Of a stretch of 64,000 nt of DNA, positions 1 through 64,000 are shown one piece after another. The stretch covers positions 682,001-746,000 of the forward strand of contig NZ_JAAIYO010000001.1 of assembly GCF_014930455.1 (NCBI RefSeq). Direction: 5' to 3'. Source of the stretch: Corallococcus soli (GTDB lineage Bacteria > Myxococcota > Myxococcia > Myxococcales > Myxococcaceae). The translations under genes and the position numbers were made by a program. Positions within the stretch are counted from its first letter, which is position 1. The number at the start of each line of letters is the position of its first letter. The notes under the pieces were generated by a model. The model was not told the origin of the DNA. It worked only from the letters and a program-made list of their open reading frames with translations, and made no database searches.

Positions 1-1035
1 TGGACGCCCGCGACGGCGAACGACGCGCTTCGCTACATGGATGACCCGGCGAAGGACGGCGTGTCCAAGGACTGGGCGGCCAACGTGACGTCCGGCACGG
101 ACGTGCACTACAGCTCCGGCGTGCCCAACCTGGCGTTCGCGCTGCTGTCCAAGGGCGGCGTGCACCCGCGTGGCCGCTCCACCATCAACGTGCCGGCCAT
201 CGGCGTCGAGAAGGCCGCGCGCATCTGGTACAAGGCCAACACGGACATCTACACGGCGGGCACCACGTTCCTGCAGGCGAAGACCTGGACCATCCAGGCC
301 GCCTCGGAGCTGGGCTACGACCAGGCGACCCAGGACGCGGTGAAGGCCGCCTGGGAAGCGGTGGGCGTGGGCGGCGTGGTGGTGCCCCCGGTCACCGTTC
401 CGCTGACCAACAACGTGGCGGTGACGGGCATCTCCGACAGCGCCGGCAACGCGCGCTACTACACGCTGGCCGTTCCCGCGGGCGCCACGGCGCTGACGTT
501 CGTCACCTCCGGTGGCACGGGTGACGTGGACCTGTACGTCAAGTTCGGCTCCGCGCCGACGACGTCCGTGTACGACTGCCGTCCGTACGCCGGTGGCAAC
601 GCGGAGACGTGCACCATCCCGGTTGCGCAGGCTGGCACCTACCATGTGATGCTCAACGCCTACTCGAACTACTCGGGCGTGACGCTGAAGGGCAGCTACA
701 CGGGCGGTGGCGGACCCACGGGCAACGTGCTGCAGAACAACGTGCCGGTGACGGGCATCTCCGGCGCCTCCGGCTCGTTCGCCACGGAGTGGACCACGCT
801 GGACGTGCCGGCCGGTCGTGCGGTCACCATCACCACCACGGGTGGCACGGGTGACGCGGACCTGCACGTGCGCTTCGGCGCCTCGCCGACGACCACCACG
901 TACGACTGCCGTCCGTACGCCAGCGGCAACAACGAGACCTGCTCGTTCCCGGCCAAGACGACCGCGGGCAAGTACTACGTGAAGCTCCGCGGCTACTCGG
1001 CGTACTCGGGCGTGACGCTCAAGGCCGTCTACTAG
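1..1035 (+). CDS. M4 (thermolysin-like) metalloprotease, C-terminal part with two PPC domains
   Basis: The 5' end lies outside the window; the frame is open from base 1. The first ~100 residues match the C-terminal helical part of thermolysin-family zinc proteases. The motif DVHYSSGVPN (His codon at 106-108) corresponds to the transition-state histidine region, and an ALLSKGG stretch follows. Two pre-peptidase C-terminal (PPC) beta-domains come next, at about 400-705 and 735-1032. They share the pattern GGTGD-x-DL and YDCRPYA, and each has a Cys pair. PPC domains are normally removed or act as secretion or substrate-binding modules of extracellular proteases. The product is therefore a secreted protease, probably for predation or nutrient release. 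The HExxH zinc motif should lie upstream and cannot be checked here. Confidence 0.93.
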   Translation, partial: WTPATANDALRYMDDPAKDGVSKDWAANVTSGTDVHYSSGVPNLAFALLSKGGVHPRGRSTINVPAIGVEKAARIWYKANTDIYTAGTTFLQAKTWTIQAASELGYDQATQDAVKAAWEAVGVGGVVVPPVTVPLTNNVAVTGISDSAGNARYYTLAVPAGATALTFVTSGGTGDVDLYVKFGSAPTTSVYDCRPYAGGNAETCTIPVAQAGTYHVMLNAYSNYSGVTLKGSYTGGGGPTGNVLQNNVPVTGISGASGSFATEWTTLDVPAGRAVTITTTGGTGDADLHVRFGASPTTTTYDCRPYASGNNETCSFPAKTTAGKYYVKLRGYSAYSGVTLKAVY

Positions 1036-1060
1036 TCGTCGCATCCGCGGTCTGAAGACA

Positions 1061-1095
1061 GGCACCCGGGGAGCCGACGAGGCTTCCCGGGTGTC
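1061..1095 (+). terminator. Intrinsic-type terminator hairpin after the protease
   Basis: A 15-base arm GGCACCCGGGGAGCC, loop GACGA and the matching arm GGCTTCCCGGGTGTC form a near-perfect GC-rich stem 26 bases after the stop codon, followed by GTCGTTT. It also sits between two convergent genes, so it may insulate both. Confidence 0.7.
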
Positions 1096-1124
1096 GTCGT
1101 TTCGGGGTTGTCGCCGCGCGGGTG

Positions 1125-2234
1125 CTAGCGACGCACCTGCACGTCGCGGGCGACGGTGCGTCCGCCGATGAGGGCGAAGCTGGCGCGCACCGGCGTGCCT
1201 TCCCGCAGCTCCGGGAGGGGCACGCGCTGGCCCTGGCGCAGGCCCCGGCTTCGCGGGTCGAGCTGGAGTTCGTAGACGGTGCCCTCGCCGTCGCGCACGT
1301 GCAGGGTGTCGCGGCTCGCGCGCGTCACCCGGCCGTTCACCGTGCTGGTGGCGATGGTGACCTGCTCGAGCGGCCGGTCCGCGGCGCTGTCCGTCACCGC
1401 CGCCTGCGCCGCCTTGGCCGCGCCCTCGTACCAGGCCTCGTCCTCGCTGGCCTGCACCGCCTGCGCGCCAATCATCACCCGGCCCTGCTCGGGGGCCTGC
1501 GTCGCGGGCTGGCCGTTCGCCTGCGCGGCCCGGGGCGGCGTGTTCGCGTTCGGCGCCGCCGCGCCCTGCCGGGGCGAAAGCGCCGGGTCCCTCGCGGGCG
1601 CCGCCGCGCCCTGGGTCATGTCGCCCCGGGCTGGAGCCTGCGCGGGGCCGCTGCCGCCAGTCGCGGGTGCGTTCTCCGGGGCGGTGCCGGTATCGCGGGT
1701 CGCGGGCGTGTTCGCCTGGGCTGTGCCGGTATCGCGGGTCGCGGGCGTGTTCGCCTGGGCCGTGCCGCTGCCGCCATGGGCCGGAGCGTTCGTGTTCGCC
1801 TGGGCCGTGCCGCTGCCGCCATGGGCCGGAGCGTTCGTATTCGCCTGGGCGGTGCCGTCGTTCGTATTCGCGGGCGCCTGGGCCATGCCGCTGCCGCCGT
1901 AGGCCGGTGCGTCCGCTGGAGCCTGCGCCGCCGTGCGGTCGGCTTCGCTCCCGCGCGCGTCTCGCTGTGGCAGGGCTCCCGGTGGAGGCGCCGTGTTCGC
2001 GGGCACCTGCGCGTTCGCCCCGGGAAGGGACGTCGCGTTCAGCCGGGGTCCGGGGCCCTCCGTCGCCCCCTGCGCCAGGGCCGGCGTCGCGGGTACCGTC
2101 AGCCCACCGTTCGGGGTGTCCCGGGCCTGCATCGTCGCCGGGACATCCACCGTGTCCGGGCTGTCGGCCTCCTGACATCCGGAAGCCAGCGTGCACAACC
2201 CCATCATCCCCATCCACATCCAACGTCCACGCAT
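1125..2234 (-). CDS. Lipoprotein with Ala/Asn/Thr/Gly repeat linker and C-terminal beta domain
   Basis: The frame is open further upstream, but the ATG at 2234 is preceded by GGGAGGG at good spacing and begins a clean lipoprotein signal with lipobox LASGC (residues ~16-20). The middle (~100-240) is a low-complexity linker made of near-exact repeats such as AQANTNAPAHGGSGT and AQANTPATRDTGT. The last ~80 residues (STVNGRVTRASRDTLHVRDG onward) look like a small beta-barrel, OB-like domain. No family was recognised. It is the last gene of the minus-strand run that begins at 5213, 95 bases below the Cys-rich protein. It is probably an outer-membrane or periplasm-anchored protein. Confidence 0.75.
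   Translation of the reverse strand: MRGRWMWMGMMGLCTLASGCQEADSPDTVDVPATMQARDTPNGGLTVPATPALAQGATEGPGPRLNATSLPGANAQVPANTAPPPGALPQRDARGSEADRTAAQAPADAPAYGGSGMAQAPANTNDGTAQANTNAPAHGGSGTAQANTNAPAHGGSGTAQANTPATRDTGTAQANTPATRDTGTAPENAPATGGSGPAQAPARGDMTQGAAAPARDPALSPRQGAAAPNANTPPRAAQANGQPATQAPEQGRVMIGAQAVQASEDEAWYEGAAKAAQAAVTDSAADRPLEQVTIATSTVNGRVTRASRDTLHVRDGEGTVYELQLDPRSRGLRQGQRVPLPELREGTPVRASFALIGGRTVARDVQVRR
1684..1851. repeat. In-frame minisatellite, 2 x 39 bp + 2 x 45 bp
   Basis: Tandem units start at 1684, 1723, 1762, 1807 and end before 1852. The 39-bp pair encodes AQANTPATRDTGT twice and the 45-bp pair encodes AQANTNAPAHGGSGT twice, read on the minus strand. Unit lengths are multiples of three, so unit gain or loss keeps the lipoprotein in frame. 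Degenerate copies continue on both sides. Confidence 0.9.
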
Positions 2235-2329
2235 CCGCCAGCCCTCCCGCAGGCAAACCTGCGGACGACCCCTGGCCGTTGCAAGCGCCCGGGGCGGGGG
2301 CGGGAAGGCTGCCTGCCGGGCAGGGGGCG

Positions 2330-3139
2330 CTACGCGGGGAACGTGGCGGCCACGGCGCGCACGTGGTCCTTCACCAGCGCGCGCGCTGCGAGGAGCGCCG
2401 GGGCGTCCGCGGGCGTGTAGCCCAGGCACAGCACTACGTCGTCCTCGGGCGCGGCGGGCGTGCCCAGGGCCGCGTAGTCGAGCGTGCGCGGGACGGGTTC
2501 GTCCTCCGTGTCGTGGGTGAAGCGGCCGAACACGGAGGCCTGGCCGTCACGACCGGGAGCCGTCTCCTTCAGGGCGAAGAGGCGGCGCACGGCGAGGAGG
2601 GATTCGGGGCGCTCGCGCAGGGCCTCCGGGCGGGCCGGGCCCCCCAGCTCCCATTCGAGCAGCTTCAGGCAGCCGCGCACGAACTCCACATCGGTGATGA
2701 CCAGGCCATAGAGGTACCAGTCCGCGCACGCGGCCTGGACCAGCCGGGCCTGCGCGTCCGTGAGCCAGCCGAAGGACGGGCAGGTGAACGTCTCGCAGAT
2801 GGACGCGCGGTAGACGCCGCAGTCGCGCAGGTCCGTGCCGCCCGTCACCTTCGGGTGGCCCAGGCAGCCCACCTGTCGCTGCTCCGCGTCCAGGAAGCCC
2901 AGCAGCGGACACACCCGCACGATGGGGAAGAGCGCGGGGGCATCGCGGTTCGCGGTCAGCTCGCGCGCGGCCTCGCCATAGGCCTCCGGCGTCCGGGGCG
3001 CGTGGGACAGCCGCGCCGTCTGCGTGGCCAGCCGCTGGGTGAGCGCCGCGCGCGAGTGGTCGCGGAAGTTGTAGAGGCCGCAGCAGGCGCCGCATGAGGC
3101 GCCCCCACCGGGCTGGCACAGGTGGAAGGAGACGGACAT
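2330..3139 (-). CDS. Cysteine-rich protein of unknown function (CxACC cluster)
   Basis: The reading frame extends upstream into the acyl-CoA dehydrogenase gene, but the ATG at 3139 gives a compact 269-residue protein starting MSVSFHLCQPGG. The N-terminus carries CGACCG, resembling the CC clusters of YkgJ-like metal-chelating proteins. Further Cys residues occur in VCPLLG, GCLGHP, DCGVYR and the motif ICETFTCPSFG. It may bind a metal or an Fe-S cluster, but no family was assigned with certainty. It is followed 95 bases later by the repeat lipoprotein and lies 32 bases below the acyl-CoA dehydrogenase, consistent with one transcript. Confidence 0.7.
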   Translation of the reverse strand: MSVSFHLCQPGGGASCGACCGLYNFRDHSRAALTQRLATQTARLSHAPRTPEAYGEAARELTANRDAPALFPIVRVCPLLGFLDAEQRQVGCLGHPKVTGGTDLRDCGVYRASICETFTCPSFGWLTDAQARLVQAACADWYLYGLVITDVEFVRGCLKLLEWELGGPARPEALRERPESLLAVRRLFALKETAPGRDGQASVFGRFTHDTEDEPVPRTLDYAALGTPAAPEDDVVLCLGYTPADAPALLAARALVKDHVRAVAATFPA

Positions 3140-3171
3140 GCCGCCATTGTGACGGATCTCGGGCCCGGGTT

Positions 3172-4989
<1,818 letters not shown>

Positions 4990-5000
4990 GCCCCGGGTGC

Positions 5001-5213
5001 CTACCAGGACGCGATGGCGTCGTCGAAGTCGTCGTGCGGAAGACTTTCACCGTCGGACGGGGACGGGGGGACGTCCGGGGGCAGGCATTGACGCCCGTCC
5101 TCGGGGGCGACGTCGGGCCAGGAGGTGCGAGGGGTGAGCGAGGGCTGGCGCTTCCAGGCGGACGATGGGGTGGCTCGCGGGTCGTTCCATCGACCGTTGC
5201 CGGTGTCATGCAT
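5001..5213 (-). CDS. Small acidic-tailed protein upstream of the acyl-CoA dehydrogenase
   Basis: This 70-residue open frame has a perfect GGAGGT six bases before its ATG, strong evidence that it is translated. The product is Pro/Ser/Asp-rich, has no signal or membrane segment, and ends [11 protein letters not shown]. It stops 11 bases before the dehydrogenase start, so it probably leads that operon. No homologous family is recognised. The alternative is that the site serves only as a leader peptide. Confidence 0.6.
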
Positions 5214-5219
5214 GCGTGC

Positions 5220-5225
5220 ACCTCC
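5220..5225 (-). promoter_or_regulatory. Shine-Dalgarno GGAGGT deciding the start at 5213
   Basis: On the minus strand GGAGGT is followed by six bases and ATG. It supports the otherwise marginal small gene 5001-5213. Confidence 0.7.
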
Positions 5226-5451
5226 GTGTCGGGATTGCTGCCGTGTCGGCAGGAAAGGTGCGTCCTTTGTCTGTCCATGGCGACAGGGGGACTCCGGGGT
5301 CGCACGCGCGTGGTTGAAGACAGACAGGGAGGCGAGGTCCTGTCAGGCGCGTCGTGCACGACCCTGCGGGAGGCGTGGAGGCGACGCATTGTTGGATTTG
5401 GGCCTGGCTGGTGCACTGGAGGCGCGGCCCCTTCCGGAGAGGTCGGTTCAA

Positions 5452-5646
5452 ATGATCATCATTGGCGCGATGTTGGTGGGCATCCTGGTGATGCTGGTGG
5501 TGCTTGCGGCGGTGGTGATGGGCGGGGCGCTGGCGCACAAGGGCGCGCGCGGCGATGCGGAGCGCGACGCCGTGATGCGCGCGACGCGGCGCGAGCGGGA
5601 TGGGTCGGGACCGGGTCCACTGGGCGGCGAACCCGTGCCTGCGTGA
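5452..5646 (+). CDS. Small single-span membrane protein
   Basis: The frame is open for ~110 codons upstream, but the upstream translation is unlike a protein. The ATG at 5452, with GGAGAGGT about ten bases before it, begins a 64-residue protein. It is a hydrophobic helix (MIIIGAMLVGILVMLVVLAA, residues 1-20) followed by a charged tail rich in Arg, Asp and Gly. It is probably an inner-membrane small protein with a cytoplasmic tail. Function is unknown; it precedes the lipoprotein cluster on the same strand. Confidence 0.55.
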   Translation: MIIIGAMLVGILVMLVVLAAVVMGGALAHKGARGDAERDAVMRATRRERDGSGPGPLGGEPVPA

Positions 5647-5682
5647 GCGGAGCGGCGTGAAGCGCTGGGTGCATTCCCCGAG

Positions 5683-5732
5683 GCCATGGGAGGATGCGCC
5701 GGGTGAGATTCACGCTCGGGTGCTTCCTGGTG
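5683..5732 (+). repeat. 50-bp direct repeat, copy 1 (leader and signal-peptide start)
   Basis: This segment is identical to 6313-6362 except for one base (A at 5712, G at 6342). It covers the ribosome site, start codon and first codons of the lipoprotein signal. Confidence 0.9.
5688..5693 (+). promoter_or_regulatory. Shine-Dalgarno GGGAGG favouring GTG 5703 over ATG 5694
   Basis: GGGAGG directly abuts the ATG at 5694 (zero spacing) but lies nine bases before the in-frame GTG at 5703, so initiation at GTG is more plausible. The same arrangement recurs at 6318-6323 with GTG at 6333. Confidence 0.55.
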
Positions 5733-6233
5733 CAGGGATGGTTGGTGCTCATGCTGGTGCTGTCCGGATGCAGGACTCCCGTGGCGGCGTGGACGGGCAC
5801 CGTCGAATGGCCGGACGCGCAGTCAGCCCGACCCGTTGGCAACCCCATGCCCGCAGGCGCGGCCCAGGCCGCGGTGGGCGCCATCCGCGAGTTCGTGAAG
5901 ACCACTCCCCATCGGGTGTTCTTCGGCTGTGAGCGTCCCGAGGACGGACTGAACGTGTCGCTCTTCACGGGGCCAACGCCGGGGCTGTACTACGTGCTGC
6001 TGGATCCCGACTTCGAACGCTGCTCGGGGCCGCGCAGGCGCATCCTGGATGGATGGTTCTTCTATGCAGTCACGCCTCGGGGAGACGTGGTCGCGGAGTC
6101 TCCAGGCCCTCCTGAAGAACGTGCTCCCGAGGTGCCACCGGCGCCCCAGACTCCGCCCACGGCACCCGTGGAGCCCCCCGCTGAGTCGTCACCTCCCGCG
6201 CCCGTGAACGAAGCTCCGGCTCCGGCCCCCTGA
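5703..6233 (+). CDS. Lipoprotein, paralog A of a duplicated pair
   Basis: The product is about 176 residues with a lipoprotein signal (lipobox VLSGC). A conserved domain of ~110 residues contains VEWPDAQSA, FTGPTPGLYYVLLDPDF and YAVTPRGDVVA. A Pro/Ala/Glu tail ends APVNEAPAPAP. The domain is clearly paralogous to the gene at 7086-7610, including the tail. No known family is recognised, and outer-membrane or periplasmic anchoring is inferred from the lipobox. The start was placed at GTG 5703 on ribosome-site spacing; ATG 5694 is the alternative. Confidence 0.75.
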   Translation: MRFTLGCFLVQGWLVLMLVLSGCRTPVAAWTGTVEWPDAQSARPVGNPMPAGAAQAAVGAIREFVKTTPHRVFFGCERPEDGLNVSLFTGPTPGLYYVLLDPDFERCSGPRRRILDGWFFYAVTPRGDVVAESPGPPEERAPEVPPAPQTPPTAPVEPPAESSPPAPVNEAPAPAP

Positions 6234-6312
6234 TATTTCACCGGCTGGCGATAACTGGCTCGCACCGTCATCAGCGGTTCACTGGAAACACCTGGGACGC
6301 GGCCCCCCCGGG

Positions 6313-6362
6313 GCCATGGGAGGATGCGCCGGGTGAGATTCGCGCTCGGGTGCTTCCTGGTG
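6313..6362 (+). repeat. 50-bp direct repeat, copy 2
   Basis: This is the second copy of the leader at 5683-5732, with 49 of 50 bases identical. It supplies the start region of the interrupted JAMM-like lipoprotein and points to local duplication or recombination. Confidence 0.9.
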
Positions 6363-7073
6363 TCACTGCTCGTGGGGTGCGCGACTGCTGCCCCGGTCGC
6401 GGCGGCGAAGTCCGTCCGAGGTCCCTGGGCGCGGATCCCGGCCGTCGAAATGCCAGCGGAAGACAGGTCGATTCCCATCGACTTGCTGCGGGACGTCGCG
6501 GATGCCCTGCTCCAACGCCCCGGAGCGCGGATGTGCGATCCGGTGACCCGGCGTCCCATCAAGGGGTTGTCCACGGAGTATTGCGCGACGGTCTACGTCG
6601 CTGGAGGACAGGACGCGCTGTCCTGGCGGGTGTCCGAGCCTGTACTGGGGAGCCATGATCGCTGCTCCGTGCCGCTCCATGTCGAAGACGATGACCACCC
6701 GGCGCGGAGCGTCTGGGTGGTGGGCTTCATCCACAACCACCCGTGTGGCAGCCCACCCTCTTCCGTGGATCTCCTGGCCTGACCAACCGATGCGGTCGAC
6801 CCCATGACGGCCATGGCGGTGGTCCGTCTTGTCCCCGGCAATCCCGCGCCCGCCTTGTTCAAGGGGCTGGCCATCGAAATGGCGTCTGCGGTGGTCGCGG
6901 AGCGCGAGGATGGAACGCGTGTCTACCTGCGCTATTTCCCCACGGGTGAGGTCGAACAATGGAGCGGAACCCGACGCAGGTGGGTCCCGCTGGGAACCTG
7001 CGCGCCCACATTGAGCCAGTTCGGTGTGGCACCCCGGTGTACGAATTGGCCGCTGCGACTGCTGCGCGAATAG
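6333..7073 (+). pseudogene. JAMM-like lipoprotein interrupted by an in-frame TGA
   Basis: A single frame runs from 6324/6333 to the TAG at 7071-7073 with one internal stop, TGA at 6780-6782. The N-terminal part has a lipobox (LLVGC) and reaches GFIHNHPCGSPPSSVDLLA, a JAB/MPN metalloprotease-like signature of HxH followed by S and D. The spacing is one residue shorter than the canonical HxHx7Sx2D. After the stop the same frame continues as PTDAVDPMTAMAVVRLVPGNP and a plausible C-terminal domain of ~90 residues. A TGG-to-TGA change would restore an intact ~247-residue protein. Alternatives are genuine two-part translation from ATG 6804, or a sequencing error. The genes on either side are paralogs of each other. 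Confidence 0.7.
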
Positions 7074-7085
7074 GAGCCAGGAACG

Positions 7086-7610
7086 ATGGTCAAGGCAATG
7101 GCAGCCGCACTCGTCGCGATGCTCACGGGATGTGTCGCGCCGTCGAAGACGTGGAAGACGCCGGTTGAATGGCCGGACGAGCGCTCAGCCCAGCTCGTGG
7201 GACAACCCATGCAAGCAGGGGCTGCGGTGGCCGCAGCGGGAGCGGTGCGTGAGTTGGTCCGCACGAACGCCGACCCGACGTTGTTCGAAGGGTGCTCCAG
7301 CCCGGAGCAGGGGCTGCTGGTCGCTGTGTTCACGGGACCGACGCCGGGGCTGTTCTACGTCGTCGTCCACCAGGACTTCAGACCCTGTGGTGGGCCGCGC
7401 ATCCGGGTCCTCGATGCCTGGGATGCCTATGCGGTCACGCCCCAGGGTGACGTGGTGGCAAGGGCCCCTCCGCCGCCGGGTGATCCTTCCTTCTCAGCGC
7501 CTCCGCTTGAGGAGCCAGCGCCTCCAACTGCTCCCGAACCCGCGCCGCCTCCACCTGCTCCCGCGCCCGTGAACGAAGCTCCGGCTCCCGCCCCGACTCC
7601 CGCTCCCTAA
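7086..7610 (+). CDS. Lipoprotein, paralog B of the duplicated pair
   Basis: The product has 174 residues, with signal MVKAMAAALVAMLTGC giving a lipobox MLTGC. The central domain matches paralog A at 5703-6233 closely (VEWPDERSA, FTGPTPGLFYVVVHQDF, YAVTPQGDVVA). The tail is a long Pro/Ala stretch with the same APVNEAPAPAP element. It starts 13 bases after the broken JAMM-like gene, with AGGAG/AGGA sequences upstream. Its stop codon overlaps the convergent FRG gene by four bases. Function is unknown. Confidence 0.75.
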   Translation: MVKAMAAALVAMLTGCVAPSKTWKTPVEWPDERSAQLVGQPMQAGAAVAAAGAVRELVRTNADPTLFEGCSSPEQGLLVAVFTGPTPGLFYVVVHQDFRPCGGPRIRVLDAWDAYAVTPQGDVVARAPPPPGDPSFSAPPLEEPAPPTAPEPAPPPPAPAPVNEAPAPAPTPAP

Positions 7611-8398
7611 CGGAGCCGGGGACCGTAGTAGCGGCGCAGCCAGCGGCTCAGGCCGTCCAGGCCGGGGAAGAGCACGCGCTCGGTGATGTTCGCCTGATCG
7701 AGCTTGTCCCGGACCTCCCACTTGAGCGCCGCCGGCACGATGAGCCGCCGCACGCCCCGGTGCTGGTGTCCCAGGAACACGTTCAGGCTCAGGCCCGGGC
7801 CGTTCATCACCGAGAACAGCGCGAACTGGTTCACGATGCGCGCATCCAGCGACGGCGGCTCGAAGAACAACACGAACGGATGCTCCGCCAGCCCGTCGAA
7901 CGTCGGCAGGTCCCCGGCCACCGACGCCAGCATCTCCGCCGTGAACACGTCCGCGCCTTCCAGCCGCAGCTGCTCACGCAGCGGCCCGGGCAACTGCTGG
8001 TTCGTCTGGTGGTAGTCCACGCACCAGATGGCACCGTCCTTGTCCAGGTAGTCCTGGCGCTCGGTCATGAAGTGCAGCGCCACGTACGGGCTGAACGTCC
8101 AGTCCAGGAACCGCGTCGGCATCCCGTGGTGCTGCGCCAGCGCCAGCCAGTCCCACACCGACGTGAGCTGCGCCGTGCCCGGCACGCCCCGCGCGTACTT
8201 GCGGAAGGCCCTCAACAGGTCCCGCTCGTGCCGCACGAACGCACCCTGCCGGTTGAGCGTCGCGGACAAATCCAGCGTCGCATCCGGAATGCCGCGGAAG
8301 ACGAAGCTTGTTCGAAAGCGGCCGAGCGGCTCGTTCCACGAACCGGCGAACAACACCTCCTGCAACTCCAGCCATGATGTGACGCGCTGTTCCTGCAT
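7607..8398 (-). CDS. FRG-domain protein
   Basis: The product is 263 residues. The FRG signature is visible from FVFRGIPDATLDLSATLNR (~30-48, giving the family name motif F-R-G) through RAFRKYA and WLALAQHHGMPTRFLDWTFSPYVALHF (~100-126), the conserved block of this family. FRG domains are found alone and in proteins near mobile or defence genes; their biochemical activity is not settled. The ATG at 8398 has GAGGG at good spacing. The downstream neighbours are convergent lipoprotein genes. Confidence 0.9.
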   Translation of the reverse strand: MQEQRVTSWLELQEVLFAGSWNEPLGRFRTSFVFRGIPDATLDLSATLNRQGAFVRHERDLLRAFRKYARGVPGTAQLTSVWDWLALAQHHGMPTRFLDWTFSPYVALHFMTERQDYLDKDGAIWCVDYHQTNQQLPGPLREQLRLEGADVFTAEMLASVAGDLPTFDGLAEHPFVLFFEPPSLDARIVNQFALFSVMNGPGLSLNVFLGHQHRGVRRLIVPAALKWEVRDKLDQANITERVLFPGLDGLSRWLRRYYGPRLR

Positions 8399-8565
8399 TC
8401 ACGCCCTCTCACCCTGAAGGTGAGCCCTGCCGTCGCGGCGGGCAGTGGCCCCGCGTCCACTGCCGCCTCAGACGACGGGCGCCCTCCAGGCCCGCTCCTA
8501 CCCCTTGCGGGGAGGCACGGGCCCGGTCGGACGCCCGGTCGCTTCAATCACAGACGAAGAAGACG

Positions 8566-8802
8566 CTACGGCCGCCCGAAGTCGGCGGGCTGGGTGAAGG
8601 CATACGTGCTGGCCCCTGGCGCTTTGTCCGCCTGGAACAACGGGCACTTGGCGCAGGTGAAGCTCTCCCAGTCCTCGCGGACCGCCACGTCGATGCAGCC
8701 GCTGTAGAAGCGGCAGTGGACGTTGCGGTACTCCTCGATGGAGAACGAATCGGCCCGCAGCGGAAGATGGAACTCGGTGGGTCGCGGCTGTGGACAAGGC
8801 AT
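8566..8802 (-). CDS. Small conserved Cys-containing protein
   Basis: The product is 78 residues starting MPCPQPRPTEF. It has four Cys residues, two as CAKCPLF near residue 50 and others in VHCRFYSGCIDVAV, so a metal-binding or Fe-S role is possible. The composition and codon use are those of a real gene, but no family name is certain. It is transcribed toward the FRG gene with a gap of about 170 bases. Confidence 0.6.
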   Translation of the reverse strand: MPCPQPRPTEFHLPLRADSFSIEEYRNVHCRFYSGCIDVAVREDWESFTCAKCPLFQADKAPGASTYAFTQPADFGRP

Positions 8803-9079
8803 GTGATTCTCTCTAGCCCCCCTCGTGGGTGCTGATTCCCTCTACCGACTGGTGCGTCGCGTCATTCCCGAGGGCCGGAAGCCCAGGCACTGAACGCCTG
8901 CACCCTGGCTCATCGCAGTCAGCAGAGGACCGTGTGGGTTCGAAGCGTGTGAAAGGCAGAACAGCGTATTCACGGCACCCGTCCCGTGCCCGTCCCTCCA
9001 GGGTGTCTGCCTTCACGCTGGACAGGCGACCTGACACGGACTGTCGGAATCTTCACCCCCGGAGGACTTTCCCGCGAAG

Positions 9080-10888
9080 ATGCGGAGCGTGAGCCCCCCC
9101 GCCCGAAACCCCCGCGTCCCCTCCCGCTGGCTGAGCGCCCTGGCCCTGGCCACGCTCGTGCTCCTCAGCGGCTGTTCCGCCTTCTCCCGCGCGGTGCGCG
9201 AAGGCGACGCCTCCACCAAGGAGCGCCGCTGGGCGGAGGCGGAGGCGGCCTACCTGCGCGCCCTGGCCGCGGACCCACAGGCCTCCGAGGTCACGGTGAA
9301 GCTGCGCGCGGTGCGCAAGGAGTGGGGCGCGGAGGTGTACCAGGAGGCCGGCGCCGCCCATGCCTCCGGGGACCTGGCGTCCGCCACCAAACTGCTGGTG
9401 CGCGTGCTGGAGCTGGACCCCGACCATGACGGGGCCCGCGCGCTGCTCGCCCAGACGCTGGAGGCGCGCGTGGCGGTGGCCCTGGGCCTCTTGAAGGAGG
9501 AGAAGCTCCAGGATGCCCGCGCGGAATTGGACGCGGTGCTGGCCGTGGCGCCGGAGCACACGTCGGCCCGCAAGGGCGTGGACGCGGTGCAGGTGGCGTG
9601 GGCGAAGCGCTTCTTCGCGAGCGCGGAGACGCTGGAGAAGGCCGGCAAGCTGGGCAACGCGCTGCTGGCGTACGTGCGCGCGGACCAGGAGCGCGTGGGC
9701 GCCACCGCGGCCCGGGAGCGGGCGGAGGCGGTGCGGCTGAAGCTGCGCGACGAGGTGGCCTTCCTGGTGGTGGCCACGCCCGTGGACGACCAGGCCCAGG
9801 CGCCCGACGTCGCCCAGCGGCTGAGCGCGGGACGGCTGGCCACCTTCCTGCCCACGCAGCTGCCCCTGAAGGTCGTGACGGAGGCGCCCGCCGGGCGCGT
9901 GGGCGTGAAGCTGGAGCTCGCGCTGGAGCGCGTGCTGCCCCTCAAGGCGGTGGAGGAGTCGCAGCGCACGAAGCGCTACCTCGCGGGCAACCGCTCCGTG
10001 CCCAACCCCAAGCGCGGCCAGTTCGAATCGAAGCTGCTGGAGACGGAGCGCACCCTGGAGACGGTGGAGCGCAAGCAGGCCGCGGTGCTGCGCGAGTACC
10101 TGCGCGCCCAGGTGGAGCTGGGCACGCTGCGCGACGCCGCCGAGCGGTGCCGCGAGCGGGAGAAGCGCGAGTGCCGCGAGGCGCTGGTGGAGTGCGGCGA
10201 GGAGGCCCGCGCGGCGCAGAAGCCGGGCAGCATCCCCGGGGAGTGCAACCCGGAGCGCTGCTCCGGGCAGTGCACCCAGGACGAGGGCCTGATGGTGCAG
10301 AAGGCCAAGGCGGCGCGCGTGCTGGAGACGGCGGTGCAGGTGGCGCTGGACAAGGCGGAGACGCAGCGCACGGAGGTGCAGCGTCACCGCGACGCCGTCT
10401 TCCGCGAGCCCATCACCGTGGAGGAGCCCATGTATTCGGACTTCGTCTACGACGTGCAGCTGCACCGGCTCACCGTGACGGCCACCGTGACGGCGGTGAT
10501 GCGCGACCTGCTGTCGCCCCAGCAGGTGCCCGCGCCCAACACGCAGGACTACGCGGTGCTGCACGAGGACGTGGCCCACAGGGGCTATGACCGCTACGGC
10601 GTGCTCGCGGACCCCGTGCAGCTGCGCAACGAACTGGAGCTGCGCGTGGACGCGGGCGACAAGGCCGTGGCCGACCTGGCCAAGCGCGTGAAGGAGCGCT
10701 TCGACGTGTACCGCGGCAAGCGCGTGGAGGACGCCCGGCGCGGCATGGTGCGCCCCGGGGCCGAGGACGTGGTGGAGACCTCCGTGCGCGCGCTGCTGCT
10801 CACCGCCGACGCGCCCCCCCAGGACATCCTCCAGCCCGTCGCCCGCGCGCGCGGCCTCACGCGGCCGGAGGCGCTGCTCGGGCAGTAG
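9080..10888 (+). CDS. TPR-like outer-membrane lipoprotein, 602 aa
   Basis: The signal peptide ends in lipobox LLSGC (~residue 33). Residues ~35-220 are tetratricopeptide-like helices (EAEAAYLRALAADPQ, ATKLLVRVLELDPDHDGARALL). The centre is a charged coiled region with a Cys-rich patch at ~350-400 (ERCREREKREC, CNPERCSGQC), and the remainder is an alpha/beta segment. GGAGG lies 14 bases before the ATG, a long spacing, but there is no better in-frame start. It is probably a periplasm-facing scaffold. The intergenic stretch 8803-9079 before it shows no gene. It ends one base before the convergent MFS gene. Confidence 0.8.
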   Translation: MRSVSPPARNPRVPSRWLSALALATLVLLSGCSAFSRAVREGDASTKERRWAEAEAAYLRALAADPQASEVTVKLRAVRKEWGAEVYQEAGAAHASGDLASATKLLVRVLELDPDHDGARALLAQTLEARVAVALGLLKEEKLQDARAELDAVLAVAPEHTSARKGVDAVQVAWAKRFFASAETLEKAGKLGNALLAYVRADQERVGATAARERAEAVRLKLRDEVAFLVVATPVDDQAQAPDVAQRLSAGRLATFLPTQLPLKVVTEAPAGRVGVKLELALERVLPLKAVEESQRTKRYLAGNRSVPNPKRGQFESKLLETERTLETVERKQAAVLREYLRAQVELGTLRDAAERCREREKRECREALVECGEEARAAQKPGSIPGECNPERCSGQCTQDEGLMVQKAKAARVLETAVQVALDKAETQRTEVQRHRDAVFREPITVEEPMYSDFVYDVQLHRLTVTATVTAVMRDLLSPQQVPAPNTQDYAVLHEDVAHRGYDRYGVLADPVQLRNELELRVDAGDKAVADLAKRVKERFDVYRGKRVEDARRGMVRPGAEDVVETSVRALLLTADAPPQDILQPVARARGLTRPEALLGQ

Positions 10889-10889
10889 C

Positions 10890-12140
10890 TCAGTCCAGAC
10901 TGGTGCTCATCTCCGGGCGCTCCGTGCGCAGCGCCTCCACCCGGCGGCGGCGGGCGCCCGCGATGACCAGGTGCCAGCCACCCGCCGCGAGCCCCAGGAC
11001 GCAGCAGCCCACCCACAGCGCGGACGCGTTGAAGTGGCCCAGCGCCGCGCCGCCCAGCGCGGGGGCGGCGCTGGAGGCGAGCCCCCACATCATGAAGTAC
11101 GCGCCCTGGTAGCTGCCGCGCAGCTCCGTGGGCGCCAGGTCCGCCACCACCGTGGGCGCCACCGGCGACTGGGCCATCTCCCCCAGCGTCCACACCGCCA
11201 CGGCGAGCATCGCCCACGGCACGCCCGCCGGCAGGGCGTGCAGCCCGAAGCCCACCCCCGTCAGCAGGCCCGCGAGCGCCAGCGCGGTGGAGCGCCGCAT
11301 CCGGCCCACGAGGCGCGTGATGAACGGCTGCAGCGTGACGATGAGCACGCCGTTCACGGACATCACCAGGCCGTACTGCGCGGGCGTCAGCCCCTGCGCG
11401 GACAGCGTCACCGGCAGGCTCATGTGGCTCTGGAAGAAGAGGAGCGCCAGCGCGAAGACGGGCAGGCAGAACGCCAGGAACACGCCGTCCCGGAAGGGCG
11501 TCAGCAGGTCGCCCAGCGTGGAGCGCGCCGGGGCGTCCCGCGCCGCCTCCGGCCGCGTCTCCGGCACCAGCACCCACACGAAGCAGCCGTAGAGGAACGT
11601 CGTCACGGCGTCCGCGATGAAGAGCCACCGGTAGCCCATCCCCGCCAGCAGGCCGGCCAGCGGCAGCGCGAAGGCGTACCCCAGGTTGATGACCCAGTAG
11701 AGCAGCCCGTACGCCCGCGCCCGGTCGCGCGCCGGCACCACGTCCGCGATGGCCGCCGACACCGCCGGGCGGTACAGCTCCCCCATCAGGCCCAGCAGGA
11801 AGGCCGCGACCGCGATGCGCCCGGGCGTCTCCGAGAAGCCGATGAATACCATCGCCCCCGAGCCCAGCCACAGGCCGCCCGCGAGCGTGAGGCGCCGGCC
11901 CACCCGGTCCGCGAGCATGCCGCCCAGGGGCGCCGCCAGCACCGCGCCCGCGCCGTTCAGCGACACGATGAGGCCCGTCTGCTCCACGCTGAAGCCGCGC
12001 TCGCGCGTCAGGTACAGCGCCAGGAAGGGCGCGACGAAGGCGCCCAGCCGGTTCACCAGGGTGCCCACCCACAGCACCCAATAGGTCCGGGGCAGGCCAC
12101 CCCCACCGAGCGCTCTCAACACCATGGCAACGGGATTCAT
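10890..12140 (-). CDS. MFS transporter
   Basis: About 416 residues form twelve hydrophobic segments. The cytoplasmic loop GGMLADRVGRRLTLAGG between helices 2 and 3 is the MFS signature (G-x-x-x-D-R-x-G-R-R). The open frame extends ~30 codons upstream with a basic, non-membrane sequence, so the ATG at 12140 (MNPVAMVLR) is preferred; ATG 12125 is another option. Drug or metabolite efflux is typical for such two-times-six transporters, but the substrate is not readable. It is divergent from the AEC transporter across 229 bases. Confidence 0.88.
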   Translation of the reverse strand: MNPVAMVLRALGGGGLPRTYWVLWVGTLVNRLGAFVAPFLALYLTRERGFSVEQTGLIVSLNGAGAVLAAPLGGMLADRVGRRLTLAGGLWLGSGAMVFIGFSETPGRIAVAAFLLGLMGELYRPAVSAAIADVVPARDRARAYGLLYWVINLGYAFALPLAGLLAGMGYRWLFIADAVTTFLYGCFVWVLVPETRPEAARDAPARSTLGDLLTPFRDGVFLAFCLPVFALALLFFQSHMSLPVTLSAQGLTPAQYGLVMSVNGVLIVTLQPFITRLVGRMRRSTALALAGLLTGVGFGLHALPAGVPWAMLAVAVWTLGEMAQSPVAPTVVADLAPTELRGSYQGAYFMMWGLASSAAPALGGAALGHFNASALWVGCCVLGLAAGGWHLVIAGARRRRVEALRTERPEMSTSLD

Positions 12141-12369
12141 GCAGGGGGCCCGACGGGGACGCGGCACCAGGGCTGACCGCGCGTGGGACAATGCGCCCAC
12201 GCCGCGTGCATTTCCATGACCTCCCGCCTCCACCGGGCGGTTGGGGCTTCATGCATTCCAACCGCGCGGGAAACACACCTTCCGGGGCGTGTGCTCCGGG
12301 CTGGACTTCCGGGGAGGGCTCCTCCAGGTTGCGCCGCCACCGACACGGGAAGGCGGGACGAAGCAGGGC

Positions 12370-13275
12370 ATGGGTCAGGTCATCGGACTGCTGGGCGTGT
12401 GCCTGGTGCTGGGGGTGCTGGCCCGCCGCAGCGGCCGCTTCCCGGAGGCCACGGCGTCGGTCTTCAACGCCTTCCTCCTCAACGTGTCGCTGCCCGCGCT
12501 GGTGCTGCGCTCCATGCACCGGCTGCAGTTCACGCCCGGGCTGATGGTGGCCGCGGTGGCCCCGTGGCTGCTCTTCCTGGGGGCGCTCGCGTTCCTGCGC
12601 CTGCTCGGCCCCCGGCTGGGGCTGTCGCGCGAGTCGGTGACGGCGCTGGTGCTCACCGCGGGGCTGGGCAACACCGCCTTCGTGGGCCTGCCCATGGCCG
12701 CCGCGCTGCTGGGCCCAGACGGCGTGGCGGTGGCGGTGGTGGCGGACCAGTTGGGCTCGTTCATGGTGGTGGCGACGCTGGCCACGCTGACGGCGGCGAA
12801 GGCCCACGCCGGGGCCTCCCTGTCCGTGGGCACGCTCGCGCGCAGGGTGCTGGTGTTCCCGCCGTTCCAGGCGCTGGTGGTGGCGCTGCTGCTGCGGCCC
12901 TTCGGCTTCCCGGACTGGCTGGACGCGGTGCTGCAACGGCTGGGCGACCTGCTCACGCCGCTGGCGCTCTTCATCGTGGGCTTCCAGCTGCGGCTGGGCG
13001 GACTGCGCGCCCGCGTGCCGGCGCTCGCGCTGGGGCTGTCCTACAAGCTGGTGCTCGCGCCGCTGGCCGTGCTGGCCGTGCTGGCGTTCGTGCCGGGGCT
13101 GGCGCTGGTGGTGAAGCAGGCCACGGTGCTGCAAATCGCCATGGCGCCCATGGTGACGGCGGCCCTGCTCGCCGCGGAGTACGAACTGGATCCGGAGCTG
13201 GCGGTGCTGATGGTGGGCGTGGGCATCCCGCTGTCGTTCTTCACCGCGCCGCTGCTCATGGCCCAGGTGCACTGA
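12370..13275 (+). CDS. AEC-family (auxin efflux carrier-like) permease
   Basis: The 301-residue membrane protein has about ten hydrophobic helices. The N-terminal GVLARRSGRFPEATASVFNAF and SLPALVLRSM, and the central AGLGNTAFVGLPMAAALLG, are characteristic of AEC transporters, which export organic acids or other small anions. ATG 12370 was chosen because upstream codons are not membrane-like. A strong bidirectional hairpin follows the stop. Confidence 0.9.
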   Translation: MGQVIGLLGVCLVLGVLARRSGRFPEATASVFNAFLLNVSLPALVLRSMHRLQFTPGLMVAAVAPWLLFLGALAFLRLLGPRLGLSRESVTALVLTAGLGNTAFVGLPMAAALLGPDGVAVAVVADQLGSFMVVATLATLTAAKAHAGASLSVGTLARRVLVFPPFQALVVALLLRPFGFPDWLDAVLQRLGDLLTPLALFIVGFQLRLGGLRARVPALALGLSYKLVLAPLAVLAVLAFVPGLALVVKQATVLQIAMAPMVTAALLAAEYELDPELAVLMVGVGIPLSFFTAPLLMAQVH

Positions 13276-13284
13276 GCGAAAAAA

Positions 13285-13316
13285 GAGGGGAATCGCGGCC
13301 TGGCGCGACTCCCCTC
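13285..13316. terminator. Bidirectional intrinsic terminator
   Basis: GAGGGGAATCGCG, a six-base loop and CGCGACTCCCCTC form a 13-bp stem with one mismatch. Six A residues (13279-13284) precede it, giving a U-tract to minus-strand transcripts, and GTTTTT follows at ~13330 for the plus strand. It separates the convergent AEC and zinc-ribbon genes. Confidence 0.85.
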
Positions 13317-13402
13317 GTGTCTCCGCACTGTTTTTCCGTCCGCTGCCGCCACGGGTGGATGCTCCCCGGGCGGGCTGTCGTCGTGGGGAAGGACGCCCTG
13401 CG

Positions 13403-13612
13403 CTACGCGAGCGCCGTGGTCTCGAAGGACAGCTCCACGCCGTTGGGCTTCACGCGCATCTGGGGACGCGACAGCACGTGGCAGTGGGGGCAATAGCCGT
13501 GGGCGCCCGCGGGCGTGGCACGGATGGAGACCGCGCCGCCGCACGCCATGCAGCCCTCGGGAAGATCGAAGTCCGCGAATCGCTCTCCGCTCTGGGTCTC
13601 GAATTGGGTCAT
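13403..13612 (-). CDS. Small zinc-ribbon protein
   Basis: The 69-residue soluble protein has two Cys pairs, CMACGG (~21-25) and YCPHCHV (~40-45), the spacing of a rubredoxin-like zinc ribbon. The rest is short beta-strand-like sequence ending in SFETTALA. Such stand-alone ribbons are common in myxobacteria, and their partners are unknown. The terminator at 13285-13316 lies directly downstream. Confidence 0.75.
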   Translation of the reverse strand: MTQFETQSGERFADFDLPEGCMACGGAVSIRATPAGAHGYCPHCHVLSRPQMRVKPNGVELSFETTALA

Positions 13613-13863
13613 GCCATTGAGTTAACGCAGGATCCGCGAGACACAAGCAGACTGGACTCTTCTCGCAAGGACCCGCCTCCCTCCTCCGCCCTTCCTTGCA
13701 GGGGCGGCGGGCAGCAAGGGCCGGGCGGGCCTGCAAACGTTACCGGGCGGCCACCGACTGCTCACCCGCCGACACCGCAACCCGCTGTTCGGTCTGGGGT
13801 GGGCTGGCACGGCTCTTCCATAGGACGCCCCCTCGGACGGCAACGGGACGGGGGAGGTGTGGG

Positions 13864-14109
13864 ATGGGTGTGGAAACCACGGTGAAGGTCGTGTGCGACC
13901 GGAAGGGCTGGCGGGTGGATGTCTCCCCGGGGGAGGGGGACTTCCGGCGCTACCGCTACGGGAGCGAGGCGCAGGCGCGCTTCTTCGCGGCGGTGTTCGC
14001 GCTGGGGCCCCGCGTGCTGCCCCCCAAGGACCATGCGCGAAGGCGGCAGGGGGCCCGCTTGCCTCTACCCATGCGGCCGGCTTTCGGAGAGGCTTCGATG
14101 CATGAGTGA
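13864..14109 (+). CDS. Small conserved hypothetical protein, 81 aa
   Basis: GGAGGT at 13853-13858, five bases before the ATG, fixes the start within a longer open frame. The product begins MGVETTVKVVCDRKGWRVDV and contains a plausible beta-hairpin then a helix (SEAQARFFAAVFALG), with a basic tail. No family is recognised. The stop overlaps the following gene by eight bases, so the two are probably co-translated. Confidence 0.7.
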   Translation: MGVETTVKVVCDRKGWRVDVSPGEGDFRRYRYGSEAQARFFAAVFALGPRVLPPKDHARRRQGARLPLPMRPAFGEASMHE

Positions 14110-14398
14110 TGCTCCCAAGCCCAAGCCCTTCATCCTCCCCAACCGGCAGCACGTCACCAAGGAGCCGGATCCCGGCGGCCGCTGGTCCGCGCAGTTCCCG
14201 GACATGATCGGCTACACCAGCCAGGGCGGCGGCAAGGTGCCGGCCGACTTCGGCTGGAACACCAACCCCAAGCAGTGGCAGGAGGAGCTGACGCCGCAGA
14301 CGCTGGCGGAGCGCTTCGACGAGCTGCGCATCCTGCCGCCGAAGCAGGAGGCCCCGGCGCTGCCCGCGTCCGCGACGCCTCCGACGAACAAGCCCTGA
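14102..14398 (+). CDS. Small hypothetical protein, 98 aa
   Basis: It begins MSDAPKPKPFILPNRQH inside the end of the preceding gene (eight-base overlap). It is soluble and Pro/Lys-rich at both ends, with a Trp-containing core (GGRWSAQFPDMIGY, FGWNTNPKQWQEEL). Function is unknown. It is convergent with the next gene, 13 bases apart. Confidence 0.7.
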   Translation: MSDAPKPKPFILPNRQHVTKEPDPGGRWSAQFPDMIGYTSQGGGKVPADFGWNTNPKQWQEELTPQTLAERFDELRILPPKQEAPALPASATPPTNKP

Positions 14399-14411
14399 GC
14401 CGCTGAAGCGC

Positions 14412-15596
14412 TCAGCTGAACGGCAGGCTGGCCAGCCGCTCGCGGAAGCGGGCGAGCAGGTCCCGCGCTCCGGCCTCGTTGAGCCCCGCGGCGGCCTCCT
14501 GACGCCCCTTGCGCAGGAAGACGTCGAAGGGGGCAGCGCGGCCGGAGAGCGCGCCCGCGGCCTCCACCGCCTCCTCCAGGACGCGCGCCGCGCCCGGTGA
14601 GCCCAGCTCCAGGTGCATGTCCACCTGCTCCAGGCGGACACCGCTCGCGGCCCACACCGCGCGGTCGTGCACGGTGAGCCAGGCGCGCGTCACCTCCTCC
14701 ATCGCCTCCTCCAGGAGCGCGAGGAAGGGCTCCACCAGCCCCGGCAGCACGTCCGGCCCCAGCTCCGGCCGGGCGCCCGCCTCGCGCAGCCGGCCCCGCG
14801 TCGCGACGAGCTCGCGCTTGGTGGGCGTGCGCAGCGCGAGCGACGAGGACAGCGACACGAACGCCGCGAGGCTCTCCTCCGCCTGCCGCGCCAGCGCGGG
14901 CCGCTGGGCGTCCGTCGCCTTGGCCGCGCGCTCCAGCCGTCCCTGGAGCGACCGGCGCAGGTCCGCCGCCGCGCCCCGGAGGGCCACGCGCGCGCCCACC
15001 TGGTGGGAATAGCCGGGCACCACGTCCTCGCGCCGCACGTCCGCGAAGGCCGCGGCGGTGAGGTAGACGAGGTCGCCCACGCGGTTGCGGAAGTCCGCGC
15101 GCGACGCGGCCAGCTCCGACATCAGCGTCCAGCGGTCGCTCACCACCTCCGGCCGCCGCATCTGCACGCCCAGCTCCTGCACGCGCTTCGCCAGCCGCTC
15201 GGCGCTCGCGTGCAGCACGGCCTCCGCTTCCTGCGCGCGGCGCTCGTCGGAGCTGGAGGGGGGCGGGGCCCAGCCGCCGTCACCGGACGCGGGACGGGCC
15301 GGCGGGGGGAAGGCGTCGCGGATGGCGACGACCAGGCGGTTGACGTCCACCAGCGTGTCGCCGATGGCGGGGGCCATCGTCTCCCAGAGGGACAGGTCCG
15401 CGCCGTCGTCGGGTTCGGCGGTGGTGGGCTCGTACTTCACGACGTTCAGGTGGCCCAGCCGGTCGATGGCGACCGCGGCCGCCTGGTAGACCTTGCGCAG
15501 CCGCGCCGCGAAGTCCCGATCCATCAGGGACTCGAGCAGCGTTTCCAGGCGGGGAGGCAGGGCATCCTGCGGGGGGCGGTTCTTCGGCGCGACCAT
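14412..15596 (-). CDS. Hypothetical helical protein, 394 aa
   Basis: ATG 15596 (MVAPKNRPPQ) is preferred to an upstream in-frame ATG because the added ~38 residues are not protein-like and would enter the divergent promoter region. The product is soluble and almost entirely helical, rich in Ala, Arg, Glu and Leu, with no signal or recognised motif. It contains segments such as LLESLMDRDFAARLRKVYQA. It is divergent from the macroglobulin pair with 100 bases between starts. Confidence 0.65.
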   Translation of the reverse strand: MVAPKNRPPQDALPPRLETLLESLMDRDFAARLRKVYQAAAVAIDRLGHLNVVKYEPTTAEPDDGADLSLWETMAPAIGDTLVDVNRLVVAIRDAFPPPARPASGDGGWAPPPSSSDERRAQEAEAVLHASAERLAKRVQELGVQMRRPEVVSDRWTLMSELAASRADFRNRVGDLVYLTAAAFADVRREDVVPGYSHQVGARVALRGAAADLRRSLQGRLERAAKATDAQRPALARQAEESLAAFVSLSSSLALRTPTKRELVATRGRLREAGARPELGPDVLPGLVEPFLALLEEAMEEVTRAWLTVHDRAVWAASGVRLEQVDMHLELGSPGAARVLEEAVEAAGALSGRAAPFDVFLRKGRQEAAAGLNEAGARDLLARFRERLASLPFS

Positions 15597-15696
15597 GGCG
15601 CGGCACCCTAGCCCAGCCACCCCCGCGCGCGGCAGAAGGTGGCGGGTGGGGACCTTCCCGGGATTTCCGGCGTACAGTGGCCGAAGGGGAGAATGC

Positions 15697-18600
15697 ATGA
15701 CAGTGCGCAACCATCGCAGGCGGTGGGTGACGGGGGGGCTGGGGCTCCTGGTCGTGGGCGGGGGGCTGGCCTTCCTGGCCTCCGGGAGGTGCCTGTCCGC
15801 CTGGGTGTTCCAGGGCGTGGACGTGCGCCGGTGTCCGGATGGCGCGTTCCGTCAGACGGCGGGGCTGTCCGCGCAGGGGCTGGCGCGGGGCGCTTCCACC
15901 CGGGTCCACGTCTGGGCGGAGGCGCACGGGGTGGACGACCGCGGCCACGCGCTCAATGCGCCCGTGGGCCGGGGCTCCCCGGAGCTGTTCCTGGTGGATG
16001 CGGCCGGCAAGGAGATGCCCCTGCCGGTGGACGCGAAGTCCCGGTGGAAGCGCGACGGTGACGGTCCGCTGAACGCGCCGGTGACGCTGCCCCAGGTGCC
16101 GGACGGGGACTACCGGCTGCGCGCGCGCGTCACCACGCCGCTGGGCACCGACAGCGTGGACGCGCCCCTGCCGCTGTACGCGCCCGCGCGCGTGCGCGTG
16201 CTGACCGACCGCCCCCTCTACGAGCCCGGGCACCGGGTGCGCTTCCGCGCGGTGGCGCTGCGGGCGAAGGACCTGTCGCCGCTCGACGGGCGGCCCGGGA
16301 CCTGGTTGGTGAAGGACCCCACCGGGGAGGTGGTGCTGGAGGAGAGAGCGCCCGCGGGGCCCTGGGGCGTGGTGGCCGGGGACCTGCCGCTGGACCGGGG
16401 CGCGCCCACCGGCGACTGGACGGTGGCGTGGACCAGCGGCGGCGCTTCCGGTGAAGCCCGCTTCACGGTGGAGCCCTTCACGCTGCCGCGCCTGCGGCTG
16501 GAGGCCCGGAGCCCCAGGCCCTTCTGGCGCGCGAACGAGACGCCAGAGGTGACGGGCGAGGTCGCGTACGCGTCCGGCGCGCCGCTGGCGGACACGGACG
16601 TGGCGCTGGAGTGGAGCCATGCCGGCGCGTGGCCGCCCCCGACGGAGTGGCTCAAGGGCGAGCTGCCGAAGAAGGCGCGCACCGACGCCGCGGGCCGCTT
16701 CCGGGTGACCCTGCCCCGCGTGCCCGCGGACCTGCGCGGACAGTCCACGCTGAGCGCGCGCGTGGAGGCCCGCGACGCGACGGGGGAGCCAGTGCGGGGC
16801 GCGGTGTCGCTGCTGTTGTCCGAGGACGCGCTGGCCGTGTCGTCGGTGACGGAGCTGGAGGACGGGCTGCTCGCGGGCTTCAGCAACCGCGTCTACCTGC
16901 GCGCCACCACCGCCGCCGGCCGGGTGCTGCCGGGCGCGGAGGTGACGGTGACGCGCGCGTGGGACCCGAAGGACCCCGGCGTGAGCGCGGTCGCGGACGA
17001 GGACGGCGTGGCCGCCTTCCAGCTGGACCCCGGCCCCGCGGTGAACGTGGTGGTGCCGCCCCTGCCGGTCCGGCCCACGCCGCGCCCGCCACCGGTGTCG
17101 GTGGCGTCGTCGTTGGACCTGCTGAACGAGGAGGGGGGCCAGCAGCCGTCGCTCGCGGATCAGCTCGCGCTGGAGCGCCTGCTGCCCGCCCTCCACCCCT
17201 GCGCGCGCTTCGTCTCCGGGGCGCAGGGAGGCGTCCGGGTGGCGCTGTCCGCGCGGGTGGGCCCGTCGGGACAGGTGCTGGACGTGGCCGGCACGGAGGA
17301 GGGCGTGGGTTCATGCATGGCGGCGGTGCTGCGGGCGCGCGGCCTGCCGTCCGGCGCGGAGCGGATGCTCGTGCTCCAGTTCAACGTCAGGGAGCCAGGC
17401 CTGCCCACGTTGCACCCCACCACCCAGGCGGCCGCCGGGAGCACGGGGCCGATGGACGCGGCCCTGGCGCAGCCCGCGCTGGACGCGCGCTCCTGTCTGC
17501 CCCCGGACCTGTCGACCCCCACCCTGTTGCCCGCCGTGATGACGTGGCGCCAGGCGCGCGGGAAGCGGGACGTGGCGCTGTCCTGGCTGCCGCTGTCCTC
17601 GGGCGACACCGGGCTCTCCGCGTCGGTGCTGCCGTGCCTGAAGGAGCGGCTGGCCCGGCTGCGCCTGCCGGAGCAGCAGGAGGAGCCGGGGGGGGACAGC
17701 TCCATCGGGGGCTCCATGGGCGTGGTGCGCTTCACCGCGCAGCCCGCGCGGCCCGCGCAGCCCGCGCGGCGCATCTCCCGGGCCCAGCAGGAATGGGCCA
17801 CCACGTTCCTGGGCTACGAGCTGAAGGTGAAGGCGAAGTGGGAGGGCCAGGACGTGGGCGACACGACGCTGGTGCTGCGCCCCGCGGCGCTGCCGCCCCT
17901 GCGCCTGCGGGCCACGCCGGTGCTGGCGAAGGCGGGCGAAGCGGTGAAGGTGGAGCTGCTGCGCGGCCCGGGCTTCCGGGGTGAGCTGCCCCGGACGCTG
18001 GAGCTGGTGGCGGGGCAGACGCGGCTGAGGGCGGAGGTGGACCCGGCCACGCGCTGGGCGCACTTCACGCTGCCCGCGGACTTCGAGGGCTGGGCCCATG
18101 TGGAGGGCGTGGCCGCGCAGGCGCGCGTGTACGTGGCGCCGCGCGCGAAGCTGGCGGTGGAGGTGTCGCCGGACAAGCCCGCGTACGCGCCCGGGGAACT
18201 CGCGCACCTGCGGGTGCACACGGTGGTGGACGGCCAGGAGGGGCCCGCGGCGGTGGGCCTCTTCGGCGTGGATGAGATGCTCGCGCAGCTGGCGCCGCTG
18301 CCGGGCCCGGACGCGCTGGAGGGCCTGCGGCCCGCGCCCACGGTGGCGACGCCGGCCTTCGGCGTGCTGGACGGACAGGCGCTGGCCATGGGGCGCATCC
18401 GGGGCGCGAACGCGGCGGCGGCGGCGCTGCTGCGCGTGACGGAGGTGCCGACGCTGGAGGACGTGGAGACGCGCGTGAGCGCGAACGCGACGAGCCCCTT
18501 CTCCCCGGACGCGGAGCTGACGGAGCCCTTCTACGCGGTGCTGATGGAGCTGCACGCCCAGACGCGCAAGTGGGAGGAGACGGCGCCCAAGGGCGAGACG

Positions 18601-18822
18601 CTGGACCCGGCGGGCCTCGCCCGGCTGTGGGCGGCGTCGCTCACCGCGTGCGAGCAGCGCGGGGAGAAGGTGACGGATGCGTTCGGGCGCAGGCTGCGGC
18701 TGTCACGCCTGCCCCCCGACCTGTTGTCGCTGACGGATCCCCGCGCCGTGGTGGTGAGTGGGACGCGGCTGCCGGAAGACGTCGTGAACTGGGGCGCGTG
18801 GGTCGCCCGGGAGTCGCCATGA
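15697..18822 (+). CDS. Bacterial alpha-2-macroglobulin, N-terminal half (MG domains)
   Basis: The 1041-residue envelope protein has an N-terminal membrane/signal segment (~9-30). The motif TDRPLYEPGHRVRFRAVALR (~170-190) is the MG2 signature of alpha-2-macroglobulins, and further beta-sandwich MG domains follow on both sides. Residues ~490-690 form an insertion with two tandem modules of the form HPCARFV...GSCMAAVLRARGLPSG and RSCLPPDL...LPCLKERLARLRLP. These resemble the AgmX/PglI C-terminal-type domain of myxobacterial gliding proteins (weak, by eye). The stop overlaps the next start (ATGA), so the two halves are coupled. Periplasmic protease trapping is the family role. Confidence 0.8.
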   Translation: MTVRNHRRRWVTGGLGLLVVGGGLAFLASGRCLSAWVFQGVDVRRCPDGAFRQTAGLSAQGLARGASTRVHVWAEAHGVDDRGHALNAPVGRGSPELFLVDAAGKEMPLPVDAKSRWKRDGDGPLNAPVTLPQVPDGDYRLRARVTTPLGTDSVDAPLPLYAPARVRVLTDRPLYEPGHRVRFRAVALRAKDLSPLDGRPGTWLVKDPTGEVVLEERAPAGPWGVVAGDLPLDRGAPTGDWTVAWTSGGASGEARFTVEPFTLPRLRLEARSPRPFWRANETPEVTGEVAYASGAPLADTDVALEWSHAGAWPPPTEWLKGELPKKARTDAAGRFRVTLPRVPADLRGQSTLSARVEARDATGEPVRGAVSLLLSEDALAVSSVTELEDGLLAGFSNRVYLRATTAAGRVLPGAEVTVTRAWDPKDPGVSAVADEDGVAAFQLDPGPAVNVVVPPLPVRPTPRPPPVSVASSLDLLNEEGGQQPSLADQLALERLLPALHPCARFVSGAQGGVRVALSARVGPSGQVLDVAGTEEGVGSCMAAVLRARGLPSGAERMLVLQFNVREPGLPTLHPTTQAAAGSTGPMDAALAQPALDARSCLPPDLSTPTLLPAVMTWRQARGKRDVALSWLPLSSGDTGLSASVLPCLKERLARLRLPEQQEEPGGDSSIGGSMGVVRFTAQPARPAQPARRISRAQQEWATTFLGYELKVKAKWEGQDVGDTTLVLRPAALPPLRLRATPVLAKAGEAVKVELLRGPGFRGELPRTLELVAGQTRLRAEVDPATRWAHFTLPADFEGWAHVEGVAAQARVYVAPRAKLAVEVSPDKPAYAPGELAHLRVHTVVDGQEGPAAVGLFGVDEMLAQLAPLPGPDALEGLRPAPTVATPAFGVLDGQALAMGRIRGANAAAAALLRVTEVPTLEDVETRVSANATSPFSPDAELTEPFYAVLMELHAQTRKWEETAPKGETLDPAGLARLWAASLTACEQRGEKVTDAFGRRLRLSRLPPDLLSLTDPRAVVVSGTRLPEDVVNWGAWVARESP

Positions 18823-21191
18823 TTTCGCGCGGGATGAAGGGCGGAGCCCTGGGCTTCGTTTTGGGCGTGGGGACCGTGGTGATCCTGGGGATCGCGGCCG
18901 ACAACATGAGGAAGCTCTTCGGCGCGTCCGCCGCCGCGCTCGCGGGGGATAGCGCCACCGCGCTGATGGCGCCCCCACCCCCGCCGCGCAAGAGCATGAA
19001 GTCCTTCGGCGCGTCGTCCTTCGACGAGGGATGGCTGGGCGCGCGAGGGACCGGCCCGGGCGGCGGCGGCATGGCGGCGGCCCCGGCCCCCGCCGTCGCG
19101 GAGGCGCCCTCCGAGGTCAGCGTGGATGATTTCGCCGCGGAGGAGGAGGAGCCGTCCAAGGACAGGGGCGGGGACGGGGCGCCCGCGCCCACCCGCGCCT
19201 GGTTCCCGGAGACGTTCCTCTTCGAGCCCCTGGTGGTGACGGACGCCAGCGGCCAGGCGACGGTGCCGGTGCGCGTGCCGGACCGGCTGACGCAGTGGCG
19301 GGTGCTGGCGCTCGCGCACTCGCGCTCCGGCGCGCAGGCGGGGGCGGTGACGTCCTTCGCGGGCACGCTGCCCACCTACGTGGATCCGGTGCTGCCGCCC
19401 TTCCTGCGCGCGGGCGACACGGTGCGCCTGCCGGTGCAGGTGGTGAACACCACCGACAAGGAGGTGGTGGCCCAGCTGAAGGTGGACGTGCGGGGCGCCC
19501 AGGTGGAGGCCGGCGCGCGCACGGTGAAGGTGCCCGCGCGGGGCAGCGCGGTGGAGCTGGTGACGGTGCGGGCCCAGGGCGCCGGTCCGGTGACGGTGCG
19601 GGCCTCGCTGGGCGACGCCGACGCGGTGGTGCGCGACTTCGACGTGTGGGCCACCGGGCAGCCCGTGCTCCAGACGCGGGGCGGCTCGCTGGCGGCGCCG
19701 CGCACGCTGTCCCTGGACGGGCCGGCGGCCGCTCAGGCCGGCAGTGAGCGGGTGCGGCTGCAGGTGTTCCCGGGCGCGCTGGGTGTGATGCGCGCGGAGC
19801 TGGCGGCGGTGGAGCGCAGGTCCTCGGGCGCCGCCGCGGACGCGTACGCGCTGCTGCTCGCGGGGCAGGCGCCCGCGCTGCTCGCGTCGCTGGGCGAGAC
19901 GCCGGACGCGGACGCGCTGAAGTCCCTGGCGCGGGTGGCGGCGCAGCGGGTGCTGCGGGCCGCGCGCGCGCCGTCGGTGGACGTGGCGACGCGCATCGCG
20001 GAAGGCGCGCTGGCCCACCCGGACAACCCGGTGCTCGCGCGGCTGGGGGAGAGGCTCGCGGCGCAGGTGGCGCAGGCGCAGCGCCCGGACGGCACCTGCC
20101 AGGGCGGTGACGGCTGGCCGCTCCAGCGGCTGCTCGTCGCGACGGCGGACTGCGCGCGCACGGTGCGCGCGGCGGTGGGCACCGACGCGGGCAAGCAGCG
20201 CGCGGCGGCCTTCACCGCGCGCTCCGCCGGCGTCTTCGAGCGCTACCTGCCGCAGGTGAAGGACGGCTACACGGCGGCGGTGCTGCTGGCGGAGGGCGCG
20301 GTGACGGGCAGCGTGGCGGACGCGCTGCGCACCCGCGTGCGCGAAGCGGTGAAGCAGGGCGCGGACGGCACCGCGTCGCTGCCGGTGGAGCCGGGCACGA
20401 TGCGGGCGGACGGCGTGAAGCCCTCCGTCGTGGAGGCCACGGCGATGGCGGTGCTCGCCCTCCAGGGGGATGCGAAGGCGCCGCTGGCGGACCTGGGCGC
20501 CTTCCTGCTGGCGCACTATTCGCCCGGTTACGGCTGGGGGGATGGGCAGGCGAACCGCGTGGGCCTGCGCGCGGCGCTGGCGCTCTTCCGGCAGCCGCTG
20601 CCGTCCCAGGTGCGCGTGACGCTGGAGCGCGACGGGAGAATCATCACCGAGGGCACCTACGACGCGAAGGCGCTGCGCGAGGTGCTGTCGCTGGAGGCGG
20701 CGGCCCCGGGTTCAGCGGGGACGCACGCGTGGACGGTGCGCGCGGAGCCCGCGGTGCCGGGGCTGGGCTTCTCGCTGACGCTGGCCGCGGCGGTGCCCTG
20801 GAAGCGCGAGGCGCAGGGCGGCCTGGAGTTCACCGTGGACGGACCGACGCAAGCGCGCGTGGGCCAACTCTCGGACGTGCGGGTGGTGGTGGGCGCGCCC
20901 TCGTCCCTGCCGCTGCGCTTCCAGCAGGAGCTGCCCGCTGGCGTGCAGGTGGACGCCGCGAGCCTGGACGCGCTGGTGTCCTCGGGCAGGGCCGAATCCT
21001 GGGAGGTGCAGGACGGGTTGCTGTCGCTGCGCATCGCCCCCAGGACGGAGGGCGCGGCGCCGGTGCAGGTGGCCTTCCGCGTGCTGCCCACGCTCGCCGG
21101 CACGTTGCAGGCGGGCGCGTCACGGCTGGACGTGCCCGGCCAGCCCGGCATCACCTCGCTGCTGCCGCCCACCACCTGGGCGGTGCGCTGA
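18819..21191 (+). CDS. Alpha-2-macroglobulin, C-terminal half (A2M domain), no thioester motif seen
   Basis: The 790-residue protein has its own N-terminal membrane segment (~8-27), a Pro/Ala-rich linker, then an A2M domain (~127-215; AWFPETFLFEPLVV, VPDRLTQWRVLALAHS) and an alpha-alpha helical domain in the usual thioester-domain position. The C[LG]EQ-type thioester motif is not found. The only Cys residues in the helical domain lie in DGTCQGGDGWPL and VATADCARTV. It may therefore act non-covalently, as proposed for thioester-less bacterial homologues such as YfaS. It is coupled to the upstream half by an ATGA overlap. Confidence 0.8.
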   Translation: MISRGMKGGALGFVLGVGTVVILGIAADNMRKLFGASAAALAGDSATALMAPPPPPRKSMKSFGASSFDEGWLGARGTGPGGGGMAAAPAPAVAEAPSEVSVDDFAAEEEEPSKDRGGDGAPAPTRAWFPETFLFEPLVVTDASGQATVPVRVPDRLTQWRVLALAHSRSGAQAGAVTSFAGTLPTYVDPVLPPFLRAGDTVRLPVQVVNTTDKEVVAQLKVDVRGAQVEAGARTVKVPARGSAVELVTVRAQGAGPVTVRASLGDADAVVRDFDVWATGQPVLQTRGGSLAAPRTLSLDGPAAAQAGSERVRLQVFPGALGVMRAELAAVERRSSGAAADAYALLLAGQAPALLASLGETPDADALKSLARVAAQRVLRAARAPSVDVATRIAEGALAHPDNPVLARLGERLAAQVAQAQRPDGTCQGGDGWPLQRLLVATADCARTVRAAVGTDAGKQRAAAFTARSAGVFERYLPQVKDGYTAAVLLAEGAVTGSVADALRTRVREAVKQGADGTASLPVEPGTMRADGVKPSVVEATAMAVLALQGDAKAPLADLGAFLLAHYSPGYGWGDGQANRVGLRAALALFRQPLPSQVRVTLERDGRIITEGTYDAKALREVLSLEAAAPGSAGTHAWTVRAEPAVPGLGFSLTLAAAVPWKREAQGGLEFTVDGPTQARVGQLSDVRVVVGAPSSLPLRFQQELPAGVQVDAASLDALVSSGRAESWEVQDGLLSLRIAPRTEGAAPVQVAFRVLPTLAGTLQAGASRLDVPGQPGITSLLPPTTWAVR

Positions 21192-21438
21192 CGCGGGCGC
21201 GGGGCACGGGCGCCCCTCCCTGGAGTGCGTGGGTGGTGGGCCTCCCGTTCAGGGTCATTCCCCACTCCGGGAGGAAGGGATGCCCCGTCCGTCCGGCAGC
21301 GAACGGCGGTGGGGCACGGCGGACACGGCGCGGGGGCCCTGCCCGCCGAGCGCTCCGCGCGCAGTGCAATCGCGGCCCGCATGCGTACACTGCAAGTCAC
21401 ACGGCATGCGTGAACCGCGCGGCCGCGAGAGGACACGG

Positions 21439-22473
21439 ATGGAGCTTGAAGGCTCCGAGCGGGAGGAACTCACCCACGCCCTCCTGGGCGCATTCGCCTC
21501 GGTGGAGGAGCTCCACCGGATGGTCACGGTGAAGTGCGGTCGGGACTTCGTGCTCCCCGTGGAGCGGGAGGGCGCGGCCCGGGCCCGGGCGCTCGTGCAC
21601 ACCGCGGAGGCGGAGGGGTGGACGGACACGCTCGTGCGCGGCGCGCAGGCGGCGGCGCCCGGCCACCCGCGCATCCGTCGCTTCCTCCAGTCGTACTTCT
21701 CCTCCGTGCAGCGCAGCGTGTCCGCCAGCGCGCTGGCGCGCATCGTCCGGGCGGCGAAGCAGCCCATGACGCCGGAGGACTGGAGGGACAGGCTGGCCCT
21801 GCTGTCGCGGCGCGTGTGCCGGGTGGAACTGGACGGGGGCCGCGCGCTGGGCACGGGCTTCCTGGTGGCGCCGGACGTGGTGCTCACCAACTCGCACGTC
21901 ATCGAGCACCGGCTGGTGGAGGCGCTGCGCGTGCGCTTCGACCTGAAGGTGCTGCCCGAACGCATCGCCGTGCACCCCGGCCGCGTGTACGCGGTGACGG
22001 CGTGCCTGGCGCAGAGCCCGCACAGCCCGGCGGACCTGATGCACCCGCGCCCGCGAGAGGCCACGCGCGACGAGCTGGACTACGCCTTCCTGCGCATCCA
22101 GGACGCGCCCGGCGAGGACCGGCTGGGGGACCGCCCGCGCGGCTTCATCCCGCTGCCCCTGTCGCCCGCGCCCTTCACCACCGGCGCCCTGGCGCTCGTC
22201 GTGCAGCACCCCAAGGGCCGGCCGATGCAGGTGGCGCTGGACACGTTCCAGGCGCTCAACCGTTCGCACACGCGCATCACGTACTGCACCAACACGCACC
22301 CGGGCTCGTCCGGCTCGCCGTGCTTCACGCAGGACCTGGAGCTGGTCGCGCTGCACCACAGCGGCGACCCGCGCCCCGGCCACGAGGCCGCCGAGGACGA
22401 CGAGGGCATCCCCCTGGAGACCATCCGCGCCAGCCTGCCGTCCCCCGTCCTTCGCCACCTGGGCTGGGACTGA
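21439..22473 (+). CDS. EAD1-like adaptor domain fused to a trypsin-like serine protease
   Basis: Residues ~1-90 match the effector-associated domain 1 (EAD1) pattern (REELTHALLGAFASVEELHR, LVHTAEAEGW, LVRGAQAAAPGHPRIRRF), a death-like adaptor domain known from bacterial conflict systems. Residues ~125-330 are a trypsin-fold peptidase. The triad is His153 in NSHVIEH, Asp214 in ELDYAFLRI and Ser291 in GSSGSPCF, all intact. AGAGGA precedes the ATG by about six bases; an in-frame ATG at 21406 is possible. No signal peptide is seen, so it is cytoplasmic. It would be recruited through its EAD1 to a partner carrying the same domain, which is not in this window. Confidence 0.8.
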   Translation: MELEGSEREELTHALLGAFASVEELHRMVTVKCGRDFVLPVEREGAARARALVHTAEAEGWTDTLVRGAQAAAPGHPRIRRFLQSYFSSVQRSVSASALARIVRAAKQPMTPEDWRDRLALLSRRVCRVELDGGRALGTGFLVAPDVVLTNSHVIEHRLVEALRVRFDLKVLPERIAVHPGRVYAVTACLAQSPHSPADLMHPRPREATRDELDYAFLRIQDAPGEDRLGDRPRGFIPLPLSPAPFTTGALALVVQHPKGRPMQVALDTFQALNRSHTRITYCTNTHPGSSGSPCFTQDLELVALHHSGDPRPGHEAAEDDEGIPLETIRASLPSPVLRHLGWD

Positions 22474-22519
22474 CGTCGCGGATGCGGGGCCGGGGTGGGG
22501 GACTGCTATCGTCCCCGGC

Positions 22520-24889
22520 ATGGGCCTTCCCGCTCGCAGTCGCACGACCTTGACGACCGTCTCCCCGCGCGCGGGCGCGGGCCTGACGTGGGCGGTGCTC
22601 TGCCTGCTGCCGGCGCTCGCGCTCGCGGCGCCGCGCTTCAGCGTCGCGGGGCTGACCTCCAACAACGAGGTGCGGCTGCGCACGCCCACCGGCCACCTGG
22701 AGACGGCGCTGCGGGTGGACCTGCTGCCCGGGTCCCCGGAGGCCGGGGGCGAGGCTTCCGCGGGCGGGGAGCCCGCGGGCACGCGGGTGACGGTGCTGGT
22801 GGATCCGCTGCTGGCGGCGGACGGCACGCAGGTGCCGGTGACGGTGCGCGTGGGGACGGCGACGGACGGCGCGGCGGAGGCGCCCATCTCCGTGCGGCAG
22901 CCGGTGACGGTGACGCTGTCGGCGGACCTGCCCTCGCCCGGGGACTACCGGGGCCGCGTGGTGCTGCTGGCGGACGGCGCGCGGGAAGTGACGCCGCTGC
23001 TCGTCCAGCGCGTGGAGGCCGCGCCGACGGTGCAGTTCTACCCGGTGTCGCCCGCGCGCGGCTGGACGCTGGGGCCGTTCTCCGGGAAGGCCACGGTGCG
23101 GCTGACCTTCAAGGAGACGGCGGGCGTGGGCGGCGCGGTGGGGCCCGCGGCGGTGGTGCAGCTGGACCGCAAGGAGGGCGGCGCGGGCAATGGCGCCGCG
23201 CCCGTGCAGGCGCAGGACGCCCGCTGGTCCTTCCGGGGGCCGGACGGCGCGCTCAGCGAGGGCGTCCTCCAGGTGCCCGCGAACGGCACCGGCCTCTTGA
23301 GCCTGGACGTGGACGGCCTGCCGGAGTCCGGCGAGTACACCGGCACGGTGCGGCTGGGCGTGCCGCAGGGCTCGCCGGTGGAGCAGACCTTCACCGTCTG
23401 GGTGAAGACGCCCGCGCTGTGGGGCGCGTTCCTCATCTTCCTGGGCGTGGTGACGTCCGCGGCGGTGCGCTTCTACGTGCAGCGCGTGCGCCCGCGCGTG
23501 ACGCTGCGCGGCCGCGCGGAGGCGGCGCGCCAGAAGCTGCAGGAGCTGGTGCCCGCCCGTCCGCTGGAGCGCGAGGCGGCGGTGGCCGCGGCGCTGCGGC
23601 GGCAGGTGGACGCGCTGCTGCACGACATCCAGCGGCCGCTGAGCGGGCTCGCGGTGCAGGACTCCGTGCTGGCGCTCTTCGAGGCGCGCCTCCAGTTGTT
23701 CTCGCTCTGGTCCGTCCTGCTGCGCCAGTTGGAGGGGCTCAAGGGCATGGCCCTGCTGGACGCGGAGAAGAAGCTCAAGTCGGTGGAGTCGCTGCTCCAG
23801 AACGACCAGGCCACGTCCGCGGACTTCACGGAGCAGGCGCAGTACCTGCGCACGCTCGACCTGGAGTCGGTGGCCCGCGCGGTGCTGGAGTCGCGGCTGG
23901 CGGAGCTGGAGCAGCAATCCCAGACACTGGTGTCCCAGCGCGGGGACGACGCGGTGAGCCGCCGGCTCCAGGGCGAGCTGCCCCTGTACCTGCTGCGCGC
24001 GCGGCAGCAGCTGCCCGGCACCGACCTGGAGTCCTCGCGCCGGCTGGTGGACGCCGCGCGCGAGGCCTTCCTCGAAATCCTCCTGTCGGACCTGGAGGGC
24101 TCGCTCTCCGGACGCGAGCTGCCGGGGGGCTTCACGCCGGAGGAGTGGGCGGAGCTGCGCGCGCGCGTGGCGGAGCAGCTCGCGCGGGCGCGGGCGCGCA
24201 AGTCGGCCAGCGTGGACGAGGCCTTCCTGTACTACCAGTCCGCGCACGCGCTGTACCTGCGCGCGCTGGTGGACAACCTGGAGGAGGCGCTGGCCGCCGC
24301 CCGGCGGGAGTCCGGCGGGGACCTGCGCGCGCTGTCGGGCTGGGAGGCGGAGGTGGAGGCGCAGCTGAAGTCGGCGCGCGCGCACCTGGACCAGGGAGAG
24401 GTGAACCAGGCCACGCCTGACTACCGCACCGCCCACCAGACCTTCGAGCGCAACGCGACGCTGCGGCAGAAGGCGGCGTCCGTGGGCAGCCGGCAGTCGG
24501 TGCTGGAGATGCTCCCGGACGTGACGTTGGATCCGTTCTCCCAGAAGCCCGCGGAGCCCCCGCCGCCGCTGCCCGGCGCGCCCGCGGGCGGCAACATCAC
24601 GCCGCTGCCGCCGCCGGGCATCACCAAGACGGGCACGGACGCGCTGGTGAACCTGGACTGGATCCCCCTGCCGCGCTCGGGCGACCTGTGGAAGGTGGAG
24701 CTCGCGGTGCTGGGGATGATGTCCATCATCGCGGTGCTGCTGGGGCTCCAACTGCTGGACGTCTTCTCCCCCACCTGGGGCGGCTCCGGCGCGTGGATGT
24801 CCGCCTTCCTCTGGGGCTTCGGCCTGCACCAGGTGGGCAACGCCACCTTCGACGGCCTGTGGGGCATGGTGTCGAAGCTGGAGAAGTAG
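22520..24889 (+). CDS. Large membrane protein with extracytoplasmic beta domains and coiled coil
   Basis: The 789-residue protein has a signal peptide (~1-36) and a periplasmic region of two Ig-like beta domains (~40-290). A transmembrane helix follows (~296-318, ALWGAFLIFLGVVTSAAVRF), then a long charged helical/coiled-coil region (~325-650). The C-terminus holds a Pro-rich linker and one or two membrane spans (~726-777). No catalytic motif was seen. It starts 46 bases after the EAD1-trypsin gene on the same strand, so joint expression is likely. Whether it is the protease's target or partner is inference. It ends one base from the convergent SDR gene. Confidence 0.7.
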   Translation: MGLPARSRTTLTTVSPRAGAGLTWAVLCLLPALALAAPRFSVAGLTSNNEVRLRTPTGHLETALRVDLLPGSPEAGGEASAGGEPAGTRVTVLVDPLLAADGTQVPVTVRVGTATDGAAEAPISVRQPVTVTLSADLPSPGDYRGRVVLLADGAREVTPLLVQRVEAAPTVQFYPVSPARGWTLGPFSGKATVRLTFKETAGVGGAVGPAAVVQLDRKEGGAGNGAAPVQAQDARWSFRGPDGALSEGVLQVPANGTGLLSLDVDGLPESGEYTGTVRLGVPQGSPVEQTFTVWVKTPALWGAFLIFLGVVTSAAVRFYVQRVRPRVTLRGRAEAARQKLQELVPARPLEREAAVAAALRRQVDALLHDIQRPLSGLAVQDSVLALFEARLQLFSLWSVLLRQLEGLKGMALLDAEKKLKSVESLLQNDQATSADFTEQAQYLRTLDLESVARAVLESRLAELEQQSQTLVSQRGDDAVSRRLQGELPLYLLRARQQLPGTDLESSRRLVDAAREAFLEILLSDLEGSLSGRELPGGFTPEEWAELRARVAEQLARARARKSASVDEAFLYYQSAHALYLRALVDNLEEALAAARRESGGDLRALSGWEAEVEAQLKSARAHLDQGEVNQATPDYRTAHQTFERNATLRQKAASVGSRQSVLEMLPDVTLDPFSQKPAEPPPPLPGAPAGGNITPLPPPGITKTGTDALVNLDWIPLPRSGDLWKVELAVLGMMSIIAVLLGLQLLDVFSPTWGGSGAWMSAFLWGFGLHQVGNATFDGLWGMVSKLEK

Positions 24890-24890
24890 C

Positions 24891-25691
24891 TCAGGCCTTC
24901 TTGCCCCGGATGGCGCGCGCGGCCAGCGTGTCGAGCAGCCCCGGGGCGACGAGCTTGAGCACCAGGCCCACGCGGGCGGTGAGCGTCATCACCACCTCGC
25001 GGTCGCGGCGCTCCATGGCGCGCAGGATGAGGCCCACGCAGGTGTCCACGTCCATGGTGGCGCCCTCCTCGTCGCGAGGGCTCTGCCCCAGGGGCCGGCC
25101 CTCGGCGCCCAGCGCGTTGGCGCGGATGCCCGTGGCCACGAAGCCCGGGGACACCACCAGCACGTCGGTGCCGGTGCCCAGCAGCTCGATGCGCAGCGAG
25201 TCGAAGAAGCCCTGCATGGCGTGCTTGCTGGCGGCGTAGCCGGTGCGCGTGGGCACGCCCGTCTTGCCCGTCAGCGACGAGATGGCGACGAGCAGTCCCT
25301 TGCGCGCCTTGACGTGCGGCAGCGCGTGGAAGGTGCAGTGCACCGCGCCCAGGTAGTTGATGCGCATCAGCCGCTCGAAGAGGCCCAGGTCCTTCACGTC
25401 CTCGAACCGGGCGTGCATGGTGACGCCCGCGTTGTTGACGAGCACGTCCACGCCGCCGAACCCAGCGACAGCGCGCTCCACGAGCACGCGGCACGCCTCC
25501 GGGTCCCCCACGTCGGTGGGCACCGCCAGCGCCTTGCCCCCGGCGGCCTCGCACCGGGCCTTCACGCGCTCCAGCGCCTGGGCGTCGCGCGCGGCCAGCG
25601 TCACGTTCGCACCCCGGGCGGCCAGGGCCACCGCCAGCGCCTCGCCGATGCCGGACGAGGCGCCGGTGACAATCACGGACTTTGCTTGCAT
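24891..25691 (-). CDS. Short-chain dehydrogenase/reductase
   Basis: This is a classical SDR of 266 residues. Cofactor motif TGASSGIG is at ~7-14, LVNNAGVTMHA at ~85, a catalytic Ser in AISSLTG and YAASK (Tyr and Lys of the active site) at ~153. ATG 25691 is preferred because GAGGA lies nine bases before it. It is the third gene of the hydrolase-ZIP-SDR set, 15 bases below the ZIP gene. It is probably NAD(P)H-dependent; substrate unknown. Confidence 0.9.
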   Translation of the reverse strand: MQAKSVIVTGASSGIGEALAVALAARGANVTLAARDAQALERVKARCEAAGGKALAVPTDVGDPEACRVLVERAVAGFGGVDVLVNNAGVTMHARFEDVKDLGLFERLMRINYLGAVHCTFHALPHVKARKGLLVAISSLTGKTGVPTRTGYAASKHAMQGFFDSLRIELLGTGTDVLVVSPGFVATGIRANALGAEGRPLGQSPRDEEGATMDVDTCVGLILRAMERRDREVVMTLTARVGLVLKLVAPGLLDTLAARAIRGKKA

Positions 25692-25706
25692 GGGCCGCAT
25701 CCTCGC

Positions 25707-26495
25707 TCAGCCGTGCGCGCCGAGGAACCGCTCCACGAAGTGCAGGCCGCCAATGAGGAGCAGTCCACAGACGAAGCCCACCACGCGCTGGCGTGAGTCC
25801 GGGCCCCGGCGCAGCTCCGGCAGCAGGTCCACCGCGCCGATGTAGAGGAACGAGCCCCCGGCGATGGCCAGCACGGTGCCCTGGAGTGACGGCAGGTGCT
25901 GGGTGCCCACCAGCACGGCCCCGGCGCCCACCGCGGCGGTGAGCTGCACCGCGCCCAGCGCGACGAGCGACTTGACCCGGGACCAGCCCGCGGCGCGCAG
26001 CAGCGCGTAGTCGCCCACCTCCTGCGGCAGCTCGTGGAGGATGACGGCGAACGCGGTGGCGAAGCCCGCGCTGGGGGACACGAGGAAGGCGGCCGCCACC
26101 GCAGCGCCATCGCCCACGTTGTGCAGCGCATCCGACGCCAGCAGCGCCGCCGGCAGGGTGGGCGCGCCGTGCGCATGCGTGTGCCCATGGGCATGGCCGT
26201 GCGCGTGCGCGGAGGCGCCTTCGGCGTGGTGGTGGTGATGGCCCAGCGCCCACTCCAACAGGGCCAGGGCGACGAAGCTGCCCAGGGCCCAGGTGAAGGC
26301 GGAGTCCCCCAGCGCGGCCACGGCCTCCGGCAGCACCTCCAGGAAGACGGCGCCCAGCAGGGTGCCGGCGGCGAAGGCCACCAGCGCGGGCAACCGGCGT
26401 TGCAACCAGCGCTCGGACAGCACGCCGCCCGCCAGCCCCGCCACCCCGTCCAGCCCGACGGCGATGAAGACGAGCAGGACGGTCTGGGAATCCAT
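25707..26495 (-). CDS. ZIP-family metal transporter
   Basis: The 262-residue protein has about eight membrane helices. A His-rich cytoplasmic loop (a run of five His then alternating HAHGHAHGHTHAHG, ~80-100) and the helix motifs SDALHNVGDGAAVAAAF and ILHELPQEVGDYALL carry the conserved metal-coordinating His/Asp/Glu residues of ZIP transporters. Zinc or another divalent cation would be imported across the inner membrane. Its start overlaps the stop of the hydrolase gene by one base, indicating translational coupling. Confidence 0.92.
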   Translation of the reverse strand: MDSQTVLLVFIAVGLDGVAGLAGGVLSERWLQRRLPALVAFAAGTLLGAVFLEVLPEAVAALGDSAFTWALGSFVALALLEWALGHHHHHAEGASAHAHGHAHGHTHAHGAPTLPAALLASDALHNVGDGAAVAAAFLVSPSAGFATAFAVILHELPQEVGDYALLRAAGWSRVKSLVALGAVQLTAAVGAGAVLVGTQHLPSLQGTVLAIAGGSFLYIGAVDLLPELRRGPDSRQRVVGFVCGLLLIGGLHFVERFLGAHG

Positions 26496-27325
26496 CAGGC
26501 CATCAGCCACGCCAGCAGGGCCTGGGCACTGTCCACGTGGACGAAGTGGCCCGCGTCCGGCAGGAGGGCCACGGGGCAGCCCGCGGCCTCCAGGCGCTGG
26601 GCGGAGGCGTCCGGCACGTACCGGCTGCGCCCGCCCCGGATGCAGCGCAGGGGCGGGTGGACGGGGCGCTCCACGGCGGGCCAGAGGTCCTCGCCGTTGA
26701 CGCGCTGGTGCAGGCGCAGGAGGGCCTCGCGGTCGAACCGCCAGCGCACGCCGTCGCCGTCGGGCACCAGGTTCATGAGGAGCCAGTCGGACAGGCCTTC
26801 GGACAGGCCGCGTCCGGTGAGGTCCTCGCGCAGGGCCCGGCGGTTGTCGGCGCGGGGCGGGGCCTTCAGGAGGATGTCCAGGACGAAGCCGCTCTCCGAC
26901 AGGTCCAGGGGCACCGGCCCGGGGGCGATGTCCAGCAGGGTGACGCTGCCCACGCGTTCGGGGGCGTGGAGGCTGGCGGCCAGGGACACGCGGCCGCCCA
27001 GCGAGTGGCCCACCCAGTCGATGGCGCCGGTGATGCCCTGGGCGTCCAGCGTGTCCACGACGTCGCGGGCCAGCGTGGACAGGTCCGCGTTGGCGGGCAG
27101 GGCCGGGGAGGTGCCGTGGCCGGTGAGGTCGGGCAGGAGGATGCGGCGGCGCGGGTCGGCCTGGGTCCACGCGACCGCGAGCGAGCGCAGGTTGCGACCG
27201 CTGCCGAGGAAGCCATGCAACAGCACCGTGGGTACGTCTCCGGCGCCAACCTGAAAGCTTTCGAGCACCACGCCACCACCACCTTGTCCGTGTGCCTTGA
27301 CCCGGGGCACGTCGTGCCGCTTCAT
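26495..27325 (-). CDS. Alpha/beta hydrolase
   Basis: The 276-residue hydrolase has VLLHGFLGSGRNL (oxyanion-hole region, ~35-47), nucleophile elbow GHSLGG (Ser108), PDLTGHGTS, and a C-terminal DAGHFVHVDS supplying the catalytic His. It belongs to the esterase/YbfF-like class; substrate unknown. The start is uncertain: ATG 27325 is given, but GTG codons near VVLESF (~27266) would leave a better promoter gap to the divergent secreted protein. Confidence 0.88.
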   Translation of the reverse strand: MKRHDVPRVKAHGQGGGGVVLESFQVGAGDVPTVLLHGFLGSGRNLRSLAVAWTQADPRRRILLPDLTGHGTSPALPANADLSTLARDVVDTLDAQGITGAIDWVGHSLGGRVSLAASLHAPERVGSVTLLDIAPGPVPLDLSESGFVLDILLKAPPRADNRRALREDLTGRGLSEGLSDWLLMNLVPDGDGVRWRFDREALLRLHQRVNGEDLWPAVERPVHPPLRCIRGGRSRYVPDASAQRLEAAGCPVALLPDAGHFVHVDSAQALLAWLMA

Positions 27326-27349
27326 ACCGCGAACACTCCTTCCGTCGAG

Positions 27350-27940
27350 GTGAACCCGGTGCCTTCCGTCTTCTCCTTCCTGTGGCTGACGCTCGCCGCC
27401 AACCCCGCGGCGCCCGTGCCCGCGGCCCCCGCCGACCCGAAGGTGGCGGTGGCCACGGTGCTGGACGACTGGCACCGCGCGGCGGCGGCGGCCAACGAGG
27501 CGCGCTACTTCGCGCTGTTCACGCCGGACGCGGTCTTCATGGGCACGGACGGGACGGAGCGCTGGACGGTGGACCAGTTCCGTGCCTGGTCGAAGCCGTA
27601 CTTCTCCAAGGGCAAGGCCTGGAGCTTCAAGTCGCTGTCGCGCAACGTCTTCCTGGCGAAGGACGGCCAGACGGCCTGGTTCGACGAAGCGCTGGACACG
27701 CCCAACCTGGGCCCGGCGCGCGGCAGCGGCGTGCTGGTGAAGGAGCCCGCCGGGTGGCGCATCGCCCAGTACAACCTCTCCGTCCCCATTCCCAACGACC
27801 TGATGGGCGAGGTGACGAACCGCGTGGCCACGTACACCAAGGCCAAGGCCGCGCAGGGCACCACCCCGGGCGCCACCCCGGCGACGCCCGCGCCGAAGGC
27901 AGCGCCCGCGCCCAAGACGACGCCCGCGCCGAAGCCGTGA
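27350..27940 (+). CDS. Secreted SnoaL/NTF2-like protein
   Basis: GTG 27350 was chosen because it begins a short signal peptide (PSVFSFLWLTLAANPAAP). The mature part (~35-150) has the cone-fold pattern of SnoaL/DUF4440-like proteins: AVATVLDDWHRAAAAANEAR, YFALFTPDAVFMGTDG, then beta-strands ending GWRIAQYNLS. A Pro/Ala/Lys/Thr tail closes the protein. Members bind small ligands or have hydrolase/isomerase activity; no active site is clear. It is divergent from the hydrolase operon, 25 bases between the annotated starts. Confidence 0.75.
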   Translation: MNPVPSVFSFLWLTLAANPAAPVPAAPADPKVAVATVLDDWHRAAAAANEARYFALFTPDAVFMGTDGTERWTVDQFRAWSKPYFSKGKAWSFKSLSRNVFLAKDGQTAWFDEALDTPNLGPARGSGVLVKEPAGWRIAQYNLSVPIPNDLMGEVTNRVATYTKAKAAQGTTPGATPATPAPKAAPAPKTTPAPKP

Positions 27941-27981
27941 GGCCTCGGCCAGGGGCAGCGCCGCGTCCATGACGGACGTTG

Positions 27982-29154
27982 CTAGCGGGGCATCATCCAG
28001 CCCGAGGGCTCCGCGGCCTCCATCGTGTTGAGCCTGGAGAGCGGTATCTCCTGCACACCGCTGGTCTTGGAGTTGAAGCCGGTGCTGGTCAGCATGATGG
28101 GGTCGCCATCCTCGGTGTCGCGCCCCGTGTAGATGGCGACGTGGCCGTCACCCCCGTTGTTGCCCGTGGCCGGCCAGAAGACGACCGCGCCCTCCGGCAT
28201 GTTCGCCGTGCTCGCGTACAGGCGGCCCTGCCGCTGTGCCTCGTAGAGGGCCGTCGCGGCGCTCGGCTGGTCCAGGATGGGGTCTCCCTGTCCGGCGTTG
28301 ACGGCGGTCTGCGCCACGAACTTCAGGCACTTCCAGTCGTAGTGCGTCGGATCCGCCGAGTCCGCGCCGTAGGCCGTCTCCATCTCCTCTCCGGCGGCCA
28401 CCATGGCGGGGGCGGGGGCGAGGTCCGGCGAGCCGGCCGGAGCCTCGGCCAGCGGGGGCGGAGGCGGTCCGGGGATGGAGAGCTTCTGATTCGGGTGGAT
28501 GAATTGATTGTTCTGGCGCAGCAGCCCGTCCGCCGCCTGCGGGTTTTCGTCGAGCAGGGCCTGCTTGCTCACGCCCAGCTTCTGCGCGATGAGATCAAGG
28601 TTGTCCCCGTCCACGATGGTGTACTGCGCCGAGGGCGCGGCGGTGTCGGGGGCGACGACGGCCGGGGCCGCGGTCGCTTCCGTCGTCGTCTGCGGCACCA
28701 CCGGCGTGGCGACCGTGGCGGAGGGAATCGGGGCCGGGGCCGCCTGCGAAGGGGTGGTGCCCGACGGGACGGTGAGCGTGTCCCCGATGCTCAGGAAGCC
28801 TCCGGAGCCGCCCCCCAGCCCTCCCGCCTGCGGGTTGGCATTGCGCAGGGCCTCCAGGCTCACGCCCAGCTTGTGCGCGATGCCGTAGCCCGTGTCGCCA
28901 TCCTTCACGGTGTAGGTCGTGGGCTTGGGAGACACGTCGACGGCGGGCATGACGGTGACGACGGGCGGCTCACCGGTCAGGTTCACGCCCTGCTTGCGGA
29001 CCGGCTGGGACACGAAGGTGTCCGTGGCGGCGGCCAGCCTGGGCGCGGCGGGCGTCGTCGTGTTGGCGACCGGCGGCGGCACCGTGGCCGCCACGGGCTT
29101 GAAGGTGGTGCGAGACGCGTTGGCGCCAAAGTTCGGCTGGATGGTGCTCCCCAT
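27982..29154 (-). CDS. LysM protein with NlpC/CHAP-like cell-wall hydrolase domain
   Basis: In the 390-residue protein two LysM repeats are visible (~79-130, YTVKDGDTGYGIAHKLGVS; ~177-228, YTIVDGDNLDLIAQKLGVS), separated by Pro/Ala/Thr linkers. The C-terminal domain (~265-385) has DWKCLKFV with a candidate catalytic Cys and GDGHVAIYTG with a candidate His, as in CHAP/NlpC-P60 amidases. LysM binds peptidoglycan, so cell-wall cleavage is the likely role. No classical signal peptide was seen, so export route is unclear. GAGGGGGAAG supports ATG 29154. The gap 29155-29310 holds an AT-rich patch (~29228-29250) that could be promoter. Confidence 0.85.
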   Translation of the reverse strand: MGSTIQPNFGANASRTTFKPVAATVPPPVANTTTPAAPRLAAATDTFVSQPVRKQGVNLTGEPPVVTVMPAVDVSPKPTTYTVKDGDTGYGIAHKLGVSLEALRNANPQAGGLGGGSGGFLSIGDTLTVPSGTTPSQAAPAPIPSATVATPVVPQTTTEATAAPAVVAPDTAAPSAQYTIVDGDNLDLIAQKLGVSKQALLDENPQAADGLLRQNNQFIHPNQKLSIPGPPPPPLAEAPAGSPDLAPAPAMVAAGEEMETAYGADSADPTHYDWKCLKFVAQTAVNAGQGDPILDQPSAATALYEAQRQGRLYASTANMPEGAVVFWPATGNNGGDGHVAIYTGRDTEDGDPIMLTSTGFNSKTSGVQEIPLSRLNTMEAAEPSGWMMPR

Positions 29155-29310
29155 GTGACTTCCCCCTCGGGTGCTGCGCTTTGTTTCGATGCAGGGGCAT
29201 TGTCCGGGAGCACCGGGGCGCGGTGGAGTTAAGCCGGATTAAATCATTTGAGATGCGGCTCCACGGTACGGCGCCGGCAGTCCTCCCGGCCCCGTGCGCG
29301 GAAGAACCGC

Positions 29311-30039
29311 TCAGACCGCCGTCCAACCCCCGTCGATGTCGATGACCTGCCCCGTGGCGTAGGCGCACGTCGCGAGGAAGTAGGCCGCATCCGCCATGTC
29401 CCGGACGGTGCCCGGCCGCTTGAGCGGGATGTTGCTCACGAGGGCGTCCATGAACGCGCCCAACTGCTCGGGTGGAACGCCCCAGTCGATGGCCGTATCC
29501 CGGGTCAACCCCGGCGACAGCACGTTGACGCGGATGCCCTTGGGCGCGAGCTCGACCGCGAGCGAGCGGCCCATGGCGTTGACCGCGCCGCACAGGCCCG
29601 CGCCCCCCGAGTAGTTCACCAGGGCCGCGTGTCCGGCGATGCCAGAACACAGGATGATGGCGCTGCCCGCCGCCATCTTCGGCACCGCGTAATGGCAGGC
29701 GGAGAGCTGGCCGAAGAACCGGTCGTTGAAGAGGTTTCGCCACGCCTGGGACGGCACGGCCTCCACCGCGCCGAACACGGCGCCGCCGGCGCACGTCACC
29801 AGCAGGTCCACGCGCGGCACGGAGTCGATGAGCCGCTTCACCTGCGCGTCGTCACCCACGTCCGTGGCCACACCCCGGACGCCATGCCCCAGCTGCTCCA
29901 CCGCGGCGTCCAGGCGTTGCTGGCGGCGGCCGGCGATGACCACCTCCGCGCCCTCGTGGGCGAAGCGCTCCGCGATGGCCAGACCGATTCCAGTGCCACC
30001 GCCCGTGATGACCGCGATCTTCCCGTCCAATGCACCCAC
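29311..30039 (-). CDS. SDR-family oxidoreductase lacking the active-site lysine
   Basis: The 242-residue protein has TGGGTGIG cofactor binding (~11-18), LVTCAGG in place of NNAG, Ser in LCSGIAGH, and Tyr in NYSGGAGLCG. The usual YxxxK reads YSGGA, so the catalytic lysine is absent. The C-terminal NVLSPGLTRD and GQVIDIDGGW are typical. AGGAGGT four bases before GTG 30039 sets the start, although the frame is open far upstream. It may be an inactive or altered reductase. The plus-strand secreted gene is divergent from it. Confidence 0.85.
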   Translation of the reverse strand: MGALDGKIAVITGGGTGIGLAIAERFAHEGAEVVIAGRRQQRLDAAVEQLGHGVRGVATDVGDDAQVKRLIDSVPRVDLLVTCAGGAVFGAVEAVPSQAWRNLFNDRFFGQLSACHYAVPKMAAGSAIILCSGIAGHAALVNYSGGAGLCGAVNAMGRSLAVELAPKGIRVNVLSPGLTRDTAIDWGVPPEQLGAFMDALVSNIPLKRPGTVRDMADAAYFLATCAYATGQVIDIDGGWTAV

Positions 30040-30043
30040 GGCT

Positions 30044-30050
30044 ACCTCCT
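30044..30050 (-). promoter_or_regulatory. Shine-Dalgarno AGGAGGT deciding GTG start 30039
   Basis: A perfect minus-strand AGGAGGT is spaced four bases from the GTG codon that begins VGALDGKIAV. It shows that the ~55 upstream codons are not translated. Confidence 0.75.
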
Positions 30051-30173
30051 GGTGAAGGAAACCCTGGCAGCAAAGCACGGCGCTCCCACCCGGCCGCAAT
30101 CCCAGGCGCCGTGCGGCATGGGGTGTGCAGTCGCGCTCTGGCGCAGTCGTTCCACCATCCCCCGGAGACACCC

Positions 30174-30980
30174 ATGACCTTTCAATGGAAGAAGAACCGC
30201 TCACTCGTTCGTAACGCGCTCGGACTCGGACTGGGAGTCGGCATCCTGCTGACCGCGACGCCGGTCCTCGCCGGGGACGCGAAGGCCGACGGCTGCACGG
30301 AGTTCTCCGGCATGGCGCACTGCCCGCTGGCGGGCACCGAACTGCACGCCTCCAACGAGGGGCTGGTCGTCAAGAGCACGGATGGCAAGCAGGCCGGGGT
30401 GAGCATCGACCTGAACGACGCCACCGGGTGGGATGCGTGGTTGAGCCCGCTGGAGCCGGACTTCGACAGCCGGATGCTGATGACCTTCACCGGCGCGCTG
30501 CCGGACGGCTCGCCGGAGCTGCGTGAGCGCGTGGTCGTGGCGCGCTCGAAGCAGGACGACCAGGGCGCCATCTACGTGGATGCCTCCGTCCACGGCGCCA
30601 CCTCCTACACGGTGCGGGGCTACAACGACGGGAAGCTGGTCTTCACGCGCACCGGCGTGAAGCCCGTCCAGGAGGACTTCGTGGGCCGGGCCGCCCCGGG
30701 TGGCGCCATGCAGCTCTCCAAGCTCGTCTCCTTCCCCGGCCGCTGGGGCAGCGCCCACGGCGTCATGGAAGGCCCGAACGGGGAGACCTGCACCCCGGGC
30801 CTGGACTTCCCGTCCCCTCGCCCCGTCCGCTTCCCCGACTACAGCCTCTCGGTCGCGGTGCAGCTCGTCACCTTCCAGCCCGAGGGCGTCGCGCTCAAGT
30901 CCCGCACGCTCCGTGAAGTGACCTTCCAGGCGGACGGCCTGGAGAGCTTCACCCTCCAGAAGGAAGTCCGCACGCCCTGA
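30174..30980 (+). CDS. Secreted protein of unknown function, 268 aa
   Basis: The Sec signal peptide ends about PVLAGDA (~residue 35), after a basic start MTFQWKKNRS. The mature protein is beta-rich with four Cys residues (DGCTEFSGMAHC early, ETCTPG later) and no membrane span. GGAG precedes the ATG. No family was recognised. The overall style (exported, divergent, single gene) resembles the protein at 31212-31868, but there is no obvious sequence similarity. Confidence 0.7.
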   Translation: MTFQWKKNRSLVRNALGLGLGVGILLTATPVLAGDAKADGCTEFSGMAHCPLAGTELHASNEGLVVKSTDGKQAGVSIDLNDATGWDAWLSPLEPDFDSRMLMTFTGALPDGSPELRERVVVARSKQDDQGAIYVDASVHGATSYTVRGYNDGKLVFTRTGVKPVQEDFVGRAAPGGAMQLSKLVSFPGRWGSAHGVMEGPNGETCTPGLDFPSPRPVRFPDYSLSVAVQLVTFQPEGVALKSRTLREVTFQADGLESFTLQKEVRTP

Positions 30981-31113
30981 TGCACATCCCCGCCGCCCGG
31001 AGGGTTTCAGGACCTTCCGGGTGTAACGGAATGCGCTACGAATCCAGCGTTGTGTGTGGCCATTCCTGTCACAGCGCCTGGGTTTGGAGGGCCGCTGGCC
31101 CCTGAGCTGTGAT

Positions 31114-31129
31114 TGGCACCTGGGGTGCA
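31114..31129 (+). promoter_or_regulatory. Candidate sigma-54 promoter (-24/-12)
   Basis: TGGCAC, five bases, then GTGCA keeps the essential GG and GC dinucleotides ten bases apart; the consensus has TTGCA at the second box. It lies ~80 bases before the start of 31212-31868. Sigma-54 promoters are frequent in myxobacteria. No enhancer-binding site was identified. Confidence 0.4.
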
Positions 31130-31211
31130 CTGGTCGTGAAGCGACGAGCGGCGTTGCCGTGTCCCCCACGGGAACGCCTTTCCCTCCTCGTCATTCCCCA
31201 GAAGGTGCCCC

Positions 31212-31868
31212 ATGACCCGAAAGTTCGTACAGGCTTTCTCCCTTGTCGCGGCGCTGCTCCTGACCTCCAGCACGGCGATCGCCGGTGAGCGCCTGGCGGC
31301 GTACCTGCCTCGGCTCGACGCCCCGAAGGCGCCCGCGCAGGCGTGCACGGACCCCAGGGCCCAGCTGCACGAAGCGGCCAAGCAGGCCGGGGTGGACATC
31401 AACCCCCAGGAGACCGTCGTCGTGTCGAAGGACGGCATGACGTTCGCCGGCAGCAGCCTCGCGGGCTTCGAGCACGTCCCCGCCACCGCGCTGCCCGACG
31501 GCGCGGACTTCGGCTTCGTCTATCTGGACGCGCCGCAGGCGGGCATCCCCGCGGGCCACTACAAGCTGCGCGCGCGCGCGGCCGCCGAGGACATCCAGGT
31601 GGGTGAGTACCGCGGTGAGGTGGACGTCATCGACGCGTCCGGCAAGGCCGTGGCCCGCCTGCCCGCGACGATGCAGACCTCCTCCGTGGAGGTGCCGAAC
31701 CCGCTGCCCTTCGCGCGCACCACGGTGGACGCGCAGTTCCGGCAGACGAACTTCATCGGCGGGCGGCATGACCATCCCTCCCGCTACCACCACACGCTGA
31801 TCCTCGTCTTCCACTGCCCCAACGGCACGACGATCATCATCTTCATCGACTACTGGGATTGGTACTGA
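31212..31868 (+). CDS. Secreted protein of unknown function, 218 aa
   Basis: The Sec signal peptide MTRKFVQAFSLVAALLLTSS is cleaved near TAIAG. The mature part is beta-rich with two Cys residues, and ends in an unusual His/Ile/aromatic tail (GGRHDHPSRYHHTLI, then IIIFIDYWDWY). AAGGTG precedes the ATG. No family is recognised. A candidate sigma-54 promoter is upstream and a hairpin downstream, so it seems to be a single-gene unit. Confidence 0.7.
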   Translation: MTRKFVQAFSLVAALLLTSSTAIAGERLAAYLPRLDAPKAPAQACTDPRAQLHEAAKQAGVDINPQETVVVSKDGMTFAGSSLAGFEHVPATALPDGADFGFVYLDAPQAGIPAGHYKLRARAAAEDIQVGEYRGEVDVIDASGKAVARLPATMQTSSVEVPNPLPFARTTVDAQFRQTNFIGGRHDHPSRYHHTLILVFHCPNGTTIIIFIDYWDWY

Positions 31869-31905
31869 GCCGCCCGCCGCGCTCCACCTGAATGAATGAC
31901 ATCCC

Positions 31906-31942
31906 GGCCCCGGAAGCGCGAATCCCACGCGCCTTCGGGGCC
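31906..31942. terminator. Hairpin between convergent genes
   Basis: GGCCCCG and GCGCG pair with CGCGC and CGGGGCC around a three-base internal mismatch and the loop AATCCCA. There is no clear U-tract, so termination strength is uncertain. Confidence 0.45.
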
Positions 31943-31965
31943 GCGGTGTCTCCAGGCCCGTCGCT

Positions 31966-33663
31966 TCACGGCTTCCGTTCGAGCAGCCTTCGCAGCCGCG
32001 CGGACTTCCTGGCATCCCAGCCCTGGGGTTGGACCAGCGCGACCCAGCCGTCCACGTGCTCGCCGGTGTAGACGTGGCCGTAGCCTGAAGGCACCTCCAG
32101 CCCCAGCGGCAGGTCCGCCGTCACCTGCCAGAACGTCACGAAGGGGATCCACACCATCGCGCCCAGCACGTCTGGACCGCGGGGCTCGCGCAGCCAGTCC
32201 GGCCGCTTCACCATGAGCGAGGGGCTCCACCAGGTGATGGGGTCGGAGGGGTGCAGCAGGTACAGCACGCGGGAAGGCCCCCACGGCGCATCCGCTGGCG
32301 GGATGACCTCCCCGGGCCGGCGGCTGAAGCGGACCGTGCGGCCCTGACGATAGACGGGCTCCACCTCCGGGCTGCCGGCGTCGCGCTGGTCGGTGAACTC
32401 GCGATACAGGGTGTTGAAGTTCGGCGGGCCCACGAACAGCGCCCCGTCGGTGCGGTTGGCCAGGTCGCGCTCGCCGCTGAACGCGGTCTCCCCGCCGTAG
32501 GAGCCCAGGCTCTCGCCGAACACGAGCAGCTTCGGGCGCTGGCCTTCGGGGAGCTTCGACCATCGCTCGTACACCGCATCGAAGAGCGCGCGGCCCTCCT
32601 TGCGCGCCTTCTTCTGGTCCACCAGCACGGAGAGCCACGACCACAGGTGCGAGTACTGCGTGGCGACGATGGCGGAGTCCCCGCCCGTCACGTACTCGAA
32701 GGCCTCCACGGCCTGGGGCACCACCCAGCCGCTGCCCGTGGTCGTCACCACCAGCAGGTGGGCGCGCTGGAAGGCGCCGGTCCGCTCCAATTCCCGCACC
32801 ACCAATTCGGCCCGCCCCTCCGCGTCCTGCGCGGATGCGTAGCCCGCGTACACGCGGATGGGTTCCTTTGCCTCCGTGCCGGCGAACGCGGTGAGCTGCT
32901 GCACGCTGGGGCCGCGCCCCACGAAGTTGCGCCCCTCCCGTCCCAATGACTCCCACTCCACCTGCGAGCCGGGGCCGCCGGAGCGCAGCGCGGTGGAGGG
33001 CGGGACCACGCCTTCCTCGGTGGTCAGGTCCCGCAGGGCCAGGCTGCGGTCCGCCATCCCAAGGAGGCCATCCTTCATCAAGCCACTGGCGACCAGGAAG
33101 GTGAGCGCCACCACCGCCAGGACACTCATCGCGCGCGCCGCGCGAGGCCCGATGTGCCGCGCGAGCCGCGCGTCCAGCGCGCGATGCACCGCCCGCAGGC
33201 CCCGCCCCAAAGTGAGCAGCAGGAAGAACACGAACGCCGCGATGACGGGGGCGAACACGTAGCCCGCGCTGCCCGGATGGGGCATCCCCATGAGCTCCCG
33301 GATGTGGCGCTGCCAGTGGAAGCCCAGCAGCAGCGCGGCGACCAGCGCCACACCGCCCGCGATGAAGAAGAACCGCCACGCCCGGGGACGGGGCGTCCTC
33401 GCGGGGCGATGGGCGAACTCGCGCCACAGCCAGGCGCCCAGCACGCCCAGCCCGTAGCCGATGACCGCGCTGACGCCGCTGACGAAGCCCTGGAAGGCCC
33501 CGGTGCGTGGCAGCAGGGACGGGGTGAAGGACAGACATGCGAAGAGGAGCGCGACCCACGCTCCTGGCAGCGTGCCGAGGAGCCACCGGGGGGCGGCGCG
33601 ACTGCCCTGCCAGACACCCCGCTCCGGTGCCGGCCGCGCATCGCGGGTGAGAAGGCGCTCCAT
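31966..33663 (-). CDS. Membrane alpha/beta hydrolase (Abhydrolase_9-like)
   Basis: The 565-residue protein has an N-terminal half of about four to five membrane helices (SLLPRTGAFQGFVSGVSAVIGY, ~50-75; others to ~200). The C-terminal half is a hydrolase with nucleophile elbow GESLGSYGG, the conserved VGPPNFN block and HPSDPITWWSPSL. This two-part layout matches the family of membrane-anchored Abhydrolase_9 proteins, whose substrate is not established; a lipid or polyester is possible. ATG 33663 was chosen because the upstream extension is not protein-like. The gene stands alone, facing the secreted gene. Confidence 0.85.
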   Translation of the reverse strand: MERLLTRDARPAPERGVWQGSRAAPRWLLGTLPGAWVALLFACLSFTPSLLPRTGAFQGFVSGVSAVIGYGLGVLGAWLWREFAHRPARTPRPRAWRFFFIAGGVALVAALLLGFHWQRHIRELMGMPHPGSAGYVFAPVIAAFVFFLLLTLGRGLRAVHRALDARLARHIGPRAARAMSVLAVVALTFLVASGLMKDGLLGMADRSLALRDLTTEEGVVPPSTALRSGGPGSQVEWESLGREGRNFVGRGPSVQQLTAFAGTEAKEPIRVYAGYASAQDAEGRAELVVRELERTGAFQRAHLLVVTTTGSGWVVPQAVEAFEYVTGGDSAIVATQYSHLWSWLSVLVDQKKARKEGRALFDAVYERWSKLPEGQRPKLLVFGESLGSYGGETAFSGERDLANRTDGALFVGPPNFNTLYREFTDQRDAGSPEVEPVYRQGRTVRFSRRPGEVIPPADAPWGPSRVLYLLHPSDPITWWSPSLMVKRPDWLREPRGPDVLGAMVWIPFVTFWQVTADLPLGLEVPSGYGHVYTGEHVDGWVALVQPQGWDARKSARLRRLLERKP

Positions 33664-33907
33664 GCGAACCCCCGGTCCTTGAGTGCCCACGCGGGCCGCG
33701 CCTGGGGTGCTCGCCCTGGCCCCGAGGCTCACACCTGAGGATAGGCCTCCAGTCCTCGCGCGGCACCGAACGCCCGGCGCGCCCGGAGGCAGGGGCGGGG
33801 CCTTGGAGGCCCGTCCGCCCTGGCCTTGCATCGCGCGCGGGGCCGGGCAGGGGAGCCTCCACCGGACCGTCTCTTGAAGGCCCCGGGGCGCCTCCCAGAT
33901 TTCCAAC

Positions 33908-34174
33908 ATGGAACTCCTGGTGGTCCCGCTCCAGCCCCGCTTCGAGCAGCTCCTCAGGGAGCAGCTGCGCCGGTTGTCGACGACGATGACGCGCGAGCAA
34001 CTGGTCCAGCTCCGGCTGGAGCAACTGTATGACTGGGAGCGGGTGGAGGACCCCGTCACCCGCCGCTTCTTCCGCGCCTCCACCCTGGCGTGGACCCGTG
34101 AGGAATTGAAGGCGCTCGTCGAGGCCACCGTCCGCGAATACCTGCCCGAACAGGAGCGGGAGGAGGTCCACTGA
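33908..34174 (+). CDS. PLD operon gene 1: small helical protein
   Basis: The 88-residue, charged, all-helical soluble protein has segments FEQLLREQLRRLSTTMTREQ and TREELKALVEATVREYLPEQ. No family is recognised. Its TGA overlaps the ATG of the next gene (TGATG), which marks it as the first gene of a tight five-gene operon ending at 36530. It could be an adaptor or an inhibitor of the nuclease-like proteins (inference). Confidence 0.65.
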   Translation: MELLVVPLQPRFEQLLREQLRRLSTTMTREQLVQLRLEQLYDWERVEDPVTRRFFRASTLAWTREELKALVEATVREYLPEQEREEVH

Positions 34175-34377
34175 TGGGCTATCCCAACCTCGGGAATTAC
34201 GCGGACATGCTCCACCTGGATCCGGAGTTCGACCCCAATGCCCTGCCAGGCGACGGCGCGTCCATCGACCTGTTCGACTTCGGCGACCCCTACGCGCCCT
34301 CCAGCCCGGAGGACCAGGCCCGGCTGGACTTCGAACGGATGCTCCAACTGCTGCTCGATGAAGCGGGCAGCATGTAG
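34174..34377 (+). CDS. PLD operon gene 2: small acidic protein
   Basis: The 67-residue protein is strongly acidic (DPEFDPNALPGDGASIDLFD, then a short helix ending LLLDEAGSM). The composition is DNA-mimic-like, and such acidic proteins sometimes neutralise nucleases; this is speculation from composition only. It is translationally coupled to gene 1. Confidence 0.6.
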   Translation: MGYPNLGNYADMLHLDPEFDPNALPGDGASIDLFDFGDPYAPSSPEDQARLDFERMLQLLLDEAGSM

Positions 34378-34391
34378 CGAGGACGCCGCCC

Positions 34392-34685
34392 ATGCCCATG
34401 CCCCCCGGATACGAACGGCTGGAAGCCATCGAGGACCTGCTGGAGGAGCACCGCCTGCTCATCCACGAACAGCTCGCGACGCTCTCCTGGCAGGAGGTGG
34501 CGCTGCTCTTCCAGGCCGAACAGGAGGCGAAGGCGAAGACGCCGTCGGAGAAGGAGGCGGCGCCGCGGGTCTCCCTGGCGCTGGCGGAGTACCAGGACTT
34601 CACGCGCCGGCTGCTCCTCACCTACCGCCACTATGAGCAGGGATTGCGGGAGCGGCTGGCGACCCTGACGCCGGAGGCGCCATGA
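34392..34685 (+). CDS. PLD operon gene 3: small helical protein
   Basis: The 97-residue helical protein has two charged helices (ERLEAIEDLLEEHRLLIHEQ and YRHYEQGLRERLATL) around a Lys/Glu/Ala-rich linker. No family is recognised. Its stop overlaps the start of the PLD protein (ATGA), suggesting equal expression with it. Confidence 0.6.
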   Translation: MPMPPGYERLEAIEDLLEEHRLLIHEQLATLSWQEVALLFQAEQEAKAKTPSEKEAAPRVSLALAEYQDFTRRLLLTYRHYEQGLRERLATLTPEAP

Positions 34686-35206
34686 ACTTCGAGGCCTTCC
34701 CCGTGTCCGGAGGCACGCTGCTCCACGACGGGGACTACGCCCCCTTCGCGGCCAGCTGGTTCGCGCTGGCGCGCAAGCGGCTCTGGGTGTCTGTCTTCAT
34801 CATCGACACGCGGGTGCTGAGGGATCCGCTGCGGTCGGTGCGCGGCCTGGTGGAGCAGCTGGCCCGGGCGCGGTGGCGCAACGTGGACGTGCGAGTGCTG
34901 GTGGGGGTGTCGGACACGCCGGAGGTCCACATCGCCAACACCACCTCCGCGCTCCACATGCGGGAGCTGGGCGTGCCGGTGCGGCTGTTCCACTCCGAGC
35001 GCCACGTGAGCACCCACAGCAAGTTCGTCATCGTGGACGACCGGGTGCTGCTGGGCAGTCACAACTGGACGCACTCCGCCTTCCACGTGAGCCATGAGGA
35101 CTCCCTGGCGGTGAACTCGCCGCAGCTCGCGATGGGGCTGGGGCGGGACTTCGAGCGGCTCTGGGCCGAGGGTGCGCGGAAAGCGGAGGCGGCCCATGCG
35201 TCCTGA
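34682..35206 (+). CDS. PLD operon gene 4: single-HKD phospholipase-D-fold protein
   Basis: The 174-residue protein has one HKD motif, HSKFVIVDD (His112, Lys114), followed by LLGSHNWTHSAF, the conserved G-S-x-N of the PLD superfamily. With one motif per chain it must dimerise to form an active site, like the bacterial endonuclease Nuc. Nuclease or phosphodiesterase activity is the likely chemistry. It has no signal peptide, so it acts in the cytoplasm. It overlaps the next gene, also a PLD protein, by 11 bases. Confidence 0.85.
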   Translation: MNFEAFPVSGGTLLHDGDYAPFAASWFALARKRLWVSVFIIDTRVLRDPLRSVRGLVEQLARARWRNVDVRVLVGVSDTPEVHIANTTSALHMRELGVPVRLFHSERHVSTHSKFVIVDDRVLLGSHNWTHSAFHVSHEDSLAVNSPQLAMGLGRDFERLWAEGARKAEAAHAS

Positions 35207-36530
35207 GTGGTTCGCGCCGATGGTGCGTGGCTGGTCGGAGCAGGTGCGGTGGGAGCCGGACGAGCTGGAGCGGGCCACCGGGCTGCTGGTGGAGCTCAGC
35301 CGGGCGCAGGGCGGGGCGCTGGTCCTGGATGAGGCGCCCGGCGAGGACGTCGCGCGCCAGTTCGCCCTGCGCCGGGCCCGGGAGGTGCTGCAACGGCGGA
35401 TGAACCGCTACGCCCGCGCGCTGGAGGAAGGCGCCGGGTCCGCCCGCTACAGCAGGCCCGTGCGCGAGGAGTCGGACACACCAGCGCTGCCCTTCGTGAC
35501 GCCGCACGAGTGGGCGGACGCCCTGGAGGTGAACACGGCCAGCGCGGAGGAGCTGGAGGGGCTGCCGGGCCTGGGGCGGGTGCTGGCGGAGCGCATCGTG
35601 AGACACCGCCGCGCGCACGGCCCCTTCCGCACGCTGGAGTCGCTGCTGCGGGTGGAGGGCCTGGGCGTGAAGGGGCTGGAGCAGCTCCGCGGGCGGATCC
35701 TCCTGGAGGAGCGCCCGCCGGTGTTCCGGAGCGAGGCGCTGGAGGCGTTCGTCCAGGAGCCCTCCTTCGCCCGGTACGTGCAATGGGTGGCCGCCAGCGG
35801 AGGTTCGTTCCAGTGGCGCCGCGCGCAGGGACAGGGCCCGGTGGCCCAGGTGCTGATGGAGCTGGAGGAGGCCCTGCGGGATGCGCGGGAGCACCCCTAC
35901 GGTGTCGCACGGCGGCTGGGGGCCACGCGGGCGAGCGCGGCGCGGACCGAACAGGAGCGGTTGGATGGGGCCCGTACCCACGCCGAGGACGCCTCCGGCA
36001 CGGTCCGGGCGGGTGTGCTGTTGAGGCAGGGCCAGTACCCGGAGTTCGTGGAGCGCCTGCTCTCAGGGGCGGCGCGCTCCGTGCGGGTGGTCCTCTTCTT
36101 CTTCCGGTACGTGGATGCGAAATACCCCACGCACGGTCTGCTGCAACAGCTCATCGCGGCGCATGAGCGCGGCGTGGACGTCCAGGTCATCCTGGACCAG
36201 GACGCGAAGGGGGATGTCTATCATTCCCGCGTCATCAACCTGCCGGCCTTCCAGGCGCTGACGGCCCGGAAGGTGCCGGTGCGCTACGACGCGGCGAGCC
36301 GGCTCACGCACTCCAAGCTGGTGCTGGTGGATGGCAGGCACCTGGTGATGGGCAGCCACAACTGGACGTTGAGTTCGTTCACCCGCTACGACGAGACGAG
36401 CCTGTATCTGGACTCGGAGCCGCTGGGCGCGCGGCTCGAAGAGCGCTTCCGGACGCTGTGGACGCAGAAGGCGCAGCGGGAAGTCACGGCCTCCCCCATG
36501 GCAGGTGAGCCCGCGGTGGTCGAACCCTGA
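35196..36530 (+). CDS. PLD operon gene 5: helix-hairpin-helix plus PLD-fold protein
   Basis: ATG 35196 (MRPEWFAPMV) lies inside the end of gene 4. Residues ~115-175 are a ComEA-like helix-hairpin-helix (NTASAEELEGLPGLGRVLAE, VEGLGVKGLEQLRGRI), which normally binds DNA non-specifically. Residues ~270-430 are a PLD fold with HSKLVLVDG (His372, Lys374) and MGSHNWTLSSF. There is only one HKD in the 444 residues, so it could homodimerise or pair with gene 4 to build a composite site. The DNA-binding module next to a PLD catalytic unit argues for a nuclease. The operon ends here. Confidence 0.85.
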   Translation: MRPEWFAPMVRGWSEQVRWEPDELERATGLLVELSRAQGGALVLDEAPGEDVARQFALRRAREVLQRRMNRYARALEEGAGSARYSRPVREESDTPALPFVTPHEWADALEVNTASAEELEGLPGLGRVLAERIVRHRRAHGPFRTLESLLRVEGLGVKGLEQLRGRILLEERPPVFRSEALEAFVQEPSFARYVQWVAASGGSFQWRRAQGQGPVAQVLMELEEALRDAREHPYGVARRLGATRASAARTEQERLDGARTHAEDASGTVRAGVLLRQGQYPEFVERLLSGAARSVRVVLFFFRYVDAKYPTHGLLQQLIAAHERGVDVQVILDQDAKGDVYHSRVINLPAFQALTARKVPVRYDAASRLTHSKLVLVDGRHLVMGSHNWTLSSFTRYDETSLYLDSEPLGARLEERFRTLWTQKAQREVTASPMAGEPAVVEP

Positions 36531-36673
36531 AGCCACTCACTGCCGATGGGCCTGACCCAGGGTGAGGATGGACTCGATTCGTCTCGCTCTGCCGTGTGTT
36601 TGACATTCAAGACACCACCTCCGTATACGCCGCCGGTCGCAGTGGCTCACTTCCAGTGAAACCGGGTGGCTTG

Positions 36674-39600
36674 GTGATTTTGAGATTCGGAAGACTTTCC
36701 GTGGTGCTCGCATGCCTGGTGGGACCTGCCGCCTGTGATGACAGGGGGGCGGAAGAGGGCCCCGAGGATTTCCTGGTCCAGAGGGAGGCCGCGCTCGACG
36801 CAGGGGGCGTGGTGAAGCTGGAGTCGAACGTGTTGAAGGGCACGGTGCGGCTCACCAACGCGAATCCGCAGGTGCTGTCGCTCCTGGCGATGGACTCGGG
36901 GATCCACAGCCCGGGCAGCGTCTCCGTGTCGAGCACGTCCCCCACGGGCTTCAGTGCCAGCACCAGCGGTGTCGTGGTCGTCAACCCCTCGGAGTTCCGC
37001 TTCGAGATGCTGGTTGAAGCAGGCGCCGGAGGCGACCAGGGCGTTGTCTACGACCTCACCGCCAGCCGGGGGACTGCCTTGCCCGTCATGTCCGGGGTGA
37101 CGGTCCGGCCCGTCGCGGTGCAGCCCTCGCCCACGGAGGTCGAGGTCCAGCGCTGCATTGGCGTGGTCCGGTTCCAGTTCGGCAGGGATGCGGCCTGTGA
37201 GTCCCTCGCGACGGCCACGGAGGTCAGGCTCGACGGCGGCTCGGTGCTTCGTGACTGGGGTGCGGGGCTCCACACGGTCTACGTGCCTGGCGGCGCCAGC
37301 CGGACCGCGACGCTCGCCTACAACATCAGCACCCCCACGGGCCCGGTGAGGAGCACGCAGTCCGTGCAGCTCGCGGCTGGCTGCGATGAGATCGTCCGGA
37401 CGTGCATTCATGTGGGGACTCCCACCCCACCGGCGCTCGGAGGTTTGACCGGGGCGTTCGAGATCCACGGGGAGACGGCCTCCTCCAAGAGCCTCCTGTT
37501 CCGTGGGACCGCCGAAGCCCGGACCCTATCCCTGCCCGGCGGCTGGTCTCCCGCGAACAATGTCGGGAGCTGGTGGACGGTGCCAAACCTGTCAGTGGGA
37601 GAATATTCAATGTATGCCATGGCCGACCTGCGCTCGGGCCGGAACTTCACGCAGGTCAGGACGGCCTACTACGCCTTTCCCCTGTCCGTCGTTGAGGGCC
37701 CGCCGATGCCGCTGACACGGCAGGTGAATGGGCAGACACGTCACGCCTACGACATACACCCGGCCTATTTCTACGGCGCCGTTCATCTGGCGGACCCCTT
37801 CATGCGGCAGCATCCGGAGGCCTGGAGCTCCCTTCAGGCGCTCTACTTCGAGGGCGACCACGACAGCAACGGGGATGGCGTGCCAGACTCCCCAGTGATT
37901 GGCAGCAGGGGGACCTATTTCGATACAATCGGCTCGGGCGGTTCCAGCCGCACCGCCTTCCCTGGCGACTTCGATGCGAACCTTGGCGAGCTCGTCTCCA
38001 GCTATGAGCAGGTGCTGCCGGGGCCCTACGACCTGGCCGTTCTCGACTGGGCCCAGCAGGCGCTCATCCTGAGATTCTGGTCCGAGCCGACCGGCAGCGG
38101 CCCCTTCACCACCCGGCCCGGCCTGTACGACCCGGCGCGCTTTCGCTACGGCTCGCTCTCACTGCGCTCCACGATCGACGGTGGTAACAGCGCGGGTCGA
38201 CTCAATCCCGAGCAACGCTACCGCATCAATCACGAGTACTGTTTCAGTGAATTGCAAATCCAATACGCCGCGAGCGCGGGCCGCTTCTTCAATCCCTATG
38301 TGAAAGTGACTGGAAGCTACTCCGGCAAGGACTGGCGCAACCAGCCGGCGGCCTACGCGGTGATGTCAGGCGTCGCGTATGGGACGCCCGCGGTCTGGAA
38401 CACCCCGAACCCCGCCTCATACGCGCAGACGGGCGGGCAGATCTCCCTGGCGCTCCCGCAGGGAACCTTCAACCTCCAGCCCGGTGCCTTCATGGTGGGT
38501 GATTCGGGAGCGGTGAACGACGCCAGCTTCTCTCCCATCGGGGTGACGGTGGGCTGCGGACAGCGGCTCAAGCTGGTGCCCCCGCTGGCCGTGAGTCTGG
38601 CCTCCCTGGCGGGTTGCGCCGCCTCGGAATCCAAGCAGGTCTCCGGACAGGTGAAGAGCCGGCCCGCGGAGGTGGACCGCGTCTGGTATCGCCTCAACGG
38701 TGGTCCGGAGGTCACGCTCTGCACCGACTGTGGCTTTGATCCGACCTTCTCCTTCAACGTACCGCTCCAGACCTGCGACAACAGCATCCAGGTCTTCGCC
38801 TTCACGGAAGGGATGAGCGAGCCCGCGAGCTCCGTCGAACAGCTTGTCTGGGATGACCCGATGGATGGCCCGAGCTGCCCAGGCTCCTTCTGTGTCAATC
38901 GGCCTCCAGTGGCCCGCTGCAAGGGCGCCATCGTTCCGGCCGACAGCGCATGCAGCGGGTGTGGCGCGGTGAACGACGGCTCCTTCGACCCGGATCCGGG
39001 GGACACGGTGACCTGCGTGCAGACCCCCGCATGTCCGTACCCGCTGGGCTCGCACACCGCGACGCTGACGTGCACGGACAGCAGGGGGCTCACCTCGTCG
39101 TGCACGTCCACGGTGACGGTGCGGGACGAAACACCGCCCACCCTCGTCTGCCCCGTCCCCATCGTCGTCGAGGGCACGGGTCCGGAGGGCGCCACGGTGA
39201 CGCCCGGCGTGGCCACCGCGGGGGATGCCTGCGGGCCGCCCCTGGTCTCGGGCCCCGTGGCCGGCACCTACCCGGTGGGCACCACGCCGGTGACGTACAC
39301 CGCCACGGACGTCGGAAGGAATCAGACCTCCTGCGTCTCCACCATCCAGGTCACGGAGCCTCCGCCGCAGGAGGTGATGAACGTCACCCTGTGCAACCTG
39401 CCGCGCTACACGCGGGAGACGGCCCTCATGGCCTGCGGTTGGACCACGCCCCGTCCCGGAGGCGCGCCTGTCACGCACGTCTCCTTCCAGGTGGATGGTG
39501 GAGCGCCAGCGCCCGTGACACCGGACCTCAGCGGAGGCTTCGTCATCACCTGGCTCAACCTGGAGGAGGGCACCCATGTCGTCGAGCTGACCGCCACCGA

Positions 39601-39940
39601 CGCGAAGGGTGCTGTCACGCGCAAGCAGACGACGGTGACGGTGGACCTCTCGCCCCCCGTGCTCGCGATCCTCTCCCCGCTCGGTGACGAGACGCTCTCC
39701 AGCCCGGTGGTGACCGTGACCTCCTCCGTCCAGGACGCCACGCCCACGCGCGTGACGACCCAGTGGCTGGAGACGGGCATGGTGGACAGCGGTACGGGCA
39801 CGGTCACCCACACGGTGGACCTGATCAACCGCGGCTCCGTTCCGCTGCTGGTGGCCGCCACGGACGCGGCGGGAAACACCACGCAGCTCGTGATGCACAT
39901 CCACGTCGGGCCCGCTCAAGGGTTGCTGTTCACGCAATAA
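36674..39940 (+). CDS. Large lipoprotein with C-terminal HYR domains
   Basis: The product is about 1088 residues. GTG 36674 begins a lipoprotein signal with lipobox GPAAC; a longer ATG start at 36596 would place this signal internally. The first ~700 residues are beta-rich with no named domain. From ~740 there are two HYR-type modules (PPVARC, FDPDPGDTVTC, TLTCTDSRGLTSSC; then DETPPTLVCP, YPVGTTPVTYTATD), and the end has cadherin/Ig-like strands. HYR domains occur in adhesive extracellular proteins. The 37500-38500 part looks less GC-biased at third positions than neighbouring genes. Confidence 0.75.
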   Translation: MILRFGRLSVVLACLVGPAACDDRGAEEGPEDFLVQREAALDAGGVVKLESNVLKGTVRLTNANPQVLSLLAMDSGIHSPGSVSVSSTSPTGFSASTSGVVVVNPSEFRFEMLVEAGAGGDQGVVYDLTASRGTALPVMSGVTVRPVAVQPSPTEVEVQRCIGVVRFQFGRDAACESLATATEVRLDGGSVLRDWGAGLHTVYVPGGASRTATLAYNISTPTGPVRSTQSVQLAAGCDEIVRTCIHVGTPTPPALGGLTGAFEIHGETASSKSLLFRGTAEARTLSLPGGWSPANNVGSWWTVPNLSVGEYSMYAMADLRSGRNFTQVRTAYYAFPLSVVEGPPMPLTRQVNGQTRHAYDIHPAYFYGAVHLADPFMRQHPEAWSSLQALYFEGDHDSNGDGVPDSPVIGSRGTYFDTIGSGGSSRTAFPGDFDANLGELVSSYEQVLPGPYDLAVLDWAQQALILRFWSEPTGSGPFTTRPGLYDPARFRYGSLSLRSTIDGGNSAGRLNPEQRYRINHEYCFSELQIQYAASAGRFFNPYVKVTGSYSGKDWRNQPAAYAVMSGVAYGTPAVWNTPNPASYAQTGGQISLALPQGTFNLQPGAFMVGDSGAVNDASFSPIGVTVGCGQRLKLVPPLAVSLASLAGCAASESKQVSGQVKSRPAEVDRVWYRLNGGPEVTLCTDCGFDPTFSFNVPLQTCDNSIQVFAFTEGMSEPASSVEQLVWDDPMDGPSCPGSFCVNRPPVARCKGAIVPADSACSGCGAVNDGSFDPDPGDTVTCVQTPACPYPLGSHTATLTCTDSRGLTSSCTSTVTVRDETPPTLVCPVPIVVEGTGPEGATVTPGVATAGDACGPPLVSGPVAGTYPVGTTPVTYTATDVGRNQTSCVSTIQVTEPPPQEVMNVTLCNLPRYTRETALMACGWTTPRPGGAPVTHVSFQVDGGAPAPVTPDLSGGFVITWLNLEEGTHVVELTATDAKGAVTRKQTTVTVDLSPPVLAILSPLGDETLSSPVVTVTSSVQDATPTRVTTQWLETGMVDSGTGTVTHTVDLINRGSVPLLVAATDAAGNTTQLVMHIHVGPAQGLLFTQ

Positions 39941-40038
39941 GCGCCCGCGCGCGGTCCCTGGTAAGCTTGTATTCCATGAAATGCTGTTCCATGGCAGGCT
40001 GGCGCCGTGTGATTCCCTCTCACGGAAGGTCCTGCTGG

Positions 40039-41124
40039 ATGAACATGCTTCGTGCGACACGATGGGGGTTGGCGGTGTGTGGCCTGGGCCTGTGGGCTGC
40101 TTGCGGCGAGCCGGAGCCCGCGCCAGCTCCTGACACGGCTCCTGTTGTCGCGGCGGAGGGCCCTGGAGGCGTTCGCGCGGCCGGCGCCACGGGGCTGCTC
40201 CCTGCCTGGGGCGCCCCGCTGTGGCAGGACGAGTTCGACGGCACCGACCTGAAGCCGTGGTGGTACAAGATGCCGCACACCTACGCGGCGGGGAACAGCG
40301 AGTCGCAGTGGTACCGACCGGAGAACCTGGAGGTCTCGGCGGGGACGCTGAAGATCCACTCCCGGCGCCAGGACTACCTCGGGTCCACGACCCAGGCGCC
40401 TGCGATGCCCTTCACCAGCCCGGATGGCATCAACCGGGCCACGCCCAGGACGGGCCTCCCCGCGGGCAAGCGCTACTTCACCTCCGGGATGATCAACACC
40501 CGCGAGGGCAACCCGGCCACGTACTTCCCGCTCTATGGCAAGTATGAGATTCGCGCCCGGCTGCCGCATGGGCAGGGCCTGCTGCCCGCCTTCTGGTTGC
40601 GTCGCAAGGGCGGGGCCTCCTCCGGGGAGGTCGACGTCATGGAGTACTTCTTCAACTACCGGCCGGGACGCGGGAAGTTCTCGCTGCACTTCCCCAACAC
40701 GCTCGGGGTGAACACGACGCAGCAACTGGTGACGTTCGAGCCCGCCGCGCCGGGGACTGGCGGCTGGCACACCTGGTCGGTGGAGATCACCCCGGCGGGC
40801 GACCCGCTCACCGGCCCCATCGACTTCAAGGCGTTCCTGGACGGGGTCCAGTACGGCGGCTACCAGCTGACCGATGCGGCGACCCTGGCGATGCTGCGTC
40901 AGCCGGGCGCGAACTCGACCTGGGACATCTGTCTGAACACGGCCGTCGGCGGCAAGTGGGTGGGCGAACCGGATCAGCAACTGGGCTACCTCCCCATGGT
41001 CCACCGCTGCTCGCGGACGCAGGCCGCCCCGGGCACCACCGGCTGCGCCACCACCGACCTGTTCTTCGTGTCGCTGCCCGCGGTGTTTGAAATCGACTAC
41101 GTCCGCGTCTACTCCCTGCCCTGA
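40039..41124 (+). CDS. GH16-family glycoside hydrolase lipoprotein
   Basis: The 361-residue protein has a lipoprotein signal (WAACG lipobox) and a concanavalin-fold catalytic domain from ~60. The GH16 active-site motif reads GEVDVMEYF, with Glu197 nucleophile, Asp199 and Glu202 acid/base, all present. Other landmarks are WQDEFDG, YGKYEIRARLPHGQGLLPAF and FEIDYVRVYS. The family hydrolyses beta-1,3/1,4-glucans, agar or related polymers; laminarinase-like activity against fungal or algal walls is plausible. GGAAGGT lies about nine bases before ATG 40039. Confidence 0.9.
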   Translation: MNMLRATRWGLAVCGLGLWAACGEPEPAPAPDTAPVVAAEGPGGVRAAGATGLLPAWGAPLWQDEFDGTDLKPWWYKMPHTYAAGNSESQWYRPENLEVSAGTLKIHSRRQDYLGSTTQAPAMPFTSPDGINRATPRTGLPAGKRYFTSGMINTREGNPATYFPLYGKYEIRARLPHGQGLLPAFWLRRKGGASSGEVDVMEYFFNYRPGRGKFSLHFPNTLGVNTTQQLVTFEPAAPGTGGWHTWSVEITPAGDPLTGPIDFKAFLDGVQYGGYQLTDAATLAMLRQPGANSTWDICLNTAVGGKWVGEPDQQLGYLPMVHRCSRTQAAPGTTGCATTDLFFVSLPAVFEIDYVRVYSLP

Positions 41125-41154
41125 GCAGGCTTGGGGAGGACAGCGGGCCTCTGG

Positions 41155-44100
41155 TCAGCCTACCCAGTGGACGAAAGCCTTGAGTGACCAGATACGGCCG
41201 AAGCTCGAAGCAGAGCTTCTGTCTGCTTGCTGGTCTGCGGATTGGAGTGCGTGGAGCGCCAGGGATGGGTCCTGATCCCCGGCCAATGCATCGAGGACGG
41301 CATTCCCTACCTGGAATGCCGTTCCCAACCGCACGTCCCAGAGGGGGGCTATGATGCGCCGGGCACCGCTTGCCAGGAATGCGCCGGCCAGTCCTGCGGC
41401 ACGGTGAAGCCAGCTGCCCACTTGTCCCGTCTCGCACGAGAGAAGCACAACGGTGGCGCCCGCGATGCGCCGGGGATCCGCACCCACCTGCTCCAGTGCC
41501 AGCTCCGAGTCTGAGCCTGTCTCGTCGAGGAGCTGGAGCGTTGCCTTGCGAGGACCCTCGACCCCTCCATGGCAGAGGATCACGACTACGTCCGCCTCCG
41601 CGAGCTCGCGCAGGACATCCTGTGCCGATGCCGGTCGCTCCACGATCCCAGGGCATGTCAGTTTGAGCGCCGTCCCGAACTTCGACCCCTGACTCAGTAG
41701 CGCGCGTGGTTTTCCGGAAGCGGCCACGCGCTGTGCCAGATGCGCGCCGAGCTTGACCGCACTTTTAAGGTCCCCCCGGCGGCCGGGGCCGGGATCGGCG
41801 ACCGCGATGAGTGTGCATCGGGGACGCTCCGGAAAGGGGCGCGCCTCCAAAGCGAGCCTCGTTCCCAGGGAGACAGGCGTGGAGGGCCAGAGATCCACCG
41901 GCGCCAGCAAGCGCAGCGGTCCTGCGGGAATCCAGAGCAGGTGCGTGGGGGCAGGTGGAAGCAGGAACTGAAGGGATGGAAGCAGGTGCGTCCGGGCCCA
42001 GGCCAGGAGGTCCCGGTAGGGTTGCCCGCCCTCATCCACACCCATCGCCTGGGCCACCGCGCGCTCTTCCACGGGGATCGCGTCGACCCGGAGTTCCGCC
42101 ACCATCACCCGAGGCTGCTCCGGGCTTTCGAGGGCCACTACCATCGTTCCCAGGCTTCCGCTGACAAGTGCAACAGCGGCCGAGCCGGGCCGTGACCTCA
42201 ACCAGTTCCACGTCCCGGACAGGTCTGGCTCTCCGCGAAGGAAGGAGGGCTCGGTGAGGCGCACCTTTTCCAAGGCCCGCGCCACGCCGCCAGGCGTTCC
42301 TCCGCGAAGAGCCTCAAGCCATTCCACCCAGTCCCCGGAGGGAACTCGGGCGGGACGGGACATTCTGCCCGCCAGGGTGCGTTGGAACGCGCCCGATGCC
42401 CGCGCAAGCCAGCGAAGGACGCGCTCCGCCGAGTCTCCGGTCAGCACGAAGGAGAGCCCTGCGCTGCCGCTGGCGCTCTGCTCGTTCAGCGCGCGGGCCA
42501 GCACGGTCCCTACGTCGGCGGTGACCTGGGCCTCTTCAAATGCCGATGCCTCGTCCACCAGCAGGAAGGGCCGGGCTTCATCGAGCGCGACCCAGGCGCG
42601 CTCGGCGGTGGGCTCAATGTGCCTGGGCTCTTGAGTCAGGAGGGAGAGCCGGAGCAGCCCGAGGGCGGATTGGGCGAGCCGCTCGCCTTTCCCCCATCGC
42701 CGGGCCGCCGCGATAGCGCTGTCGAGCGCTTGCGCTCCGCGAACCCACAGCTCATGGGGCCAGGGGTCGGAATCGGGCCGGCATTCCAGGACCCGCACTA
42801 TGGCCTGCCCCATTTCATCGGTGGTCTCCCAATGGAATCCGGGATGGGCCTCCAGTGTCCGGATCTGAAGCACCTGTTCGCACAGCAGCAATCCCGCGAT
42901 GACGGCCTTCGTTTCCATGCTTCCCGTGTGGCGGTCCGGCGCCATCAGGTGCAGGGCGAAGTTGTGGGCGGTCATTGCCCAGTTGAAAGGCTGGGCCTCT
43001 CGGTCCTGTCCCTCCAGACGCTGGCTCCACAGCCCAATGGCCTCGGCGCGCCGCCCTGCTCGGACGGCGATCTCCGCGAGGCAGAGGGCCTGGAAGTTCT
43101 CCACCGAAAACCGTCGCAGTTCGGGGACATCCTCCCATGGCATCGACTCGAAGTGCGTCCGCGCTTCGGCAAGCAGCGCGTCACCCTCAGGAGAGCGGCG
43201 TCGCGAGCCCAGGCGCGTGAGTTCCACCGCGAGGTTGCCCTTCGCGAGCACCTGCTCCGAGGAACCGCGAGCCACCGAGACGCGTGCGCGCGCGGCCTTG
43301 AGGCCCTCATCGTATTCGGGCTCGCTGCCTCCTGTGCGAAGCTCCGCCCGGACCTCCGCGAGGTTCGTGCGCATGATGGCTTCGCCGTCCTCCATACCCA
43401 GGTGCTCGTAGTGGCGAAGACATTCCTCGTAGAGCTTGGCGGCCTCGCGCAGGTGGGCATCCCGGTCCCCGTCCGTCCGGTAGCGCGTCGCTCGTGCGAA
43501 GCATTGCAGCGCATCCAGGGAAACGGCTGGGCTCACCGCAGGGTCGTCGAGCACCTCGCGACACAGCCGCGCTGCCCGGGAGAAATCCGCGATGGGGTGG
43601 TCATGGACATCCAAGGGCGTCCAGACGCGAACCAGCTCCAGGATGAGGAAGTGGCGTGCCTCCGGACTGGAAATGGCCCGGCTCAGACGCTCGGCTTCCT
43701 CAATGGTGGACAACGTTTCCTGAACGCTCGCATGTCCCAAACCCGCGAGGTGCGTGAGCAGCTTCGCGCGTGCCGCGCAGAGCCCTGGGCGCTCCTCGGC
43801 GTCGGTGACGTGAAGCAATCGCTCCGCGCGTGCCCGCAGGGAAGAAGGTGTTCGTTCTTCCGGCGGTGACTCCTGGGCCAGGATGGCTTGGGCCAGTGGG
43901 CTGGAGGGATCCAGCGACAGTTCAGCGATGAGGTCCTTCGCCCGCTTCAATGGGTGCGTTTCCCGGACATAGGCGGCGACTGCTGGTTGCTGGACGGAGG
44001 CGACTCCGATGCGCATCCACTCCTCCGGAACGGGTCCTTTCTGGCCACGCTTCGCGCGGGCGGCCTTCTCTGCCAACCTCGGGTGGAGCCGACCAAGCTC

Positions 44101-46497
44101 ATCGAGCCGCCGGTGGAGCGACCCATCTCGCCGCCGATGGGGAATGAGCTGAGCCATGAGGCTGATCAATTGATCGGCCAAGGCCAGCCGGTTCCGCTCA
44201 TCTCCGCAGCGCAACGCCTCCTCGAGCCGGGCGATGGCACGCGTCAGGCGCTCCTCGTCCGGACGCTCCGGCTGCTCAAGTTCCGCCTGGGCGGCGGACA
44301 CGAGGGTCTCGGCTTCGTAAGGGCCCCCTTCCCGGAGCTTGAGGGCATGCTCCAACAACCGCAGGGCCTGCACGGCATCGCCCGGGGCGAGGCGCAAGAG
44401 CAGGGCATCCGCGGTGACCTTCGAGAGCCTCGCGGCTTCAAGCGGATTGGGGGCTCCCAGACTCCGAGCCTGCTCGTAGAGGCCCAGGGCGCGCTCGACC
44501 TCGGGTGCGGGACCCTCCCGGAAGGCGTTGCCCGTGGTGATGAGGAGGGCGAAGAGGAGGGGATCTGGAATCTGGACGCGGGTGATCTCTTCCATGGCCT
44601 TGAGGAGGATCTGGCGTGCCTCCTCCAGGATGTGTTCGCGGCGTCCTTCCAGGGGATGAAGCACCTGAAGCGCGTTCAGTCGTTCGACGCCCTTGAAGAA
44701 GCCTGCTTCGAGCCGTTCCTCAGGGGTGCGCGCTGCGGCGAGGAGCGCATTCGCGGCGTGCGAATAGGGCGTTTCCTCTCCCCACGCCCTGGTCTGGGCG
44801 AGAAGCTGCACCCTCAGACGCAACAAGGAGAAGCTCGGCTCGCGAGCCACCGCACGCTCCACGCGTTCAAGCAGGCGGGGGCCCACTGCCCCCACCGGCC
44901 CAAGCGCCGCGAGGAGGGCTAGAAGCTCGCGGCCCGTCATGGAGGCGCGAAGCATGATTTCGAGCAGCCAGTCCAGACACTCCTCCGCGCGATCCGGACG
45001 GGCCGTCATGAGATGGGGCAGGAACGTCAGCTCTTGCTCATCGAAAGAAATGGCCTTGGAAGGAGGCCGTCCCTGGGCAAGCTCGACCACCCACGCGGGC
45101 ACCTCATCGAAGGGACCCCGCCGGTCACCCATGGAATCCGGCGAAGCCGTGTCACTGGCAGCTTGGCTTCGCTGACGGACCCACCGAAGGCGCGACTGGA
45201 TTGCTTGCGTTTCCGCAGAGTCAGTCGCACCGCAAAGCAATCGCTCGGCGATGGTGAGGGCTCGCGGAAGCGTGAGCGGTCCTGGATGGAGCAGGATGGA
45301 TGCGGCCTCCCTCCGATGGCGGTCCAATTCCTCTTCAGGAAGAGGCAGGGCCTGCTCGAACCAGAGCGCCAGGGCGATCTGCTCAGGCGTGGACATGGCG
45401 GCGCCGGAGGCAAGCTGCGACATGCGGATCGACGCGAGGACCCGTGCGTTGACCTCTCTCGCGGAGGCGCTGCTGGCCAGGACCTCCGCCGCATGCTCTG
45501 CGTGACGCCAAGCCCGGTCCAGTACCTTCCGCTCGCCCCTCGCGCTCTTCCAAAGCGCCGCTGCCAGGTCCGAACGCATCGATGGATCGTCATCCTCGCC
45601 CACCAACAGCCGCTCCACCACGTCGCAGACCTGGAGGCGCTCGTCGTGGGCCTGCTCGTCGAGGAGGGCCATCAACAGCCCCGCGGTCCGCAGCTGCTCG
45701 GAGTGGGTCGTATCCTTCGGCAGCTTCCGCCGTAGCAGCTCCAGCGCTTCGCTCGCACGTCCCTCGCTGGCGAGGAGTCGCGCACGGACAATGGGCTTGA
45801 TGCGTAGGCGGTTCGTTCCGTCCAGCAGTTCACTGCGGAGGTCTCCGGGAAGCTGCTCCGCTTGGTTCATCAGGAGGATGGCAAGCTGCTGCTCCAGGGG
45901 GACATTGAGCTGCAGGGTGTCCTGGGCATAGCTCCTCATCACGTCGAGCACCTCCTCCGCCAAGCGTCCGCCGTTACGCTCGGGCCCCAAGCGCAGCAAC
46001 AGCAGGAGTTTCTCGAAAGGAGTGCCTACCACTTCCCGTTCCGCAGACCGCAGGCGTTCGGGCCAGCGTCGGACATCGCCGGACAGCTCTTCCAGTTCGG
46101 CCAGACGCACCGATGCCAATGCAAGGTGTCCCGGGAGGCCCACCGCCCGCGCATCCTCAATGGCTCGTGTGAGCTGGGCAGCCGCATCGCCGTGACGCTC
46201 AAGGCAGGCATATGCGGTAGCCAACGTCATGCGGGTCTGAATGCGCGATTGGCTGGGGGCGTCGGGCGCGAGCAGCCCCAGGGCCTCTTCCAGATGCCCC
46301 ACGGCAGCAGCACCGTCTTCCGATTCCAACAGGGCCTGACCGAGCACGTCATGCGCGCGGGCGCGCTCCCCCGGGAGGGCACCCGCCGGCTGCTCCTGGA
46401 GCGCCTCTCGCGCCAACTGGACGGCTTGCGCTGGCATCCGCTTGCCCAGGAGCCCTTCTGCGAGGTCCAACTTCCTCGTCGTTCCGGCGTCCGTCAT
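41155..46497 (-). CDS. TPR-CHAT caspase-like protease, 1780 aa
   Basis: Most of the protein is an array of TPR/helical repeats (~1-1400; e.g. LPGERARAHDVLGQALLESEDGAAA). The C-terminal ~350 residues form a CHAT peptidase domain: VVILCHGGVEG gives the catalytic His1643, VVLLSCETGQVG gives the catalytic Cys1688, and FLASGARRIIAPLWDV follows. Both residues are intact. TPR-CHAT proteins are activated by a bound partner, as in the type III CRISPR Craspase. GGGGGAG lies just before the ATG. It is the last gene of the CHAT/MBL/CHAT operon, 89 bases below the MBL gene. No nucleotide-binding motif was found. Confidence 0.9.
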   Translation of the reverse strand: MTDAGTTRKLDLAEGLLGKRMPAQAVQLAREALQEQPAGALPGERARAHDVLGQALLESEDGAAAVGHLEEALGLLAPDAPSQSRIQTRMTLATAYACLERHGDAAAQLTRAIEDARAVGLPGHLALASVRLAELEELSGDVRRWPERLRSAEREVVGTPFEKLLLLLRLGPERNGGRLAEEVLDVMRSYAQDTLQLNVPLEQQLAILLMNQAEQLPGDLRSELLDGTNRLRIKPIVRARLLASEGRASEALELLRRKLPKDTTHSEQLRTAGLLMALLDEQAHDERLQVCDVVERLLVGEDDDPSMRSDLAAALWKSARGERKVLDRAWRHAEHAAEVLASSASAREVNARVLASIRMSQLASGAAMSTPEQIALALWFEQALPLPEEELDRHRREAASILLHPGPLTLPRALTIAERLLCGATDSAETQAIQSRLRWVRQRSQAASDTASPDSMGDRRGPFDEVPAWVVELAQGRPPSKAISFDEQELTFLPHLMTARPDRAEECLDWLLEIMLRASMTGRELLALLAALGPVGAVGPRLLERVERAVAREPSFSLLRLRVQLLAQTRAWGEETPYSHAANALLAAARTPEERLEAGFFKGVERLNALQVLHPLEGRREHILEEARQILLKAMEEITRVQIPDPLLFALLITTGNAFREGPAPEVERALGLYEQARSLGAPNPLEAARLSKVTADALLLRLAPGDAVQALRLLEHALKLREGGPYEAETLVSAAQAELEQPERPDEERLTRAIARLEEALRCGDERNRLALADQLISLMAQLIPHRRRDGSLHRRLDELGRLHPRLAEKAARAKRGQKGPVPEEWMRIGVASVQQPAVAAYVRETHPLKRAKDLIAELSLDPSSPLAQAILAQESPPEERTPSSLRARAERLLHVTDAEERPGLCAARAKLLTHLAGLGHASVQETLSTIEEAERLSRAISSPEARHFLILELVRVWTPLDVHDHPIADFSRAARLCREVLDDPAVSPAVSLDALQCFARATRYRTDGDRDAHLREAAKLYEECLRHYEHLGMEDGEAIMRTNLAEVRAELRTGGSEPEYDEGLKAARARVSVARGSSEQVLAKGNLAVELTRLGSRRRSPEGDALLAEARTHFESMPWEDVPELRRFSVENFQALCLAEIAVRAGRRAEAIGLWSQRLEGQDREAQPFNWAMTAHNFALHLMAPDRHTGSMETKAVIAGLLLCEQVLQIRTLEAHPGFHWETTDEMGQAIVRVLECRPDSDPWPHELWVRGAQALDSAIAAARRWGKGERLAQSALGLLRLSLLTQEPRHIEPTAERAWVALDEARPFLLVDEASAFEEAQVTADVGTVLARALNEQSASGSAGLSFVLTGDSAERVLRWLARASGAFQRTLAGRMSRPARVPSGDWVEWLEALRGGTPGGVARALEKVRLTEPSFLRGEPDLSGTWNWLRSRPGSAAVALVSGSLGTMVVALESPEQPRVMVAELRVDAIPVEERAVAQAMGVDEGGQPYRDLLAWARTHLLPSLQFLLPPAPTHLLWIPAGPLRLLAPVDLWPSTPVSLGTRLALEARPFPERPRCTLIAVADPGPGRRGDLKSAVKLGAHLAQRVAASGKPRALLSQGSKFGTALKLTCPGIVERPASAQDVLRELAEADVVVILCHGGVEGPRKATLQLLDETGSDSELALEQVGADPRRIAGATVVLLSCETGQVGSWLHRAAGLAGAFLASGARRIIAPLWDVRLGTAFQVGNAVLDALAGDQDPSLALHALQSADQQADRSSASSFGRIWSLKAFVHWVG

Positions 46498-46586
46498 GTG
46501 CTCCCCCGGTGCTGCGATTGGCGCCGCCAGATTCCCGTGGCGTGCGCGCGCGTGTCAGGAAGTCGCGTGGGTTCGCGAAGAACCGT

Positions 46587-47690
46587 TCAGCCCCAGGTGA
46601 GCACCCGCGACCCGCCTTCCGAGGCAGGGTAGGTGGTGGTGAAGCCATGGCGGACCTGAAGGCTCTCGGACTTCCACTGTGAAGCGGGGACCGACGCGGT
46701 GTTGAAGTGCAGTCGGACCCCGCGCTTCGCGGAGACGATGCGCGCGATTGCCTGGGCATCCGGATGTCGGAAGCGCGTGCCGTCCGTAGAGATGAGGAAG
46801 TCGCTGCACTCCACCAGGTCGAGCCATTCGCGCGTGACATTGCGCTTACTGCCATGGTGGGGAAGCTTGACCGCGCTCAAAGGCAGCCGGGACAGCCCCC
46901 GCTCCTGGAGCAGCCGCTGAAGTGTCGCCGCAAGGACTTGGGGCCAGGCATCCGCGGCCAGCAAACACGCATGGGGGCCACACTCGGCGAGCAGCGCGAT
47001 GCTGCTGCCATTGGCGGGGGCATCGTCACGCTGCTGGGGCTCCGCAGACAGTGCACCCACGTCCAAGGTTCCTCCCAGACGATCCGCCTGTTCCTGGGTC
47101 GCCATGTGGGGGCGGGACAACTCCTCTTCCACGGACCGGACTTCCCTGGCCCAGACGAGCGCCATCCTCCGGAGCGCGGTCGGCGTGGGTGACAGCACCG
47201 TCAGCGATAACCCATTGCGCAGCTCGATGCGTGGCAATGCACCCGTATCCGGCACGACAATGGGACCCCGGCGAAAGGCTTCATTCCAGCGCCCGCCCCG
47301 GATGATTGTCGCCAGCGCTTCACCCTGTCCGGGTCCGAGCCGGTCCTCTGGGGGGACTTCCGGCCCTGCACTGCCTCCCTCCGCGCCCGTGGCTTCCGCC
47401 AGGAAGGACTTCATGTGGTGCTGGCCGTTGAACCAGAGGTCGTCATAGGTGGTGCCGACCGCAGGGTCCCGGAGCAGCTCCAGGATGCCGCCGATGTGGT
47501 CCGCATCGACATGGGTGACGACGATCAGGTCGAAGTGCGGCCGCGCGTCGCGAGAAAGCCGTGCGCGCAGGGCCGGATACGACGCGGGGGTGCCGCCATC
47601 AATGAGGATGCGCTGGGTACGTCCCTCATGCACGTGCTCCAGGAGCAAACAGTCACCGCACCCCGCTGGCAGCATCTCCAGTGTCAGCAT
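46587..47690 (-). CDS. Metallo-beta-lactamase-fold hydrolase, ComEC/Rec2-type
   Basis: The 367-residue soluble protein has metal-binding motif THVDADHIGG (His60, Asp62, Asp64, His65), the HxDxDH form found in ComEC-type MBL domains. LIDGGTPASY precedes it, and VKLPHHGSKRNVT and LISTDGTRFRHPDAQA follow as later metal ligands or active-site loops. The ATG at 47690 has GGGAGG at good spacing and lies 38 bases inside the end of the upstream CHAT gene. Likely a cytoplasmic nuclease or phosphodiesterase, given known ComEC MBL activity; it is the best effector candidate of the operon (inference). Confidence 0.88.
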   Translation of the reverse strand: MLTLEMLPAGCGDCLLLEHVHEGRTQRILIDGGTPASYPALRARLSRDARPHFDLIVVTHVDADHIGGILELLRDPAVGTTYDDLWFNGQHHMKSFLAEATGAEGGSAGPEVPPEDRLGPGQGEALATIIRGGRWNEAFRRGPIVVPDTGALPRIELRNGLSLTVLSPTPTALRRMALVWAREVRSVEEELSRPHMATQEQADRLGGTLDVGALSAEPQQRDDAPANGSSIALLAECGPHACLLAADAWPQVLAATLQRLLQERGLSRLPLSAVKLPHHGSKRNVTREWLDLVECSDFLISTDGTRFRHPDAQAIARIVSAKRGVRLHFNTASVPASQWKSESLQVRHGFTTTYPASEGGSRVLTWG

Positions 47691-50625
47691 CAATGTTCCC
47701 TCCCAGGCTTGTTGGCGCATCCAGATACCAGTCCACGTCACCGTAGACGGCAAGCCCGAGCATGAGCGGATCTCCTCCGGAGAGGAGTGTGCGCCGCAAG
47801 CGGACAAACGCGTCTCCCACGCTCACCTCCCCCTGCCGCACCATCGCTTCCAGCCCTGCGAGCATCGCGGCGGTCGTGGGGCCAGCGTGCCGCCCCAGCA
47901 TGTCCGCCATGCTGCTGACCACCACGGCGGAGCCCTGCCCGGCCCAGAGGAACTGGTTCACCACATTCTGGAATCTCACCGTGGGCAGCAGGGGACTGCA
48001 ACCCATCAGCAGGACGAGGACCCCGTCGCCGGAATTCACTTTTCTCACATGACGTTCATGAAGACGCGAGACGCCGAGCGCATCGGAGGCGATTTCGATG
48101 GTCTGCACATCCGTGCCCTCTTCCTGATCTGTGTGGACCAGGAGCACCAGGAGGGAGGGCGCATCCCGCTGGATGGCCCTAGCCCACTGCTTCCATTCCT
48201 TCACTTCCGTGGTGCAGGCGGGCCACAGCTTCTCGAGGGTGTGCCTCACCCGGTCCATGCTGGTGGCGTCGTTGAGGTCCACGCGATGACTGGCCCCGAC
48301 GAGGCCTCGAAGCAGCAGCGGGATGGTTCGCCGTTCCTTCCGGGGCATGACCCTCAACCCGACACCTCCTGCCCGTACCCCGGAAGGAACGCGCTGCCGC
48401 TCCAGGATACGGGTGAGTCCCCAGAAACCAGCGGGGCAAACGAAATCCTCAGCCTCCTCCTCATCCTGGTGGGAGGAGTGATGACACTCGCCCGTTTCCA
48501 GCGCCAGCTGGGCGTTGGGACACAGCCTCGCCTTGGGGTGCGGCGCGGGGAGGTCATAGAAGAACTCCACGGGAATGAAGCTTCCCACCGAGGTCTCGAG
48601 GATCTGGATCCGCCTTCCACGAAGCAAGCTCCGGCCTACGCCGGGCCGCGACACCGCTGCCCTCCAGAAGAGGCTCCCCTGGTTGGCCAGGGCTACGAGA
48701 AGCTTCACGAGCCGCTCATCCTCCAACGAAGTGGGACGCACTGGCTCCTGGGTCAGCTGCTGCAGGCGGGTGCGAATCTGGAGAATGGCTTCCTTCAGAT
48801 CCGGCTGATCGATGTCGAACCAGTGGATTTCCTCGTCCTCCACGACCATGGCATGCGCGCCACCCGAGGCGTCCTCCTGGATCACGAGCGCGGCGTCGAA
48901 GGGCGTGCGTTCCTCCAGCGGTTCGTCCAGGGCGAGGGGAGGGAATTCCAACTCCTGCTTCACACCACGACCCATGTCGGGGCGTGCCTCGCGTGTCGTC
49001 ACGACCGGGGCGGAGAGAATCGCCGTTTGGATGACCCGGTTGCGGTGAAGGACGGTGATGCGCGCGGAAAAGTCTCTTGCTGCGAATGCCCCAGGAGCTG
49101 GCTTTGGCACGGTAAACGCGAAAGCGCAGCGGGTACTATCTCCCTTAGACCCCAGGACAACGTGCTCGGCTCGCGGTGGGGCCTGTTGGCTGGTGAAATC
49201 ATCCGAGAAGACGATGGTGAGCGTGTGGCCATCGGGAGAAGGCGGCAGGCTGGCCTCGGGGAGCGGCTTCCTGACGAAGCGCGAGCCAGCGCGCACCGCA
49301 CCGATGTGGACCTCCAACCGGTAGGTGTGGCCGGCCAGGAGTGCCCCAAGCTCCTGCTCAGGCTTCGGCCCTTCCGTGGAGAGGATGGTTGCTTGCAGAT
49401 GACGGCCCGGCGGCTTCTGTGAGGGCTGTTGCTGCATGGCCCAGGGGGGGGGCGTCTGGAGATTCTGGGACAGCGCCACGTCCAGGGACTTCTCCGCCGT
49501 TCGTACGGCCTGGCGAAGCTGCGAGAGCGCGACGCCCGCGCCGGGCGGGAGCTTGAACCCGGGCTGGGACAGGCGCTGCTGGAGGGCCGTCGCCAGCTCC
49601 GGGGCGGTCCACTCCCTCTGCTCCCATCCCAACGTGCGCGCCAGGAACTCCGGGACCTGGAGGTCCATCAAGTCGAAGCGGGTCCGCAGCGGCGCCACGA
49701 ATTCAAGCAGCCTGCGGGCTGCGTCCACTTCCTCCCGGAGGGGCAGCTTCGCGCCGTCGAGGAACTTCCATGACGAAAGCAAGAAGGGGGCGGCGCCCGT
49801 CCCGGTTGCCAGCCGCACCGCTTCATCGAAGGGAATGCCTTCCCCCAGCGCGGCCATGAGCGCGAACCAGAACTCCCCGCGTCGCTTGAGGGGCGCACGT
49901 ACCACCAGCACGGCGCCGGTGTCTAGCCGGTAGCGGAGCTTGAGGCCCAGCGCCATCGCGGCGGCGGCGCTCTTGCTTTCGGGAAGAAAGGCGATAGCGA
50001 TCGCGCTGGCAGGCAGCACTCCCGCCTCGTGTCCCGGCGCGCCTGGCACGAAGCAGACATCGGGGGGCACCAGGAGGATGTGTCCGGCGGCGTTGTGCTC
50101 CAGGGAACTCCAGAGTGCCGGTGCCTTCCCTGGCAGGTTGCCCTCTCCCAGCCGCTGGATGTGTCTCCGCTCCGAACGCACGGCGACGACGGACAGTGGC
50201 CACGAGAGCGCGCGCTGCTGGCGTGGCTCACCCGAGCGGACATGGACCGATGCCGCGCCCACGGACGCGTCCGCGAGCAGCTCCGCGAATAGGGCGAGCA
50301 CCGGCGGATCCTCGTCTTCGTGCACGATTTCAATGCGCGGAGGGCCCCCCTCCGACAGCAGTTGTGCCCAGAGCGTGGCCAGCTGCTCGGCCTGTTCGAA
50401 GCCGCCAAGCCGCAGGTGCTCCAGGATTGTGCGGTCGTGAGAGGAGAACCCGAAACGGATCCGTCTCCCTGCGAAGAGGGCCTTCAGCGAGGCGACCTCT
50501 TCCCACCTGCGCGTGTCGAGCCCGAGCTTTGGATGCGCGGCCAGCGCTCCCAGCATGGCAATGGCCGGAGCCTGGACCTCGCGTCGCAGGGGCTGGATGA
50601 AACGTCTAAAGAAGCGGATGTCCAC
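47653..50625 (-). CDS. CHAT-domain protease with large N-terminal region, ~990 aa
   Basis: The C-terminal ~280 residues form a CHAT domain. LLVLLVHTDQEEG contains the catalytic His831 and VLVLLMGCSPLL the catalytic Cys876; FLWAGQGSAVVVSSMADM and the ending YGDVDWYLD are typical. The N-terminal ~700 residues are alpha/beta and Ig-like with no family recognised. The frame opens at GTG 50724, only five bases from a divergent start. GTG 50625 has GAGAAGG eight bases upstream and leaves a normal intergenic region, so it is preferred. It is the first gene of the operon, and its end overlaps the MBL gene by 38 bases. Confidence 0.85.
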   Translation of the reverse strand: MDIRFFRRFIQPLRREVQAPAIAMLGALAAHPKLGLDTRRWEEVASLKALFAGRRIRFGFSSHDRTILEHLRLGGFEQAEQLATLWAQLLSEGGPPRIEIVHEDEDPPVLALFAELLADASVGAASVHVRSGEPRQQRALSWPLSVVAVRSERRHIQRLGEGNLPGKAPALWSSLEHNAAGHILLVPPDVCFVPGAPGHEAGVLPASAIAIAFLPESKSAAAAMALGLKLRYRLDTGAVLVVRAPLKRRGEFWFALMAALGEGIPFDEAVRLATGTGAAPFLLSSWKFLDGAKLPLREEVDAARRLLEFVAPLRTRFDLMDLQVPEFLARTLGWEQREWTAPELATALQQRLSQPGFKLPPGAGVALSQLRQAVRTAEKSLDVALSQNLQTPPPWAMQQQPSQKPPGRHLQATILSTEGPKPEQELGALLAGHTYRLEVHIGAVRAGSRFVRKPLPEASLPPSPDGHTLTIVFSDDFTSQQAPPRAEHVVLGSKGDSTRCAFAFTVPKPAPGAFAARDFSARITVLHRNRVIQTAILSAPVVTTREARPDMGRGVKQELEFPPLALDEPLEERTPFDAALVIQEDASGGAHAMVVEDEEIHWFDIDQPDLKEAILQIRTRLQQLTQEPVRPTSLEDERLVKLLVALANQGSLFWRAAVSRPGVGRSLLRGRRIQILETSVGSFIPVEFFYDLPAPHPKARLCPNAQLALETGECHHSSHQDEEEAEDFVCPAGFWGLTRILERQRVPSGVRAGGVGLRVMPRKERRTIPLLLRGLVGASHRVDLNDATSMDRVRHTLEKLWPACTTEVKEWKQWARAIQRDAPSLLVLLVHTDQEEGTDVQTIEIASDALGVSRLHERHVRKVNSGDGVLVLLMGCSPLLPTVRFQNVVNQFLWAGQGSAVVVSSMADMLGRHAGPTTAAMLAGLEAMVRQGEVSVGDAFVRLRRTLLSGGDPLMLGLAVYGDVDWYLDAPTSLGGNIDADTGDAASGVR

Positions 50626-50729
50626 GCTGCGGACCTTCTCCTGGCCAGGGGCTGCACTGGCCGTCCCAAAGAGCACTCGAGCGCCGAGGATGACAAGCGT
50701 ACCCGAACCCTTCGGAGTAGACACAGGGC
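50626..50729. promoter_or_regulatory. Presumed divergent promoter region of the CHAT operon and the zinc-ribbon gene
   Basis: If the CHAT gene starts at 50625, these ~104 bases are the only non-coding DNA between the two divergent units and must hold both promoters. No consensus -35/-10 or sigma-54 box was recognised in it. Confidence 0.4.
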
Positions 50730-53249
50730 ATGTCCGCCCTGCTCGACAGCGGCGTGCAGCGGGGCGCGGAAGTGCGCTGTCCCGGCTGCACCCGCTTCAT
50801 CCCGACCGCCGTCGCCTGCCCGCACTGCTTCTGTGGCCCCGTCCCGCCGGAGCGCTACGGCGCCGCGCGCGAGCTGCTGAAGTCCGGGGTGGACCGCTTC
50901 GCCCTGGCGGGCCGCACCGCCGCGCTGGAGCCCGCCCAGGTGGAGGTCCTGGCGGCCCGCTACGCGCGACAGTGGGGCGTGGCGCTGCGGCTCATCGAGG
51001 ACGCACGGCGCATCGAGCCCCGGCTGCTGCAACGCGGCTTCGTGGGCGACATGGAGGACGCCTGGGCGGCCCGCCTGCCCATGGACGAGGCCGTCCTCGC
51101 GGAGAGCATCGCGCCCTTCAGCCCCCTGCCGGATTCGCTGGCGTACCTGTCCAGCAAGGCGCCGGACGCGAACCTGCGCGACATGGCGGCGCTCGCCTGG
51201 GTGCACCAGGGCACGTTCTCCCAGGATGCGCGCGCCACGGTGCGCTACCTGCTGCTCCAGGACGGACGCGTGGCGGTGGAGGCGATGCTCGCCCTGATGC
51301 ACTGGCGCAATGCCTCCTCCCTTCGACTGACCTCGGAGGAGCGCGAGCGGATCCGCTTGCTGGCCCTGGGCGTGCTGGACATGCCCGACATCGGCGCGCG
51401 CGCCGCGGTCGCCTGGACGCGGGTGTCGCGGGAGGCGCCCCCCGACGCCGTGCTGACCGCCCTGCACCGGGGGCTGTACGGCACCGACCCGGAGGTGCGC
51501 TTCGAATGCGCGCTGTGCCTGCGCGACGAGGTGGAGGTGGCGCAGGCGCTGGACTCACCCGACGCGGCCACCGTCACCTTCGCGCGGCGCACGCTGAGCG
51601 AGTGGGGCTCCCCCAGGCTCTTCCTCCGGCTGATGCGCGAAGGGGACGAGCGCTTCGTGCAGGAGGTGCTGCAAGACCTGCCCTTCCCTCCACCGGAGGG
51701 GGCGCTGGAAGCGCTGCTCACGGTGTCCGTGCGCACCGTCGGCTCACTCGCGGACGACCTGCTGCGCTTCGCGAAGCGGCGGCCCTTCCACGACTGGGGA
51801 TTGGAGGACCAGCAGCGCTGGGCCCGGTGGGCGCGCTCGGTGCTGCGCGCCCTGCCCGCGGAGACCGCGCTGCACTTCTTCGGCTGGGCCGCCGCCCCTG
51901 GCGAAAGCACCGAACCCCCCGAGGAAGAGGAGATGGAGGCGGTGTGGTGCTTCCTGGAGGAGACGGTGCATGCGATTGAGCGGGGCGCGGAGAAGGACCG
52001 CGTCGCGTGCTTCAAGGACTTCCTCTTCGTGTACTTCCTCCACCATGCGGGGGTGGACGAACAGCGGCGGCTGAACGACTGGGCCCGTGATCCGCACAGC
52101 GGGGAGGCCCTGCTGGAAGCCCTGATGATCTTCCCCTCGTGGCGCGAGCAGGCGCGCCTTCCCGCCACTGGACTCGAACACGCGGCCCGGCTGTTGATGG
52201 CCGTCTGGGAGGGCCCGGACCAGCACCTGCTGGTGGAGCCCATGTCCCGCGTGACGCGGCAGTGGAGCGCGTACTCCGGACGCGAGGTGCTGGTGGACGC
52301 GGTCTGGCGGCGCTTCCAATCCCATCCCTCCGAACGGAGCCTGCTGCTCCGCGCCTTCGCGAGCTGGCGCGACCGCCTGTGGGAGAAGCAGCGTGAGGCG
52401 GAGCCCGACGCCCTCGTGCGCTTCCAGGCGTGGTGGCGGCTGGACCCCGTGGGCCTCTATCCCCACGTGGAGCCCTTGCTGGCGGATGCGCCGCTGGACG
52501 TCCTGCCCGCCCGGTTGCGAAGCCTCTGGGCGGCGGCGGAGGAGATCGCGGGCACGCGCCCGCGCACCGCGTCCCTCTCCGTGTCCAAGGGGGCCTGGGC
52601 GCTGCTGCGCGCGGTGGAGTCCGACGACCCGCGCCACGTCCAGCAGATGGAGGCGGAGCTGGCGTACTTCGAGTCGCGCCTCCCCGCCTTCGAGCAGCGC
52701 GTGCGCGCCACGCCGTCGCCGCCGGAGGAGTCCAACATCCACCGCGACTTCCTGGACGACACGCACGACGCGCTGCGGATGATGCGCGAGCGCAGGGACC
52801 GCCGCCGCGAGCGCGAGGCGTACGAGCGCGAACGTGAAGTCGAGCGCCAGGTGGCGGAGTCCCGCCGCCGCGACCAGGAGCGCCAGATTGAGCAGGCCCG
52901 CCGCGCCGCCGAAGCGCTGGAGGCCGCCCGGCTGGTGGAGCACGGACAGCAACAGGCCTGGGCCCTGTCGGACGCCCTGCGCCTCATGACGGACGTGCAG
53001 CCCCAGGTGCCCTCGCGCCCCATGGACCGGGAGGTGCTCTTCCCCGGCACGGCGCTGCCCACGCTCCTGCACTACGCCCGCATGCTCAAGGCGCTCCAGG
53101 GGGGCGCGGACGTGATGAAGCTCTTCGAGGTCGTGGGGCTGACGCCCGTGACCTGGGCCACGCAGGCGAACGCGTGGGGGCAGGCGATGGTGGGCCGGAC
53201 GGAGCTGGCCCTCCGCTTCGCCGAGCTGCTCCAGGCGCCCTGGGCGTGA
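50730..53249 (+). CDS. Zinc-ribbon, helical-repeat and coiled-coil protein, 839 aa
   Basis: The N-terminus has a zinc ribbon (CPGCTRFIPTAVACPHC, ~17-33). A long alpha-helical solenoid follows (~60-640), with HEAT-like units such as DANLRDMAALAWVHQGTFSQ and ARATVRYLLLQDGRVAVEAM. A highly charged coiled coil (~685-740, many Arg/Glu, EREREVERQVAESRRRDQER) and a short C-terminal domain end the protein. No enzymatic motif or P-loop is seen; a scaffold or sensor role fits. It is divergent from the CHAT operon across a very short region, which suggests shared regulation. Confidence 0.7.
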   Translation: MSALLDSGVQRGAEVRCPGCTRFIPTAVACPHCFCGPVPPERYGAARELLKSGVDRFALAGRTAALEPAQVEVLAARYARQWGVALRLIEDARRIEPRLLQRGFVGDMEDAWAARLPMDEAVLAESIAPFSPLPDSLAYLSSKAPDANLRDMAALAWVHQGTFSQDARATVRYLLLQDGRVAVEAMLALMHWRNASSLRLTSEERERIRLLALGVLDMPDIGARAAVAWTRVSREAPPDAVLTALHRGLYGTDPEVRFECALCLRDEVEVAQALDSPDAATVTFARRTLSEWGSPRLFLRLMREGDERFVQEVLQDLPFPPPEGALEALLTVSVRTVGSLADDLLRFAKRRPFHDWGLEDQQRWARWARSVLRALPAETALHFFGWAAAPGESTEPPEEEEMEAVWCFLEETVHAIERGAEKDRVACFKDFLFVYFLHHAGVDEQRRLNDWARDPHSGEALLEALMIFPSWREQARLPATGLEHAARLLMAVWEGPDQHLLVEPMSRVTRQWSAYSGREVLVDAVWRRFQSHPSERSLLLRAFASWRDRLWEKQREAEPDALVRFQAWWRLDPVGLYPHVEPLLADAPLDVLPARLRSLWAAAEEIAGTRPRTASLSVSKGAWALLRAVESDDPRHVQQMEAELAYFESRLPAFEQRVRATPSPPEESNIHRDFLDDTHDALRMMRERRDRRREREAYEREREVERQVAESRRRDQERQIEQARRAAEALEAARLVEHGQQQAWALSDALRLMTDVQPQVPSRPMDREVLFPGTALPTLLHYARMLKALQGGADVMKLFEVVGLTPVTWATQANAWGQAMVGRTELALRFAELLQAPWA

Positions 53250-53275
53250 GCCGTGGGCGCCCGTGAGGCCCCGCG

Positions 53276-54040
53276 CTACTGCGCGGTGGCGCCGCCGTCG
53301 AGGATGACCTCGGCGCCCGTCATGAGCTTGGACTCGTCCGACGCGAGGTAGAGCACGGCGTTCGCCACGTCGTCGGGCTCACCGAAGTGGCCCAGGGGGA
53401 TGCCCTTGAGCATGCGCGCGCGCGTCTTCTCCGCCTGGCCGCTGGCCTGGGACAGCGCCTCCACCATGGAGGTCTCCACGTAGCCGGGGTGCACGGAGTT
53501 GCACCGGATGCCGTAGCCCTTGGCCGCGCAGTGCAGCGCCACGGACTTGGACAACAGGCGCACGCCGCCCTTGCTGGAGCTGTACGCGGGGAACTGCCCC
53601 ACGCCGACGATGCCGGCGATGGAGGAGATGTTGATGATGGAGCCCTTCGCCTCCGTCTTCCGCATCGCGGCGATGCCGTGCTTGCAGCCCAGGAAGACGC
53701 CGTCCAGGTTGACCGCGTGCACGAGCCGCCACTCGTCCAGCGACATGGTTTCGATGTCCTTCACGATGCCCATGCCCGCGTTGTTCACGAGCACGTCCAG
53801 CTTCCCGAACTTCTCCAGGGTGCGCGCCATGGCGTGCTCCCACTGCGCCTCCTGGGTGACGTCCAGCGCGACGAACAGGCCCGCGTCCCCCAGCTCCTCC
53901 GCCACCGCGCGCGCTTCGTCCTCGCGCCGGTCGGTCACCACCACCCTGGCGCCCTCGCGCGCGAGCATCCGCGCGGACGCGGCGCCCAGGCCTCCCGCGC
54001 CGCCGGTCACCAACGCCACCTTGCCTTCGACTCGCTTCAT
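53276..54040 (-). CDS. SDR-family dehydrogenase (glucose-1-dehydrogenase-like)
   Basis: The 254-residue classical SDR has TGGAGGLG (~13-20), LVNNAGMGIV (~86), Ser in INISSIAG, YSSSK (Tyr/Lys pair, ~154-158) and HPGYVET; GAEVILDGGATAQ ends the protein. The active site is complete. It probably oxidises a hydroxy compound with NAD(P)+; substrate is not readable. The MDR reductase gene ends 47 bases upstream on the same strand, so they may be co-transcribed. Confidence 0.9.
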   Translation of the reverse strand: MKRVEGKVALVTGGAGGLGAASARMLAREGARVVVTDRREDEARAVAEELGDAGLFVALDVTQEAQWEHAMARTLEKFGKLDVLVNNAGMGIVKDIETMSLDEWRLVHAVNLDGVFLGCKHGIAAMRKTEAKGSIINISSIAGIVGVGQFPAYSSSKGGVRLLSKSVALHCAAKGYGIRCNSVHPGYVETSMVEALSQASGQAEKTRARMLKGIPLGHFGEPDDVANAVLYLASDESKLMTGAEVILDGGATAQ

Positions 54041-54087
54041 GTCCGTTGCTCCTTCGATGCCGTGGGAATGGGGGACCGCCGGGGCGC

Positions 54088-55074
54088 TCAGTCCGCGGGG
54101 GTGGGGGTCAGGATGATCTTCCCGTCGCGGCTGGGCTCCTGGGCGCGCTTCAGCGCGTCGTGGATGCGCTCCAGCGGGTAGGTGCCGTCCACGGGGGCCT
54201 GCAACGTGCCCGCGGACATCAGCTCCGCGAGCCGCGCGAAGGTGGCGTTCTGCTCCTCGCGCGGGGCGTTGCGCATCCAGCGCACCAGCCAGAAGCCGCG
54301 CAGGCTGACGTCCTTGAAGATGGTGGCCGCCGCGGACAGCTTGGGGCCCTTGCCACTCATCGCGCCGTAGTTCACCAGCACGCCGCCGGTGGAAAGACAG
54401 TCACCCAGCCGCCGGGAGGAGTCCCCACCCACCGCGTCGATGCCCAGCCGCACCTTCGCGCCGCCCGTGGCGTCGCGCACCTGCTTGGGCAGCTCATCCG
54501 TGTCCAGCAGCACCACGTCCGCGCCCTGCGCCTTGAGCGCGTCGGCCAGGTCCTGGCGGCGCACCACGTTGACGGTCTTCAATCCCATCACCTGGGCCAG
54601 GGTGATGAGGTAGCGCCCCACGGCGGAGTTGGCCGCGTTCTGCACCACCCACTCCCCGGGCTGGAGCGTCACGAACTGGCGCAGCATCAGGTACGCGGTG
54701 GGCGGGTTGACCAGCAGCATGCTCGCCTGGAGCAGGTCCAACCCCGGCGGCACCGGCAGCAGCTGCGCGGCGGGCACGGTGAGGTGGGTGCGCCAGGTGC
54801 CCGCGCCCAGCGGCAGGAACACCCGGTCACCCACCGCCACGGCGTCGGAGCCCACCACCTCCACCACGCGGCCCACGCCCTCGTTGCCCGGGGTGGCGGG
54901 CAGCTTGGGCAGCACGCCGTACTCACCGGAGAGGGTGAGCAGATCGGAGGGGTTGATGGGCGTGGCGAGCACGGCCAGGCGCGCCTCCCCCGGCTGGAGC
55001 GGCGCGGGGGATTCCTCCACCACCTGGGCGACGTCCGAGGGCGGACCGAAGGCCGAGAAGCGCACTGCTTTCAT
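54088..55074 (-). CDS. Medium-chain (MDR) quinone/enoyl-CoA reductase-like protein
   Basis: The 328-residue MDR-family reductase lacks a structural zinc site. Landmarks are INPSDLLTLSGEYG (~44-57), PATPGNEGVGRVVEVG-type block (~64-79), AANSAVGRYLITLAQ (nucleotide-binding helix, ~150) and GIDAVGGDSSRRLGDCLSTGG (~215). The pattern PxNEGVG and the INPSD motif fit the mitochondrial trans-2-enoyl-CoA reductase (MECR/ETR) group. GGGAG supports ATG 55074. The 288 bases upstream (55075-55362) hold no visible gene. Confidence 0.88.
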   Translation of the reverse strand: MKAVRFSAFGPPSDVAQVVEESPAPLQPGEARLAVLATPINPSDLLTLSGEYGVLPKLPATPGNEGVGRVVEVVGSDAVAVGDRVFLPLGAGTWRTHLTVPAAQLLPVPPGLDLLQASMLLVNPPTAYLMLRQFVTLQPGEWVVQNAANSAVGRYLITLAQVMGLKTVNVVRRQDLADALKAQGADVVLLDTDELPKQVRDATGGAKVRLGIDAVGGDSSRRLGDCLSTGGVLVNYGAMSGKGPKLSAAATIFKDVSLRGFWLVRWMRNAPREEQNATFARLAELMSAGTLQAPVDGTYPLERIHDALKRAQEPSRDGKIILTPTPAD

Positions 55075-55350
55075 TGCATGCTCCCGCGTGAAGGCTGCCT
55101 GAAGGCGGCGCCACCCTAGCCGCCTTCGCCGCTGCTGCCGAGCGTGCAAAACAGGCCCACTCCGCGTGCGCACGCGGGGCTGCATTGATCCATCCGCGCT
55201 TCATTCCGGCCCCCCGAGGGCGGGGGTCTGTCCACACCCGAACGTGGGCTGGAGGAGGCTGCCGACCGGCGACGTTCGGCCCTCGCCACGACGGTGGGGG
55301 CTGCACAGCTTGAGTTCCGGACCCCTCGGTGGGGCACGTGGGGATGGGCG

Positions 55351-55357
55351 AGGAGGG
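55351..55357 (+). promoter_or_regulatory. Shine-Dalgarno AGGAGGG deciding GTG start 55363
   Basis: AGGAGGG lies five bases before GTG (V/M-SNVHHEVAL). It rejects an upstream in-frame ATG at 55294. Confidence 0.65.
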
Positions 55358-55362
55358 CGAGT

Positions 55363-56433
55363 GTGAGCAACGTGCACCACGAAGTGGCCCTGGCGGGGCC
55401 GTTGGCCGTCGTACCCGGAGGCCAGACAGCCGAACCGGGCGTCTGGAGGCGCAGGCTGCTGACGGTGCTCAAGCCCGTCTTCGCGCTCGGCGGCCTGGGC
55501 ATGCTGACGGCGATGGTGAACAAGGCGGGCGCCAGTGAGCTGAAGACCACGCTCCTGGCCGCGCTGCCGCTGTTGCCCTGGGTGGTGCTCATCGAAATGG
55601 GACGGCAGGGCTGCGACGCGGCGGCGACGCGCCTGTCCTACGGTGCCCGCGCGGGCCAGGTGCCGCTGTCGGTGCTGGTGCGCGCGCAACTGATTGGCAC
55701 GGCGGTGTCGAGCATGGCGCCCGCGGGCCGCGCGGCGGCGGAGGCGACGAAGGCGACGCTGCTCACGCCCTACACGGGGGGCGCGGCGGCGACGGCGGCG
55801 GCGGCCACGTCCCAGGCGGCGTCCCTGGGGGCCGGAGGGCTCGTCTCCTTTCCGTGCGCGGTGGCGTCCTACCTGATGACGGGCTGGTCCGCGTTCACGG
55901 TGGCCATGGTGGTGCACGGCTTCGTGCTGTTGCTGGCGTCCCTGGGCGTGCGCGCGGGCCTGCGCGCGAAGCGGCTGGGCGCGTGGGTGCAGCGCCGGTG
56001 CGGGAAGTGGGGCGCGCACGCGGAGTCGTTCCAGGCGTCGCTGTGCGCCGGAGGGCTGTGCCCGTGGCGGCCCATGCTGGTCTTCCTGGGCAGCCGCGCG
56101 TTGCAGGTGATTCAGTACGCGGTGCTGGCGCACGCGGTGGGCATCGACGCGACGGTGGTGCAGGCGCTCTTCACGCAGGGGCTCTACCTGGTGGCGCTGG
56201 CCCTGGGCTCGCTGGTGCCGGGACAGGTGGGCGTGACGGACGGCATGTTCACCCTGGCGGCGGGCGCGATGGGGACGTCCGCGGCGAAGGCGATGTCCAT
56301 CGCGCTGCTCGCGCACACGGTGCAGGCGGTGTTCGTGCTGGTGGGCGCGCTCACGCCGCTGGTGTGGCGGAGCCGGAAGGTGACGGTGGCGCAGGTGGTG
56401 CCGCAGGCCGTACCCGCACCGGCGTGCCGCTGA
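55363..56433 (+). CDS. Lysylphosphatidylglycerol synthase TM-domain/flippase-like membrane protein
   Basis: The 356-residue protein has about eight membrane helices, e.g. VFALGGLGMLTAMVNKAG, LLAALPLLPWVVLIEMG and the C-terminal SLVPGQVGVTDGMFTLAAGA. The last block, with its conserved G-x-x-E/D pattern, is characteristic of the UPF0104/AglD-like LPG-synthase transmembrane family. Members take part in lipid-linked substrate handling; exact substrate unknown. The 3' end overlaps the convergent molybdopterin gene by 83 bases. Confidence 0.8.
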   Translation: MSNVHHEVALAGPLAVVPGGQTAEPGVWRRRLLTVLKPVFALGGLGMLTAMVNKAGASELKTTLLAALPLLPWVVLIEMGRQGCDAAATRLSYGARAGQVPLSVLVRAQLIGTAVSSMAPAGRAAAEATKATLLTPYTGGAAATAAAATSQAASLGAGGLVSFPCAVASYLMTGWSAFTVAMVVHGFVLLLASLGVRAGLRAKRLGAWVQRRCGKWGAHAESFQASLCAGGLCPWRPMLVFLGSRALQVIQYAVLAHAVGIDATVVQALFTQGLYLVALALGSLVPGQVGVTDGMFTLAAGAMGTSAAKAMSIALLAHTVQAVFVLVGALTPLVWRSRKVTVAQVVPQAVPAPACR

Positions 56434-58576
56434 ACGCGGCGTTGCCGCTGACGGCGTCCAAAGCCTGCTCATCCGTGAGGTCGTTGATGCTGGCGCCCGC
56501 GTGCGCGCCAGCCACCTGCATGCGGATGCCCGAGCGCTGGTGGCCGTAGCCGTGCGGCAGGCTGACGACGCCGGGCATGACGTCGGCGGTGATGGCCACG
56601 GGCACGGTGATTTCACCCACGCGGGAGCGGATGGTGGCGTCCACGCCGTCGGTGAGGCCCAGGCGCGAGGCGTCGTCCGGGTGGACCATGAGGGTGCAGC
56701 GGGGCCGGCCCTTCACGAGCCCCGGCACGTTGTGCATCCAGGAGTTGTTGTCGCGAAGGTGCCGCCGGCCAATGAGCAGCAGTTCGCCGTCGCCAGGCGC
56801 CGCGTCGTCGGGGAACGCCGCACGGAGCCGGGCCACGTCCGCCACGAGCAGCTCCGGCGCCAGCTGGATGCGCTTGGAGCGGTGGCGCAGGCGGCCGGGG
56901 AGGGAAGGCTTCAAGGGTCCCAGGTCGATGCCGTGAGGCGAGGCGCGGAGCTTCGCGAGCGACAGGCCATCCTTCTTGAGCGGATGGAAGCGCGAGCCAT
57001 ACGGCCCCATGCGCAGGCCCAGGTCGAGCAGGCGCTCCGGCCCCAGGCGCTTGAGGGTCTGGTACTGGAGGGTGGCGCGGGCGGTGCGGCCGTGGCGCAG
57101 CGTCTCCAGGCGGTGCTGGAGCTCCAGGAGGATTTCCCAGTCCTGGCGGGACTCCGGGCCGGGGGCGAACACGGGCGGTGAGTACCTGGCCGTGTTGCGC
57201 ACGGCGAGCGCGTGGAAGACGAGGTCGTAGTGCCCGCGCTCCAGCACGGACGCGGGCGGCAGGATGTAGTGGGCGTGCCGGGTGGTCTCGTTGAGGTAGG
57301 GGTCCACGCTCACCATGAGGTCCAGCTGTGACAGCGCGGTGTCCAACTGGGTGCCATTGGGCGTGGACAGCACGGGGTTGCCGGCCACGGTGATGAGCGC
57401 GCGGATGCGGCCGTCGCCCGGCGTGAGGATCTCCTCCGCGAGCACGGCCACGGGCAGCTCACCGGAGGACTCCGGCAGGCCCCGCACGCGGCTCTTCCAG
57501 CGGCCATGGCTGCCAGGGCTCACGCCCAGCGCGCGAGGCCCTCCGATGAGGTCGAACGCCGGCAGCGTGAAGAGCGCGCCGCCCTCCCGGTCCAGGTTGC
57601 CGGTGACGACGTTGAGGACGTTGATGAGCCATTGGCAGAGCGAGCCAAAGGGCTGCGTGGACACGCCGACGCGGCCGTAGCAGACGGCGCCTTCCGCCGC
57701 GAGGAAGTCCCGGGCGATGCCGCGAAGCACGTCCGGCGCGATGCCGGTGTGCGGGGCCGTCCTCTCCGGAGGGAAGTCGCGGACGAGCGGCATGACGGTG
57801 TCCAGGCCGTCCACGAACGCGGCGAGCCGCCCCATGCGGTGCGTGCCTTCTCCCAGGACGACGTGCAGCAGGGAGAAGAGGGCGAGCGCGTCGGTGCCAG
57901 GGCGGACGAAGACGTGCTGATCGGCGATGCCCGCCGTCTCCGTGCGGCGCGGGTCGATGACGACGACCTTGCCGCCGCGCTCCTGGATGGCGCGGAGGCG
58001 GGCGCGGACATCCGGCGCGGTCATCAGGCTGCCATTGGACGCCACGGGATTGGCGCCCAGCATGAGCATGTACCGGGTGCGGTCGATGTCCGGGATGGGG
58101 ACGAGCAGCTGGTGGCCGAACATGAAGTGGGCGACGAGCTGGTGGGGGAGCTGGTCGACGGAGGTGGCGGAGAACCGGTTGCGCGAGCGCAGCGAGCGCA
58201 GCAGGCCGGGGCCGAACATCATCGCGCCCAGGTTGTGGACGTTGGGGTTGCCCAGGTAGGCGCCCACGCAGTGGGGGCCGTGCTCCTGCTGGAGTGCGTG
58301 CAGGCGCCGGGTGATGTCGCTGAGCGCATCCTCCCAGGACACGCGCTCCCAGCCGGAGGCGGTGCGCTTCATGGGATGGCGCAGGCGGTCCGGGTCCTCG
58401 TGCAGGTCGCGCAGGGCCACGGCCTTGGGACAGACGTGGCCCCGGCTGAACGGGTCCGCGTCGTCACCCTTGATGGACGTGATGCGTCCATCAGCCACCT
58501 CGATGCGCACCCCGCACATCGCTTCGCAGAGGTTGCAGGTGCGGAAGTGGACCTGGGGCGGGGCCGAAGCGCTCAT
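56351..58576 (-). CDS. Molybdopterin-dependent oxidoreductase with 4Fe-4S cluster
   Basis: The 741-residue protein has an N-terminal cluster motif CNLCEAMCG (~14-21) with a fourth Cys in GHVCPKA (~49), matching the DMSO-reductase superfamily. Molybdopterin-binding landmarks follow: LGNPNVHNLGAMMFG, MLMLGANPVASNG, VVVIDPRRTET. The C-terminal domain has GRRHLRDNNSWMHN and VSLPHGYGHQRSG. No Tat signal was seen, so it is probably cytoplasmic; the electron acceptor is unknown. The Pro/Ala-rich tail is the part overlapping the neighbouring gene. Confidence 0.92.
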   Translation of the reverse strand: MSASAPPQVHFRTCNLCEAMCGVRIEVADGRITSIKGDDADPFSRGHVCPKAVALRDLHEDPDRLRHPMKRTASGWERVSWEDALSDITRRLHALQQEHGPHCVGAYLGNPNVHNLGAMMFGPGLLRSLRSRNRFSATSVDQLPHQLVAHFMFGHQLLVPIPDIDRTRYMLMLGANPVASNGSLMTAPDVRARLRAIQERGGKVVVIDPRRTETAGIADQHVFVRPGTDALALFSLLHVVLGEGTHRMGRLAAFVDGLDTVMPLVRDFPPERTAPHTGIAPDVLRGIARDFLAAEGAVCYGRVGVSTQPFGSLCQWLINVLNVVTGNLDREGGALFTLPAFDLIGGPRALGVSPGSHGRWKSRVRGLPESSGELPVAVLAEEILTPGDGRIRALITVAGNPVLSTPNGTQLDTALSQLDLMVSVDPYLNETTRHAHYILPPASVLERGHYDLVFHALAVRNTARYSPPVFAPGPESRQDWEILLELQHRLETLRHGRTARATLQYQTLKRLGPERLLDLGLRMGPYGSRFHPLKKDGLSLAKLRASPHGIDLGPLKPSLPGRLRHRSKRIQLAPELLVADVARLRAAFPDDAAPGDGELLLIGRRHLRDNNSWMHNVPGLVKGRPRCTLMVHPDDASRLGLTDGVDATIRSRVGEITVPVAITADVMPGVVSLPHGYGHQRSGIRMQVAGAHAGASINDLTDEQALDAVSGNAAFSGTPVRVRPAAPPAPPSPSGSATPAA

Positions 58577-58776
58577 GGGGGGAACCTACCTGGAGTGCGG
58601 GGTCGGGGGGACCCGGGGGCATGGGAGCAAGCGTGCCCTGAAGTCCCCGGCCAACCCCTTCGCGACGCGTCAAGCGCGGGTCCTGAAACAGCGTGCGTCA
58701 GCTTCTTGACGCTCCAAGTCCGCGCGGCGTGGAGGCTCGCCTTGTGCACCCGTACCCGGGTACATATCCCTCCACG

Positions 58777-61700
58777 ATGCACACGCCTCCGAGGAAGCTC
58801 GCATGGCTTGCCGGTGGGGGCGAGATGGCCTCCCTCATCGCGTCGCTGGACTGGTCGGATTCACCGCTGGGCCCCATTGAGTCGTGGCCCCAGAGCCTGC
58901 GCACGACCGTGAGCCTCTGCCTCGCGTCGAACTTCCCCATCAACATCATCTGGGGGAACGGCCACAATCAAATCTACAACGATGGCTACCGCGGGGTCTG
59001 CGGCGCGGCGCACCCGCGCGCCATGGGGGAGAACTACCGCGTGACGTGGGCCTCCGCGTGGCCTGCCATTGGCGAGCCCTTCGAGCGGGCCCTGGCGGGG
59101 GAGACGTCCTACCTCGAAAACCAGCGGATGTTCCTCGAACGCAATGGCTACCCGGAGGAGACCTTCTTCACCTTCTCCTCCAGCCCCATCCGCGACGAGC
59201 TCGGCAAGGTGGTGGGCATCTTCCATCCGGTGACGGAGACCACCGCCACGATGCTTGCCCAGCGACGGACGCGGGCGCTGCGCGACGTGGCCGACCGAGC
59301 CGGAAAGGCCCTGGTGTTCGACGAGGCGTGCGACCTGCTCCTCGCGACGCTCGGGACGTATGCCTTTGATGTGCCCCTCGCGCTCCTCTACGTGACGACG
59401 CCGGACGGGACCCAGGCCCGGCTGCGGGGAAGCAGTGGCACCCAGGCGGGGGGGCCGCTCGCGCCCGAAGTCCTCTGGCTCACGGGCGAGGCTGGGGAGG
59501 GTGGCTGGCCGCTCGCACGCGCGGCGCGCAGCGGCCGGGTGGAGATGCTGACGGACCTGGAGACCCGGTTCGGCCAGGTCTCCGCGGGCCCGTATCCAGA
59601 GCCGCTCCAGAAGGCCTTCGTCCTGCCGGTCCGGGTCGCGGGCGTGGAGCTGCCGCTGGGGTTCCTCGTCATCGGGACGAGCCAGCGGCTTCCGTTCGAC
59701 GAGGCCTACCGGAACTTCGTGGAGATGCTGGGCGGGGCGGCGAGCGCGGCCCTGGGCAACGCACGCGCCTACGAGGCCGAGCGGCGCAGGGCCGAGGCGC
59801 TGGCGGAGATCGATCAGGCCAAGACGGCCTTCTTCAGCAACGTGAGCCACGAGTTCCGCACGCCGCTCACGTTGATGCTCGGGCCCGTGGAGGACCTGCT
59901 GGCCGGGCGCCTGGGGCAACTGCCGACAGAGGCGCACGGCGAGCTGGAGGTCGTGCACCGCAACGCGCTGCGCCTGCTCAAGCTGGTGAACGCGCTGCTC
60001 GACTTCTCCCGCATCGAGGCCGGTCGCGCCAGGGCGTCGGTGGAGCCCACCGACCTGTCCGCGCTCACCCGCGACATCGCGAGCGCGTTCCGCTCCGCCG
60101 TGGAGCGCGCCGGCATGCGCCTGGTGGTGGACGCGGAGCCGCTCGGGGAGCCGGTGCTCGTGGACCGGGAGATGTGGGAGAAGATCGTCCTCAACCTCGT
60201 GTCCAACGCGTTCAAGTTCACCCACGCGGGGGAGATCCGCGTGGAGGTGAAGCCGGACGGGGGCTTCGCGCGGCTGTCGGTGCGGGACACCGGCATCGGC
60301 ATCCCGGAGGGCGAGCTGGGGCGCGTGTTCCAGCGCTTCCACCGGGTGCAGGAGGCGAAGGGGCGCACCCACGAGGGCAGCGGCATCGGGCTCGCGCTCG
60401 TGCAGGACCTGGCGAAGCTGCATGGGGGCTCCGTGGAGGTGCGCAGCGTCGTCGGAGAGGGCTCCACCTTCACGGTCCGCGTGCCGCTCGGAAATGCCTA
60501 CTGGATGGGGACGCCGGCCATCGACGCTGGCGAGTCACTTCCCGCCAACCCGATGCGCGTCGAGGCGTTCGTCGAGGAGTCGCTGCGCTGGCTGGCGAAC
60601 CCCGCAGCGGAAGCCCTTCCCCCGGTGGAGGCTGGTGGTGCACCGGTGCCCGCGCGTGCTCCGGAGGCGGGGGTGAGCGGGGCCCGTCCCCGGGTCCTGC
60701 TCGCGGACGACAACGCGGACATGCGCGACTACGTCCGTCGCCTCCTGTCACACCGCTATCAGGTGACGGCGGTCTCGAACGGGGCGGAGGCGCTGCGTCT
60801 GGCGCGGGAGTCCAGGCCGGACCTCGTGCTGTCGGACGTGATGATGCCGGTGATGGATGGCATCGAGCTGGTGCGGCAGCTCCGCGCGGACGAAGCGCTG
60901 CGCACGGTGCCCATCATCCTGCTGTCCGCCCGCGCGGGCGAGGAAGAGACGGCGAGCGGGCTGGAGCTGGGCGCGGACGACTACCTGACGAAGCCCTTCG
61001 CGGCCCGGGAGCTGCTGGCCCGGGTGCAGGCGCAGCTCACCATGGCGGCCATGCGGCTGCGGGCGGCCGAGCAGGAGGAGCAGGCGGCGCTCCTCGCGCA
61101 GCAGCAGCGGTGGCTGGAGGCGGTGCTGGACCGGCTGCCCACGCCCACGCTGCTCGTGGACCCGGACTCGCGCCGCTTCACCTTCGCGAACCACGCCGCG
61201 CAGGAGCTCGCGGATGGAGATTTCCCGGGCGGGCTCGGGGACGCGGAGCAGGGCGCTGCCTTCCGCCTCACCGACGAAACCGAGGCGCCGTTCGACCTGG
61301 CGCGAGCGCTGGATGCGCCGGTCCGCGACCTGGAGGCCGTGGGCCACTCCCCGGCCGGGCGGCTCCACCTCGTGGTCGACTCCGACTTCGTGCCGGCCAT
61401 CGGGCAGCAGCCGTCGCGCACCATCCTCACGCTCCGGGACATCTCCCGGCTCAAGCAGGCGGAGCACGATCTGAAGGTGCTGCTGGGCGCGCGCGACGAG
61501 TTCCTGTCCATCGCCTCGCACGAGCTGAAGACGCCCATCACCTCCCTGCGGATGCAGTTGCAGATGACCGAGCGGAACGTGAAGCCCGCGGAGGGTCGTG
61601 TCCCGAGCCCGGAGAAGCTGGCGAAGGCGATGCGCATCTCGCTGCTCCAGGTGGACCGGCTGACGAGCCTCGTGGACGACCTGCTGGACGTGGCGCGCAT

Positions 61701-62211
61701 CCGCACGGGCACGCTCGAACTCACATTCCAGGAGGTCGACCTGTCCCTGCTCGTCTCCGAGGTGCTGGAGCGCCTCTCCGGGCAGTTGGAGCAGGCCGGC
61801 TGTCGGGTGCGGCTGGACGTTCCGTCCCTCATCGTAGGGGTGTGGGATGGGCATCGGCTGGAGCAGGTGCTGACGAACCTCCTCTGCAACGCGCTGAAGT
61901 ACGCGCCGGGCACGCCGCTGGAGGTGCGGGCCGAAGAGCAGGGGGACTCCGTGCGTCTGGAGGTGCGGGACCAGGGCCCCGGGGTCCCGCCAGCGCAGCG
62001 TGAGAGCATCTTCGACCGCTTCGACCGGGGGCTCGCATCCCGCAACGCGGGAGGACTGGGATTGGGCCTCTTCATCTCCAAGCAGATTGTCGCGGCCCAC
62101 CGAGGGACCATCTCCGTGGAGGAGTCGCCCGGCGGGGGCGCGTGCTTCGTGATCCGCCTGCCCCGTGATGCCGCGCGAGCACAGGTCGGGGAACAGGAGC
62201 TCCGGGCGTGA
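58777..62211 (+). CDS. Hybrid histidine kinase with two kinase modules and a central receiver
   Basis: The 1144-residue protein starts at ATG 58777; an upstream in-frame extension is not protein-like. Order: PAS-like domain (~20-160), GAF-like (~170-330), HisKA with His358 in NVSHEFRTPLT, a HATPase (NLVSNAFKF, DTGIGIP), a receiver (VLLADDNADMR, Asp687 in LSDVMMPVMDG, KPF) and a PAS-like segment (~780-890). A second HisKA (His915 in IASHELKTPIT) and a second HATPase (NLLCNALKYAPG) end it. There is no membrane span, so the sensor is cytoplasmic. It suggests internal phosphorelay from kinase 1 to the receiver. GTGA overlap joins it to the next gene. Confidence 0.93.
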   Translation: MHTPPRKLAWLAGGGEMASLIASLDWSDSPLGPIESWPQSLRTTVSLCLASNFPINIIWGNGHNQIYNDGYRGVCGAAHPRAMGENYRVTWASAWPAIGEPFERALAGETSYLENQRMFLERNGYPEETFFTFSSSPIRDELGKVVGIFHPVTETTATMLAQRRTRALRDVADRAGKALVFDEACDLLLATLGTYAFDVPLALLYVTTPDGTQARLRGSSGTQAGGPLAPEVLWLTGEAGEGGWPLARAARSGRVEMLTDLETRFGQVSAGPYPEPLQKAFVLPVRVAGVELPLGFLVIGTSQRLPFDEAYRNFVEMLGGAASAALGNARAYEAERRRAEALAEIDQAKTAFFSNVSHEFRTPLTLMLGPVEDLLAGRLGQLPTEAHGELEVVHRNALRLLKLVNALLDFSRIEAGRARASVEPTDLSALTRDIASAFRSAVERAGMRLVVDAEPLGEPVLVDREMWEKIVLNLVSNAFKFTHAGEIRVEVKPDGGFARLSVRDTGIGIPEGELGRVFQRFHRVQEAKGRTHEGSGIGLALVQDLAKLHGGSVEVRSVVGEGSTFTVRVPLGNAYWMGTPAIDAGESLPANPMRVEAFVEESLRWLANPAAEALPPVEAGGAPVPARAPEAGVSGARPRVLLADDNADMRDYVRRLLSHRYQVTAVSNGAEALRLARESRPDLVLSDVMMPVMDGIELVRQLRADEALRTVPIILLSARAGEEETASGLELGADDYLTKPFAARELLARVQAQLTMAAMRLRAAEQEEQAALLAQQQRWLEAVLDRLPTPTLLVDPDSRRFTFANHAAQELADGDFPGGLGDAEQGAAFRLTDETEAPFDLARALDAPVRDLEAVGHSPAGRLHLVVDSDFVPAIGQQPSRTILTLRDISRLKQAEHDLKVLLGARDEFLSIASHELKTPITSLRMQLQMTERNVKPAEGRVPSPEKLAKAMRISLLQVDRLTSLVDDLLDVARIRTGTLELTFQEVDLSLLVSEVLERLSGQLEQAGCRVRLDVPSLIVGVWDGHRLEQVLTNLLCNALKYAPGTPLEVRAEEQGDSVRLEVRDQGPGVPPAQRESIFDRFDRGLASRNAGGLGLGLFISKQIVAAHRGTISVEESPGGGACFVIRLPRDAARAQVGEQELRA

Positions 62212-62576
62212 GCCATCGCATCCTGGTGGTGGAGGATGACTTCTACATCCGGGAGTCCATCCGTGAGCTGTTGCAGGAGGAGGGGCACACGGTCTTCTGC
62301 GCGGAGAACGGGGCCCAGGCGCTGGCCGCGCTGGAGACGCTCCAGCCGCCACCCGAGCTCATCCTCCTGGACCTGATGATGCCGGTGAAGGACGGCTTCC
62401 AGTTCCGCGCCGAGCAGCGGGCCGACGCGCGCTTCGCCCACATCCCGGTGGTGGTGATGAGCGCCGACCCCCAGCTCGACAGCCGCCGCGACGTCCTGAC
62501 GGCCCGCTCCTATCTGCGCAAGCCCCTGGACATCGACCAGCTGCTCGCCGCCGCAAGGGCAGCCACCGCCGCGTAG
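62208..62576 (+). CDS. Stand-alone response-regulator receiver protein
   Basis: The 122-residue CheY-like receiver has the acidic pair in VVEDDFYI, phospho-acceptor Asp in ILLDLMMPVKDG (~54), a Ser in VVMSADPQ and Lys in YLRKPLD. GTG 62208 overlaps the kinase stop. There is no output domain, so it acts by protein-protein contact or as a relay from the hybrid kinase's second module. Confidence 0.92.
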   Translation: MSHRILVVEDDFYIRESIRELLQEEGHTVFCAENGAQALAALETLQPPPELILLDLMMPVKDGFQFRAEQRADARFAHIPVVVMSADPQLDSRRDVLTARSYLRKPLDIDQLLAAARAATAA

Positions 62577-62585
62577 CAGGACCGC

Positions 62586-62604
62586 GGCCCGGAGGAAGGG
62601 GGCC
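62586..62604 (+). terminator. Weak terminator-like hairpin
   Basis: GGCCC, a nine-base loop and GGGCC followed by TTT lie ten bases after the receiver gene. The stem is short, so it is only a candidate. Confidence 0.3.
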
Positions 62605-62621
62605 TTTCGCTCACGTCACCG

Positions 62622-62639
62622 TGTTTTAAAAGTAAAACA
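62622..62639. promoter_or_regulatory. AT-rich perfect inverted repeat upstream of the discoidin lipoprotein
   Basis: TGTTTTA-AAAG-TAAAACA is a 7+7 palindrome in otherwise GC-rich DNA, 43 bases before ATG 62682. Its position and composition suit an operator overlapping or next to a promoter. No regulator is known. Confidence 0.5.
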
Positions 62640-62681
62640 GGTAATGCATGATAGGTGCTTCGTTCTCATCAGGGAGGCACC

Positions 62682-64000
62682 ATGCAGCGGTTTCAATCTC
62701 TCCTGGGCGCGCTGGCGACGTTCGCGCTCATCGGCTGTGGCGCGCCGGAAGGCGCCGGGTTCGCGGAGCAGCGTGCGGGCCTGGACGCCCCGCTGCTCAA
62801 TGTCACGCTGAACAAGCCGGCGACGGCCACGTCCTCCCAGTCGCCCTTCCAGCCGTCATATGCGGTGGATGGGAACATCACGGACGACGCCTCGCGCTGG
62901 TGTCCGGGCATCTACACCCCGACGCGGCAACTGGACATCGACCTGCAGGGCACGTTCGACCTGGTGCGGATGGAGCTCTACACCGGCTTCCGCGACACCA
63001 AGCCCATCCAGCACTATGAAATCGCCTACGACGACGGCACCGGCTGGAAGCTGATTCCGGGCGCCAGCCAGACGGCCAACGCGAGCATCGCGGTGTCCAC
63101 GACCTTCACCCAGACGGTGACGGCGAAGAAGGTGCGGCTCACCTGCCTGGATCCGCTGGCGGACAACTGCCGCGTGAAGGAGCTGTGGGTCTTCGGCTCG
63201 CCCCATGGCGGCACCGCGAACCTCGCCCCGGTGGCCAGCGCCGGGCCGGACGCGGCGCTCACCCTGCCCGCGAACAGCCTGGGCTTGAGCGGGAGCGCGA
63301 CCGACGCGGACGGGACCGTGGCCTCGCTGGCCTGGACGCAGGTGGACGGCCCCACGGCGACGTTGAGCGGCGCGAACACCGCGACGTTGAGCGTGAGCGG
63401 CCTTGTCGCCGGGGTCTCCACCTTCCGGCTCACCGCCACCGACAACCAGGGGGCCACGGGCTTTGACGACGTGCGCGTGACGGTGACGGCTCCGGCCGTG
63501 GTGACCAACGTCGCGCTCAACAAGCCGGTCTCCGCCGGCAGCAGCAGCACGACGTACGTGCCGGCGTTCGCGGTGGACGGCTCGCTCACCACGCGCTGGG
63601 AGTCGTCCTACAGCTTCCTGACGCACAACTACTTCGACGTGGACCTCCAGGGGCCGCACGAACTCCAGGGCGCGGAGCTGCAACTGTCCACCACCGCGAC
63701 CGCGGCCGCCGCGATGACGGCCTTCGAACTGCAAGCGTGGGACGGGGGCTGCTGGAAGACCATCCCCGGCACGGTGGTGGACGGCAACCCGCTGACCACC
63801 ACGTTCAGGACGCTGAGCTTCACCAGCCCGGTCATCACCACGAAGGTGCGCCTGGTGTGCAAGGACGCGCCGTACTGCCGGCTGCGGGAGTTCAAGCTGA
63901 TGGGGACGCCGAACGCCGTCCTCCCCACGGGCCCCACCACCTGCGCGGCCGGGCAGCAGACCGTGGCGCGCGGCCCCCGCTATGACGCCGCGGTGTTCCT
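62682..64000 (+). CDS. Discoidin (F5/8 type C)-domain lipoprotein, 3' end outside window
   Basis: 439 codons are visible and the frame is open to the window edge. AGGGAGG (62671-62677) lies just before ATG 62682. The lipoprotein signal ends FALIGCG. Residues ~40-180 form an F5/8C-like domain (NVTLNKPATATSSQ, YAVDGNITDDASRW, KKVRLTCLDPLADNCRVKEL), followed by a PKD/Ig-like domain (~190-275) and a second F5/8C-like domain (NVALNKPVSAGSSS, ~280-415). Such domains bind carbohydrates, so it is probably a surface polysaccharide-binding protein, possibly with an enzyme domain beyond the edge. Confidence 0.85.
   Translation, partial: MQRFQSLLGALATFALIGCGAPEGAGFAEQRAGLDAPLLNVTLNKPATATSSQSPFQPSYAVDGNITDDASRWCPGIYTPTRQLDIDLQGTFDLVRMELYTGFRDTKPIQHYEIAYDDGTGWKLIPGASQTANASIAVSTTFTQTVTAKKVRLTCLDPLADNCRVKELWVFGSPHGGTANLAPVASAGPDAALTLPANSLGLSGSATDADGTVASLAWTQVDGPTATLSGANTATLSVSGLVAGVSTFRLTATDNQGATGFDDVRVTVTAPAVVTNVALNKPVSAGSSSTTYVPAFAVDGSLTTRWESSYSFLTHNYFDVDLQGPHELQGAELQLSTTATAAAAMTAFELQAWDGGCWKTIPGTVVDGNPLTTTFRTLSFTSPVITTKVRLVCKDAPYCRLREFKLMGTPNAVLPTGPTTCAAGQQTVARGPRYDAAVF

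Follow-up and report, generated by a model that had tools for sequence, protein, structure and literature searches.

Within the window, the whole stretch of 64,000 nucleotides of Corallococcus soli DNA analysed here, two lipoprotein genes flank a JAB/JAMM-like gene that is stopped by an in-frame TGA, raising the question of whether this codon marks a gene end, a readthrough site or a lesion, and why the lipoprotein genes on either side stay open. All parts of the first-pass annotation's observation are confirmed, namely two lipoprotein (lip) paralogues, a stopped JAB-like gene between them, and a near-identical repeat. The site comprises the following features:

3172–4989, minus strand: flanking gene, presumably acyl-CoA dehydrogenase-like; left border of the site in relatives
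5676–5732, plus strand: leader copy 1, with ribosome site, start and first half of the JAB-gene signal peptide; fused to lipA
5703–6233, plus strand: lipA, lipoprotein gene lacking its own JAB gene; frame open, with a lipobox and a Pro-rich tail
5733–6233, plus strand: lip body of lipA, downstream of the fusion point at ~5730–5733
6306–6362, plus strand: leader copy 2, the corresponding segment of the JAB-like gene that survives, with ribosome site, start and half of the signal peptide
6333–6782, plus strand: JAB/JAMM-like lipoprotein gene, cut short by the TGA; 6324 is an alternative start
6576–6578, plus strand: codon of E85 in the TEYC motif, candidate JAB glutamate; nearly invariant
6732–6770, plus strand: HNHPCGSPPSSVD, candidate metal motif; H137 and H139 are invariant, S146 and D149 almost invariant
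6780–6782, plus strand: in-frame TGA; Trp in 28/28 homologues chosen as intact
6783–7073, plus strand: 3′ remainder of the JAB-like gene beyond the TGA; homologous to the C-terminal region in full-length relatives
7086–7610, plus strand: lipB, partner lipoprotein gene of the broken JAB-like gene, 12 nt past its old stop
7607–8398, minus strand: flanking gene with no role assigned; marks the right edge of this site in relatives

Gene layout and the in-frame TGA

The lipA and lipB frames are both open and their products 56% identical over 163 aa, in agreement with the description of paralogous lipoproteins flanking a gene, with lipoboxes read by eye as LSGC in lipA and LTGC in lipB. An alternative start of lipA lies at 5694; the conserved starts of lipA and the JAB-like gene are probably the GTG codons at 5703 and 6333, since the nearest ATG is out of frame in several relatives. 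Among the matches listed, several Corallococcus relatives carry the JAB–lip module at the same site in one to three units, adjoining counterparts of the gene at 3172–4989 (~90–92% identical), of that at 7607–8398 (89–92% identical, next to a lip gene in at least eight loci), or of both. Corallococcus interemptor (L037) has three units at the site, the first JAB gene being broken, and in C. llansteffanensis (L034) the order is lip, JAB remnant, lip, JAB, lip. Scans of the three window proteins returned no Pfam family up to E 1 and a single chance-level match in NCBIfam (GltJ to lipB, E 0.76), with a scan for sigma-70 promoters and terminators giving nothing above shuffled sequences.

As first annotated, the frame of the JAB-like gene runs on past the TGA, remaining open for 96 more sense codons to a TAG at 7071–7073. 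The suggestion of a fresh nonsense mutation is supported by the aligned relatives, with the codon being Trp and the frame continuing in 17/17 close and 28/28 wider homologues, the rows of the wider alignment having been selected as intact and a copy with TGA at the same codon (L087) lying outside the set. No homologue ending at the TGA, with a separate gene at 6804, is present among the rows of both alignments. The dN/dS against the nearest relative is 0.13 before the TGA and 0.16 after it; as these values are alike on both sides, the lesion is either recent or an assembly error, and the part downstream was probably under selection until recently. A sequencing or assembly error appears quite improbable: the TGA is a one-base difference from the aligned relatives, a set that holds no other strains of the species, in a draft of 68 contigs, yet a real lesion is unremarkable given the broken copies that other genomes have, including copies contained in a single contig (G006, G010, G014).

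The first-pass annotation also offered stop-codon readthrough, which finds no support here. A programmed readthrough of the TGA, or its recoding as Trp, would fit its place at an otherwise invariant Trp, the L087 copy in Myxococcus (G090), where this codon and a second invariant Trp are both TGA and the frame is otherwise open, and a copy of the more distant class II, in G014, with a TGA at a Trp. However, TGA is an ordinary gene end here, terminating lipA, and elsewhere in the family the damage consists of different stops, frameshifts and deletions. Of nine selected stops in colinear frames of the family, five are not Trp-to-TGA changes (read by eye, they include TAG in place of Gln, Trp and Tyr codons). 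Owing to this variety of stop types and lesions, readthrough or recoding is rejected as exceedingly improbable. Transition routes suffice for the four stops that are Trp to TGA (p 0.23), the nine-stop set leaving out L037, L094, L051 and L178, whose stops lie in frameshifted or non-homologous stretches. Judged from the aligned frames, the TGA at 6780–6782 is a lesion, an ordinary nonsense mutation and not the gene end. The JAB-like gene of L087 lies on the reverse strand at 3037–3771, its host being Myxococcus-like by kinship group.

The JAB-like protein, its partner and one-sided loss

The description of the interrupted gene as JAMM-like holds for its motif residues, but profile support is weak. 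In the 28-homologue alignment the candidate metal-site residues E85, H137, H139, S146 and D149 are invariant or nearly so. The canonical JAB spacing is HxH-x7-S-x2-D, and the spacing in this family is one residue shorter. Pfam Prok-JAB (PF14464) matches 12/29 members with a best E of 0.044, and among ten rescanned proteins five matched and none reached the curated cut-off of 25 bits (best 14.1). Profile-profile comparison with Prok-JAB gives E 0.063 for class I, 0.22 for class II alone and 0.018 for both, with probabilities below 3%. Like the Prok-JAB/JAMM peptidases, the family has its TEYC glutamate (E85) and HxH in register in two of these three low-probability comparisons (class I and combined, with class II alone lacking the Glu), but it differs in being a lipoprotein with conserved cysteines whose scores fall below the cut-off. 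Fold prediction for the JAB-like protein yielded a mean pLDDT of 74 in one of five models and 39–47 in the others, with Foldseek finding no match for either model at E≤0.001 and a second structure comparison of the one usable JAB-like model giving a best Z of 3.9 (fructose-bisphosphatase) and listing no JAB structure, so that the fold comparison is uninformative. A PDB sequence search with the JAB-like profile gave no match up to E 10. JAB membership of the family is thus a weak assignment, drawn from the motif and sub-threshold profile matches.

The JAB-like protein of ~250 aa consists of a signal peptide followed by a domain, is conserved over most of its length and has no variable C-terminal toxin domain; by eye, the window protein carries the lipobox LLVGC, and many relatives carry lipobox-like sites. 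A third, more distant lipoprotein-like protein containing HNHPFGGPPSPGD is encoded in the same genome (L160, 4812–5579, reverse strand, G000:C5), and many relatives also carry short Prok-JAB matches similar to that of L160.

Matches to the module at E≤1e-10 occur in 46 of the 145 genomes of the order, 46/46 of them in the window's own family. For a census of gene loss, 96 family genomes were searched by JAB and by lip and the close-class neighbourhoods scored with custom profiles of both genes, "intact" meaning that the profile core lies in a single, stop-free frame, and class II pairs staying outside the census. An intact lip lies directly behind 36 of the 38 intact JAB genes, these 36 pairs sharing order and strand with a median of 43 nt between profile ends, and the distances of JAB and lip partners correlate (Mantel r 0.72, p 0.0001, shared ancestry still included). 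Class II, ~30% identical, repeats the JAB–lip pair several times in the window's genome (G000), with four pairs at L152 (5748–6899 and 8440–9633), L153 (4419–5582) and L154 (4389–5523), the lips of which have an apparent signal peptide and, by eye, no clear lipobox.

Among the 82 intact lip cores, an intact JAB gene precedes 36 and a broken or remnant one precedes 19, lipB of the window being one of the latter; 27 have no JAB gene directly upstream. The two intact JAB genes without an intact partner have a broken lip (L088) and no lip (L092), respectively. In pairs with two recognisable genes of which only one is broken, the damage lies in the JAB gene 19 times and in the lip once (sign test 4e-5, or 4e-4 allowing for gene length); leaving out the weakest remnant (L105, 23 residues at E 0.01) gives 18 to 1 (8e-5 and 6e-4). 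The lesions differ among loci, but the loci are partly non-independent and draft assemblies may add false stops. Loss of the JAB gene with retention of the lip is recurrent.

Several scoring decisions define these counts. L086 and L089 were scored as intact JAB genes despite profile matches that stop short, and L092 likewise although the S/D half of its motif is missing, whereas L046 (G010) was scored as broken, its signal peptide sitting in another frame. The 19 to 1 comparison leaves out L118, L121, L123, L124, L125 and L151 (broken or partial lips, no JAB), L085 (both genes broken) and L098 (near a contig end); the lips of L034 (5907) and L097 reach a contig end, and the weaker lips of L148–L150 were placed among the 27 JAB-less ones, their leaders being compared and found not fused. 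At individual loci, L046 (7100–9568, one contig) has a broken JAB gene followed by three divergent intact lips, and L092 (reverse strand 3042–3791, G108) encodes a divergent, lip-less JAB-like protein that keeps HxH and has lost the S/D part. The pair of Myxococcus xanthus AM003 (L085/L146) is doubly broken, with a TAG in the JAB-like gene and a frame change in the lip, and a further lip of the window's genome (L099, reverse strand 2864–3462, G000:C5) is preceded by two short remnants of JAB genes (E 3e-5 and 0.05).

One explanation for this asymmetry is that the lip acts in the envelope independently, and that the JAB-like protein, which would process it as a peptidase or regulate it, can be dispensed with, its loss being tolerated. 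That JAB-less lips are open and look constrained, with a median dN/dS of 0.21 (28 pairs of 24 lips, dS below 1) of which part may predate the JAB losses, agrees with such a role, as does the stability of the pair and its conservation in many genomes, and a lip that could be retained for a JAB-independent function counts against any reading of the pair as toxin and antidote. However, this account predicts neither strings of divergent lips, such as the run of three that follows a broken JAB gene in G010, nor that only 2/38 intact JAB genes lack an intact lip, and we consider it rather unlikely.

The repeat and the origin of the lipA leader

The reported repeat of 49/50 bases is exact, its best 50-base match lying at 5682–5683 with an offset of 630. 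At full length the repeat extends over 5676–5732 and 6306–6362 with 55/57 bases identical, and a genome search recovered the same 57 bp at 96% (E 1.8e-19), which argues against chance. The accompanying claim of recent duplication does not hold in the sense intended: lipA and lipB are each closer to counterparts in other species than to each other, indicating old paralogues, and the repeat is a JAB-gene leader left on lipA after loss of the JAB body.

The native start of the lipA counterpart is visible in C. praedator (L131), where the protein begins MQRVHGWLGLMLVLSGC. Compared with it, window lipA has the first half of its signal peptide swapped for that of the JAB signal peptide, with the lipA body aligning with native lipA of three relatives (L131, L127, L132) from ~5730–5733 onward and the two parent sequences sharing only a few bases at the switch point. 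The DNA 5′ of lipA aligns with the region 5′ of the C. praedator JAB gene; with upstream DNA and leader both matching a JAB gene, lipA has acquired its ribosome site and leader from a JAB gene whose body is missing. The lipA leader is also nearer the window's own JAB leader (55/57) than the JAB leaders of other species, as is the case in L034 and L041, so that recent exchange between tandem leader copies is likely too.

Leader fusion is not confined to the window. When 83 lip leaders were compared with 50 JAB leaders, four more lips being added later, six in-frame fusions were identified, namely window lipA, L034:3528, L041:1717, L102:445 (its contig supplies just 444 bases of upstream sequence), L103:3218 and L110:3053. 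L110:3053 is the weakest, with a score of 25 (35.5 with softer penalties). Non-fused lips score ≤15 except L046:8560, which was left uncounted, its score of 46 stemming from DNA outside the leader that matches an intergenic region at another locus. All six fusions fall among the 27 JAB-less lips, compared with 0/55 of the other intact lips (p 0.0008; p 0.002 without L110 and three weak lips). At L159 (4675–5199, G014, one contig) the N-terminal part of a class II JAB gene is joined in frame to a lip; this join was considered as a leader fusion and left uncounted, a signal peptide being absent by eye.

These fusions also bear on whether the family is simply decaying as a redundant set of genes, without conflict and with neither gene special. 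Further distant copies in the genome are in keeping with redundancy, and the four of nine selected stops that are Trp to TGA show no excess over transition routes. Simple decay is nevertheless unlikely, since loss is one-sided, at 19 to 1, and JAB leaders have been joined in frame to lips six times. On present comparisons the window site is very probably the remains of a tandem array of the JAB-like lipoprotein and lip module, with the lesion history described above. As reconstructed from the alignments, it holds two stages of that history: one JAB gene lost with its leader captured by lipA, and a second just stopped by TGA.

A possible toxin-immunity pair and its known counterparts

The kept partner, tight pairing, divergent lip strings and leader capture together make toxin and immunity protein the most likely roles for this pair. 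The JAB-like lipoprotein would act in the envelope of related bacteria as a toxin and the lip would neutralise it, the contest being placed in the envelope because both proteins carry lipoboxes. The only intact-frame JAB-like protein without a lip (L092) also lacks the S/D half of the motif, which we count in favour of this reading. We give an even chance to the module being a Myxococcaceae toxin-immunity pair of JAB toxin and lip immunity protein, with toxin genes decaying and immunity genes persisting, the function being deduced from sequence. A fuller version is more tentative, and we lean somewhat against it: a Myxococcaceae-specific two-lipoprotein system passed on with outer-membrane material, the toxin being delivered by lipoprotein exchange between cells. 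Lips without a toxin gene would then protect against neighbours, with antidotes outliving toxins through what we term leader capture, in which the toxin gene would lose its body while the antidote gene gains, in frame, the ribosome site and signal peptide of the toxin. If so, one-sided loss and leader capture would form a genomic record of toxin carriers becoming resistant bystanders, and the lip strings provide ready-made pairs for probing the specificity of immunity.

A literature search on SitA, JAMM and DUF4329 topics returned no description of this family in the titles and abstract openings of the top-ranked results, and 23 lips gave no match to Pfam immunity families at E≤1. Tox-JAB-2/DUF4329 (PF14220) shares the E, HxH, S, D motif and is matched weakly by 3/29 members (best E 0.05), but nothing exceeds the cut-off; a DUF4329 search found no match in 20 genomes, nor in 14 controls, and is hence uninformative. 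The strings of divergent lips resemble the strings of non-identical esaG immunity paralogues in firmicutes, which belong, however, to a type VII secretion nuclease system, according to the parts of PMC9484751 drawn on here.

A closer likeness is to Tox-JAB-1, a JAB-type toxin described in the sections of Zhang et al. 2012 (PMC3482391) used here as strictly paired with Imm65, a lipobox-bearing immunity protein that is the only one of that survey apparently a lipoprotein. In those sections Tox-JAB-1 lies behind RHS repeats in Bacteroidetes, whereas the JAB-like protein is a free lipoprotein of ~250 aa in Myxococcaceae without RHS repeats. Myxobacteria exchange outer-membrane content on contact, and the SitA/SitI system of Myxococcales likewise has a lipobox lipoprotein encoded upstream of its partner in many divergent copies, as described in the portions of PMC5562445 and PMC8546572 consulted. 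SitA differs in having an escort domain of ~375 aa and a nuclease C-terminus, both absent from the JAB-like protein of 249 aa, and SitI is not termed a lipoprotein in those portions, whereas the lip has a lipobox. Myxobacterial kin discrimination by exchanged lipoproteins is already known from the SitA nucleases, and the present module, if the proposal is true, would provide a second lipoprotein family, with a metalloenzyme-like motif, that acts in the envelope and need not enter the cytoplasm.

Follow-up and report, generated by a model that had tools for sequence, protein, structure and literature searches.

PLD nucleases with a single HKD motif, such as NucT and Nuc, dimerise and thereby form a twinned active site, and those known are homodimers (PMC5714352). 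HKD DNases are furthermore recurrent defence effectors (PMC12839542). PLD nuclease modules as such are known; what is new here is a real, compact, and narrowly distributed gene set, apparently undescribed, in which two single-HKD PLD proteins (P1 and P2) are encoded together with three small proteins (S1, S2, and S3) unlike those described.

The set lies in the window (the whole stretch of 64,000 nucleotides of Corallococcus soli DNA that was analysed) at positions 33908-36530 on the forward strand, in the order S1-S2-S3-P1-P2 and with its ORFs where the initial annotation had placed them. It forms a compact unit of 2.7 kb, hereafter the cassette, and has five carriers: the window genome, C. 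praedator CA031B, C. sicarius CA040B, C. terminator CA054A, and Corallococcus sp. CA053C. The features are the following.

33838..33907, + strand: conserved upstream block, GGCCGGGCAGGGnnGCC ... GTCTCTTGA; left edge of the conserved unit, kept in 5/5 genomes
33908..34174, + strand: S1, 88 aa; without family match, best conserved among the small proteins
34174..34377, + strand: S2, 67 aa; acidic, pI 4.05, net charge -12
34392..34685, + strand: S3, 97 aa; predicted antiparallel two-helix hairpin (pLDDT 89)
34682..35206, + strand: P1, 174 aa; single-HKD PLD domain (PLDc_2)
35015..35065, + strand: HKD signature of P1, residues 112-128 (motif comparison, five genomes)
35196..36530, + strand: P2, 444 aa; helical N-terminal region, ComEA/Tex-type HhH, helical linker, and single-HKD PLD domain
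35523..35699, + strand: HHH_3 domain of P2, residues 110-168 (Pfam E=1.4e-19; ComEA and Tex structures)
36309..36362, + strand: HKD signature of P2, residues 372-389 (motif comparison, five genomes)

The start/stop overlaps from which the initial annotation had deduced a coupling of the genes are indeed there. S1 and S2 share one base (TGATG, spacing -1), S3 and P1 overlap by four bases (ATGA, spacing -4), and P1 and P2 by 11 (spacing -11); S2 and S3 are separated by a 14 bp gap (+14) with no overlap. The spacing in the four relatives is near-identical (-1, +12/14, -4, -11), and since it is thus kept in 5/5 genomes the coupling is not due to chance. A search for conserved gene order of the small proteins with the PLD pair likewise returned the same order in all five carriers. 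The start of P2 is the ATG at 35196; a GTG further upstream (35172) is not conserved in every genome. All five genes would be read from a single transcript, and the block at 33838..33907 is the probable promoter/operator of the cassette. The DNA further 5' of this block is unrelated between subclades. A genome-wide site search found one exact copy in its own genome, and in the corresponding regulon search near-matches were not commoner than in the reversed control. Scans for sigma-70 promoters, terminators, and Rfam families found none.

Both large products carry one HKD motif each, as had been read from the sequence, and the two signatures are intact and invariant in 5/5 genomes: H112-K114-D119-G125-S126-N128 plus E139 in P1, and H372-K374-D379-G386-S387-N389 plus E400 in P2. 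With one HxK(x)4D...GSxN per chain, both belong to the single-HKD PLD superfamily (PF13091). The PLDc_2 domain covers residues 30-161 of P1 (Pfam E=5e-19, 68.9 bits vs a cut-off of 27) and residues 287-422 of P2 (E=1e-22, 80.4 bits vs 27), in one stretch each. The ComEA-like helix-hairpin-helix that had been noticed in one of the two proteins corresponds to HHH_3, which Pfam places in P2 and not in P1; two further regions of P2 have no Pfam family. The AlphaFold model of P2, built from five close sequences, was too poor for a fold search (pLDDT 44). Among solved structures in the PDB, P2 matches ComEA, Tex, Nuc, and NucT, and P1 matches PLD3/4, Nuc, and, best of all, mitochondrial cardiolipin hydrolase (PLD6/Zucchini). 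This last match, together with the span of PLD folds over lipid, RNA, and DNA substrates, speaks for P1 and P2 acting on RNA or phospholipids instead of DNA. We nevertheless regard this as quite improbable, given the ComEA/Tex-type HhH in P2 and the fact that Pfam recognises no membrane domain. The HhH proteins ComEA and Tex are nucleic-acid binders, an analogy that suggests binding of double-stranded DNA by P2.

As to how the two chains are arranged, P1 and P2 are non-identical, always occur together, and retain both motifs intact, which is best read as a composite enzyme; they probably do form one nuclease. Apart from P1 itself, it is the P2 chains that the P1 profile matches best within Myxococcota, which fits a duplication of a homodimer gene, and the tree of PLD domains built to examine this duplication has long branches. 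Alternatively, P1 and P2 could each be homodimers that have just an operon in common, an arrangement compatible with any proposed cellular role. The complete HKD signature in each chain and the homodimeric nature of the known single-HKD nucleases agree with this, and the possibility of P1:P1 and P2:P2 homodimers counts against our preferred explanation. Nonetheless, the two genes are always paired, are never found apart, and conserve their 11-bp overlap, making separate homodimers somewhat unlikely in our view.

The small ORFs S1-S3 are real genes according to their dN/dS values and codon-position pattern across the five genomes. The ratios (NG86, five genomes) amount to 0.17-0.37 for S1, 0.08-0.9 for S2 (which is short and has a 9-residue deletion in one subclade), 0.24-0.51 for S3, 0.15-0.65 for P1, and 0.28-0.56 for P2. 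They are probably overestimates, since the codon bias of a GC-rich genome reduces dS, and being below 1 for all five genes they point to purifying selection; third codon positions are the most frequent site of substitution in every gene. S1-S3 have no convincing match in Pfam, NCBIfam, PADLOC, or PHROGs, and a fold search with the predicted S3 model returned generic coiled-coil hairpins only, none with E <0.001. The 67-aa protein is acidic, as had been said of it, and S2 further has a conserved N-terminus (M.YPNLGN.AD) and an IDLFDFG motif. It is a candidate acidic inhibitor or DNA mimic of P1/P2, whereas S1 and S3 may serve as helical adaptors or sensors.

That the small proteins are encoded first, with coupled translation, suits the control of a dangerous nuclease. 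The same layout, with small acidic proteins encoded 5' of a nuclease and translationally coupled to it, could also be that of a toxin-antitoxin-like or kin-competition module, in which P1/P2 is a self-toxic nuclease, at least one of S1, S2, and S3 is the antidote, and the purpose is the module's own maintenance or rivalry among siblings. Presence or absence of the cassette as a whole unit agrees with such a module, and there is a precedent in the nuclease toxin/immunity pairs of Myxococcus (PMC12077131, PMC6091211). Three candidate antidotes would be unusual, though, Pfam reveals no secretion or delivery domain, and no phage or plasmid copies were found. We thus deem this explanation improbable.

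The cassette is distributed far more narrowly than a widespread system, namely over five species of one genus. P1 and P2 are present in 5/16 Corallococcus genomes and the cassette is absent from the other 11. Profile searches of about 195 Myxococcota genomes (P2 at E 1e-25; permissive E for S1, S3, and the two P2 regions without a family) gave strong matches for S1, S3, P2, and likewise P1 only in the five carriers, and no genome in this set holds a partial block. The initial annotation had asked whether the small genes are lacking elsewhere and whether the PLD genes occur singly; instead, the small genes are kept wherever the PLD genes occur, and neither P1 nor P2 stands alone. Outside the carriers, S1, S3, and P2 domains have weak matches (E 0.05 to 3e-5) that were dismissed as apparent chance hits; the best of these (L115) covers just a small part of an ORF of 280 aa that is unrelated. 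When P2 was used in a pattern-based scan of 84,980 species genomes, the four named Corallococcus alone were returned, although remote relatives may escape it because the patterns were drawn from the P2 N-terminus. Phage, viral, and plasmid records contain no relative of the whole block but generic PLD or HhH matches only, none of which covers 80% of P2; P1 has no match in phages, S1 and S3 have none in plasmids, and P1, P2, and S3 have none in viral contigs. The open-access literature searched holds no description of the gene set. The earlier remark that no described system has this composition is therefore supported, as no match to the make-up of any described system was found.

The edges of the cassette are sharp. 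Aligned with the window, the two more distantly related carriers show a steep increase in identity at about 33838 and a drop at about 36470-36537; the flanking DNA diverges some 70 bp 5' of S1 and close to the stop codon of P2. G007, a close relative, shares the window's left flank up to 33785 and its right flank from 36557, and between them lie 565 bp of unrelated DNA (containing a 98-aa ORF); as G007 has the flanking genes with other DNA in the cassette's place, the block was gained or lost whole. The gene at 36596, too, has a relative in G007. On the left, C. terminator and C. praedator match the window's flank through the Abhydrolase_9 gene, but they differ from it on the right, and in C. 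sicarius and CA053C both flanks are unlike those of the window and partly unlike each other's. A second genome, G015, also lacks the cassette. In the tree of a neighbouring 839-aa core gene (C. sicarius left out), G007 falls into one group with C. terminator, C. praedator, and the window, and G015 forms another with CA053C; the C. sicarius copy is 92% identical to that of G015 and as near to the window's as those of G015 and CA053C. Since G007 and G015 are nested inside the carrier clade, presence of the cassette in the clade ancestor followed by two whole-unit losses is the simplest history. Exchange between species is possible, and homologous recombination between flanking genes is then more likely than transposition, as terminal repeats (transposon or integron cassette) are not evident at the block edges. 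Cassettes of the first subclade are 93.5-95% identical in nucleotide sequence, those of the second 89.5%, and those of different subclades 77-78%, next to 89-94%, 92%, and 82-83% for the core gene; the divergence of the cassette thus follows the host subclades, roughly as vertical descent would predict.

The surroundings vary as well, and the site is a Corallococcus locus in which whole gene sets come and go. The 839-aa protein (50730-53249, + strand), with a Cys-rich N-terminus (CPGC...CPHC) and no Pfam family, is found in 16/16 Corallococcus genomes searched. In the window about 14 kb (36596-50724) separate its gene from the cassette, but in C. terminator and C. praedator it lies only 70-170 bp past the cassette, so that the intervening stretch was inserted here or lost there. 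The same variable stretch contains a 1780-aa ORF (41155-46497, - strand) in whose C-terminal part Pfam recognises a CHAT protease domain (E=4e-11). A protein of about 1,200 aa with many LWxTDGTxxGT-like repeats (L023:3547-7146 and L024:883-4476) is located near the cassette in C. sicarius and adjoins it in CA053C.

This history also bears on the idea that the cassette serves the cell's own metabolism as a DNA repair or recombination endonuclease, in which P1/P2 and the HhH would act on branched or damaged DNA, in analogy to XPF-ERCC1 and UvrC, and S1-S3 would be structural subunits. Enzymes of this type do combine a paired nuclease domain with an HhH, and both the purifying selection and a divergence consistent with vertical inheritance within subclades accord with the idea. 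Yet the cassette is dispensable, being missing from 11 of the 16 Corallococcus genomes, G007 and G015 inside the carrier clade included, and both its HKD sites are intact, whereas one of the two nuclease domains of XPF-ERCC1 is dead. A repair function thus has a low probability in our judgement.

The explanation we prefer is a composite P1/P2 PLD nuclease, tethered by its HhH, regulated by S1-S3, and used in defence; taken in full, it is a possibility that we put forward tentatively. The self-contained cassette would be expressed as one transcript yielding a PLD-type phosphodiesterase/nuclease, in which two different single-HKD chains would together make up the active site, as if a double-HKD enzyme had been divided into two polypeptides. 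The HhH of P2 would keep the complex on double-stranded DNA, and S1-S3, made first and in coupled amounts, would either keep the nuclease from acting or guide it, S2 perhaps as acidic inhibitor or DNA mimic and S1 and S3 as helical adaptors or sensors. Its most likely use would be the cutting of incoming DNA (phage or other mobile DNA). We infer the P1:P2 heteromer, DNA as the substrate, control by the small proteins, and the role in defence, the last from the habits of HKD DNases, the presence or absence of the unit as a whole, and its dispensability. Sharp-edged presence and absence in a variable locus counts in favour. Counting against it, the cassette lacks a partner for the recognition of foreign DNA (helicase, methylase, or ATPase), no known defence genes were recognised among the scanned neighbours, and the block is confined to one genus with a divergence that tracks host subclades, which is slow for a defence gene. 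The strictest version, a previously undescribed defence module whose PLD nuclease is an obligate heterodimer (a double-HKD enzyme divided between two genes), with an HhH DNA tether and three dedicated lineage-specific small controllers, is unlikely. If true, a single-HKD PLD homodimer would have evolved into an enzyme that requires two chains and has small regulators of its own, and these 2.7 kb would offer a compact unit for testing how bacteria avoid self-harm from an HKD nuclease.

The curated families nearest to P1/P2 are DrmC, NucT, cardiolipin synthases, and ComEA, all scoring below their family cut-offs. For this reason, and with the DISARM partners missing, an assignment of the cassette to DISARM, NucT, or ComEA was rejected. 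DrmC of DISARM, the best defence-family match, likewise has a PLD domain and is part of an intracellular defence module, but the scores (47.0 and 42.3 bits vs 133) mark the PADLOC/NCBIfam matches as generic PLD similarity; the helicase DrmA, DrmB, and the methylase have no counterpart in the cassette, S1-S3 belong to no family, and the scanned neighbours are unrelated. Most of the other myxobacterial loci compared (L090-L109) encode a conserved single-HKD PLD protein like mitochondrial cardiolipin hydrolase (HMHHKFAVFD...GSYNWTRSA). It resembles the cassette's PLD proteins in its single-HKD domain with GSxNWT, but the similarity is limited (E ~1e-8 to 1e-12) and its genomes lack the small genes. 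Nuc (pKM101) and NucT (H. pylori) share with P1 and P2 the one HxK(x)4D(x)nGSxN per chain, the PLD domain by profile, and the dimer logic, whereas each is a single gene without HhH or small partner genes, and NucT is exported (best NCBIfam NucT score 31.6 bits vs 297). With the ComEA/Tex HhH proteins, finally, P2 has HHH_3 and nothing else in common (ComEA family TIGR01259, 49.7 bits vs 152), and in P2 this domain is fused to a PLD domain.
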